Shown here: one piece after another, positions 1 to 33,622 of the stretch
How the letters are laid out: every line of letters begins with the position of its first letter
Numbering within the stretch: position 1 is the stretch's first letter
Origin: a virus
DNA length: 33,622 bases
Reading direction: 5' to 3' (one strand)
Virus record (IMG/VR): IMGVR_UViG_3300017971_002399
Coordinates: 1 to 33,622 of that record
Made by a program: the position numbers and the translations under genes
The notes under the pieces: generated by a model
What the model was told of the DNA's origin: nothing
What the model saw: only the letters and a program-made list of their open reading frames with translations
The model's database searches: none

Positions 1-1
1 C

Positions 2-109
2 AGAATTATAAAATTCTGTCCAGGGCATCGTACCCCTGAGTCCACTGGTAAATCGCGTTTTGTGTTTTGGAGGGTAAATAATGGAAACAGTACCACTGGC
101 AAAGTATGA
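2..109 (+). CDS. 3' end of an upstream gene (partial, unrecognised)
   Basis: A reading frame enters from the left edge and stays open to a TGA at 107-109, giving about 35 residues rich in Arg, Gly, Ser and Thr. It would overlap the next small gene by 29 nt. No family is recognisable from so short a tail. Frame 1 offers an alternative, an even shorter tail ending at a TGA at 37-39, so which frame is the true upstream gene cannot be settled here. Confidence 0.25.
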   Translation, partial: RIIKFCPGHRTPESTGKSRFVFWRVNNGNSTTGKV

Positions 110-236
110 GGCAGAGCGAAAGGCGCATCTTAAATTACAGGCGAAATATCTGAAGATGCAAAAGGAATTAGAGGCGTTAGGGTTTGCTTTTTCTGTGATG
201 CTCAAAGGGATTCTTGATACGGCGGAAGATGATTAA
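81..236 (+). CDS. Small helical protein, 51 aa, unknown function
   Basis: ATG at 81 follows a very good ribosome site (GGAGGG, 69-74, 6 nt spacing). The product is 51 residues. Its first two thirds are rich in Lys, Glu, Leu, Ala and Gln with a heptad-like look (KYLKMQKELEALG), suggesting an amphipathic helix or short coiled coil. The stop at 234-236 overlaps the start of the primase gene, which suggests translational coupling. It may be a small partner of the primase, but nothing in the sequence proves a function. Confidence 0.6.
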   Translation: METVPLAKYEAERKAHLKLQAKYLKMQKELEALGFAFSVMLKGILDTAEDD

Positions 237-1851
237 TCATATCAAAAAATATCTCGCCGCCGGTTACAGCGTGTTCCCCGTGAAGCACGACAAACGGCCT
301 TACTTCTCATGGGAAGAGTATCAGCATCGGAAGCCGACAAAAGACGAGTTGAATGCCTGGTGGGGAAGCAAAGGGAAATATGTCGGTAGCAATATCGCAA
401 TCGTAACAGGAGAAACCAGCAACCTCACGGTGATTGATATCGACAGCAAGGAAGGCGAGAAAGCAATCCAAGAGTTTATTCCCCCCAAGATTGACACGCC
501 TATCGTAAAAACGCCAAGCGGCGGCTACCATCTTTATTTTCAGCACGAAAGAGGGATTGGAAATCGGACGCGCTTTTTGACTGACTGTGACATACGCAGC
601 GAAGGGGGCTATGTAGTCGCACCGCCGTCCACAAACGGCGGGGCCGGGGCATACGTTTTTGTAAAAGAGAACGCATTGGTTACAGCACGATTACCGGATA
701 CAATGCGCTCTTGTATTTTAAATACTCCTAACTATATTATTAGTACTATAACTGCAAATCCCGTGCCGAACTCTGTGGACACTTGTGGACATAGGGATTT
801 ATCGTTCGACAAAGGCAGCCGGGATGATACCCTTTTCCACGTTGCGAATTGCCTGGTAAAAGGCGGTATGCCTGTACCGGAAATTGAGCAAATTCTTTCA
901 CTTATCTCTTCTAAAGTCTGCAATCCCCCCTTCCCTGAAAAAGAAATACAAATCAAAGTAAAGAGTGCCGTCCAGAGGTCAAATCGCAAGGAAAGAAATC
1001 TGATGGACGAGGTGCGCGAGTTTGTTTTGTCCACAAGTGGACACTTTTTGTCCACAGAAGTCCACAAATGGACACAAGTGTCCACAAGACGCGAAAAAAA
1101 GACAATATCAGAGTGTTTAAGGCGGCTAACGGATGAAGGGTTAATCGAGCGGACGGGTGATCGGAACGGTCAATTCCGATTAATCGACAAGGACGCGAAG
1201 CTGATAAATTACAAAAAGAATTTTACGGATCATGACCTGGATTTGATTTTGCCGTTGGGGATTCATCGTTGGATTTATACTTTTCCGAAAAGCCTGTTTG
1301 TGTTTGCCGGGGCACCGGATAGCGGCAAAACTGCGTTGATGCTGAATGTTGCACGGTTGAATCAAAAGGAAATCCCGACATATTATTTCAGTAGTGAGAT
1401 GGGGGACCAGGAATTAAACAGTCGATTGTCGAAGTTTGATGACATTACGATTGACCATTGGAATTTTACGGCAAAGGAACGGGCAAGCAATTTTGCGGAT
1501 GTCATTGAACCGAATGCGCTGAACATTATAGATTTTTTAGAAATAACAGATAGTTTTTACCGTATCTCAGGGGATTTAACCGCAATATACAATCGTCTCA
1601 ACAAGGGAGTTGCGATTGTGTGTATTCAAAAGGCACCCAAGGCCAGGTTGGGGCGAGGTGCATCGTTTTCTCTTGAAAAGCCTCGGTTGTATTGCACGGT
1701 GGACCGGGGGAAGCTCTCTATTATTAAGGCAAAAAACTGGCGTGATAGTGAGAAAAACCCGAATAATCAGGCGATTAACTTCAAGATTGTTCGGGGTTGT
1801 GAAATTATTCCTGATTCGGGGTGGTATTACGATGAGCCGATTGATCTATGA
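229..1851 (+). CDS. Bifunctional primase-polymerase fused to RecA-like ATPase/helicase
   Basis: This protein should make primers (and possibly extend DNA) and drive unwinding at the phage origin. From ATG 229 it is 540 aa. Residues 1-145 form an archaeo-eukaryotic Prim-Pol domain, with the metal-binding DID at 70-72, SGGYH with His101, and the following DIRSEGGYVVAPPS block at 121-134. A PriCT-like helical region follows, then a winged-helix-like segment. A RecA-fold ATPase has Walker A GAPDSGKT at 361-368. A TTG at 214 has a closer purine run (AAGGGA, 205-210) and would add five residues, so the exact start is uncertain. The gene overlaps its neighbours on both sides. DnaA-box-like repeats are embedded in it (separate entries). 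Such fusions are common replication proteins of phages and plasmids. The class call is firm; actual helicase activity is inferred. Confidence 0.92.
   Translation: MINHIKKYLAAGYSVFPVKHDKRPYFSWEEYQHRKPTKDELNAWWGSKGKYVGSNIAIVTGETSNLTVIDIDSKEGEKAIQEFIPPKIDTPIVKTPSGGYHLYFQHERGIGNRTRFLTDCDIRSEGGYVVAPPSTNGGAGAYVFVKENALVTARLPDTMRSCILNTPNYIISTITANPVPNSVDTCGHRDLSFDKGSRDDTLFHVANCLVKGGMPVPEIEQILSLISSKVCNPPFPEKEIQIKVKSAVQRSNRKERNLMDEVREFVLSTSGHFLSTEVHKWTQVSTRREKKTISECLRRLTDEGLIERTGDRNGQFRLIDKDAKLINYKKNFTDHDLDLILPLGIHRWIYTFPKSLFVFAGAPDSGKTALMLNVARLNQKEIPTYYFSSEMGDQELNSRLSKFDDITIDHWNFTAKERASNFADVIEPNALNIIDFLEITDSFYRISGDLTAIYNRLNKGVAIVCIQKAPKARLGRGASFSLEKPRLYCTVDRGKLSIIKAKNWRDSEKNPNNQAINFKIVRGCEIIPDSGWYYDEPIDL
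774..791 (-). repeat. Two DnaA-box-like nonamers, 10 bp apart
   Basis: TGTGGACA occurs at 774-781 and again at 784-791, exactly one helical turn apart. Read on the minus strand each is TGTCCACA, the core of the nonamer group found again at 1027-1086. The pair lies within the primase coding region. Confidence 0.5.
1027..1086 (+). repeat. Cluster of DnaA-box-like nonamers, possible replication origin
   Basis: TTGTCCACA is at 1027-1035 and 1048-1056, AAGTCCACA at 1058-1066 and GTGTCCACA at 1078-1086. Opposite-strand near copies lie at 1036-1044 and 1067-1075. The TCCACA cores start at 1030, 1051, 1061 and 1081 (steps of 21, 10 and 20 bp), so they fall on one face of the helix. TTGTCCACA is a known DnaA-box variant (for example the favoured form in Streptomyces; the E. 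coli consensus is TTATNCACA). The protein encoded across it is a low-complexity linker between primase and winged-helix parts, which leaves the DNA free to carry such signals. An origin or an initiator-binding autoregulatory site is inferred. Confidence 0.5.
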
Positions 1852-2050
1852 TGATATTGAGGTAAGCACGGAAAAAGCGATTTGTTTTTCGTTTGATAAT
1901 CAAAATGTTTGGTTGCCGAAATCCCAAATTGAACATTTAGATATGCACGGGCATTTTGTTGATATTCCTCAATGGTTGATACTCAGTAAGGGCTTGGAGT
2001 GTTATTGCATGGATGAATATGAGGGGCAAAAAAAATGCGATACCCCATAA
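1832..2050 (+). CDS. Hypothetical protein, 72 aa
   Basis: ATG at 1832 lies 20 nt inside the primase 3' end, preceded by GGGGTGG around 1817-1825. The 72-residue product is acidic with many aromatic residues and three Cys near the end (ECYCMDEYEGQKKC). No domain is recognised. Its stop lies 16 nt inside the RusA gene, so the chain primase - small protein - RusA looks like one translationally coupled unit. Its place suggests a replication or recombination accessory, but that is only positional. Confidence 0.6.
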   Translation: MSRLIYDDIEVSTEKAICFSFDNQNVWLPKSQIEHLDMHGHFVDIPQWLILSKGLECYCMDEYEGQKKCDTP

Positions 2051-2430
2051 CCCCCGTCCCGAAACCCCGTATGACGCAGAGAGATAAATGGCACAAGCGG
2101 GGTTGCGTCGTTCGATACTGGGACTTCAAGGATGAGGTGCGCCGGCTGAACGTCAAATTACCTGCGCACGGGGCCTGGGTCACGTTTTATCTGCCGATGC
2201 CGAAATCATGGTCGAATAAAAAGAGGGATGAAATGTATCTCACGCCGCACAGGCAGAAGCCTGATTTAGATAACCTAATTAAGGCGTTGGGGGATGCTGT
2301 TTACGATGACGATAGCGTGATTTGGGATATTCGAGCGAGTAAATGGTGGGAGTTAAGTGGCGCGATTGATATTTTGGATTTAAGGTGGCAACCGAGAATT
2401 AAGGAAATCACACAGGAGGATTTAATTTGA
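2035..2430 (+). CDS. rusA: RusA-family Holliday junction resolvase
   Basis: A 131-aa endodeoxyribonuclease of the RusA family, which cuts four-way DNA junctions produced during phage replication and recombination. The signature block is visible: PDLDNLIKALGDAVYDDDSV, with Asp77 and Asp79, Lys83 and the Asp91-93 cluster as the metal-binding and catalytic residues. The N-terminal PVPKPRMTQRD strand is also typical. Length is normal for the family (about 115-140 aa). The start ATG sits 16 nt inside the preceding small gene. The call is firm from the motif; the junction-cleaving role comes from the family. Confidence 0.93.
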   Translation: MRYPITPVPKPRMTQRDKWHKRGCVVRYWDFKDEVRRLNVKLPAHGAWVTFYLPMPKSWSNKKRDEMYLTPHRQKPDLDNLIKALGDAVYDDDSVIWDIRASKWWELSGAIDILDLRWQPRIKEITQEDLI

Positions 2431-2810
2431 CTGAAACCAGATCATGTCCACACGCAAAATGGCTCGGTTGTCGGCTACCGGGAAGCGAATGTCCGCTGAA
2501 CGATTGGGTATTTAAAGGCGCTCTTGATTATTATCTGAGTCACCTGCCGGGCCTCGGTGGTCAACCAGACGGGAGTCCAAAATCACATAGCTATGATAAT
2601 CTACGCCTTGAAATAGCTGTGTCCCTTGAACCGTTGGATATGATCGTCGGTTGGGATAAGACGATGTATGATTATCTCAATACGGGCAAGGTGGACATGA
2701 CCAGGGACTTGTGCGTGGCCCTGCGAAATAGTCAGTACCAATGGTGGCTGCGGGCCAGTCCGCCGGGGTATCCGTGGCTTGGACGGGTGGCGGCAATAAA
2801 TCGGAGGTGA
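2427..2810 (+). CDS. Hypothetical protein, 127 aa (TTG start)
   Basis: The likely start is TTG at 2427, overlapping the RusA stop by 4 nt and served by a textbook AGGAGG at 2413-2418. The product is 127 aa. It has an N-terminal Cys cluster (CPHAKWLGC, then C at about 22) that could bind a metal, followed by a Trp-rich mixed helical region. No family is recognised. Its position after RusA and before a metallopeptidase places it in the early or middle DNA-metabolism block. Confidence 0.65.
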   Translation: MTETRSCPHAKWLGCRLPGSECPLNDWVFKGALDYYLSHLPGLGGQPDGSPKSHSYDNLRLEIAVSLEPLDMIVGWDKTMYDYLNTGKVDMTRDLCVALRNSQYQWWLRASPPGYPWLGRVAAINRR

Positions 2811-2817
2811 CGAAAAC

Positions 2818-3135
2818 ATGAAATTACCGAAAATGTTAAAGATAGGCGGGCATGATGTAAAAATAATATTCCCGTATGTATTCAAGGAGCGTGGGGATCT
2901 ATTGGGGCAATATGATCATGATGCTAAGGAAATACGAATAAATGATGCGACCACAGGGGGAGAGAAGGTAGCAGAAAGTGAGTTGATTTGTACGTTTATT
3001 CATGAGTTATTCCATGCGATTGATAAAACATCAGGGCATAGAATTTTTGACGACAATGATCGGGCGCTTGAAGGCATTGCCCAGGGTTTTTATCAGGTAT
3101 TGGTAGATAATAATTATTTGGAGGTGACAAGGTGA
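2818..3135 (+). CDS. Small HExxH zinc metallopeptidase-like protein
   Basis: A 105-aa protein with the zinc-protease helix FIHELFHAID (HELFH at 62-66) and a downstream Glu85 in ALEGIAQGF that could be the third ligand. The arrangement resembles ImmA/IrrE-like and other short phage or prophage metallopeptidases. Substrates in this family include repressors or host regulators, but none is identifiable here. ATG 2818 follows a GGAGGTGACG-type ribosome site. The 3' end overlaps the next gene by 4 nt. Family level is reasonably sure; function is open. Confidence 0.75.
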   Translation: MKLPKMLKIGGHDVKIIFPYVFKERGDLLGQYDHDAKEIRINDATTGGEKVAESELICTFIHELFHAIDKTSGHRIFDDNDRALEGIAQGFYQVLVDNNYLEVTR

Positions 3136-3596
3136 AACCAGATAAAAAAGTGTATTGTAGCGATTGTAAGCACCATGTCCATAACGGAAGTATGCACGAA
3201 TGTCATAATGAGTGGTTTGTAAAGCGCGGAAACGCGCAGGAAATAGGAAGCGCACCAATAAGCCTTGTTGTAGTTTTTGGAAACTGTCTCGAACTTAATA
3301 AAAACAATGATTGTAGAGGGTTTGAGTCAATACAGCATATTGGAGGTGACAACATGAAATTTTGCAAGGATTGTAAGCGGTTGACGTACAAATATCCGCA
3401 TAATTGGTATTTTCACGCTGATGAAAGTCCAAAACATACCTCATATTTACATGAATGTAGGGTAACGGTACAAGGGTTTGAGAAATATGATTTGGTTACG
3501 GGTGATGTGATTTATTCAAAGGCTAAAGATATGCGGGAAGTCGGGGGTTTATGCGGCCCCGAGGGTAAACTTTGGGAGCCGAAAAATAAAACTTGA
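3132..3596 (+). CDS. Tandem zinc-ribbon protein with internal start site
   Basis: GTG start at 3132 after GGAGG; 154 aa. Two similar Cys/His modules are visible: module 1 has Cys9, Cys12, His22, Cys24, Cys52 and Cys61; module 2 has Cys78, Cys81, His107, Cys109 and Cys142. Each opens with a CxDCK-type knuckle and continues to an HEC. Module 2 begins at an in-frame ATG (3354) with its own ribosome site. The 13-nt string ttggaggtgacaa is present before both starts (3118-3130 and 3340-3352). A full-length and a short form are therefore both possible. It looks like duplication of a short zinc-binding gene followed by fusion. Function unknown. Confidence 0.7.
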   Translation: MKPDKKVYCSDCKHHVHNGSMHECHNEWFVKRGNAQEIGSAPISLVVVFGNCLELNKNNDCRGFESIQHIGGDNMKFCKDCKRLTYKYPHNWYFHADESPKHTSYLHECRVTVQGFEKYDLVTGDVIYSKAKDMREVGGLCGPEGKLWEPKNKT

Positions 3597-3620
3597 CATT
3601 TATCTCAAAATGTGCATAAT
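3593..3620 (+). promoter_or_regulatory. Sigma70-type promoter
   Basis: A perfect -35 TTGACA (3593-3598) is followed after 16 bp by CATAAT (3615-3620), so transcription should start near 3627. The -35 box overlaps the last codons of the zinc-ribbon gene. It is the best promoter match noticed in the window and reads into the terminator at 3636-3671. Confidence 0.65.
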
Positions 3621-3635
3621 CAGATCTTGAATGAG

Positions 3636-3671
3636 ACCGCTGCGCCCAAAATTTGGGTTGGCGGTTTTTTT
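3636..3671 (+). terminator. Intrinsic terminator just downstream of a promoter
   Basis: ACCGC (3636-3640) pairs with GCGGT (3661-3665). An inner CCCAA/TTGGG hairpin lies at 3645-3657, and a run of seven T ends at 3671. It closes the early operon. Because a strong promoter starts only about 10 nt before it, it would also stop that transcript after about 45 nt unless antitermination occurs. Confidence 0.7.
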
Positions 3672-3788
3672 ATGCTCAAAATCAGGCCATGAAACCTATC
3701 AGCCAAAGGCCGGTGGTCGCTCCCGTAAGCAGACGATACTCTGACTATCGTTTGGCCGGCCATTATCAACGCTCGTCAGAGGAGCAAC
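3672..3788 (+). other. Structured leader before the helix-turn-helix gene
   Basis: No convincing gene. GGCCGG at 3708-3713 can pair with CCGGCC at 3756-3761, enclosing a second hairpin ACGATA (3733-3738) / TATCGT (3746-3751). The string CATGAAACCT occurs at 3688-3697 and again, exactly 100 nt later, at the start of the next gene. This could be a folded 5' leader; no known riboswitch or RNA class is recognised. Confidence 0.3.
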
Positions 3789-4124
3789 ATGAAACCTGCA
3801 GAGCCATTAAATGGCTACTTTGTCGTATCTCATTGGGTCTTAGAAGATCCTGACTGGAACAAATTAACACCATCAGCCAAAATACTCTATTTCATGCTTT
3901 GTAAGCATCGGAATAGATATTCCGGAAAACGTCGCTATTTTACACGCACCACCACACAACTATCAAAAGACTTGAACATGAGCCGCGCAACCATCACACG
4001 CGCTAAACAAGAGCTCCTGGACGCTAAATTCATCATAACCACCAGCGCACCATACAAATCAACTAAATGGGAATTGGTCGAACAAGAACACCTAAAATCA
4101 CTCTTCCCTAGTGCTCACCCATGA
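3789..4124 (+). CDS. Helix-turn-helix protein, replication-initiator/replisome-organizer-like
   Basis: 111 aa, ATG 3789 after GAGGAG. The N-terminal part (HWVLEDPDWNKLTPSAKIL) and the winged-helix segment with TTTQLSKDLNMSRATITRAK match the helix-turn-helix module at the start of many phage replisome organizers and DnaD- or RepO-type proteins. The usual C-terminal part of such proteins is missing. The protein ends at 4124, inside the first of three 24-bp-spaced repeats that it may bind. Likely role: DNA binding at an origin or operator. The HTH fold is fairly sure; replication versus transcription control is not. Confidence 0.65.
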   Translation: MKPAEPLNGYFVVSHWVLEDPDWNKLTPSAKILYFMLCKHRNRYSGKRRYFTRTTTQLSKDLNMSRATITRAKQELLDAKFIITTSAPYKSTKWELVEQEHLKSLFPSAHP

Positions 4125-4177
4125 GCCTTATGTAGTGCTCACCAGTGATACATACACAGTGCTCACCCATGAGCACC
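4109..4177 (+). repeat. Three iteron-like repeats, 24-bp spacing
   Basis: AGTGCTCACC is repeated with GTGCTC starting at 4111, 4135 and 4159, exactly 24 bp apart. The first and third copies continue as CATGAGC. The third is a full inverted repeat, GTGCTCA-ccca-TGAGCAC (4159-4176). The first copy contains the stop of the HTH gene. Equal spacing and a dyad next to a DNA-binding gene suggest iterons or an operator. Confidence 0.55.
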
Positions 4178-4208
4178 TTATTAAGAAGGATATTAAAAAG
4201 AAATCACC

Positions 4209-4691
4209 ATGCCTAAAAAAATAAAAATGGAGGATCGCAAAAAACGTCCAAGAATCCCAAAAGCACTCTTAAAGGCTGAAAAAAAGGCGTGCGAAGTGCT
4301 CGTAAAACAACCGGACGCAACCGATTCCGATATCAATAGAGAATTGCTTAAAAGTGGTGTCAGTAAGGATACAGTCTACGTGTGGAGACGTCGTAAGAAA
4401 TCACAATTGTTTGATTTTACACTAAATCAGCTCCGAGATTATTACTCGGAACTCATGGTCCGTGAGTGTGCTGGCACTGCTATCAAAAACACCAAAAAAG
4501 CTATAAAGGACAGAGACTTAGCTAAGGATAATCCTAGTGTATTCTTACAATGGAACAAGCTGGTTATGGATAAAACAGTGGCAACACAGGAACCACAGGT
4601 TATCCAACCTCATATCAACATCGGTCAGGTCCAGGCATTCATACAACAACAGATCACTGGGGAATCCCTCAAAATAGACGGTGATAAATGA
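4209..4691 (+). CDS. Possible small terminase subunit / HTH protein
   Basis: 160 aa with a very basic N-terminus. A helix-turn-helix-like segment follows (TDSDINRELLKSGVSKDTVY, then WRRRKK), then a long helical middle and a C-terminal tail (INIGQVQAFIQQQI) that could oligomerise. This plan (HTH, oligomerisation helices, C-terminal tail) and its place 1 kb upstream of the large terminase fit a small terminase, which recognises phage DNA for packaging. There is no clean family signature and the ribosome site is weak, so a transcription factor remains possible. Confidence 0.45.
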   Translation: MPKKIKMEDRKKRPRIPKALLKAEKKACEVLVKQPDATDSDINRELLKSGVSKDTVYVWRRRKKSQLFDFTLNQLRDYYSELMVRECAGTAIKNTKKAIKDRDLAKDNPSVFLQWNKLVMDKTVATQEPQVIQPHINIGQVQAFIQQQITGESLKIDGDK

Positions 4692-4926
4692 GGATATCGC
4701 AAGGGTTATATTCTATACGTTTTAGTGTTTGGTAAGTGGTTGATATTACATGGGATAATCAAAAAGTTTACATAATGTAAGTTATAGGACATTGGGACGC
4801 TAACGTATTGAAATTATTAATAAAGTCCCAAGGGTGGGGGGACTGGTAAGACGGGGTGGGGTCGTTTACGTTTATTATCCCTCTCACACTTTTCTGAGAA
4901 AAAACAAACCAGAGATTAGGTAGCCA
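4692..4926. other. Non-coding gap with possible promoter and operator
   Basis: No gene is supported here. An extended -10 element TGGGATAAT lies at 4751-4759. Just downstream, where transcription would start, is a 13-bp palindrome TTACATAATGTAA (4768-4780). A 7-bp inverted repeat TTGGGAC (4792-4798) / GTCCCAA (4825-4831) follows. The layout suggests a regulated promoter for the packaging and structural genes downstream, but the -35 match is poor (TTGGTA at 4729-4734, 19-bp spacing). Confidence 0.35.
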
Positions 4927-5133
4927 ATGACGACAAAACGTATTTGTAAACTATGTGGTGCCTTTTTATCGTCATATAATAAATATGATGTGTGTTGGTG
5001 TCATAAGGAGCACCCTGACAAAAAACATCTTGGTGAAAGAGACTGGACACCGCCGAAAGGAGCAGGACATGATACTCCTATGTTAAATATAACTATAATG
5101 AATGAGTATGGCCCCAGTGGTTTTCATTACTGA
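4927..5133 (+). CDS. Small zinc-ribbon protein, 68 aa
   Basis: ATG 4927; 68 aa. A knuckle CKLC (Cys7, Cys10) is followed by CWC with Cys23 and Cys25 and nearby His residues, a plausible single zinc site. The rest is short and unstructured-looking. No family is named. It sits at the start of a run of very small genes leading to the terminase. Such small zinc proteins are common in phage genomes and often bind nucleic acid or host proteins; that is background, not evidence. Confidence 0.55.
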   Translation: MTTKRICKLCGAFLSSYNKYDVCWCHKEHPDKKHLGERDWTPPKGAGHDTPMLNITIMNEYGPSGFHY

Positions 5134-5144
5134 GGATTTTCAAA

Positions 5145-5252
5145 ATGGAATTATTTCAAATAATATCAGCGATAGTCTTTGGTGTAATACTTATTGGGTT
5201 GTTTGGTTATCTTATTGTTATGGCTTTAAATGATTTAAGTAAGCGAAGGTAA
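5145..5252 (+). CDS. Single-pass membrane microprotein, 35 aa
   Basis: ATG 5145 with GAGG about 9 nt upstream. The 35-residue product has one clear hydrophobic stretch (IISAIVFGVILIGLFGYLIV) and a basic cytoplasmic-type tail ending LSKRR. The topology suggests an inner-membrane peptide. Possible roles include a lysis accessory or host-membrane interaction; nothing specific can be read. Confidence 0.5.
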   Translation: MELFQIISAIVFGVILIGLFGYLIVMALNDLSKRR

Positions 5253-5258
5253 CGTGTT

Positions 5259-5552
5259 ATGGCGATTCACACGAGTGGGAATCCGTTGGTATTTGATGGT
5301 GCGGGGACGAAGACGGGATTTTTATTAATCCGAGAGATACAGTGGGTGGATGATGCGGCCGATGTTGCGGACGGGGATGATATGGTGTTAACGATGAACG
5401 GCGTTACATTGACCTTTAAGGTGCAGGTAAACGGGGCGGATTTTGGCAGTTGTTTAGTTTGGCGAGCGGGGCCGTTTCATCCGCCGGTGAAGGTTGAGAA
5501 TTTTACGGTGACGACGTTGTCTCATGGTGCGATTCATGTTTGGTTGTTGTAG
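5259..5552 (+). CDS. Small beta-rich protein, 97 aa, possible virion accessory
   Basis: ATG 5259; 97 aa, rich in Val, Asp, Gly and Thr with alternating hydrophobic residues, suggesting a beta-sandwich. It lacks charged helices and Cys clusters, unlike the upstream regulatory genes, and resembles small structural or decoration proteins in style. It precedes the terminase by two genes. No family is recognised with confidence. Confidence 0.6.
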   Translation: MAIHTSGNPLVFDGAGTKTGFLLIREIQWVDDAADVADGDDMVLTMNGVTLTFKVQVNGADFGSCLVWRAGPFHPPVKVENFTVTTLSHGAIHVWLL

Positions 5553-5563
5553 GGGGTATTGAT

Positions 5564-5716
5564 ATGCCGGTGAGGAAGGCGAAGGGTGGTAAGTGGCGGA
5601 TAGGCAAAGGGAAGGCGATATACACGACGAAGGCTGCTGCTGAGAGGGCGTATAAGGCGTACTTAGCTAAGGCATACGGGCCGAGAAAGAAAGCGAAATA
5701 TAAGATAAAGTATTGA
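5564..5716 (+). CDS. Very basic 50-aa protein
   Basis: ATG 5564, stop 5714-5716. The product is 50 aa with about one third Lys/Arg (for example MPVRKAKGGKWRIGKGKA), plus a helix rich in Ala and Tyr. Similar tiny basic proteins with a KxGGKWxxGK-type start are common just upstream of phage terminase or portal genes. A nucleic-acid or virion-internal role is possible but unproven. Its stop comes 5 nt before the proposed terminase ATG. Confidence 0.55.
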   Translation: MPVRKAKGGKWRIGKGKAIYTTKAAAERAYKAYLAKAYGPRKKAKYKIKY

Positions 5717-5721
5717 GGGGT

Positions 5722-7200
5722 ATGGATAATCTTGATGGTATTGAAGTCCCGAAGGACTGGGTGCCGATAATCAGTTGGCCCCAGTTTTTTTATGCTCAAC
5801 AGAAGGAGTATATTAATTCGGAGAAGTGGCAGACCTGGTTTATTGGGGGCAATGGTACGGGCAAGACGCACATGGTGTTTTGGAGTGTTGCGGCGTTGGT
5901 ATTGGGGATTCATCCGAAGCAGATTGCGCCGCCGCCGTTAAGGGTGTGTGTAATTGAGCCGGACTATGACAAGGTATTGGATGTTGCGTTGGAGAAGTTG
6001 CAGTCGCCCCAGGTGGTGATGCCGCACAACATTGAGCTAGGGGCGATGTTACCGCCTTCGATGGTCACGAAAGGGTACAACAAGGACCACAGGAGTATTG
6101 ATTTAAGGAATGGCAGTCAGATCATATTCGTCACGAACGAGCAGGGCTGGAAGGCGATGCGGGGGAAGCAGTTTGATGCGCTGGCCGTTGATGAGGAATG
6201 TGATCAGCGGGTGTTTGATGAGAATTTGAGAGGTTTAAGAAACGCGAAGGGTGGAGGCCGGGTGATTGCCGGGCTTACGCCGCCGTATGAAGAGGGCCAG
6301 GGCCCGACGTGGACGAAGGACCGGATTGTTGACAATGCGTTGGGGGACACGGACATTCATGTTGTGAATGCGTGTATGGCGGACAATCCGGCGATTACCT
6401 CCGAGTTTATCGAGCGGTTCAGCAGGGGTAAGACGCAAAAGCAGATAGATGTGCAGGTGTATGGCCGTTATCCTACTTGGGGTGATTTGGTTCACCCGGA
6501 TTTTCAGGATTCGTTGTGGAGCTATGAGAAGTGTCACGGGCATTTATTGCGGAACGACACCCCGATGCCGGAGGCGTATGAGGTTGACTGGGTAATGGCT
6601 TTTGACTGGCACCCCAGCAAGCCGTGCGCGGCGTTGTGGGGATGGGTGAGCCGGGATGGTAATATCACGATATTCGACGAGTTGGACAAGGAAGTTGCGC
6701 GGGACAAGGATATTAGTGAGCTGACCGACATTTTTAAGAATGTTGAGGGAGACCCGTTTTATAAGCGACGGTTTTCCAGGTGGCAGGACCCTAGTGCCAA
6801 GCAATTATATAAGGCGCAGGAGCGGGGTTTTAATGCGTGGGACGAGTTCAGGCGGTGCGGGATTGTCACATCGGCGGCGAGGAACCGGGACCCGTTGGTG
6901 GGAATCAGTATCGTCAACGATTACTTTAAGGGTAACGGGCGGGACACGCCTCGCCTATTTATTTATGAACGGTGCAAGTTCCTTAGACAGTACCTGCGGA
7001 ACCATTATTGGAAGCGGGGAGAGGATGGGGTTGGAAAGCCGGACCCGAAGTGGAGTGATTATCCCGTGTGTTTGAAATATATTTTACAGGAAGTCGGTTT
7101 GAAGCGGCAGAAGAACAGAAGGAACAATAAATGGCCGACGGTGAGTTATGGTAGGCCGGAGGTACGCCGTCCGACGATTGACTTGGGGAGATATTTTTAA
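5722..7200 (+). CDS. terL: Large terminase subunit (TerL)
   Basis: The DNA-packaging motor and nuclease of the phage. From ATG 5722 it is 492 aa. Walker A GGNGTGKT is at 42-49 and Walker B ALAVDEE at 153-159. The C-terminal nuclease half starts at about 290 with AFDWHPSKP (Asp295) and ends with a conserved packaging-nuclease-like helix around DYPVCLKYILQEVG. Length and domain order are normal for TerL. The GAGGGG run at 5715-5720 is only 1 nt from this ATG, so the start is not ideal. A TTG at 5713 has no ribosome site. It is separated from the portal gene by a sugar cassette rather than being adjacent as usual. Confidence 0.95.
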   Translation: MDNLDGIEVPKDWVPIISWPQFFYAQQKEYINSEKWQTWFIGGNGTGKTHMVFWSVAALVLGIHPKQIAPPPLRVCVIEPDYDKVLDVALEKLQSPQVVMPHNIELGAMLPPSMVTKGYNKDHRSIDLRNGSQIIFVTNEQGWKAMRGKQFDALAVDEECDQRVFDENLRGLRNAKGGGRVIAGLTPPYEEGQGPTWTKDRIVDNALGDTDIHVVNACMADNPAITSEFIERFSRGKTQKQIDVQVYGRYPTWGDLVHPDFQDSLWSYEKCHGHLLRNDTPMPEAYEVDWVMAFDWHPSKPCAALWGWVSRDGNITIFDELDKEVARDKDISELTDIFKNVEGDPFYKRRFSRWQDPSAKQLYKAQERGFNAWDEFRRCGIVTSAARNRDPLVGISIVNDYFKGNGRDTPRLFIYERCKFLRQYLRNHYWKRGEDGVGKPDPKWSDYPVCLKYILQEVGLKRQKNRRNNKWPTVSYGRPEVRRPTIDLGRYF

Positions 7201-7201
7201 A

Positions 7202-7558
7202 ATGCTGACTGCGGAACGAATACAGGAGTACACGGCAAGGGGGTACAGTCCTCGCAAGCTGATAAAGAGTCCGAGAAACACGGCGAAGAACTGGCAGGTC
7301 AAGACGGCTATGGCCATGATTGACCCAAAGGATTTCGATAAGGACTTAATGGAACTTCCGGCTAGGGTTTGGCACATGGCCGAGCAAATCCATGATAACG
7401 AGGAAGCGGAGAAACATATCCGGCAAGCAAAGTCGGGTGTGGCATTAAAGAAGGCGCGGGATGAAAACTATCGGTTGAAAGCGATTTTGGTTGGAGCCGG
7501 GGTTGTCTGGTTTCATACGATATTTGCGGCGTTTTTCTATTTTTTAGGGAGATATTAA
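7202..7558 (+). CDS. Hypothetical protein with C-terminal membrane segment, 118 aa
   Basis: ATG 7202, one base after the terminase stop, with GGGGAGA upstream. The first 90 residues are charged and helical (PRNTAKNWQVKTAMAMIDP, then an Ala/Glu/Lys-rich helix). The last 25 form a hydrophobic segment (AILVGAGVVWFHTIFAAFFY) ending in GRY. A tail-anchored membrane topology is likely. Membrane association hints at a lysis, holin-like or assembly role, but it lacks a recognisable holin or spanin signature. Confidence 0.6.
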   Translation: MLTAERIQEYTARGYSPRKLIKSPRNTAKNWQVKTAMAMIDPKDFDKDLMELPARVWHMAEQIHDNEEAEKHIRQAKSGVALKKARDENYRLKAILVGAGVVWFHTIFAAFFYFLGRY

Positions 7559-7861
7559 ATGTGGCAAAGTTTAATAGCGACATGCTCCGGGGGTACGCCT
7601 GCCAATCAGTTGATATATACAGGAAACTGTAAATACGGCGGGATGACTATATACGATGACGGCACGAACAAACCGACGATTGCGGTTTATGACAATATCG
7701 CAGGTTCCGGTAGGGAATTAAGTCCGTCTTATGAATATTCTGTCGGGTATGGAATTCATGGTTATACGGTTCCGGCAGACGAAGGTGAGGAAGTAAAAAT
7801 CGGAATTTATGTGGCTATAACGTGCGCCGGAGCGGTAAAGGTAAAGATTTGGTACAAATGA
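7559..7861 (+). CDS. Small beta-rich protein, 100 aa
   Basis: ATG 7559 follows GGGAG and abuts the previous stop. The 100-aa product is rich in Gly, Tyr, Thr and Val with repeated short strands, fitting a beta-sandwich. Candidate roles are a capsid decoration or carbohydrate-contacting protein; no family is recognised. Its TGA overlaps the ATG of the sugar methyltransferase in an ATGA junction, so the two are translationally coupled. Confidence 0.6.
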   Translation: MWQSLIATCSGGTPANQLIYTGNCKYGGMTIYDDGTNKPTIAVYDNIAGSGRELSPSYEYSVGYGIHGYTVPADEGEEVKIGIYVAITCAGAVKVKIWYK

Positions 7862-8982
7862 ACTGTCGAGTATGCGGATATGGATACCTTGATTTGGTAC
7901 TGGACCTGGGGTATCACCCGCCGAGCGATGCGTTTTTAAGTGATTTGAATCAAACGGAAACCTATTACCCCTTGCGGATGGTGCAGTGTCCGAAGTGCGG
8001 GTTGGCGCAGCTTGACCATACCGTGCCGAAAGAAGTGTTGTTCAACAACGATTACCCGTATGAGACGGGGACGAATGTTGATGGTATCAAGCATTTTGCA
8101 GAGCTGGCGAAAACCGTGCTTGATGCCTACCAGTTGCAGTCGGTCGATTTGGTGGTTGATATTGGGAGCAATGACGGTACGTTGCTATCTCATTTTAAGA
8201 CGATGGGCTGCCGGGTTCTGGGGGTAGAGCCGGTCAAGCATATTGCGAAACATGCCAAAGTACGGACCTTGGACGGCTTTTGGGATGTGAACCTGGCGCG
8301 GAAAATTGTTGAAAGCTACGGCAAGGCTAAGGTGATAACGGCGACGAACGTGTTCGCGCATGTGGATGATTTGCACGAGTTCATGGGTGCGGTGGACGTG
8401 CTTTTGGACAAAAACGGGGTGTTTGTCGTTGAAGCGCCTTCCCTTCGATGCTTGGTGGATGAACTGGCCTATGACACGATTTACCATGAGCATTTGTCTT
8501 ACTTGGACCAGTTCCCTGTGTCCGTGCTGGTCAGCCAGTACAACATGAATGTTGTAGCGACTGAGCATCGGCAAGTTCATGGTGGCACGACCCGCTATTA
8601 TATTCTGAGAGGGGAATACCGAGAGCCAAGGGGTGAGCCGGTCGATTTTACCGGGTTCGCGCATCGGGTGATGTTGCATCGGTTGAACCTTAAGCGGATT
8701 GTTCCCCCGGATTGTGTCGGGGTGAGTGCGCCTGCCAAGGGGAACACGCTGTTGAATGTTGTGCCGATTGATTTGCGATATGTGACGGATAATTCCCCGA
8801 GAAAGATAAATAGGTTTACGCCGGGCCGTCATTTTCCCGTGTATGGGGATCATCGGTTGCTTGAGGATCAGCCGGGATTTGCCTTGATTTTGGCCTGGAA
8901 TTGGAAAGAGCAAATCAAGAGAAACTTGTCGGATTACAAGGGTGTTTGGATCGTGCCGTTCCCGGAGCCGCATTTTGAATAA
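7858..8982 (+). CDS. Sugar C-methyltransferase (TylCIII/TcaB9-like)
   Basis: A SAM-dependent enzyme of the family that adds a methyl group to carbon 3 of NDP-4-keto-deoxysugars. The three expected parts are visible in 374 aa: an N-terminal zinc domain with Cys3, Cys6, Cys44 and Cys47; a class I methyltransferase fold with motif VVDIGSNDG at 99-107; and the family YHEHLSY block at 209-215. A C-terminal domain carries SAPAKGNTLLN at 290-298. The segment between the catalytic block and the C-terminal domain seems short compared with usual members of about 400-415 aa. It leads a four-gene sugar cassette. Exact substrate unknown. Confidence 0.88.
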   Translation: MNCRVCGYGYLDLVLDLGYHPPSDAFLSDLNQTETYYPLRMVQCPKCGLAQLDHTVPKEVLFNNDYPYETGTNVDGIKHFAELAKTVLDAYQLQSVDLVVDIGSNDGTLLSHFKTMGCRVLGVEPVKHIAKHAKVRTLDGFWDVNLARKIVESYGKAKVITATNVFAHVDDLHEFMGAVDVLLDKNGVFVVEAPSLRCLVDELAYDTIYHEHLSYLDQFPVSVLVSQYNMNVVATEHRQVHGGTTRYYILRGEYREPRGEPVDFTGFAHRVMLHRLNLKRIVPPDCVGVSAPAKGNTLLNVVPIDLRYVTDNSPRKINRFTPGRHFPVYGDHRLLEDQPGFALILAWNWKEQIKRNLSDYKGVWIVPFPEPHFE

Positions 8983-9922
8983 AAACGCAAAGATTTATGT
9001 CGCCGGTCACATGGGCCTGGTGGGGTCCGCCATATACCGCGAATTAAAAGCACAAGGCTATACAAATGTATTGACGTTTGAACACCACGAATTTGATTTG
9101 GCCGACACGAATCAAACCAGGAAGCTGTTTGACAAGTATAAACCGGAATATGTGTTTTTGGCCGCCGCTTTTGCCGGGGGCATTAAACGGGCGATTGACA
9201 GTCCCAGCCAAATGCTTGTCGAGAATATGCTGATTGAGGCGAACGTAATCAAGCGGGCGTATTTAAGTAAAGTCAAAAAACTGATTTTTGTAGCCAGTTC
9301 GTGCATTTATCCCGTTAAAGGTACGCAACCATATGTGGAAGCGCAAATCGGAACGGGCAAGACGGATGAGAATTGGGGGTATGCCATTGCAAAGATAGCC
9401 GGGATTGAATTATGCCATGCCTATCACCGGCAATACGGTAAAGAATTTATGTCGGTTGTGCCGTGCAATATGTATGGTCCGAACGACGATTTTCAGGGAA
9501 AACATAATCATGTGATACCGGCGCTGATCGGCAAGTGTGTTGCAGCGGATGAAAAAGATACGATTGAATTGTTGGGGGACGGAAAAGCGACACGCGAATT
9601 TATGTACTCGGAGGATTTTGCCGAAGCCTGCGTAATGATTATGGAAAGTGTCAATTACGACGACATTCAGGGGGTGGTAAATGTCGGGACCGGGTATCAG
9701 GTAAGGATAGACAGTCTTTTCAACCTGATTAAACGGCTTGTCGGAAAGCCGGGATTGAAATGCAACTGGACGGGGAATATTGCGGGAGTTCCGGCCAAGC
9801 TGATGAGCAGTCAACGGTTGTCGGAAGTCTTGAACTGGCAACCGAAAACATCGTTACAAGAAGGGATAAAGCGTTCTTATGATTGGTATTGCACACATTG
9901 TAAATCCGGTGAAGGTGGATGA
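8975..9922 (+). CDS. fcl: GDP-L-fucose synthase-like epimerase/reductase
   Basis: An extended short-chain dehydrogenase resembling GDP-4-keto-6-deoxymannose 3,5-epimerase/4-reductase (Fcl/WcaG), which makes GDP-fucose. TTG 8975 is the best start: a CGGAG lies upstream, the overlap with the methyltransferase is 8 nt, and it places the NAD(P) motif GHMGLVG at 11-17. It gives 315 aa, the normal length. The catalytic Ser108/Ser109 and Tyr136-x3-Lys140 (YAIAK) are present, as are AAAFAGGI and the MYGPND block. The partner dehydratase Gmd is not in the window, so the precursor would come from the host or from another part of the phage genome. Confidence 0.88.
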   Translation: MNKNAKIYVAGHMGLVGSAIYRELKAQGYTNVLTFEHHEFDLADTNQTRKLFDKYKPEYVFLAAAFAGGIKRAIDSPSQMLVENMLIEANVIKRAYLSKVKKLIFVASSCIYPVKGTQPYVEAQIGTGKTDENWGYAIAKIAGIELCHAYHRQYGKEFMSVVPCNMYGPNDDFQGKHNHVIPALIGKCVAADEKDTIELLGDGKATREFMYSEDFAEACVMIMESVNYDDIQGVVNVGTGYQVRIDSLFNLIKRLVGKPGLKCNWTGNIAGVPAKLMSSQRLSEVLNWQPKTSLQEGIKRSYDWYCTHCKSGEGG

Positions 9923-10730
9923 AAACAATGAGTTGTTTTATCAACAACCCATCACCTACGAATCCATGCGGAGAGCGAAACGGGATAACGTCGAGTTATG
10001 GACGACGGGGTATGAGGAAGACCCGATAATCGAAGGGTTCCAGCAGGCACCGGGCCTGACACGTTCAACGCTGGATACGGAGTATAAACCAAAGCGCAAG
10101 CTGCCGTATTTAAAAGATATCTTGGACAATCTGTATGCGGCTTCAAAGGCGGACATATTCATCCAGACGAATATCGACATTGGATTGATGCCGCATTTTT
10201 ACGACGCCGTTATGTGGATGTTGGACCACGGTTGTGACGCGCTGATTATCAACCGGCGGACGGTGCCGGAGTATTATAATAAAGTCGAAGACTTGCCGCT
10301 TCTATATTCGAGTTACGGCAAGCCGCACAACGGGTATGACTGCTTTGTGTTTCGCAGAGAGATTTATCCAAAGTTCGAGCTGGGCGAGATTTGTATGGGC
10401 ACCCCGTGGTCCGAATCAACAATCACCAGCAACCTGATTGCATACAGCCGGACATGCCATGTTCTGAAGGACGCGCATTTGACGTTTCACACAGGAAACT
10501 CTTTAACCTGGCGGAATTACATTGATTATCGAAAGCATAACAGCGAACAATTTGGTAAGGTGGCAAAAAAACTGATGCCACAAATTGCACACAGTTCAAT
10601 TATCCACTGGTTGCTTTGGAAGCTATCGAAGGAATTGCAACCGGATTATTTGGATGATTGTCATGATGTGATAAAATCGCTGAACACGTCTAAACTCATG
10701 GAATATCAGAGCAATATGGTGTCGCAATAA
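9879..10730 (+). CDS. Glycosyltransferase-like protein (GT-A type)
   Basis: 283 aa, ATG 9879, overlapping the fucose-synthase gene by 44 nt. A short acidic motif TNIDIG (Asp100), after a hydrophobic strand, looks like the metal site of a GT-A glycosyltransferase. Later segments (GYDCFVFRRE, then MGTPWSESTI) resemble the acceptor-side part of phage and bacterial GT-like proteins of unknown specificity. It follows sugar-nucleotide enzymes and precedes a cupin, so transfer of the cassette's sugar is likely. Family level only; no confident CAZy class. Confidence 0.6.
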   Translation: MIGIAHIVNPVKVDENNELFYQQPITYESMRRAKRDNVELWTTGYEEDPIIEGFQQAPGLTRSTLDTEYKPKRKLPYLKDILDNLYAASKADIFIQTNIDIGLMPHFYDAVMWMLDHGCDALIINRRTVPEYYNKVEDLPLLYSSYGKPHNGYDCFVFRREIYPKFELGEICMGTPWSESTITSNLIAYSRTCHVLKDAHLTFHTGNSLTWRNYIDYRKHNSEQFGKVAKKLMPQIAHSSIIHWLLWKLSKELQPDYLDDCHDVIKSLNTSKLMEYQSNMVSQ

Positions 10731-11068
10731 TGGAAAGAACTTACAAAACCTGGGGTGAAAAATGGAACGTATTTCAAAATGATTTATGTGAAGTGTCAAT
10801 TCTTTATCTAAAACCGCATCAAAGATGCAGTTGGCACAAACACCAAGCAAAATTCAACCAGTTTTTTGTGATAGAGGGGGAAATTTACATAAAAACAGAG
10901 TGGGGAAAATCATATATCGAAAAAGGCCAGGTTTTTACGACACGTCCGCTTGAGTATCATGAGTTCCAGACAGCGGACAAACCGGCGGTTATTCAGGAAA
11001 TCATGTATGTGAAGTACGATCCTGAAGACATAGACAGACAAACACTAGGCGGGCCGATAAATGAATAA
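10730..11068 (+). CDS. Cupin protein, mannose-6-phosphate isomerase type II C-domain-like
   Basis: 112 aa, start overlapping the previous stop by 1 nt (TAATG). The N-terminal WGEKWNVF, the metal pair His36 and His38 in SWHKHQAKFNQFFVIEG, and His77 form a one-domain cupin barrel. It resembles the C-terminal domain of type II mannose-6-phosphate isomerases and sugar-binding cupins. In this cassette it may isomerise, epimerise or sense a sugar. Catalytic type is uncertain since the pyrophosphorylase domain is absent. It overlaps the portal gene by 8 nt, tying the sugar genes to the head operon. Confidence 0.75.
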   Translation: MERTYKTWGEKWNVFQNDLCEVSILYLKPHQRCSWHKHQAKFNQFFVIEGEIYIKTEWGKSYIEKGQVFTTRPLEYHEFQTADKPAVIQEIMYVKYDPEDIDRQTLGGPINE

Positions 11069-13013
11069 GCGGGATGAAGAGATATACCGGGAATTGATGC
11101 TTCGATACAAAGAGCAGTGGGACAAAAACAGTTACAATCGAGGCAATTATGACGAAGATTTGGAATATTATCGTGGGTATAGAAATACCGCTGATTATCC
11201 GTTGACTTACAATGAGAATTTCAACCGGATATTGCCGATTATCTATACGATTTTATCCCGATTTATGGACCAGATTTTTCAAGGGGGGAACGTAATCAGT
11301 GTAAAACCGCGTCACAGAAAGGACCTGGAACGGGTGAAGGCCGTCGAAGGGGTGCTCAATTTCCAGTTTGAAACTTTGAACGACATTGACCAGCAGGGGG
11401 CGGGATACCTCACGCTGATGAAGTGGTTTTTTAATACCATCACGTTTGGCAAAGGGATCGTAAAAGCCTACTGGAAAAAGGAAGAACGTATCAGCCCCAG
11501 ACGGATCGCGCTTCCGACCCCAAGCTTTGACCGGATGGGGAACTTCCAGGGCATGGACGTAATGGATTTTATTTCCCAGGAAATGCAGACGATTTATGAC
11601 GGTCCTTATATCGAGGTTTTGCACAACAAACAGTTTGTGCCGCACCCGGAATACAAGAATATTCAGCAGATGCCGTATGTGTTTATCGTCTACAAACGGT
11701 CGTTGGACGAAGTAAAGCGCATGGCGGACAAGGGCATATACAAAAATATCAGTGAAGTCGGGGTGTCCCCCGAGGGGGGTGCCGGGTATCAGTCGAGTGA
11801 TTCAAGAGAGCAATTCGTAAAAAGCCTGGAAATCGAGGGGGCCTTGCAGACCGAGGACGGGGACACGAAAAGGAAAGCGCCGGAGATAGATGTCCTTGAA
11901 TGTTACGGCAAAATGATTTTGGAAGATGCGCCGTATGAGGTGGGGTCCGGTCTTAAAATCAAGGGGAAAGAAGAAGAGATTATCGCGCATATCGGGAATT
12001 ATCGAACGCTGTTATCCCTTCAGAAAAACACCTATGGAATGCGGCCTTTGTTCGATATGGGTTGCTATTTACAGCCGGAATTGTTTTGGGATATCGGCAT
12101 GGTACGGCTCACAAAGGGAATCCAGGAGCAAATCAATAACCTGGCGAATTTGAGAATTGCCAATGTTATGATGCAGATAAACCCGATGATTAAAATATTG
12201 AGCAATTCGGATGTATCCCCGGAAGCTCTTACCTGGAAACCATTCGGGATTGTGCCGGTGGACTCGATGGACGAGGTGGAACCGCTTGTTATCCCAGATT
12301 ATCATTCAAACCTGTTTTTAGAGCAGGAAACATTTTACAAGGATACCATCCAAGATTTGATGGGAATGTATGATTACAACATGGGCCAAACCCCTCAAAG
12401 GCAGGAACGGGTGGGGGTGGTTTACGGTATTCAGGCGATGGGCGAGGCACGGGCCAAGCTGCTTTTGATGAGTATGGACTATCTGGGCTTGAGGCCGCTT
12501 TTAAAGTATCTGATGATTTTAAACACGTTCCATCTGCCGAGCGGGTTTGAATATCGCATCGGGTTCGGGGATGAACAACAGTTCGGTCAGATATTCGGGG
12601 ACGATATTCACCCGGACTTTGATTTTGCGGCTCGCTACACCTCTATGGAACCGGCCTTGGGAAAACAGGCGCGGGCACAGCAGCTTGTGCAAATGGCGAA
12701 CTTGTGGAGTCAAAATCCGTGGGTGAACCAGTATCAATACACGAAAACCATGATGGAACTTTTGGATATCCGGGAAGCCGATTATCTATTAAAAACGCCT
12801 CAACAGTTTGGCCAGGAAATGCAGCAACAGGCAATGGCTCAAATGCAAGCGGAACATCAGAAGCAGCAGTTTGAAACGGAAGGCAAAATTATGACGAGTC
12901 AGAAAGACTTCGTTGAGGACATGACACTTAACGAGCAGGAGTTTCGACATAATTTGGCACTTGAGGCAATTAAAGCAGACGCGGCAAAAGAGAAAGCGAC
13001 AACGGCTAAATGA
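11061..13013 (+). CDS. Portal protein
   Basis: 650 aa, a length common for podovirus-type portals. The portal is the ring at one capsid vertex through which DNA enters and leaves. The N-terminal portion (NRGNYDEDLEYYRGYR, NFNRILPIIYTILSRFMDQI) and the central region (QEQINNLANLRIANVMMQIN, later GMYDYNMGQTPQRQERVGVV) resemble portals of SU10/P22-like podophages. The last 80 residues are Gln/Glu/Ala-rich and likely coiled coil. Its position before scaffold and capsid genes supports the call. Confidence 0.87.
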   Translation: MNKRDEEIYRELMLRYKEQWDKNSYNRGNYDEDLEYYRGYRNTADYPLTYNENFNRILPIIYTILSRFMDQIFQGGNVISVKPRHRKDLERVKAVEGVLNFQFETLNDIDQQGAGYLTLMKWFFNTITFGKGIVKAYWKKEERISPRRIALPTPSFDRMGNFQGMDVMDFISQEMQTIYDGPYIEVLHNKQFVPHPEYKNIQQMPYVFIVYKRSLDEVKRMADKGIYKNISEVGVSPEGGAGYQSSDSREQFVKSLEIEGALQTEDGDTKRKAPEIDVLECYGKMILEDAPYEVGSGLKIKGKEEEIIAHIGNYRTLLSLQKNTYGMRPLFDMGCYLQPELFWDIGMVRLTKGIQEQINNLANLRIANVMMQINPMIKILSNSDVSPEALTWKPFGIVPVDSMDEVEPLVIPDYHSNLFLEQETFYKDTIQDLMGMYDYNMGQTPQRQERVGVVYGIQAMGEARAKLLLMSMDYLGLRPLLKYLMILNTFHLPSGFEYRIGFGDEQQFGQIFGDDIHPDFDFAARYTSMEPALGKQARAQQLVQMANLWSQNPWVNQYQYTKTMMELLDIREADYLLKTPQQFGQEMQQQAMAQMQAEHQKQQFETEGKIMTSQKDFVEDMTLNEQEFRHNLALEAIKADAAKEKATTAK

Positions 13014-13381
13014 AAGATTTATTGCAGCAATTTGTAGTATTATTTGACACTTATGATGAATATAAGCGGAGGTTGGATGCCTATGAAAGAGCGTTAAAGA
13101 AAGAAGAATGGCAATTTGTGAAAGACACATTTTTCACTATCAAGGCGAAAATGGTCAACGATATGTTGAGCGCAAAATATACCGAGTTGAGTCAAGAGGA
13201 TAAGGATGTTTTGCAGCGGACATATTACAACGTAAATCAGATACTGGACTTTCTATCGGAGCCTAAAAAGTGGATCGCTCACAGGAGCCGGTGGAACAGT
13301 GTAGTTGATAACATTGCACGCAGGGCCAATACGGTCAGGCAGAAAGGAAAAGACAATGCCGGAAGAGAACCAAAATCCTAG
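13010..13381 (+). CDS. Hypothetical protein between portal and scaffold, 123 aa
   Basis: ATG 13010 overlaps the portal TGA (ATGA junction). The 123-aa product is strongly helical and charged (YDEYKRRLDAYERALKKEEW and more), ending in a Lys/Arg-rich tail. Its 3' end overlaps the scaffold gene by 26 nt. Small helical proteins in this slot are frequent in podophage head operons and may be assembly helpers. No family is recognised. Confidence 0.65.
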   Translation: MKDLLQQFVVLFDTYDEYKRRLDAYERALKKEEWQFVKDTFFTIKAKMVNDMLSAKYTELSQEDKDVLQRTYYNVNQILDFLSEPKKWIAHRSRWNSVVDNIARRANTVRQKGKDNAGREPKS

Positions 13382-14177
13382 TCCGACACTAGAGGAAGGG
13401 GCCGCACCAGCGGCGGAGCCCCAGGAACCTGAAAACGAGGCCGCCTCTTTGGTGGAGCTTCAAAAGTTGTTGGAAGATGCGGGGATAAATTCCCCTAAGA
13501 AATTGGCCGGGACTCTGGAAACCAGCAGTCAATACGGTCATGTTTCACGGCTGCTCAAAGAAGAACGGGATCGCAACATGGAATTGCAGCGGCAGTTGGC
13601 GGAAACGCAGTCAAGCCGACCGGCAAGACCGGCGACCGATTTTGATTTGGACAACGTGAACTCTGGTGAAACGATTGACCTGGCACGGATGATCGAGCAG
13701 GGGACGCGAAAGGCCGTCAGAAACGAGTGGACGAATATTCAAAAGGAGCAACAAGAGAATCAGCAGCGGGCGCTTCAACAGTACGGCAAGATTCGGCAAG
13801 ACAATTTGTATGGCAAAATCGGGCCGATGTTTGAAGACAAGATGAAAGACCCGACATTCGCATATGAAATTCAAATGGGAATCAGAGACCCTATTGATGA
13901 ATATCGGAATTTAAAGGATGAGTTTTATGGAAACGTGCTGAAGCAGGCACATAACACAATCAGTAAATTACAGGGTGGGGGACAAAAGGCCGGGGATACT
14001 CAAGCCCCGCATTTGGAAACCGGAGAGCGGACGGGAAACATTGTAAGCACGGAAAAGGATCGCAGTGAGCGTGAAAAGATTCTTGAAAAAGCGAAAGCCA
14101 AGATAAAGGATCGGGGCACACTGGACGATTATGACGAGCTTGCGGTGATTGATAGCATCTTTCCTGACGCACTCTAA
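13356..14177 (+). CDS. Scaffolding-like protein
   Basis: ATG 13356 with AAAGGA upstream gives 273 aa. The first 45 residues are acidic and Pro/Ala/Glu-rich. Long charged helices follow (VSRLLKEERDRNMELQRQLA; NEWTNIQKEQQENQQRALQQ), and the end is Lys/Glu/Asp-rich. Low hydrophobicity, predicted coiled coil and location directly before the capsid gene are the usual marks of a phage scaffold, which guides capsid assembly and then leaves. Sequence identity to a known scaffold cannot be claimed. Confidence 0.72.
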   Translation: MPEENQNPSPTLEEGAAPAAEPQEPENEAASLVELQKLLEDAGINSPKKLAGTLETSSQYGHVSRLLKEERDRNMELQRQLAETQSSRPARPATDFDLDNVNSGETIDLARMIEQGTRKAVRNEWTNIQKEQQENQQRALQQYGKIRQDNLYGKIGPMFEDKMKDPTFAYEIQMGIRDPIDEYRNLKDEFYGNVLKQAHNTISKLQGGGQKAGDTQAPHLETGERTGNIVSTEKDRSEREKILEKAKAKIKDRGTLDDYDELAVIDSIFPDAL

Positions 14178-14180
14178 AAA

Positions 14181-14200
14181 TCCTCTGCCTTGACGGAGGA
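14181..14200 (+). promoter_or_regulatory. Possible hairpin over the capsid-gene ribosome site
   Basis: TCCTC (14181-14185) is complementary to GAGGA (14196-14200), part of the GGAGGA ribosome site for the capsid gene at 14210. The short stem could modulate capsid translation, but five base pairs with a 10-nt loop may be chance. Confidence 0.25.
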
Positions 14201-14209
14201 ATATAGAAA

Positions 14210-15481
14210 ATGGCAACGACAGCAAGTGCATGGTTGATGACGGGCGCTCGGGAGTATGAGGGGCGTGGTTTATACAGCCGTGATATTGTAAGCGATGTAC
14301 CGTTCGGTGTGGTGGACGGAACGCAACGGCGGGACGTATCAGAAGTGCTGGACCTTTTGGCGCTTGCCGATACGCCTTTTATCAATCGAATCGGGTGGGG
14401 GCCGGAATCCGGCGGGACGAATATCGAGTGGATTTCGGAAGACCTCGGACCTGGCAAACTAACTCAGGCGACCAGTACGGAATGTGCTCAGGCGAGTTTC
14501 GTGGTGACGAGTACGGATGGTATTACGGCTTCCCAGAGTTTGTATCAGGTCGTTGAGGGGAGTGTACTTTATAAGTATTGCTCGGAACAGGCCGCCAATA
14601 GTTATGGCGGACATGCTTTGGCGGTGGTAACGTCCACCCCGGCTGCCGGTGGAACGGGGGTCAGTGTTTTTATTTCCCTTATTTCGGCAGGACATGGGGC
14701 GAGCATTATGAGTCTTACCGGCTCTATTGTGTCCGGTGAGGTGTGGTATGTTCTCGGGGCGGTGGCGAATGAAGGCTCTGTGCCGAATACGCCGAACCCC
14801 AGGCAACGTCAGGTGCTTAGTAATGAGTTCATGATTTTGCGAAAGGATGTGCAGATTACCGGCACCATGAAGTCAACCGATATGTATGTGATCGGCAGGG
14901 AGGACAAGCATCAGATTTTGATGCGCCTGAAGGAACTTCAAAGAGAACGCGAGCGGATGGCCTTGTATTCCGCAAGGATTACCAAGACCAGTGCGCTTGC
15001 CGGGTTGATGAACGGTGTTCTGGGATTCCTTGGTACGCAGGGAGGGTCCAATGTGGATACCTCCACGACCAGCCTCACGGAATCGGCGGTCAATACGATG
15101 GTCAAGAAATTGTGGGAGCATGGTTCAAGAAATCTCACGATTTTCGGGCACATTGATCAGACTGCCAATTTTACCAAGTGGGATAAAAACCGGATTCGTA
15201 TGCGGGTGAATGACCGTACCGGCGGCGGATATGTCACGTCGTATCTCACAGAGGCGGGAATTGAGGTAGATTTGATTCCGATGGGTAATGTGCCGACGAA
15301 CCTCATGTTTGTTGTGAATACCGACAAGATAAAGCTGCGGGCCAAGCGAGGCCGCAAGGCGATTATGGAGAAGCTCGGTAAAATGGGTGACTTCGATGAT
15401 TGGCAAATTCTGTCGGAGTTCTCGATGGAAATGAAGGGGTACAACCTCTTCCAGCATGGGATGTTCACTCGACTGACCTAA
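14210..15481 (+). CDS. Major capsid protein (SU10/DUF5309-like)
   Basis: 423 aa, ATG 14210 after GGAGGA. An N-terminal arm with LLALADTPFINRIGWG leads to a core with VLSNEFMILRKDVQITGTMK, then the charged helix IGREDKHQILMRLKELQRER, GLMNGVLGFL, and the C-terminal HK97-type strands (GIEVDLIPMGNVPTNLMFVV; KIKLRAKRGRKAIMEKLG). This order matches the DUF5309/SU10-like major head proteins, in which a conserved Glu/Arg-rich helix precedes a Gly-Leu turn. It would form the icosahedral shell. A strong terminator follows at once, as expected for the most highly expressed gene. Confidence 0.87.
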   Translation: MATTASAWLMTGAREYEGRGLYSRDIVSDVPFGVVDGTQRRDVSEVLDLLALADTPFINRIGWGPESGGTNIEWISEDLGPGKLTQATSTECAQASFVVTSTDGITASQSLYQVVEGSVLYKYCSEQAANSYGGHALAVVTSTPAAGGTGVSVFISLISAGHGASIMSLTGSIVSGEVWYVLGAVANEGSVPNTPNPRQRQVLSNEFMILRKDVQITGTMKSTDMYVIGREDKHQILMRLKELQRERERMALYSARITKTSALAGLMNGVLGFLGTQGGSNVDTSTTSLTESAVNTMVKKLWEHGSRNLTIFGHIDQTANFTKWDKNRIRMRVNDRTGGGYVTSYLTEAGIEVDLIPMGNVPTNLMFVVNTDKIKLRAKRGRKAIMEKLGKMGDFDDWQILSEFSMEMKGYNLFQHGMFTRLT

Positions 15482-15502
15482 ACCTTTAACCAGGAGAAAG
15501 GA

Positions 15503-15533
15503 AGGGGAGCCGAATATTGGTTCCCCTTTTTTT
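15503..15533 (+). terminator. Intrinsic terminator after the capsid gene
   Basis: GGGGAGCC (15504-15511) pairs with GGTTCCCC (15519-15526; one G-U pair), loop GAATATT, followed by seven T (15527-15533). It should end most capsid transcripts. The next gene's ATG begins on the base right after the T run. Confidence 0.88.
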
Positions 15534-16805
15534 ATGAAAACACCAGAAAGAATAAATTACGAAGAGCAAGAGCATTTACATGGGATTATTCCGAAAAAGA
15601 GTTATGAATACGTCACCAATGTAAATGAAAGCACTATAAGAATTTTAGGGAAAACATGGACGGATAATCTTGAACGTAACAAAAGATATTGGAGAAAAAA
15701 TAGAAAGCTGCTCGATACGTTGGGGATCGGGAAAAACAAATGCGTGATCGGCATTGGTTCCGGTATGTCGTTCAATAAAAATAAGGACACGCTGAAACAG
15801 ATTTTAAATGAGGACGGCGTAAAAGATTGGCCGGATAGACGTTATATTACGATTGCCGCAAACCATCAGTTCAAGCCGTTGATGGACATGGGAATTATCC
15901 CCGACTTTGTTTTGCTGGTTGACGCTTCAGACGTGGTGATGGACCAGTTAACCAAAGGCATTCCGCAGATGGCAAAGCATGTGTCCCTGATTTGTGGGAT
16001 TCATTGTTCACCGAAAGTTATTGCGAAATGGACACGGCAAGGCCGCCCGGTTTTGTTTTACACAACTCCGATTGCCGAGTTTGACGATATGTTCAAAAAA
16101 ATTTACAACCGTGACCCCACAAAACATAAAATGGATTTAGGGGGCAATGTCCTGAACGGGGCTTGGATGGTTGGAATTACGCGCTTTCGCTCAAACGTGT
16201 TTTTTGGTGTCGGAAACGATTTGTCTTTCGAGTTGAAAGAGACAATTGAGGACCAGAGAAAGACGTATTACAGTGACGGGGATTACTCGACAAATGCGAA
16301 GGAAACCGGCACCGGGCGGGATGAGGCAGCCAGTGAAAAAAAGTGGGCCGGATTTTCACTTACGCGCAGATCAGTATGGTTGCCGGGAGAGAGTCAAAAA
16401 GGATTGAATCGGTATAATATATCACTGGATACTGTGGGAACGAACCATACGCTTTGGGTATATAAAACGTGGTTGGAGGCAACGATACTCGGCCAGCTTT
16501 CAACAAATGGTCATTTTCATTATTTCAACTGTTCCGAAGGCGGCATCTTGGGGGTAATGGCAAAAGAGGATGATGATGAGTCCTTAAAACGGGATTCTAA
16601 TTGGTTTATGTTGGACCAAGTGGCTGTAAATAAAAATTCGGGTGCCGCCATGTATCACACGGCGATGCTCGAAGATGCACACAAAGTCTATTTAAAAGCG
16701 AAGGAGATGCAAAGATGGCCAAACGCGGCAATCCGTACCGATGTCCAAGATGCGGGGGTTTTGGTGGGAACGGGCCGGAACACTATTGCGCAAAATGTCA
16801 TATAG
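15534..16805 (+). CDS. DUF115/MAF-like protein (MptE-like fold, possible glycosyltransferase)
   Basis: 423 aa. Residues 71-81 (VIGIGSGMSFN) and 123-133 (PDFVLLVDASD) plus NCSEGGILG around 332-340 are the three signature blocks of the DUF115/6-hydroxymethylpterin-pyrophosphokinase-like fold. This fold is shared with the Maf proteins thought to transfer nonulosonic (pseudaminic or legionaminic) acids to flagellin. In a phage with other sugar genes, a glycosyl-transfer role is attractive. The ATG lies immediately after a terminator with no normal ribosome site; the nearest purine run is at 15492-15503, before the hairpin. Its last 30 codons overlap the next gene. Confidence 0.7.
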   Translation: MKTPERINYEEQEHLHGIIPKKSYEYVTNVNESTIRILGKTWTDNLERNKRYWRKNRKLLDTLGIGKNKCVIGIGSGMSFNKNKDTLKQILNEDGVKDWPDRRYITIAANHQFKPLMDMGIIPDFVLLVDASDVVMDQLTKGIPQMAKHVSLICGIHCSPKVIAKWTRQGRPVLFYTTPIAEFDDMFKKIYNRDPTKHKMDLGGNVLNGAWMVGITRFRSNVFFGVGNDLSFELKETIEDQRKTYYSDGDYSTNAKETGTGRDEAASEKKWAGFSLTRRSVWLPGESQKGLNRYNISLDTVGTNHTLWVYKTWLEATILGQLSTNGHFHYFNCSEGGILGVMAKEDDDESLKRDSNWFMLDQVAVNKNSGAAMYHTAMLEDAHKVYLKAKEMQRWPNAAIRTDVQDAGVLVGTGRNTIAQNVI

Positions 16806-16939
16806 CAATAGTCGGCACGGACCATATCAGCAAAAGTTATATCGGCCAACCATTATGGTGTGAGCGGGAGTTTATCCCGAAGAGCGATAAATTTGGCATG
16901 GAAAGGGACAAGTTCGGTTATGAACACGACGAAATTTGA
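16715..16939 (+). CDS. Zinc-ribbon protein, 74 aa, overlapping the previous gene
   Basis: ATG 16715 follows AAGGAG at a good distance, inside the last 91 nt of the DUF115 gene in a different frame. The 74-aa protein begins with a double knuckle, RCPRCGG and YCAKCH, a clear zinc ribbon, then a Tyr/Lys/Glu-rich tail. No catalytic domain. Such ribbons often bind nucleic acid or act as protein clips. The strong ribosome site supports it as real despite the unusual overlap. Confidence 0.6.
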   Translation: MAKRGNPYRCPRCGGFGGNGPEHYCAKCHIAIVGTDHISKSYIGQPLWCEREFIPKSDKFGMERDKFGYEHDEI

Positions 16940-17222
16940 TTATGACGATATCCGAAAGCATGTTGAGGCGGTCCAGAACGACATTGCAAAGCGGGAAAAA
17001 AAAAATGAACTTTTGGACCCGTTGTTGACCGGGACTTGTGTTCGATGCGGACAGCCATTGATTGACATCAATCAACCGCTCAAAATGTGCAGTCAATGTC
17101 TCAGGGATACAGGACATGATGTTTACGAGATGAGTAAGCGCAAGCGCAAGGCACAAGAAAAGAACAAGAAAATGCCGGCGCGTCATGTGCTTCATATCAA
17201 CCAGATAAAGACAATCGGATGA
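16920..17222 (+). CDS. Zinc-ribbon protein, 100 aa
   Basis: ATG 16920 lies 20 nt inside the previous gene. A helical N-terminal half (DDIRKHVEAVQNDIAKRE) is followed by two CxxC pairs (CVRCGQ and CSQC) and a very basic end (KRKRKAQEKNKK). It contains a run of ten A at 16996-17005, a possible slippage point. Its stop overlaps the methyltransferase start (ATGA at 17219-17222). Function unknown; the basic tail suggests nucleic-acid or membrane contact. Confidence 0.6.
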   Translation: MNTTKFDYDDIRKHVEAVQNDIAKREKKNELLDPLLTGTCVRCGQPLIDINQPLKMCSQCLRDTGHDVYEMSKRKRKAQEKNKKMPARHVLHINQIKTIG

Positions 17223-18016
17223 ACTGTATCATTTGCGGGAAAGAAAACTGGGACCAGGTGTTCAGCTACGCAAGGCCGGACCAATATGAATTGTGGTGCG
17301 GCCTGAAGGGGATGCTGCGGTTCTGGTATCGGTGTAAGGACTGCGGGTTTTATCAGGCATGGCATAGCTATGACCCGGACGAATTGGCACCTGTTTACAA
17401 ATCCGGGTATCGGGACACGGGATTCAGGAACGAAAGCATCAGTGAGGTGTTTCATCGGATTCTAAGTTTAGGGGACAAAAGCGAGAACAGTCACCGGCTT
17501 AAATGGTTCAAGGAACATATCGGCAACGGTGTCGGCAAGGTGTTGGACATTGGTTCCGGGTTCGGTATTTGGCCGTGGGCTTTGAAAACGGAAGGGTGGG
17601 AGGTTGAGTGTGTTGAACCTAATAAAGAAAGTGTTGATTTTATTAGTCATGAGCTTGGGTTGCCTTGTCATTCCGGGTTTTTTCGCTCTTGTATGGACGG
17701 CGACTGGGATGTTGTTTCTATTGTTCATGTTCTTGAACACATTAAAAATCTTGACGAATTTTTATTTAAGGTCCGTACCGGATTGAATGAGTCCGGGCGG
17801 GTATTCATAGAAGTCCCTGACGCTTGCGAGTTTGGATATTTGCCGAAAGAGCATGATGAGTTCAACAGTTGTCACCTTTACTTTTTCGATTTGTCGTCGT
17901 TAAACAGACTGCTTAATAAGTCCGGCTTGGAAATTATGGACGCACATAGAATCTTTTACAATGAGAGAAGGCTTTCGAGGATGATGGTGATATGCAAAAA
18001 GCAGTCCCGACAATGA
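17219..18016 (+). CDS. Class I SAM methyltransferase with N-terminal zinc knuckle
   Basis: 265 aa. Cys3/Cys6 and Cys39/Cys42 form a zinc-binding head. The Rossmann-type methyltransferase begins with VLDIGSGFG at 108-116 and has the VLEH motif at 171-174, placing it in the Methyltransf_23-like group that often acts on sugars or lipids. The zinc head plus this fold echoes the sugar C-methyltransferase at 7858, but the C-terminal KGN domain is missing, so O- or N-methylation of a glycan or small molecule is as likely. It overlaps the next gene by 25 nt. Confidence 0.8.
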   Translation: MNCIICGKENWDQVFSYARPDQYELWCGLKGMLRFWYRCKDCGFYQAWHSYDPDELAPVYKSGYRDTGFRNESISEVFHRILSLGDKSENSHRLKWFKEHIGNGVGKVLDIGSGFGIWPWALKTEGWEVECVEPNKESVDFISHELGLPCHSGFFRSCMDGDWDVVSIVHVLEHIKNLDEFLFKVRTGLNESGRVFIEVPDACEFGYLPKEHDEFNSCHLYFFDLSSLNRLLNKSGLEIMDAHRIFYNERRLSRMMVICKKQSRQ

Positions 18017-18654
18017 TGGTAAGATTAAATACAGCGGAAGGATTTATAGTAGATTTACCTCTTATGGGTCAACGGTTTTTGCACAGGGATTCAGGGAAAG
18101 CCTCACTGGATTTTACGGTTTATACCGAATGGTCTATTCTGGAAGCACTGGCAAAACCTATCTTGTTTTTTAATCCGTTTTGTGTGGTCGAGCTTGGCGC
18201 GGGAAAATCGACGGTTGGTTTGGCAAAGGCGGCACAAGAAATGGGTGTGACATTGCACACGGTAGATAAAAGGCCGGACAAAAAAGTGCAATATTTTGAA
18301 AACCATATCTACCACCACATGCTGACCGAAGAGTTTATGGATGATTTTGACGACACGCCTGCCCTGGTTTTGATTGATGCCGATCACTCGTATGAGATGA
18401 GCAAGCGGGAGTTCGAGTTTTTTTACAAAAAGCTGGTAATCGGTGGGGTGATATTTTTGCATGACACGTTCCCCCCACACGAGTTTTATTTAAGACCCAC
18501 GGGATGCGATGATGTTTACAAATTGCGCCGGGAGATAGAGGACAGGCGGGATGAGTTGGATTGTGATGTGTTTACCTGGCCTTACACGGCGCAGTTTATG
18601 GGTTTGACGATGGTAATCAAGAAAGACCCGGAAAGACCATACTTTGGAAGGTAG
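17992..18654 (+). CDS. Class I SAM methyltransferase (Methyltransf_24-like)
   Basis: 220 aa, ATG 17992. The SAM-binding loop VVELGAGKS lies at 65-73, an acidic residue ends the next strand (HTVDKRPDKK), and LVLIDADHSYEMSKREFEFF followed by GGVIFLHDTF is the pattern of the Methyltransf_24 / cephalosporin-hydroxylase-like group seen in surface-glycan loci. The same fold appears fused to the glycosyltransferase at 30820. Likely methylates a sugar or a similar acceptor; the substrate cannot be read. Confidence 0.78.
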   Translation: MQKAVPTMMVRLNTAEGFIVDLPLMGQRFLHRDSGKASLDFTVYTEWSILEALAKPILFFNPFCVVELGAGKSTVGLAKAAQEMGVTLHTVDKRPDKKVQYFENHIYHHMLTEEFMDDFDDTPALVLIDADHSYEMSKREFEFFYKKLVIGGVIFLHDTFPPHEFYLRPTGCDDVYKLRREIEDRRDELDCDVFTWPYTAQFMGLTMVIKKDPERPYFGR

Positions 18655-18657
18655 ACA

Positions 18658-19599
18658 ATGAAACTGATAAATCCTGAAGTCCGAATCGAAACCACGAGCT
18701 TTTGCAATTATAACTGCAAGATTTGTCCACGGGACAAAATGACACGCCCGAAAGTGACAATGGACTTTGATCATTTCATGGACCTTGCGATGCAGGCGGA
18801 AGAGCTAGGGGCCACCCTGATTTCGCTGTTCGGATACGGGGAGCCATTGATGGATAAAACTTTGCCGGAAAAGATTGAGATATGCAGTGAGTTGGGGCTC
18901 GATACTTTTATCACGTCAAATGCTTCACTGCTTGATGTGGAGATGTATAAAAAGCTGCGCGATGCCGGGTTGAGCGAAGTTCGTATATCTCATCATGCGT
19001 TAAAGCCGGATAACTACGAGGACGTTCACGGGTGCGGGTTCGATTATGACAACATTGTACTGCGGAACATTTACAATTTTATCGCCTGCAACCGGACGGA
19101 CGGCGGAAACATAAAAATAGGGATTACGGTCATTCCCATGCACGGTGAAAGCGTAGATGATATCCGGACGGCTTGGGAGCATAATGGGGTGGATTATCTG
19201 GAAATATGGAAGCCCCATAATTGGGCGTATGGAAGACAATACCGGGATGTTAAAATCAAGAAGCGTACCTGCGGGAGACCTCATAGGGGGCCGATACAAA
19301 TCAATGCGGACGGAAAGATGATGGTATGTTGTTTTGATTTTGATGCACACATGACTGTCGGGGATACCTACCAGGACAGCATTGAAAATATTTTAAAAGG
19401 TGACACATTCAAAAAGATTCGTATTGCACATGAAACGGGCATGGTGGACGGATTGCCGTGCGAGCATTGCGACCAACTGAACATCGAGGATGAAAACCCC
19501 CTGCTGTATTCGAGCAGGGACCAAACAAAAACAATCGGATGTACTTCAAGTACGAAATTTAAATTGGAGGATATTAAAGATGGCACTAACACTGAGTGA
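18658..19599 (+). CDS. Radical SAM enzyme with SPASM-type C-terminal domain
   Basis: 313 aa. The [4Fe-4S] cluster motif CNYNCKIC gives Cys16, Cys20 and Cys23, followed by a radical-SAM GYGEPLMD-type block. The C-terminal Cys205, Cys224/Cys225 (MVCCFDFD) and Cys268/Cys271 (CEHC) form an auxiliary-cluster region of SPASM or Twitch type. Such enzymes modify peptides (RiPPs, quinohaemoproteins), tRNA or sugars by radical chemistry. The gene ends by overlapping the small protein at 19580 by 20 nt, so that protein could be a substrate; this is only suggested by coupling. Confidence 0.85.
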   Translation: MKLINPEVRIETTSFCNYNCKICPRDKMTRPKVTMDFDHFMDLAMQAEELGATLISLFGYGEPLMDKTLPEKIEICSELGLDTFITSNASLLDVEMYKKLRDAGLSEVRISHHALKPDNYEDVHGCGFDYDNIVLRNIYNFIACNRTDGGNIKIGITVIPMHGESVDDIRTAWEHNGVDYLEIWKPHNWAYGRQYRDVKIKKRTCGRPHRGPIQINADGKMMVCCFDFDAHMTVGDTYQDSIENILKGDTFKKIRIAHETGMVDGLPCEHCDQLNIEDENPLLYSSRDQTKTIGCTSSTKFKLEDIKDGTNTE

Positions 19600-19858
19600 G
19601 AATTTTAGGTGGACTGCTGGAGGCAGGGCGTTTCGGATGTATAGTATTACACATGATGAAGCCACATCAACGGTTTATGCGGTGAGTATGGATTTGGATT
19701 ATATCGAAGGATTTATTGATGGAGGAACCCATTACACGAGTGCGCCGGGAGCGTTAAGCTATTGTGCTTGCACATTGGCTGCTGACCATAAATCCATCAC
19801 ATTGAGCATTCCGGCAAAAGCGTCTAGCGTTACTCAGTTGCTTGTGATGGGCTGGTAA
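19580..19858 (+). CDS. Small beta-rich protein, 92 aa
   Basis: ATG 19580, with GGAGG at 19566-19570 and its start inside the radical SAM gene. The 92-aa product is rich in Thr, Ser, Ala and Tyr with alternating strands, in the style of virion decoration or head-joining proteins. It has two close Cys (YCACTL). Its tight coupling to the radical SAM gene makes it either a modified substrate or simply the first gene of the connector block. No family recognised. Confidence 0.6.
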   Translation: MALTLSENFRWTAGGRAFRMYSITHDEATSTVYAVSMDLDYIEGFIDGGTHYTSAPGALSYCACTLAADHKSITLSIPAKASSVTQLLVMGW

Positions 19859-19870
19859 AAGGAGGCTTTC

Positions 19871-20572
19871 ATGGCTCTTACGGATAGCTGGACAAATAAG
19901 GATGCGCTTGCGTTCACGGCGGGCACCCTCACTGATATTTCTGCTTGCGTAACGGAAGTTGAGAGCAAATTAAAACGTGGGACGCTGAGTGCATCGACCA
20001 CTCCAACTTCAAACCAAGTAAGAAATTGGTTGGTCCGTGCAAAACAGGAGCTTGCCGAAGCAAGGAATTATAGTTGGCGAAGGCAGTTTGTCACGCTGAC
20101 TTGTACGGGCGGGACTTCTGTTTATGCGTGCCCTGCCGATTTCGGGGGGGCGGCGGGACCGTTGCGGGATTTGACGAACGATAGAGTGGTTCATATTACA
20201 AGCCCGCATCAGTTTGATTTGCTATACCCGGACCTTGCCGAAGTAAGCAACGGGCAAGTTGCGCTTGCCACGGTAAGGGATCGGGAGTTATGGCTGGCAC
20301 CTGCGCCGGACGGAGCCGACGTTTTTGAGTGGGAGATATACCGGACGGGTGACGATGACACCTCGACTGATTTTTCGTGGTTGCCACAGATAGAACGGTT
20401 CCGGTGTTGTGATTTTGCACTGGCCGAGTCTTTTGAGGCATTGCATGACTTTGAAAAAGCAGCCTATTATCGTTCTAAATGGGAGTATGGCTTGGGTAAA
20501 TCAAAAGTTGCCGACGGCAAAAAGAAGTGGACAACTATGGGTTATCGCGCAAGGAGCGTCTTTCAGGCATGA
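19871..20572 (+). CDS. Head-tail adaptor / connector protein
   Basis: 233 aa, ATG 19871 after GGAGG. Two helical regions flank a beta part: TSNQVRNWLVRAKQELAEAR near the start and FRCCDFALAESFEALHDFEKAAYYRSKWE near the end. This plan and its position after the capsid and before a large beta-rich tail protein fit the podophage adaptor (tail tubular A/SU10-type) that docks on the portal. The C-terminal Lys-rich tail overlaps the next gene's start by 4 nt. Confidence 0.72.
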   Translation: MALTDSWTNKDALAFTAGTLTDISACVTEVESKLKRGTLSASTTPTSNQVRNWLVRAKQELAEARNYSWRRQFVTLTCTGGTSVYACPADFGGAAGPLRDLTNDRVVHITSPHQFDLLYPDLAEVSNGQVALATVRDRELWLAPAPDGADVFEWEIYRTGDDDTSTDFSWLPQIERFRCCDFALAESFEALHDFEKAAYYRSKWEYGLGKSKVADGKKKWTTMGYRARSVFQA

Positions 20573-22188
20573 TAGGGAAAATCGTTTACAAGCCTTTGCT
20601 TGGGATAAAGTCGAATGTGCCGCATAATGACGGCTCTTTATTCCAATCTATGGGCGAGAATGTGTTTGCCGTTCATGCCGTTGATTCATTGAACATTGGG
20701 CATAGCCGCCCCAGGAACACTGCAAAAAAGTCATTGGGGCGGCTTGTTTATTCAAGCTCTGCAACACCTACGACAACGTATTGTGTGGGGATGTTCGAGT
20801 TGTTTGACGGCACGAACAGAGTTCCGTGGATTATGATGGTGGACGGTGGGGGCGGGAGCGGCAGGCTATTTAAGTATAGCACGCGAGCGCCCACGCGAAT
20901 TAGTGATGTGGTGGACCATGATGGAGCGGTTGAGTTCCGGGACGATGCGACATTTCTTTGGTCGGCAATTCGGTATGGCAGTTATATGGTGTTCACGGAT
21001 TTTGCCGAACACACGCCGTACAGTGTAGACCATGACGACACGACATGTGAGAAAGCAATCGCAGCAGGCACCGAGTTTAAATTCAGATACTTGGAAAGTT
21101 TTCAGCGCAGGATTATCGGGGCTTACTCAGACCAAACGAACGGGCACCTGGAAATCCGGTGGAGCGGCGCGAATCAAACATGCCAAACTGACCTCGAATT
21201 TGCAGCGGCGAATCAGTTGTTTCGGGGAAATGACGATCCGATTACCGGCATAAAAAGGATGGGATTTAATTCGTGTTGCTTGTATGGGGATCATAGCATT
21301 GACCGGATTGTGTATTACCCGAATTATACCACACCGTTTGGTTTGACCAACATGATATCGAACGAAGGAGCGGCAAATCATCATTCTATTGTAGATGTCG
21401 GGGGACGACATTTTCTATTTAATTCAAATTATGGTTTTTGTGAGTACCGGGGCGGTTTGGAGTTCCCGCATGGTGGAAGGCCGATATCCGAAGCGATTGA
21501 GGATAAAATTTCACTAATTGACAGCACATATTACAAAATGATTGTCGGGAAATTTATCCCGACATTAAAAGAGATTTGTTGGACGGTCCCGGCGGATGGC
21601 GGTAGCACGAACAATGAACTTTGGTTTTACAGTATTGAAACGGGAAATTGGCGTGTAGAGAATAAGGCAGCCAGTTTTATTGATAATTGGATTTTAAATT
21701 CCGGCTTGACCTGGACGGAGCTTATCGCGCTTGGATATTCGACATGGCAGGATGTAATTGATGCCGGTCTAACATGGTCGGATTTTGTGTCGTTTGTTCC
21801 GTCGCTTGTTATGTCGAGCGCGGATGGTCATGTGTATGAATATGCAAGCGAACAGGATGATGAACAAACGTATGAATCATACCGAATAGAGCCGATTCTA
21901 CCGAATAATGATAGACGGTCCATGCTGGAAGAGATTTGGTTTGGACTAACCGAAGTCGGGAGTTTTAATCTTACGGTCTATTATCGAGGGGGTGACACGG
22001 TAGGGGAAGTTGAGGCGGCAACCTGGGAAAGCCTTGGCACGGTGTCCTGTGACAGCCCGGATTATCCGGTGGTACGATGCGGGAAAAATAATTTTTACCA
22101 TCAAATCAAGTGGGGCAGCAACCAAAGTAATGACAGGTTCGGGGTAAACGAGATTGTGTTCAAGTATGCTACGGGAGAGCGATTCTAA
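20569..22188 (+). CDS. Beta-propeller-like tail/nozzle protein
   Basis: Most likely start is ATG 20569 with AAGGAG at 20551-20556, giving 539 aa; an upstream GTG at 20527 would add 14 residues. The protein consists of repeated beta segments with blade-like motifs (GRLVYSSS, WIMMVDGGG, IRYGSYMVFTDF, SRPRN, GDHSIDRIVYYPNY), as in the beta-propeller tail proteins that follow the adaptor in podophages (P22 gp10-like/nozzle). It should form part of the short tail tube. The class is inferred from position and composition. Confidence 0.7.
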   Translation: MIGKIVYKPLLGIKSNVPHNDGSLFQSMGENVFAVHAVDSLNIGHSRPRNTAKKSLGRLVYSSSATPTTTYCVGMFELFDGTNRVPWIMMVDGGGGSGRLFKYSTRAPTRISDVVDHDGAVEFRDDATFLWSAIRYGSYMVFTDFAEHTPYSVDHDDTTCEKAIAAGTEFKFRYLESFQRRIIGAYSDQTNGHLEIRWSGANQTCQTDLEFAAANQLFRGNDDPITGIKRMGFNSCCLYGDHSIDRIVYYPNYTTPFGLTNMISNEGAANHHSIVDVGGRHFLFNSNYGFCEYRGGLEFPHGGRPISEAIEDKISLIDSTYYKMIVGKFIPTLKEICWTVPADGGSTNNELWFYSIETGNWRVENKAASFIDNWILNSGLTWTELIALGYSTWQDVIDAGLTWSDFVSFVPSLVMSSADGHVYEYASEQDDEQTYESYRIEPILPNNDRRSMLEEIWFGLTEVGSFNLTVYYRGGDTVGEVEAATWESLGTVSCDSPDYPVVRCGKNNFYHQIKWGSNQSNDRFGVNEIVFKYATGERF

Positions 22189-22532
22189 TGTTTCTTGAAG
22201 CACCTCCCAAAACGGATAACGTGCAGGATTTATACTTATGGTGTCACACCCTTTGGTTGAAATTGCAAGAGGAACGATACAGCGGAAACGCGACATGGGA
22301 CCCCGGCAGCATTGATGACGGTAATGAAGAGGCGAAAGAGGTTACGGTAACGGGAGCGGCATTGGGCGACCATGCCATAGCCGCTTTTTCCTTGGATGTT
22401 TCGGATTTGGTTTTGGATGCACAGGTAACGGCGGCAAATACCGTGACCTGTATTTTGGCAAACAACACGGGCGTGGCGGTTGACTTAGGTTCGGGAACCG
22501 TTTACGTCAGGGTATTTAAGAGGACAACGTAA
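22188..22532 (+). CDS. Small tail protein with beta-sandwich end, 114 aa
   Basis: Start overlaps the previous stop by 1 nt. A short helical N-terminus (NVQDLYLWCHTLWLKLQEE) leads to a beta domain ending ILANNTGVAVDLGSGTVYVR, a pattern found at the ends of many phage tail proteins. It likely sits in or on the tail. No sharper assignment is possible. Confidence 0.6.
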   Translation: MFLEAPPKTDNVQDLYLWCHTLWLKLQEERYSGNATWDPGSIDDGNEEAKEVTVTGAALGDHAIAAFSLDVSDLVLDAQVTAANTVTCILANNTGVAVDLGSGTVYVRVFKRTT

Positions 22533-23428
22533 TGGCAGACCAACACAACGCGAATGTCCCGGCGGTAGGGAATACCATCGCGGCGGACATCCCGGATATT
22601 AAAGAGAATTTGGAATGGCACAAAGACCTTTTACAGATGATTCTCGGTTGGAAGGATTCAACGATTGGAACGGTCGGTCCTCCCAACCATCGGTCGAAGT
22701 TTAGATGGAAGGACGCTGATGAAATCTATATCGGGCCGGGGTCTTACTTTCATGATGGCACGACACGGCAAACGGTGTTCTGGGATGCCGAACTGACGTT
22801 CCAACTGGGGTCCGGGGGGTCGAATGCGGGGAGTGACGATGTAGATGCTGGTGCGGTAGCATGGCATTATATTTACCTGGACGATTCAGCGATTGTCACA
22901 AACGCTTCCCCTGAGCTTGATGAGACGTGTTTTTTGAACACGGATGTTACGGCACCCACTTGGTCCGATGCAAAACATGGGTGGTACAACGGAAACGACC
23001 GTTGCATATTTGCAGTTTTGCAAAGCGCCGGTGATGCTGTGATAGAGTTCTATCATGACGGCGGGGACTATGTTGTATTTGCCGATAAAATTGAAGAACG
23101 TGCGGAAACTGATCTTGATGATACTTTTACCGATGTGGACTGTGCCTCGTCGGTTCCGGGGTTTTGCACCCGCTTTGTTGTCAGTGGTCTATTGGAGGCC
23201 AGAACAACTGATGCAAGTGTTATTGCATATTGGAGGACGAATGGACAGACCGGGGCAAGTGGGCATCAGTTGGTAGCGGGAGAGAGAATTGGAACGGATC
23301 AATATTTTGGATATACCTGTGAGGTTATTAGTGATACGTCCCAAATTATTGAGGTCAAAATGAGCAGGTCGGATGCAGACGAGTTATCAATGAATGTCGA
23401 AGGGTGGTTTTTCCCAACGGGGATGTAA
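22532..23428 (+). CDS. Virion tail or appendage protein, 298 aa
   Basis: ATG 22532 overlaps the previous stop by 1 nt. An N-terminal helix (KENLEWHKDLLQMILGW) is followed by beta-rich blocks with many Trp, Asp and Gly and a C-terminal beta domain (DDTFTDVDCASSVPGFCTRF onward). No transmembrane segment. The location after the tail tube suggests a fibre, spike or fibre-joining protein, possibly sugar-binding, but no receptor-binding family is recognised. Confidence 0.6.
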   Translation: MADQHNANVPAVGNTIAADIPDIKENLEWHKDLLQMILGWKDSTIGTVGPPNHRSKFRWKDADEIYIGPGSYFHDGTTRQTVFWDAELTFQLGSGGSNAGSDDVDAGAVAWHYIYLDDSAIVTNASPELDETCFLNTDVTAPTWSDAKHGWYNGNDRCIFAVLQSAGDAVIEFYHDGGDYVVFADKIEERAETDLDDTFTDVDCASSVPGFCTRFVVSGLLEARTTDASVIAYWRTNGQTGASGHQLVAGERIGTDQYFGYTCEVISDTSQIIEVKMSRSDADELSMNVEGWFFPTGM

Positions 23429-23908
23429 ATGAAAGCAACCAAAATCACAAACCCGGAATACTTGGGCCTTTTGGCGGAATCAATTCAAAAGTTTGTCGAG
23501 AAGGTTCAGATTCCCGGTATCCGGTACGAAACGCTTTACACTTATTTTGTTGAGTCTATCCGAAACGGTTTTGTTCAAAAGCAGCTTCACGGATCGGAGC
23601 TTGAAGAATTTTGGATCGTGACGGACGACGACAACCAACCGTGTGCCTGGGGGCATTGGTTTAAGCGCGGGGTGCCTTATGCCGCGACGGTGGAATGTGA
23701 TTATGTGTTTTCCTGGGGCGATAAACGACAGGCACTTACTGCACTGATTGAACAGCTTGAACAGTTTGCAGCACGGCACCGGAGCCCGTTGATTATCGGG
23801 ACCAGTGTAAACACGATTGTATTCAACCACTTAGTTAAGGTTGGACGGTCAAGAGGGTATGAGGTTTTGAACGTAAACTCTATCAACTTTATGGCGAGGA
23901 AAAAGTAA
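23429..23908 (+). CDS. GNAT-like acetyltransferase fold
   Basis: 159 aa, directly after the previous stop. The strand pattern (EEFWIVTDDDNQPCAWGHWF; PYAATVECDYVFSWG), then a long helix (ALTALIEQLEQFAARH), then LIIGTSVNTIVFNHLVKVGR and RGYEVLNVNSINFMARKK resemble the GNAT N-acetyltransferase fold, though the acetyl-CoA loop is weak. Proteins of this kind occur among podophage structural genes and may be incorporated in virions or modify host or phage components. Assignment tentative. Confidence 0.55.
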   Translation: MKATKITNPEYLGLLAESIQKFVEKVQIPGIRYETLYTYFVESIRNGFVQKQLHGSELEEFWIVTDDDNQPCAWGHWFKRGVPYAATVECDYVFSWGDKRQALTALIEQLEQFAARHRSPLIIGTSVNTIVFNHLVKVGRSRGYEVLNVNSINFMARKK

Positions 23909-24546
23909 TGGGCGGCGGCGGACAAGATGTAGATTATAAGATGCCAGAGGTCCAAAAAAAGATGCTGTGGCAGTCGTATGGTGCAGGGACTAATTTATTG
24001 GATAAAGCAATGTCGGGGCAGCCATTGTGGAATGTCGGAAGTTACGGCCTGCCTCAAATGCAGATGCCGGATATTAACTGGTATCAAAACCTGTCACCTG
24101 AAATCAAGCAAGGGATTTATCAGCCGACACTCGACATGGCAAATCAGCTTGGTGAGCAGTTCGGTTCTCAGGGTATGATGGGAAGTCCTATGACCGGGCC
24201 GACGGGTGCGTTCGGGAATGCTTTGGGGGAGGGTGTCGGGAGAACCTACGGGCCACAGGCGGCAATGACGGCCTGGAACATGACGTCTCCGATGTACCAG
24301 CAGCAGTACGGGGCGGAGCTTGGGCGCAACCAAAACGTGTGGCAGGCGAATCTTCAGGCGCAGCAAGCACCCTGGTCTATGATGCCGAGTTATTTTGGCT
24401 CGGGTGCGAACCTGATGCCGAATCCCGTGGTGACGCAACAAAGCAACCCAATGGCTTCAGGAATTGGTGGGGCGGCGATGGGTGCAATGGCGTTTGGTAA
24501 TCCGTGGGGGGCCTTATTGGGTATCCCGGCGATGTTTGCGGGATAA
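23908..24546 (+). CDS. Gly/Met/Gln-rich internal virion protein
   Basis: 212 aa, starting on the last base of the previous stop. The sequence is low in charge and very rich in Gly, Met, Gln, Pro and Asn, opening with MGGGG and ending with a hydrophobic Gly/Ala/Met stretch (GAAMGAMAFGNPWGALLG). Such proteins with membrane-active ends are typical of ejection or pore-forming internal virion proteins of podophages, released with the DNA at infection. Inferred from composition and position. Confidence 0.55.
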   Translation: MGGGGQDVDYKMPEVQKKMLWQSYGAGTNLLDKAMSGQPLWNVGSYGLPQMQMPDINWYQNLSPEIKQGIYQPTLDMANQLGEQFGSQGMMGSPMTGPTGAFGNALGEGVGRTYGPQAAMTAWNMTSPMYQQQYGAELGRNQNVWQANLQAQQAPWSMMPSYFGSGANLMPNPVVTQQSNPMASGIGGAAMGAMAFGNPWGALLGIPAMFAG

Positions 24547-24563
24547 GAGGGGGTAAAAAAAAG

Positions 24564-25406
24564 ATGGCAGCACCAATATATTTAGACAAGCGTGGACCGT
24601 TTGAGCGCATGATGCCGAATGTCATGCAAATGCTTTTGGCAAATCAGATGAGGACGCGGCAGTTGCAGGAACAGAACCAGCTAAACTTGCAACGGGAGGG
24701 TTACAAAACCGTTCCAGACCAACCCGGCGACCAGTTTGCCTTTTCGTATAATAAACGCAATTATTATCGACCACAAGCACCTCAACTACCGCCTGAACAG
24801 CCAAGAGTTGTGCCGATAGAAGCAGATGGCAAACTGCTTGGCCATGCCGTATCTTTCGGTAAAAGCACAAAGTTTTTTAGTGCGCCGAAAAAAACGGACC
24901 CGTCTTATAACATCCATTTTGCGACAGACGATAAAGGTAATGTCACTCGTGTTATCACAGACCCTCAAAGTCAAAAAACAGTATCCAAAGAAAACTTGGG
25001 GACAATAGGCAAAAGCGGTCAATCCGGTATCCAGGTAAGCATCGAGGATAGGACAAGACAGCAGGCAACCGCAAGAAATAAAACTTGGGCGGAAGGTCCC
25101 AGTTTTTCAACCGATATAGAAAAAGAAGCAATGGCGAAGATGCCGAGTAAGCAGGAGTGGTCTTTTTTATCTCCCGCCACTAAGTATCAGGCAAAACGAG
25201 AACGAGCGGAAGCGGCTTTGCAGAGAATTTATGGAAATAAAAATGTCAAGTATGGGGTGGACGCTGAAAACGGATGGGGCTTTATGATAAGAAACGGAAA
25301 AACGACCACGTTTATTCCGTGGGAAAGCCCAGTGGTTCAATTCTTTCCAGAACAGGAGATGAATGCAGAAGGTGGGCAAGTTTTACGAGGAACCCTCCCA
25401 AAATAA
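24564..25406 (+). CDS. Internal virion-type protein, 280 aa
   Basis: ATG 24564 with GAGGGGG upstream. The N-terminal helix (MMPNVMQMLLANQMRTRQLQ, then EQNQLN) is followed by a Pro-rich linker, a basic middle and a C-terminal globular part. The basic, partly disordered character and location between two virion-type genes suggest a DNA-ejection or tail-assembly protein. No named family. It overlaps the next gene by 44 nt. Confidence 0.55.
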   Translation: MAAPIYLDKRGPFERMMPNVMQMLLANQMRTRQLQEQNQLNLQREGYKTVPDQPGDQFAFSYNKRNYYRPQAPQLPPEQPRVVPIEADGKLLGHAVSFGKSTKFFSAPKKTDPSYNIHFATDDKGNVTRVITDPQSQKTVSKENLGTIGKSGQSGIQVSIEDRTRQQATARNKTWAEGPSFSTDIEKEAMAKMPSKQEWSFLSPATKYQAKRERAEAALQRIYGNKNVKYGVDAENGWGFMIRNGKTTTFIPWESPVVQFFPEQEMNAEGGQVLRGTLPK

Positions 25407-27933
25407 AGAGGACTGGTATTTTAATATCCGGCGGCAGTTTATCAAAACAAAGCCGCAGTTTTTTCCTCTCATAGAACCAAACTTGAAAAAGGCGCTAGGG
25501 GCTTATGCAACGGGGCGAATCCCTCAAACTGTTCCCTATGCTTTTAGGGAGACTTTGGAAAGGTTGGAAGAAACAATGCCCGCAGCGGCAATCCCCGAGC
25601 TTGCCAAACAAATGCCGTCGGCTTATGTGGACCAGGCGATTCTCGGATTAATGTCGGGATATCCTGGGGGAGCAAAAGGCGCTTCGAGTGTTGGTTCTGT
25701 TAGAAAAATTACAAGGAGAGGAAAGACTACGGAATACGCGAGTTCAGTGAATTTAGAGAAACAGAAAATACCGCAATCTCTTAAAGACATTGAACGTATA
25801 ATGGCTGAACGTGTTCACCAAAATGTTCAAGGTTGGGACAAAACCGGCAAATTAAGCAAAGACCTTTATAACGACTTTGAAAAAATGAAAAAGGTTGTTA
25901 GTCGTAAAGGGGCGAAGAGTGCCGTTGAGATTGATGCAATTCGTCAGTTGAATGTTGATGCGCTTGCCTACTTGAGACATCTTGCAATTTCCAAGTTACC
26001 GCGATCCGAATTTGACCGTGCCTTCAATATTTACAAGGATAAGATTTTTACGGCAACCACAAAAGCCGCAGAAGAAACCGGACGTGCGTTGAATATATTC
26101 AAACGTGATGTGTCTTTAAACCGAATTGCAAAATCATTCACAAAATTGGAGAGAGGTCTTAACGAACGAGAATTAACCGAATTTAAAAACTTAAACTTTG
26201 AAGATGCAACGGCGGTTAAATTTTTCATAGACCGTTTGGGAAACCCAAAGTTGAAAGATTATGTGATTGAGTATTGGTACAATCAAATCCTTTCCGGTAT
26301 CCCGACCCACCTTGTTAATGTCGGCAATAATACGTTGTGGTATTTGTTTCAAGTCCCTCATCGTGCTCATGCAGGTGTTTGGGATAAAATAATAAAAGCA
26401 TACACGGGGGGGGGACGAGAGCGGTTTGTAAAAGAAGCTATCCCTTTATTTGCGGGATTGAAGTCAACCGGCAAAGGGCTAAAAGGTGCCGGAGAATTAT
26501 TGAGGTCGGGCCAAATAACATCGTTTGAATCCAAATGGGCGATGGAACAAGGATATGCAATGGGGGCTTTTGAACGTAGCCCATCTAAAGCCGTTAGAGA
26601 AATAGGCAAGTATTTGACAGTTCCTACCAAAGCGTTGCGGGGTATGGATGTTATGGCGAAAACGATAGCTTTTGATGGTCAAATGAAAGCTATTGCCTTA
26701 AGAACGGGGCTGCAAAACAAGTTAAAAGGGCAAGCACTTCAAAAGCATATACAAGGCTTTTTAAAAAAACCGCCGGACTGGGCTTTCGATAATGCAAAAA
26801 AATTTGCAGACTATGCAACATTTATGGATGAGCCGGGTGCCGTATCAACGGCAATCATTCATCTACGGGATGCTATTCCCGGTGGGGTAGGTCGGTTTAT
26901 TGTGCCATTTGTAAACACAATCGGCAATCTTATGAAGCGGGGGATTGAAATGACCCCTGGTGTCGGGTTGGGTTTATTGAAAGGTCAACCTAAAGCAGAG
27001 ATTGTATCAAAACAAATAGAAGGGCTGATATTAACAACATACGCTTTAAAGAAATTCATGACCGGCGATATTATAGGAGAGCAACCGGATAATAAAGCCG
27101 AACGAGATGCCATGTATCGAAGGGGTGAAAAGCCTTGGTCTATCAGGATAGGAGATGAATGGTTTCAATATAGACGTGTGGAACCGTTCTCTACGGTTAT
27201 TGGTGCAACATCTATTGTAGCACAGAAGTTGAAAGAACATGCTTCAGAAAATGAAATAAGCGAGGCATTGTTAAATTCGGCTGCCGCGTATAAGAATTTT
27301 TTGATTGATTCAAGTTACTTGAGCGGGATTAGTCAAATATTTGATAGGTATGGTAGCAGAGAAGGTATGATTAAAAGAACAGCGACAAGTATGGTGCCCT
27401 ATTCAAGTTTTTGGCGGTCAATTCAGAGAGCATACGAGGCAGAAGTCCAGGGAGAAGCAAAACTACGAGAGAGCAACGATTGGTTAGATGCGTTTAGAAT
27501 TAATATCCCTCCGGGATTGATGAAAGGTTCTCCCTCAAGGTTGAATGTTTGGGGAGAAGAAATCATATTGGAGGGGGGAGCTTTTCGGCAATGGCTGCCT
27601 TTTAAATGGAGCAAGGAAACTAGGGACCCGGTGGAATTAACATTAAAAAAATTAAACACATATCCGACTCCGCCCTCTCAAGAAGTTACTTATCGTAAAA
27701 AGCGGATAAAGTTAGATGATGAAGTTTACAGGGATTTTGTATTGCGTTCAGGAAAAGATTTGAAGGAAGCGTATGAGGATTTTTTAATTCAACCTCATAT
27801 GCAAAAGCATATTGAAAATCCTGAAAAACATAATGATATTATTAACCTTTTATCATCAAAACGAACATATATTTATAACAAATGGAGAACAAAGGCAATT
27901 CAAGAACATTTAAAATTGGGGAATGCAAAATGA
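25363..27933 (+). CDS. Large internal virion / polyvalent-type protein, 856 aa
   Basis: ATG 25363 with AGGAG 5 nt upstream. At 856 aa it is the largest gene in the window. The middle has LSGIPTHLVNVGNNTLWYLF, resembling the recurring motif of large polyvalent or internal virion proteins in many podophages, which travel with the DNA into the host. Hydrophobic stretches and repeated helical Lys-rich segments (TGKGLKGAGELL; AMGAFERSPSKAVREIGKYL) suggest membrane interaction. It contains a run of nine G at 26406-26414. Its DNA is more A-rich than the genes before it, perhaps marking a module boundary. Enzymatic domain not identified. Confidence 0.68.
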   Translation: MQKVGKFYEEPSQNKEDWYFNIRRQFIKTKPQFFPLIEPNLKKALGAYATGRIPQTVPYAFRETLERLEETMPAAAIPELAKQMPSAYVDQAILGLMSGYPGGAKGASSVGSVRKITRRGKTTEYASSVNLEKQKIPQSLKDIERIMAERVHQNVQGWDKTGKLSKDLYNDFEKMKKVVSRKGAKSAVEIDAIRQLNVDALAYLRHLAISKLPRSEFDRAFNIYKDKIFTATTKAAEETGRALNIFKRDVSLNRIAKSFTKLERGLNERELTEFKNLNFEDATAVKFFIDRLGNPKLKDYVIEYWYNQILSGIPTHLVNVGNNTLWYLFQVPHRAHAGVWDKIIKAYTGGGRERFVKEAIPLFAGLKSTGKGLKGAGELLRSGQITSFESKWAMEQGYAMGAFERSPSKAVREIGKYLTVPTKALRGMDVMAKTIAFDGQMKAIALRTGLQNKLKGQALQKHIQGFLKKPPDWAFDNAKKFADYATFMDEPGAVSTAIIHLRDAIPGGVGRFIVPFVNTIGNLMKRGIEMTPGVGLGLLKGQPKAEIVSKQIEGLILTTYALKKFMTGDIIGEQPDNKAERDAMYRRGEKPWSIRIGDEWFQYRRVEPFSTVIGATSIVAQKLKEHASENEISEALLNSAAAYKNFLIDSSYLSGISQIFDRYGSREGMIKRTATSMVPYSSFWRSIQRAYEAEVQGEAKLRESNDWLDAFRINIPPGLMKGSPSRLNVWGEEIILEGGAFRQWLPFKWSKETRDPVELTLKKLNTYPTPPSQEVTYRKKRIKLDDEVYRDFVLRSGKDLKEAYEDFLIQPHMQKHIENPEKHNDIINLLSSKRTYIYNKWRTKAIQEHLKLGNAK

Positions 27934-28466
27934 AAAAACTACTTATCGCATTGTGCTTATTGTTTTATTCAACTTTCGCGTATGCCGACGGGTCGGTTAC
28001 AATCGAACCGGGATATGGTGACGACTCAACATTTACTATTAAATTCGTGTGCGTGGGGGACGCATCGGACGGTGATGTACCGGACACTGACACGGATTCT
28101 CAGACGTATCTCGGTGAACCGTTTACCAAATTTATACAAGGTATGCACTTGTATGAGGTGAGGGCGTATGCCGGAGCGACGGCACCAACAGACGATACGG
28201 ACATCTTTTTGTTTATGTATTTGGATGAAGATACAAAGATTGATTTGTTGGGTTCCGTGGACAATTCAACAGCATATGCCGGTTTGAATTTATTGGAAAA
28301 CACGGGCGCGTTGGGGCGTGCGACATTGCCTGATTTATATAATAAACGAGCAGGTGAACATTTTACCCATTATTGGAAAATAACCGGGAAAATCGAACTA
28401 AGTGTTTCATCAGACCAGGCAGTAAACAATGCGACTTGGACGGTTGAGGCAGTGTTTGTAAAATAA
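27930..28466 (+). CDS. Exported protein with Sec signal peptide, 178 aa
   Basis: ATG 27930, 4 nt inside the previous gene. The N-terminus MKKLLIALCLLFYSTFAYA is a clear signal peptide with an AYA cleavage end. The mature part is acidic, Thr/Asp-rich and beta-like. Export is unusual for a phage gene in a structural run: the product could act on the host surface (superinfection exclusion, receptor masking) or be a virion-associated or secreted protein. It is followed by a terminator. Confidence 0.7.
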   Translation: MKKLLIALCLLFYSTFAYADGSVTIEPGYGDDSTFTIKFVCVGDASDGDVPDTDTDSQTYLGEPFTKFIQGMHLYEVRAYAGATAPTDDTDIFLFMYLDEDTKIDLLGSVDNSTAYAGLNLLENTGALGRATLPDLYNKRAGEHFTHYWKITGKIELSVSSDQAVNNATWTVEAVFVK

Positions 28467-28492
28467 CATAGCCGACATGAAACTTTTCACCC

Positions 28493-28515
28493 TGCCGCTT
28501 TTAGCGGCTTTTTTT
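28493..28515 (+). terminator. Intrinsic terminator
   Basis: GCCGC (28494-28498), loop TTTTA, GCGGC (28504-28508), then seven T to 28515. It ends the transcript after the first exported-protein gene and separates it from the paralogous exported protein downstream. Confidence 0.82.
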
Positions 28516-28557
28516 ATGTCTAATGGATTAACAGAGTATGGAAGGAGTCTTAAAGCA

Positions 28558-28884
28558 ATGAAAAAGTTATTGATGATTGTTTTGGCGCTTATGTTTCTAC
28601 CCACCTTGGCATGTGCCGACTGGTCCGTGACGGCGACCTGGACCAGGAGCATCGGTCCTAATTTGGATTTTGAGGAATGTCAACTCGATGGTGTCACAAA
28701 ATGCACGGTGCAAGAGACTGATCCGACAACCTGCACGTTTACGGTTACGGATCTCATAGGCCAGGAGGTGAAGATTGTTAGTTACAACGTCCAAGGCGCG
28801 TCTGTTGAGTATGTTATTGGTACGCTGCTTGATGTTCCTGCTCCTGCTAGCGGCGGTAGTCTTACTGTCGTTTACGTTCCTTAG
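28558..28884 (+). CDS. Exported protein with signal peptide, 108 aa
   Basis: ATG 28558 with GGAAGGAG at 28541-28548. MKKLLMIVLALMFLPTLACA is a signal peptide very like that of the gene at 27930, and both mature parts start ADxSVT, suggesting duplication of a secreted module. The mature 88 residues form a beta-sandwich with three Cys (ECQ, KCT, TCT). Its 3' part carries the AGGAGGTG ribosome site of the next gene. It may be partner or chaperone to the Ser-rich protein. Confidence 0.68.
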   Translation: MKKLLMIVLALMFLPTLACADWSVTATWTRSIGPNLDFEECQLDGVTKCTVQETDPTTCTFTVTDLIGQEVKIVSYNVQGASVEYVIGTLLDVPAPASGGSLTVVYVP

Positions 28885-30820
28885 AGCGGATCAGGTTGCG
28901 TTTCAATGGGATCCGAACACAGAAGAGGACCTTGCCGGATACCGCCTTCATTGGGGGGCGGAGTCCGGGGTCTATACCTCGACGCTGGATGTCGGCAATG
29001 TTACGACTTACACGGCGGAGATACCGGATCAAAGCTACATTGCGCTTACGGCATACGATACAGAGGGATTTGAGAGTGGTTACAGTAATGAGCTTTATTA
29101 TGCGATTCAAACACCGGATGAGATATACCCGGCAACAGACGGACAGTTACATTGGGAGTGGACCGAGGTAAATATGTCATACCCGCAATACTCAGAAGCA
29201 TGGGATTTTACTGGCAATGTAGCCTCTGATGCGAATTGGGATGTAGGAGACGATGGGTCTGCTGGAACGCCATATGCCGACAGCTCCAATATGTTTATCG
29301 CGAGTACTGTAAATTACAATGGCTATAATCTCGTTTATCAGACTGCTTGTGATTCGGTCAACCAATGTGTGTTAGTTCGTCTCAACTATTTGGAGGGCAA
29401 CGCCGGCTCTTTCGGCGCGATGTTCCGGCAGGCAAATGCCGATGGAAGTGGTGCGTGCTATTGGGTCAATTTACGGTGGGATGGATCTTCCAACTGGCAG
29501 TTCAATGTTGAGAGATATAATGGAGTTTCATGGCAAGAGACTGTCGGAACTAGGATAAATGTTACCGCACCTAACGCAAATGATTATTTCGGATTCTCTG
29601 TTGAGGGCACGGGGAATGACACGGTTTTTAAATATTGGGACTTCGGGAACAGCGACCCCGGCGATTTTGAGAATTGGGGGGACCCGACTCAAACACAGAC
29701 AGGCAACCCGTCTACTGCGGTTGATACGGGCAGCTATGTCGGGCAGAGTATTTATTATCTCACATCCGCTGGTTCCGATCACAAGTACGACTTATGGCGC
29801 GGCGGGGACCAGGAGGCGGCAGGCTCCCCCAGTGCTTCAATTTCACCGAGTCTAAGTGCATCTGTCTCTCCATCGGCTTCTGAAAGTGCGTCAGTTTCAC
29901 CTTCCGTTTCCCCAAGTGCTTCTGTATCCCCATCGGTCAGCCCCAGTGCTTCCGAATCACCAAGCATCAGTCCCTCGGCAAGTGAGTCTCCATCTGTTTC
30001 ACCCTCGGCCAGTGTTTCACCAAGCGTAAGTCCTTCAGCATCAGTATCACCATCCGCTTCCGAATCTCCTTCGGTGTCACCCTCTGCCTCGGTCAGTCCA
30101 TCGGTTAGTCCGTCTGCGTCCGAATCGGCGTCACCCTCGGCCTCAGTTTCTCCATCTATATCACCGAGCGCGAGTGAGTCACCCTCAGTCTCCCCGTCGG
30201 CCTCAGAATCACCTTCAGTATCACCATCGGCCTCTGAAAGCCCAAGCGTTAGCCCTAGTGCATCAGAAAGCCCATCGGTTTCTCCATCAGCGTCTATTTC
30301 GCCAAGTTCTTCCGAGTCTCCCTCAGTCAGTCCATCAGCTTCGGAAAGTCCAAGCGTTTCCCCATCCGCGAGTGAGTCACCGAGTGTAAGTCCATCGGCT
30401 TCAGTATCGCCTAGTCCAAGTCCAGGGTCAGAATCGGCTTCCATAAGTCCGTCAATATCGCCAAGTGCATCTGAAAGCCCAAGCGTAAGCCCATCGGCAA
30501 GCGAATCTCCGTCTGAATCGCCATCTATATCACCATCGGCGAGTGAATCTCCGTCGGTCAGTCCTTCAGCTTCTGTGTCGCCTTCGGTCAGTCCGAGTGC
30601 TTCCGAATCACCCAGTATCAGTCCATCGGCATCTGAATCACCGTCCGTAAGCCCCTCTGCTTCAGAGTCGCCCTCAGAGTCGCCTTCTGTTTCACCGTCA
30701 GCATCTTTGTCGCCCTCAGCTTCTTTAAGCCCTTCAGCATCAGTCAGTCCATCGGCAGGGTTCATATATCAACCAAGAGGATTATTAATGGGCGTATATC
30801 GAGTTAGGAGAATTTCATAA
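28775..30820 (+). CDS. Secreted/anchored Fn3 protein with 311-residue Ser/Pro mucin-like repeat
   Basis: 681 aa from TTG 28775, chosen because AGGAGGTG (28763-28770) sits 4 nt upstream; ATG 28811 has no comparable site. A hydrophobic signal or anchor is at 18-36 (end LRA/DQ). An Fn3 domain occupies about 40-115 (WDPNTEEDLAGYRLHWG to FESGYSNEL). A lectin- or LamG-like beta domain spans about 130-345. The tract of residues 351-661 is almost only Ser, Pro, Ala, Glu and Val in repeating SPSASESPSVSPSA-type units. The tail is short and basic (YQPRGLLMGVYRVRRIS). All six Ser codons are used, so the peptide pattern is kept by selection. It overlaps the glycosyltransferase gene by 1 nt and is a strong candidate for dense O-glycosylation. 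Confidence 0.78.
   Translation: MLVTTSKARLLSMLLVRCLMFLLLLAAVVLLSFTFLRADQVAFQWDPNTEEDLAGYRLHWGAESGVYTSTLDVGNVTTYTAEIPDQSYIALTAYDTEGFESGYSNELYYAIQTPDEIYPATDGQLHWEWTEVNMSYPQYSEAWDFTGNVASDANWDVGDDGSAGTPYADSSNMFIASTVNYNGYNLVYQTACDSVNQCVLVRLNYLEGNAGSFGAMFRQANADGSGACYWVNLRWDGSSNWQFNVERYNGVSWQETVGTRINVTAPNANDYFGFSVEGTGNDTVFKYWDFGNSDPGDFENWGDPTQTQTGNPSTAVDTGSYVGQSIYYLTSAGSDHKYDLWRGGDQEAAGSPSASISPSLSASVSPSASESASVSPSVSPSASVSPSVSPSASESPSISPSASESPSVSPSASVSPSVSPSASVSPSASESPSVSPSASVSPSVSPSASESASPSASVSPSISPSASESPSVSPSASESPSVSPSASESPSVSPSASESPSVSPSASISPSSSESPSVSPSASESPSVSPSASESPSVSPSASVSPSPSPGSESASISPSISPSASESPSVSPSASESPSESPSISPSASESPSVSPSASVSPSVSPSASESPSISPSASESPSVSPSASESPSESPSVSPSASLSPSASLSPSASVSPSAGFIYQPRGLLMGVYRVRRIS
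29825..30757 (+). repeat. Ser/Pro low-complexity coding repeat
   Basis: 933 nt encode 311 residues of degenerate repeats with core SPSASESPSVSPSAS. Synonymous codons vary widely between units, so it is not a fresh slippage array. Mucin-like composition fits an extended, glycosylated stalk. Confidence 0.8.
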
Positions 30821-32283
30821 TGCTTTCAGTGGTTATCCCGGCACGAAACGAGCCTTATTTGCAAAAAACGATAGACGATATTTTTGATAAGGCCGAGGAA
30901 GACCTGGAAATTATCACAATATTGGACGGATATTGGCCTGATCCGCCGTTAAAAGAGGATAAACGTGTTAAGGTCATTCATTGGACGGAATCACGGGGAA
31001 TGCGTAAAGCGATCAATGCCGGCGCGAAAATAGCGCAAGGCAAATATCTAATGAAGTGTGACGCCCACTGTTGCTTTGACCAGGGGTTTGACAAAAAGCT
31101 CAAAGCGGATTGCGAATATGACTGGACGGTCGTACCCAGGCGATATGATCTTAGAAGAAAGACTTGGGAGAGGGGAGATAAAATATACGATTTTCAGTAT
31201 ATCACGAACCCGAAAGACGAACGCTATCCTATGAAAGGTGCCAACTGGCCGGAGTACGCAGAACGGGTAAAAGTCCAGGAGATATGCGATTTAATGACTT
31301 CCCAGGGGTCGTGCTGGTTTATGCACTGGCAACGGTTTTGGGACTTGGGCGGTCTTGACGATGTAAACTACGGCACAATGGGTAGGGAAGCGCAGGAAAC
31401 ATGCTTGAAAGCGTGGCTTTCCGGGGGTCGTTATGTATTAAATCGAAAGACATGGTATGCACATTGGAAGAAAAACGCCGGGAAACATCACCCGTGGAGA
31501 GCAACGTATCCAAAGCCGGTAGGGGATCGTGAAAAATCAAGAGATTATGTCATTGAATGTTTTACAAAAAATAACTGGCCGTTACAGAAGCGTAAGTTTG
31601 AGTGGATAATTGAACACTTTAAGCCCGTACCCACATGGCATAGGAGAGAGAGTTTGGAGCCTATACGATACATACAGGAAACATGGAAGCTAGGAAATGC
31701 ACAAGACCTGCCTATTGAGCTAAAAGGCATCAATCGTGTGGATATGTATAAGCTATTTAAAAAATGCGGATATAAGCGCGGTGCGGAAATAGGCGTATGG
31801 GCGGGAAGAAACGCTCAGGATATTGTCCATGAGATACCCCGTGTCAGGTTATTTCTCATCGACCAATACAAAGATTACCGGGGTGCCCGCAAGCCGCGAG
31901 GGAACAGCAGGCATCAAAAAGCGGAACATCAGGCTCATAAGGCGATGAAGAGTCATAACGTCAAATTTTTAAAGATGAAAAGCGAAGAGGCTATCAATCA
32001 TTTTAAAGACGGGACACTGGACTTCGTGTATATCGACGGGAACCATTTATATGACTATGCCATGCTCGATATTCTTCTGTGGTCGAGAAAAGTCAGGGTG
32101 GGGGGCGTAATTAGCGGGCATGATTATTACAACGCTGATAAATCACGGGTTGGGGTAAAAAGCGCGGTAGACGATTACACCCGATACCACAAAATAAACC
32201 CTTGGTATATCACGGATATGGTGAAGGAAAGGGAACGCAAAAAGAAGAATCCAAGACGGTCTTGGTTCTGGGTAAAACAATGA
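30820..32283 (+). CDS. Bifunctional glycosyltransferase (polypeptide GalNAc-T-like GT2/27) fused to SAM methyltransferase
   Basis: 487 aa, ATG 30820 with AGGAG at 30806-30810, coupled to the Ser-rich gene. The GT-A domain (1-240) has VVIPARNE, TILDGYWPDPP, the metal motif DAH at 81-83 after YLMK, GGLDDVNYGTMGREA and AWLSGGR, and a distal His215 in WYAHW. DxH plus a third His is the metal set of polypeptide GalNAc-transferases rather than of DxD enzymes. The C-terminal half (about 315-487) is a Methyltransf_24 domain with GAEIGVWAGRN and YIDGNHLYDYAMLD, then SGHDYY. The fusion suggests sugar transfer coupled to methylation. Donor and acceptor unproven. Confidence 0.82.
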   Translation: MLSVVIPARNEPYLQKTIDDIFDKAEEDLEIITILDGYWPDPPLKEDKRVKVIHWTESRGMRKAINAGAKIAQGKYLMKCDAHCCFDQGFDKKLKADCEYDWTVVPRRYDLRRKTWERGDKIYDFQYITNPKDERYPMKGANWPEYAERVKVQEICDLMTSQGSCWFMHWQRFWDLGGLDDVNYGTMGREAQETCLKAWLSGGRYVLNRKTWYAHWKKNAGKHHPWRATYPKPVGDREKSRDYVIECFTKNNWPLQKRKFEWIIEHFKPVPTWHRRESLEPIRYIQETWKLGNAQDLPIELKGINRVDMYKLFKKCGYKRGAEIGVWAGRNAQDIVHEIPRVRLFLIDQYKDYRGARKPRGNSRHQKAEHQAHKAMKSHNVKFLKMKSEEAINHFKDGTLDFVYIDGNHLYDYAMLDILLWSRKVRVGGVISGHDYYNADKSRVGVKSAVDDYTRYHKINPWYITDMVKERERKKKNPRRSWFWVKQ

Positions 32284-33622
32284 CAGAATTATCAGTTATA
32301 ATCCCCGGCAGAAATGAGATGTTTTTCAAAAACACGATTGAAAACGTGTTGGCAAACATCCGAGGGGATACTGAAATCATTGGAATATGTGACGGTAATT
32401 GGCCTGATCCGCCCATACCAGATGATCCCAAGGTAAACCTTGTCCACCATACAAAACCCATCGGACAAAGGGCTTCGACCAATGAAGGGGTCGGTCTATC
32501 GGAAGCCAAGTATATCATGAAGTTGGATGCTCATTGTGCGGTCGATGAAGGTTTTGACGTTAAGCTCATGGCTGATTGTGAGTATGATTGGACAGTCATA
32601 CCCAGGATGTATAACCTTCATGCCTTTAATTGGATATGCAAGAAATGTGGAAATGAAACTTACCAAGGCCCGACGCTGACAACGTGCGAGAAATGCGACA
32701 ACACGACAGAGTTTGAGCGCAAGATTCTCTGGCAACCACGCAGAGACAAGCGCACAGATTATATGTGGTTTGACACAAATCTTCATGTTGCGTATTTCGA
32801 CAAGAATTATCTCAAGGAATACGGCAATGATATTGACGCGCTCAAACAAAAGTACGATCACAGGCGCAGGGAATGGGCGAAGGCCGACATTACCGATGTC
32901 ATGTGCGGGGTTGGGGCGTGTTTTTTCATGGAACGAGAGCGGTATTGGGAACTCGGCGGCATGGACGAAGAACATGGTTCATGGGGTCAAATGGCTGTGG
33001 AAGTCGCCTGCAAGACATGGCTTTCCGGCGGGCGGCAGGTGGTAAATAAGAAAACATGGTTTTCTCATATGTTTCGGACGCAAGGCGGTGACTTTGGGTT
33101 TCCGTTTCCCATATCATCCGGGGATATTAAAACCGCCAGAAAGCGATCCCGGAACCTATGGTTCGGGAACTCTTGGCCGAAAGCGGAACGCAAGTTTGAC
33201 TGGTTGATAGAGCATTTTGCGCCTTTACCCGGTTGGGGAACGAAGCTCAAGAAAAGCAAAAGCAAGGCAACGAAGGGGATTGTCTATTATACGGACAATC
33301 ATTGTGAGGAACGGCTGGTCCGCATTTGCCGAAGGCAGTTGCTTAAATGCGTGAACGGGTTTCCGATTGTGTCCGTGAGCCATATCCCTATCAATTTGGG
33401 AAATAATATTGTCGTCGATTGGCAACGGGGCCGTGAGAGCTTATTTAGGCAAATCTTACTGGGCCTTGAAAATATCAATGCCGATATTGTGTTTTTGTGT
33501 GAGCATGACGTTATTTATCATCCAAGCCATTTTGACTTTACCCCGACCCGGAAAGACAGGTTTTACTATAACACGAACCGATGGCAAGTAAACGCGAAGA
33601 CAGGGGATGCGCTGTCCAGGCA
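32280..33622 (+). CDS. Double glycosyltransferase, partial (runs off window)
   Basis: ATG 32280 in an ATGA junction with the previous gene; open to the window end (at least 447 aa). Domain 1 is a paralogue of the upstream GT: VIIPGRNE, CDGNWPDPP, DAH at 83-85, GGMDEEHGSWGQM, CKTWLSGGR and His263 in WFSHMFR. An inserted zinc knuckle (Cys120, Cys123, Cys136, Cys139) lies in the middle. From about residue 330 a second GT-like domain begins (GIVYYTDNHCEERL; FLCEHDVIYHPSHF), with an acidic EHD motif. It therefore probably adds two sugars or extends one. The 3' end is missing. Confidence 0.8.
   Translation, partial: MTELSVIIPGRNEMFFKNTIENVLANIRGDTEIIGICDGNWPDPPIPDDPKVNLVHHTKPIGQRASTNEGVGLSEAKYIMKLDAHCAVDEGFDVKLMADCEYDWTVIPRMYNLHAFNWICKKCGNETYQGPTLTTCEKCDNTTEFERKILWQPRRDKRTDYMWFDTNLHVAYFDKNYLKEYGNDIDALKQKYDHRRREWAKADITDVMCGVGACFFMERERYWELGGMDEEHGSWGQMAVEVACKTWLSGGRQVVNKKTWFSHMFRTQGGDFGFPFPISSGDIKTARKRSRNLWFGNSWPKAERKFDWLIEHFAPLPGWGTKLKKSKSKATKGIVYYTDNHCEERLVRICRRQLLKCVNGFPIVSVSHIPINLGNNIVVDWQRGRESLFRQILLGLENINADIVFLCEHDVIYHPSHFDFTPTRKDRFYYNTNRWQVNAKTGDALSR

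Follow-up and report, generated by a model that had tools for sequence, protein, structure and literature searches.

The DNA analysed here (the window) is a complete virus record of 33,622 bases that encodes structural genes of a tailed phage. Its features are collected in Table 1. One gene encodes a primase-helicase, here called the initiator, whose product exceeds the Pfam cut-offs for Prim-Pol (PF09250, 97.2 bits against 22.8) and PriCT_1 (PF08708, 30 bits against 21.1) and thus is a Prim-Pol/PriCT_1 primase protein. The AlphaFold2 model of the initiator has a mean pLDDT of 88.9. The winged-helix domain, modelled separately, reaches a pLDDT of 89 and is predicted to consist of helices at residues 258-268, 275-282 and 287-302 and a wing at 306-308/315-318.

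Table 1. Positions of genes, protein domains and candidate origin elements in the window
Feature	Position	Strand	Remarks
Initiator (primase-helicase) gene	229..1851	+	540-residue product; Pfam hits, AlphaFold2 model
Prim-Pol domain	residues 7-157 of initiator		Pfam, above curated cut-off
PriCT_1 domain	residues 194-250 of initiator		Pfam, above curated cut-off
Winged helix	residues ~258-320 of initiator		predicted, between PriCT and ATPase
DnaB/RecA-like ATPase	residues ~337-530 of initiator		C-terminal; Pfam DnaB_C above curated cut-off
AT-rich tract, candidate DNA-unwinding element	710..759	.	78% A+T; ends 14 bp before first site
Putative iteron GTCCACA, cluster 1	774..780	-	
Putative iteron GTCCACA, cluster 1	784..790	-	
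Putative iteron GTCCACA, cluster 2	1029..1035	+	lattice offset 0
Near copy, TGTCCAC on minus strand	1037..1043	-	sequence; repeat D1; AGTGGACA context
Putative iteron GTCCACA, cluster 2	1050..1056	+	offset +21
Putative iteron GTCCACA, cluster 2	1060..1066	+	offset +31
Near copy, TGTCCAT on minus strand	1068..1074	-	ATGGACA; near +41 lattice position filled in some relatives
Putative iteron GTCCACA, cluster 2	1080..1086	+	offset +51
Predicted recognition-helix codons (residues 287-302), putative reader	1087..1134	+	model and co-variation; S294 = 1108-1110, E295 = 1111-1113
Portal gene	11061-13013		window
Major head protein gene	14210-15481		window

Inside the initiator gene, the six TCCACA cores described in the first-pass annotation are all present between 774 and 1086, starting at 774 and 784 on the minus strand and at 1030, 1051, 1061 and 1081 on the plus strand, as are the two near copies and the two exact occurrences of TTGTCCACA (at 1027 and 1048). 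The spacings also agree with that description, being 10 bp in the first pair and 21, 10 and 20 bp in the second group, i.e. the GTCCACA words stand one to three helical turns apart. The sites had been assigned to a low-complexity linker; this is correct for the first pair, which lies in a disordered segment (residues 169-190, pLDDT < 50), but not for the second group, which encodes the first half of the folded winged helix. As controls, the codons were shuffled while protein sequence and codon usage were preserved: in 774-1086, none of 20,000 shuffles reached six copies of TCCACA or of GTCCACA (means of 0.43 and 0.30, respectively), so that the excess implied by the earlier reading is borne out. 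No other 313-bp stretch of the window holds five copies of any one 7-mer, and TCCACA is not enriched across the window as a whole (23 found; 19 expected). A tract similar to the AT-rich one in the window lies beside cluster 1 in most of 16 relatives, with a combined p of 7e-7 if the loci were independent; as they are not fully so, this value overstates the significance, and we consider the AT-rich signal to be present but of modest strength. In many relatives a TATATAAGGGG-like stretch of DNA (encoding LYKG or LYRG) directly precedes cluster 1, at 710-773 in the window; it may be part of an unwinding element or of a promoter. Short tandem repeats of a different kind (TCAGAATCACC-type, 12 and 30 bp) are found at 30179-30684 within an ORF at 28775-30820, in the sole kilobase of the window whose GC skew is negative.

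No relatives of the initiator came up when viral and genome contigs were searched with the single protein; alignment-based searches yielded 94 further loci (90 distinct genes). The nearest named homologues belong to Methanosarcina virus MetMV and to Caudoviricetes vir555, the latter assigned to Methanomicrobiales; their annotation does not go beyond hypothetical protein or DNA primase. Both primase genes have the architecture seen in the window (35% and 29% identity, respectively) and each contains an in-gene array, whose word is GACCACA in MetMV and (T)TCAACA in vir555, as compared to GTCCACA in the window. Copies of GACCACA occupy the same two places of the MetMV gene as in the window, i.e. 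ahead of PriCT and where the winged helix begins; in vir555, copies of AGTTGAA lie between PriCT and the winged helix. The MetMV record MK170447.1 contains the replication module twice (754-6536 and 59883-65665; L100 and L101); since its start is repeated from ~59130 onwards, the true genome probably measures ~59 kb and the duplication would be an assembly overlap.

Taking a 7-mer array score of at least 7 as the threshold, we found in-gene arrays in 32 of the 90 distinct homologues. None of these arrays was matched by any of 100 synonymous shuffles, and most other long ORFs from these loci stayed below the threshold (7 of 193 reached it, at least some of them being low-complexity coding repeats). 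Arrays beyond codon expectation, a check named in the first-pass annotation, are observed in these 32 genes, but the words are other than in the window. More than half of the 90 genes lack a clear in-gene array, and some have none nearby; such relatives may carry degenerate words or use another site. Altogether at least 26 different words occur (GTCTACA, GTCGTCA, GACCACA, GTCAACA, CCTTACA, GACTTCA, CGTAACA and others), all but a few of which fit NNNN(A/T/G)CA, mostly NNNNACA. In full-length relatives the words are found at homologous codons, with cluster 2 offsets of 0, 21, 31, 41-42 and 51 bp, not all of which are occupied in each relative. The in-gene spacings follow a phase of ~10.5 bp (R = 0.80, n = 233). 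Four more distant or split Prim-Pol phages were also checked: no array was seen in Enterococcus IME-EFm5 or Micrococcus Kurnik. In Rhizobium phage 16-3 (L193:5114-5474), ~15 copies of CGTGACA lie directly downstream of p101, which consists of Prim-Pol and a RecA-like ATPase with a winged-helix-like C-terminal end, and in Streptococcus phage A25 (L192:5286-5482) six copies of CGGTAAC lie directly downstream of the primase gene; both are candidate origins.

At homologous positions the words are translated into repeated LST/VST peptides, and the DNA repeat might therefore be a by-product of a repeated Ser-Thr protein sequence, or else have arisen by chance. We regard this as hardly credible, given that no codon shuffle of the window reached the observed count. 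In addition, steps of 10 bp shift the reading frame, so that the residues encoded by one and the same word vary from site to site, and another word brings other amino acids; hence it is not the protein that is conserved. Indeed, several relatives (L014, L021, L047, L068, L070, L093 and others) carry the array outside the gene in non-coding DNA, with the same 10.5-bp phasing (R = 0.75, p 3e-9, n = 35), which identifies it as a DNA element rather than a protein repeat. It is the lattice that is kept at the DNA level while the word written on it is replaced.

The same replacement of words bears on the proposal in the first-pass annotation that the sites are bound by host DnaA. In its favour, both copies of TTGTCCACA differ from the DnaA box TTATCCACA by one mismatch, but across the window one-mismatch boxes show no enrichment (13 found; 9.4 expected) and a perfect TTATCCACA does not occur. 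The homologous positions in relatives hold unrelated words, e.g. GTCTACA, GTCGTCA, GACCACA and CCTTACA, none of which is a DnaA box, and a DnaA-dependent origin (boxes TTATNCACA, conserved in relatives) was rejected as a class for the array. Furthermore, the named relatives nearest to the window infect methanogenic archaea, which are not known to possess DnaA. Taken together with the fact that the word tracks a helix of the phage's own protein, as described below, these findings make recognition by DnaA highly improbable, and we have abandoned this part of the earlier reading.

To relate words to protein residues, words were registered by the coding strand, partly by hand; a strand-blind automatic registration was dropped, as near-palindromic words came out reversed. 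With ATPase similarity removed, residue 294 ranks first of 416 protein columns for word similarity (0.65; the next is residue 291 with 0.43), and it is still first when the similarity of the remaining winged helix is removed as well. By mutual information, residue 294 is the top column for each of bases 1, 2 and 3 of the word, and residue 295 for base 4. Both residues belong to the predicted recognition helix, and neither has its codon within the words. Among 55 loci, residue 294 pairs with base 2 as R294-G (13/13), S294-T (24/27) and Y294-C (4/4), and residue 295 with base 4 as K295-G (10/10), I295-T (7/7) and E295-C (3/3). Contacts of Arg or Lys with G, of hydrophobic residues with the methyl group of T and of acidic residues with C are chemically plausible in protein-DNA recognition. 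A third contact, of residue 296 with base 5, is suggested by the single case of L042 and L088 (G vs A at base 5; K vs A at residue 296). Phylogenetic non-independence of the pairings was controlled by partial correlation only; in the ATPase tree, supported pairs were too few for a strict test based on independent pairs.

The word-residue rule was fixed before 43 new distinct relatives were fetched, 19 of which had arrays or lattices. It gave the correct base 2 in 13 of 16 cases (4.5 expected) and the correct base 4 in all 14 (6.3 expected), with some predictions permitting two or three bases; neither result was reached in any of 20,000 permutations. Cases in which the rule fails for base 2 are L103, L139 and L126. 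In this comparison the words of L115, L117, L121 and L161 were set by eye and L124 was omitted. When only automatic words are used and L124 is counted, the rule is correct in 9/13 cases for base 2 and in 10/10 for base 4 (joint p 6e-5). L093 has two blocks at ~3778-4215, with 15 copies of GTCGTCAG upstream of a winged-helix/ATPase gene; next to them, what appears to begin is a primase gene of the CHC2 type (DnaG-like) and not one for a Prim-Pol. The recognition helix of L093 keeps S/K at 294/295, as the word predicts.

Natural exchanges can also be seen. Judged by the ATPase, the window and L021 form a sister pair (68% identity, starred branch); they differ in base 4 (C vs G) alongside residue 295 (E vs K), as well as in the position of the array, which is inside the gene in the window and upstream of it in L021. 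For L008 and L036 the exchange is that of a whole cassette: their DNA is 91% identical up to gene position 506 and 94% identical from position 963, and between 507 and 962 (~450 bp) there is no detectable match. Both arrays fall in this segment, as do PriCT and the winged helix including its recognition helix, and the words are GACCACA and GTCTACA, respectively. The gene of L036 (4974-7634) also has an intein-like insertion of ~335 residues placed precisely within the Walker A loop of the initiator ATPase, with the junctions ..NAGK|GHPYSTPI...VTHN|TAFLL..; the residue with which it begins looks atypical of inteins.

What do these arrays do? We consider it likely that the sites are iterons of a replication origin that lies inside the initiator gene and is bound by the winged helix encoded there. 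The locus has several near-identical short sites within an initiator gene, helical phasing and, as a moderate signal, an adjacent A+T-rich region. An initiator with primase, ATPase and sequence-reading domain, combined with a co-varying phased array and an AT-rich tract, has the anatomy of an iteron origin. The first-pass annotation had also suggested an embedded origin bound by the primase; this reading is supported by the phased array and by the co-variation of its word with the recognition helix of the encoded protein, binding and origin activity being predicted from these sequence patterns. Cumulative GC skew, which had been named as a further check, gives no signal of an origin: it is nearly monotonic in the window, and in MetMV and vir555 its minimum follows the gene-strand switch. 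Because skew follows the gene strand, we dropped it as evidence. From the array and its reader we infer direct binding, strand opening and priming in the following order: the winged helix would bind the GTCCACA words, upon which the AT-rich tract at 710-759 would melt; the ATPase ring would then load and the Prim-Pol domain would prime. As the words stand one to three helical turns apart, several copies of the protein could line up along the DNA. Moreover, since the words partly encode the winged helix thought to read them, site and reader are physically linked and could be exchanged jointly, in the form of a ~450-bp cassette.

Co-variation and phasing should look the same if the array, instead of being a replication start, were an operator through which the initiator, by its winged helix, regulates how the replication operon is transcribed, or a locus for copy number or incompatibility. 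An array upstream of the gene, as in several relatives, would be in an operator's place. However, in most full-length relatives it is found ~550-870 bp into the coding region, where an operator would be unusual; it is also adjoined by the AT-rich tract, and its reader is fused to primase and helicase domains. We thus regard an operator as unlikely. Very unlikely, in our view, is a centromere-like partition site on which the winged helix would form a filament: the generic winged-helix fold weakly matches centromere-binding proteins of plasmids (pNOB8, AspA; Foldseek E 0.04), yet partition systems do not have their reader joined to Prim-Pol and a DnaB-like ATPase, as is the case here.

Beyond the in-gene iteron origin of the window, we are inclined to see in these loci a widespread family of phage initiators with an exchangeable specificity cassette, in which the words also code for the winged helix that reads them. 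On this somewhat bolder proposal, at least 26 words share one helical lattice, each would be predictable from two or three residues of the recognition helix (294 for base 2, 295 for base 4 and possibly 296 for base 5), and lineages could switch origin identity in a single step. Narrow phrase searches of open-licence papers returned no description of arrays in this initiator family, and an earlier description may exist. Initiator and origin must change together, and how replication survives such a change is poorly understood. The loci described here supply dozens of natural initiator-array pairs on one scaffold of conserved geometry, together with a simple candidate code for recognition and one instance of a cassette being exchanged, so that this question can be put to a direct test with small proteins and oligonucleotides. 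If the proposal is true, origin positions and mutual compatibility of uncultured viruses could be read from sequence.

Several known replicons resemble the window in part. In lambda, the origin lies within gene O, and O binds its iterons beside an A+T-rich region (PMC5043065, PMC7466680); the window would likewise have its origin inside the initiator gene, with iterons for that initiator and an A+T-rich neighbour. Lambda O is an unrelated protein, and Pfam and PHROGs searches of the window initiator gave Prim-Pol, PriCT_1 and DnaB_C and no lambda O model. The window combines Prim-Pol, winged helix and DnaB-like ATPase in one chain, so that loader, helicase and primase would not be recruited from the host as in lambda, and its words are 7 bp long and mostly direct, whereas the lambda iterons are 19-bp inverted repeats that bind O dimers. 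Plasmid pRN1 ORF904 and similar phage replicons fuse Prim-Pol to a helicase and a winged helix (PMC4234260), but there the helicase is of the SF3 type, the winged helix is C-terminal and the origin is a stem-loop that lacks iterons; with its C-terminal DnaB_C and its winged helix in the middle, the window protein is not of this type. SaPI Rep and SCCmec Cch2 are self-encoded initiator helicases that recognise short iterons beside their own gene (PMC7581432), as predicted for the window; they differ in having an origin downstream of the gene, a C-terminal DNA-binding domain and non-coding iterons. The DNA-binding domain of PLE RepA and its origin co-vary and are swapped as a module (PMC8263062), just as reader domain and sites appear to co-vary and exchange together here. 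The PLE origin is intergenic with ~30-bp iterons, and a recognition rule from word to residue is not known to have been described for it. We file the array of the window as a putative variant of the iteron-type origin, outside the lambda O family and distinct from DnaA origins. It is set apart from the lambda, SaPI/SCC and PLE systems in that its words code for the domain predicted to read them, that one lattice is kept over at least 26 words and that a short rule appears to predict the word.

Follow-up and report, generated by a model that had tools for sequence, protein, structure and literature searches.

Mucin-type O-glycans are started by polypeptide GalNAc-transferases (CAZy family GT27), and GT27-type mucin O-glycosylation is found in animals and some protists. 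Virion glycosylation in mycobacteriophages is reportedly documented by Freeman et al. 2023. In the mycobacteriophages Che8, Corndog and Myrna, phage glycosyltransferases (GTs) modify and shield virion proteins (PMC12363180, PMC10877033). Serine-rich repeat adhesins (SecA2/SecY2) of streptococci, staphylococci and L. reuteri are long Ser-rich acceptors encoded together with their own GTs, among which GtfA/GtfB prime by adding GlcNAc (PMC6973325).

Here, a locus at the end of a viral contig is analysed. The window, i.e. the whole stretch of DNA studied, comprises 33,622 nucleotides. Three adjacent, co-oriented ORFs encode a Ser-rich protein, a GT-methyltransferase fusion (enzyme 1) and a second GT (enzyme 2). 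The clustering of a Ser-rich acceptor with GTs is common to both systems, whereas the adhesins are primed via GtfA/GtfB and the GTs found here are GT27-like GT-A enzymes matching Glycos_transf_2. In Che8, Corndog and Myrna, capsid and tail tube are modified, whereas here a pair of GT27-like enzymes accompanies a mucin-like tract. We consider it probable that the window derives from a tailed phage with a self-contained, GT27-like, putative mucin-type O-glycosylation cassette whose product is a stalk.

Layout of the locus and the Ser-rich protein

The overlaps claimed in an earlier note on this DNA, 1 nt between the Ser-rich ORF and the first GT ORF and 4 nt between the two GT ORFs, were both seen (Table 1). 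An internal-virion-protein homologue lies three genes upstream of the Ser-rich ORF. Among the upstream sequences of the window (8 proteins and the Ser-rich head), only 25363-27933 has a homologue in the loci of relatives, with 2 matches. The window carries nucleotide-sugar genes as well. Since a GDP-fucose-synthase-like ORF occurs in 1 and a radical SAM ORF in 1 of 103 viral GT loci, the other sugar genes of the window are placed outside the cassette. A control with IMG/VR relatives of the GDP-fucose-synthase-like ORF yielded no more than 2 loci, neither of which has a Ser-rich ORF, and this number is too small to be of use.

Table 1. Features of the locus (positions in the window)
Feature	Position	Strand	Remarks
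Ser-rich (mucin-like) protein ORF	28775..30820	+	681 aa from TTG; alternative starts ATG 28811, ATG 29174
Variable head of Ser-rich protein	28775..29824	+	hydrophobic N-terminus, then Fn3-like-looking stretch, then another domain
Ser/Pro/Ala tract	29825..30754	+	310 aa; 156 Ser, no Thr; proposed O-glycan acceptor
C-terminal tail of Ser-rich protein	30755..30817	+	21 aa; AGFIYQPRGLLMGVYRVRRIS
Enzyme 1 ORF	30820..32283	+	487 aa
GT-A domain of enzyme 1	30820..31647	+	residues 1-276; DxH 31060-31068; distal His 31462-31464
Class I SAM methyltransferase domain (Methyltransf_24)	31705..32280	+	fused to enzyme 1; Pfam
Enzyme 2 ORF	32280..end	+	447 aa; open at contig end
GT-A domain of enzyme 2	32280..33239	+	residues 1-320; DxH 32526-32534; distal His 33066-33068
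Four-Cys insert (zinc-ribbon-like), P3 type	32631..32762	+	weak likeness to ribosomal eL37
Extra domain of enzyme 2 (YYTDN...EHD)	33270..33620	+	residues 331-447; incomplete at contig end

The Ser/Pro-rich tract noticed earlier is present, but one residue shorter than the 311 claimed. It is composed of 156 S, 60 P, 33 A, 28 V, 21 E, 8 I, 3 L, 1 G and 0 T. As Tandem Repeats Finder detected a single 60-bp array only and six of six Ser codons are employed, the tract looks maintained as protein and not as DNA repeat. By the same two results, DNA slippage as its cause is unsupported. In the closest relative, L002, the C-terminal tail reads AGYIYVPEILLGVYRMKRIPA. The Fn3-likeness of part of the window's head was noted by eye. 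Neither this head nor that of L002 matches Pfam or PHROG, and no similarity between the two was found.

The Ser-rich protein had also been called signal-bearing. N-termini were scored by plain hydrophobicity (best 14-mer mean, cut 2.0) and not by a signal predictor. By this measure, the start of the window copy surpasses those of all others among 151 distinct Ser-rich ORFs in hydrophobicity by a wide margin (3.27); only two others lie above the cut, and narrowly so (2.18, 2.06), and neither looks signal-like. The hydrophobic N-terminus of the window copy stands, but the signal claim is weak, with just one of the 151 ORFs beginning in a clearly signal-like manner. A signal peptide as a conserved feature was rejected: the relatives' Ser-rich ORFs look leaderless. 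TTG 28775 is preceded by AGGAGG and ATG 29174 by GAGG; a start at the latter would yield a leaderless protein.

The hydrophobic start would fit export of the Ser-rich protein to the surface of the infected cell, where it might form a secreted or anchored mucin-like coat, e.g. against superinfection, instead of being part of the virion. This is rather unlikely in our view. It would agree with a TatC homologue being the next sizeable ORF in 4 of 12 GTDB-genome loci (counting those in which a Ser-rich ORF is followed by 900 nt or more) and with the scarcity of tail-like heads: among 10 heads compared with PHROGs, no more than 2 resemble tail families, and one of these two, L250, belongs to a bacterial genome. 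However, the signal-like start is confined to a single ORF, no TatC homologue was found in the viral loci compared, and an internal-virion-protein homologue is located nearby in the gene order of both the window and L012. The earlier proposal of a secreted shield is disfavoured by the leaderless relatives, and a virion appendage is weakly favoured over it.

Fold and active site of the two enzymes

Structure prediction and comparison with GalNAc-transferase folds, which had been suggested as a check, revealed a GT27-like fold with retained active site in both models. The AF2 models of the two catalytic domains have pLDDT values of 90.3 and 85.4, and the nearest solved structures of both are polypeptide GalNAc-transferases (GT-A). 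The model of the first GT aligns with GalNAc-T2 at Z 28.1 (rmsd 2.5, 261 residues) and that of the second reaches a top Z of 26.4 with a polypeptide GalNAc-transferase (rmsd 2.8, 265 residues). For both enzymes, rows 1-29 of the ranking of solved structures are polypeptide GalNAc-transferases; row 30, the best other GT, scores Z 19.6 for the first and 19.7 for the second. The best GalNAc-transferase row surpasses it by 8.5 and 6.7 Z, respectively, and even the lowest one listed does so by 5.5 and 3.6 Z. Identity in these structural alignments amounts to 16-23%. In profile searches, GalNAc-T1 was the best match of the second GT (1.1e-13); for the first, TgGalNAc-T3 (1.3e-8) was second to one generic GT (2.4e-10).

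The ligand set of polypeptide GalNAc-transferases consists of DxH and a distal His (PMC11074326). As the earlier note had observed, both paralogous GT-A enzymes carry DxH instead of DxD together with a distal His, which correspond to D81/H83/H215 in enzyme 1 and D83/H85/H263 in enzyme 2. Among 252 non-redundant related domains, the Asp is present in 250, the His in 249 and the distal His in 250. From the sequences, we infer that these residues are the predicted metal ligands, as in GalNAc-transferases.

The related domains form two diverged paralogue groups, P2 with enzyme 1 and P3 with enzyme 2; the labels were assigned by scoring each domain against the two enzymes of the window. The groups differ in W-G-G-E-N-x-E, which we take to be the GalNAc-transferase donor-pocket motif and which is seen in the aligned GalNAc-transferase rows of the profile searches. 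In the P2 type, the second acid is E in 119 of 124 domains and W is present in only 10 of 124, whereas the P3 type has W as well as the second E in 126 of 128. The first acid, at the position of GalNAc-T2 E334 and presumably a donor contact, is E or D in 118/124 P2 domains and E in 1/128 P3 domains. Because of the latter count, the donors may differ from GalNAc.

The loss of this Glu in the P3 type, the added domain and the existence of two diverged groups, which suggests two different steps, could also mean that both enzymes merely extend a glycan started by the host, using the GT27-like fold on sugar acceptors. We regard this as unlikely. The P2 type retains the GalNAc-transferase-like Glu and is usually the GT that immediately follows the Ser-rich ORF (7 of 9 cases in a 25-locus set and 15 of 17 in a 78-locus set, both including near-duplicates), and the set recurs across different phages and in bacteria.

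Two fusions had been absent from the earlier note. The Methyltransf_24 domain of enzyme 1 is possibly a sugar O-methyltransferase, as predicted. Enzyme 2 contains the four-Cys insert and the extra domain, which has a sub-threshold Pfam match only (E 0.0057), occurs as stand-alone ORFs in relatives and is perhaps another glycosyltransferase. L002 has a complete homologue of enzyme 2 (4129-5823). A ricin lectin domain was searched for in P0002, P0003 and the 37 members of alignment A1 (37 of 38 P3-type references, L204 omitted) without a Pfam match, the A1 rows covering the aligned part only. As no such domain was found, the enzymes are classed as GT27-like and not as GT27 members. They share with GT27 the GT-A fold and DxH plus distal His, and a Ser/Pro-rich acceptor candidate adjoins them. 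In contrast to GT27, the fusion partner is not a lectin domain but either a methyltransferase or an additional GT-like domain, the P3 type is devoid of the donor-pocket Glu, and the setting is prokaryotic.

Linkage with Ser-rich ORFs in other genomes

The earlier note had proposed to look for the gene pair elsewhere, and it proved to be conserved. After removal of loci with an identical GT stretch, 80 of 103 viral GT loci were retained; L001 and L027, copies of the window and L002, were excluded from the counts. A strict Ser-rich ORF was found in 60 of these 80 loci vs 1 of 120 random loci. The strict criterion combines a looser S/T criterion with at least 3 SPS (at least 4 in the repeat-pattern search). 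As the mean length of the random loci is lower (8.7 kb vs 15.7 kb), loci of at least 12 kb were counted separately (45/57 vs 1/33). With looser criteria, 71/80 GT loci vs 32/120 random loci scored for S+T of at least 40% over 60 aa, and 21/25 vs 6/80 for 60 S/T/P-rich residues in any ORF, the 25-locus set including near-duplicates. Within 3 kb of a GT, a Ser-rich ORF lies on the GT strand in 57 of the 80 viral loci and on the opposite strand in 0; in 24 of the 80, the distance is at most 30 nt. No strict Ser-rich ORF is present in the available DNA of 20 of the 80 loci and not even a loosely S/T-rich one in 9; contig ends may account for part of both. Among the 51 distinct GT loci of GTDB genomes, no more than 22 contain a strict Ser-rich ORF. 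In the reverse direction, a GT was detected in 20 of 47 loci found by repeat pattern (17 after dropping the evident duplicates L172, L195 and L205; several contigs were also in the GT scans) and in 0 of 120 random loci; the other 27 contain no GT within the available stretch. The linkage is far beyond chance.

Compared with L002, DNA similarity extends from the tract through both GTs with a boundary at 29812, just upstream of the tract. This means that the tract and both GTs are one conserved block with respect to this relative. In L012, a 40% identical neighbour precedes the Ser-rich ORF. Hitch-hiking within one lineage is an unlikely cause of the linkage: the window's major head protein matched 0 and its portal 1 of the records of 27 relatives searched out of 103 loci, in a weak comparison that is without positive control and concerns proteins that are maybe too diverged and records that may be fragments.

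It is improbable that the GTs modify something else, such as a host surface polysaccharide, a lipid carrier or phage DNA, with the tract as a mere nearby linker, flexible or stiff. Such acceptors would fit the assignment of both GT domains by Pfam to Glycos_transf_2 only, the polysaccharide enzymes WrtF and chondroitin polymerase K4CP that come next in structure comparison (Z 18-20), the window's nucleotide-sugar genes and the 27 of 47 repeat-found loci without GT. On the other hand, GalNAc-transferase rows rank 3.6-8.5 Z above the best other GT, the linkage holds both from GT to Ser-rich ORF and from repeat to GT, and the conserved block has its boundary at the tract start.

The term 'phage system' from the earlier note applies to many uncultured phages, but is too narrow, as Patescibacteria genomes carry the Ser-rich/GT set, too. 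In GenBank phages, no match was obtained for the second GT, the 4.8-kb region or the GTs of two relatives; the first GT gave 9 partial matches, 8 in the methyltransferase domain and 1 over residues 2-82. Among the open-licence PMC matches listed, GT27-like enzymes with Ser-rich acceptors are undescribed in phages or Patescibacteria.

Proposed function and its meaning

In the O-glycosylation cassette that we favour, the tract would be modified inside the infected cell, in its cytoplasm. Enzyme 1, binding its metal like GalNAc-transferases via DxH and the distal His, would add a sugar (GalNAc, other hexose or HexNAc) to many Ser of the tract. Enzyme 2 and its extra domain might lengthen the glycan or add branches to it, and a methyl cap might be placed on a sugar by the methyltransferase. 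The product would be a stiff, densely glycosylated stalk carrying an exchangeable head, most likely a virion appendage in the tail or fibre region that extends and shields the binding head.

That the Ser-rich/GT set occurs in phages and small bacteria points to a counterpart of mucin-type protein glycosylation in prokaryotes. Only tentatively, a whole prokaryotic mucin-type system can be envisaged, with leaderless Ser-rich giants, a conserved GT27-like pair, sugar O-methyltransferases, export by an adjacent TatC in some Patescibacteria, shuttling of the cassette between phages and Patescibacteria and an ancestry common with the animal mucin-starting enzymes. If the tract is glycosylated, GT27-like mucin-type O-glycosylation would have a counterpart that is widespread in prokaryotes and phages and whose acceptor is encoded beside the enzymes, and two enzymes would offer a natural route to dense O-glycans on Ser in bacteria. 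Such modification would account for the Ser-rich repeat proteins seen in numerous uncultured phages and in Patescibacteria, and ideas on how mucin-type glycosylation arose could be put to the test.

Gene set and its linkage

The window is a virus record of 33.6 kb whose final 4.8 kb are filled by three same-strand ORFs, which overlap by 1 nt (first and second) and 4 nt (second and third). The coordinates are compiled in the Table. Homologues of primase, portal, major head protein and internal virion protein are encoded upstream, and by these genes the record resembles a tailed phage. The first ORF encodes a Ser-rich protein that ends in a tract of 310 residues (156 Ser, 60 Pro, 33 Ala, 28 Val, 21 Glu, no Thr). 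All six Ser codons are used in the tract, and Tandem Repeats Finder reports a single 60-bp array. An antisense ORF of 328 aa facing the tract is probably a by-product of tract composition. The second ORF combines a Glycos_transf_2 with a Methyltransf_24 domain. In the third, a Glycos_transf_2 domain carries a four-Cys insert and is followed by another domain, truncated by the contig end.

The earlier note had proposed that the Ser-rich ORF and the glycosyltransferase (GT) genes belong together, and a search in other phages bears this out: the pair recurs well beyond random expectation. With duplicate loci removed, a strict Ser-rich ORF (S/T/P-rich over 60 or more residues, with at least three SPS) is present in 60 of 80 viral loci found by their GT, compared to 1/120 random viral loci, among which a GT was found in 0/120. 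Among loci of at least 12 kb, the ratio is 45/57 to 1/33. Under looser criteria, the contrast is smaller (21/25 vs. 6/80; 71/80 vs. 32/120). A Ser-rich ORF lies at most 3 kb from the GT on the same strand in 57/80 loci and on the opposite strand in none of the 80; in 24/80, the distance is 30 nt or less. In the reverse test, a DNA pattern for the repeat yielded 58 loci, 47 of them with a Ser-rich ORF. Of these 47, 20 carry a GT, and the 27 in which it is absent are often short stretches. The link between GT and Ser-rich ORF thus exceeds chance.

GTs were labelled P2 or P3 by score against the first and second enzyme of the window, respectively. Where the Ser-rich ORF immediately precedes a GT, this is mostly of the P2 type (7 of 9 cases among 25 loci at -14 to +13 nt; 15 of 17 among 78 loci at -14 to +280 nt). 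In many other loci, a P3-type GT comes first and the Ser-rich ORF follows.

Coordinates of the features discussed
Feature	Record	Position	Remark
Sugar C-methyltransferase-like ORF, then GDP-L-fucose-synthase-like ORF	window	7822-9922	
MptE-like ORF (PF01973)	window	15534-16805	immediately after major head protein
Methyltransf_23 ORF and radical SAM/SPASM ORF	window	17219-19599	within structural gene block
Two small ORFs	window	27882-28884	signal-like N-termini
Ser-rich ORF	window	28775-30820	first ORF
ATG behind GAGG	window	29174	possible start of leaderless form
Antisense ORF	window	29779-30765	- strand
Ser-rich tract	window	29825-30754	
First GT	window	30820-32283	second ORF
Second GT	window	32280-end	third ORF
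Four-Cys insert	window	32631-32762	residues about 118-161
TatC or TatC-like gene	L207	12097-12828	next sizeable ORF past Ser-rich gene
TatC or TatC-like gene	L227	19737-20495	next sizeable ORF past Ser-rich gene
TatC or TatC-like gene	L241	19075-19809	next sizeable ORF past Ser-rich gene
TatC or TatC-like gene	L243	16904-17638	next sizeable ORF past Ser-rich gene

Predicted fold and active site of the two enzymes

Structure comparison agrees with the proposal that the enzymes resemble polypeptide GalNAc-transferases (GalNAc-Ts): both predicted catalytic domains are closest to GalNAc-T2. AlphaFold2 gave confident models (pLDDT 85.4 for the first and 90.3 for the second GT), and the best 50 Foldseek matches listed per enzyme are GalNAc-Ts throughout. 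In VIA-align, the models match GalNAc-T2 with Z 28.1, rmsd 2.5 and 261 aligned residues (first GT) and Z 26.4, rmsd 2.8 and 265 aligned residues (second GT). GalNAc-Ts fill rows 1-29, with Z no lower than 25.1 and 23.3, respectively; row 30 drops to 19.6 and 19.7. In phmmer against PDB sequences, the second GT alone has GalNAc-Ts on top (E 2.8e-5), and its profile matches GalNAc-T1 best (1.1e-13). The profile of the first GT finds a generic GT (2.4e-10), then TgGalNAc-T3 (1.3e-8). The Toxoplasma gondii enzyme binds its metal by Asp276, His278 and His414, as stated in PMC11074326, and DxH plus distal His of the related domains are the same ligand types. Of 252 such domains in a non-redundant set, 250 keep the DxH Asp, 249 the His of this motif and 250 the distal His. 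Judged by the models, both enzymes are GT27-like; they are placed outside GT27, as a search showed no lectin domain in them and their activity is predicted only.

P2 and P3 are sister groups: one branch fits the labels in 250/252 domains (support 0.987). At the position of GalNAc-T2 E334, which we take to be a contact with the donor sugar, an acid is kept in 118/124 P2 domains and Glu is found in 1/128 P3 domains. Therefore, the two groups probably differ in the step they catalyse or in their donor. They occur together in 70/103 viral GT loci.

The four-Cys insert of the second GT shows weak likeness to ribosomal protein eL37. Of the 128 P3-type domains, 104-109 have Cys in three of the four columns and 68 have it in the remaining one; the strict pattern CxxC...CxxC occurs in 47/128 P3 and 0/124 P2 domains. 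Among viral models, the second GT finds its best structural match, a strong one, in the 323-aa protein A0A516LS96 (BFVD, E 8.9e-19), which may be an earlier-deposited relative.

Destination and spread

A secreted product had been suggested from the hydrophobic N-terminus, which is indeed present in the window, but it is unmatched in strength across the 151 distinct Ser-rich ORFs that have a start. The head, i.e. the part before the tract, gave PHROG matches in 4 of 10 cases, two of them tail families (virus locus L263, bacterial genome locus L250), and Pfam matches in 4/9 (Laminin_G_3 with DUF2341; LRR_5; Gly_rich_2 twice). In the window, the Ser-rich ORF lies three genes downstream of the internal-virion-protein homologue, and in L012, a related locus, a homologue of this internal-virion-protein-like ORF precedes the Ser-rich ORF. 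Relatives that look leaderless, tail-like heads and such neighbours favour, with modest confidence, a virion appendage. The two small ORFs lying between internal virion protein and Ser-rich ORF have neither a Pfam or PHROG match nor a homologue in the related loci compared.

In the closest relative, L027, of which 13.5 kb of 36 kb were compared, a conserved block with 78-80% DNA identity starts at window position 29812, which is 13 nt ahead of the tract, and reaches the end of the window; the heads preceding it are unrelated. The final 21 residues of the Ser-rich proteins are alike (AGFIYQP... and AGYIYVP...). Among 27 relatives, selected from the 103 loci, no record matches the window's major head protein and one matches its portal weakly; Terminase_6N is matched in 12 (9 above cut-off). 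The gene set therefore seems to occur across different phages.

Scanning GTDB genomes yielded 53 loci, 41 under Patescibacteria (CPR) titles and 23 with a Ser-rich ORF. For three loci inspected on large contigs (L213, L241, L243), the neighbouring genes look cellular. In L243, Polysacc_synt_2, Epimerase_2 and a further epimerase, which together we take to resemble UDP-FucNAc synthesis, are followed by methyltransferase, GT and Ser-rich ORFs, TatC and a Mg-chelatase-like gene. Twelve genome loci have a Ser-rich ORF with 900 nt or more of sequence beyond it; in four of them, all under Patescibacteria titles, a TatC homologue follows 570-880 nt downstream. None was found among the viral loci compared. 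These neighbours possibly point to dedicated export of a protein glycosylated beforehand in the cytoplasm. Terminase_6N matches 2/13 such genomes, counted irrespective of position relative to the loci. Groups in the GT tree contain both viral and genome sequences (36 changes versus a shuffled mean of 75), which indicates repeated transfer short of free mixing. Some of this intermingling may come from phage contigs that ended up in draft-genome bins.

Proposed function

The MptE-like ORF of the window belongs to a family that also includes Maf flagellin glycosyltransferases and possibly represents a second, capsid-related modification. The GDP-L-fucose-synthase-like ORF scores 305.6 bits with NCBIfam NF047922, under the cut-off of 500.

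In Gram-positive bacteria, Ser-rich adhesins that have GTs of their own are known (PMC6973325), as are phage GTs modifying virions in mycobacteriophages (PMC12363180, PMC10877033). Among the literature matches listed, none describes GT27-like enzymes linked to mucin-like acceptors in phages or Patescibacteria. Among 50,697 GenBank phage records, the GT has partial matches and no full one.

Gene order, predicted fold, metal-site residues, linkage and the conserved block are established; the functional steps that follow are inferred. The Ser residues of the tract would, quite probably, serve as sugar acceptor. A P2-type enzyme would start the glycan, a role we favour slightly. Whether the remaining domains would extend and methylate it is evenly balanced; the best PDB match of the methyltransferase profile is 6g7d (E 7.7e-4), which we take to be a sugar O-methyltransferase. 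A preference for GalNAc over other sugars is not supported. The product would form a virion stalk, for which the chances appear equal either way. By analogy, the candidate system would work like mucin-type O-glycosylation.
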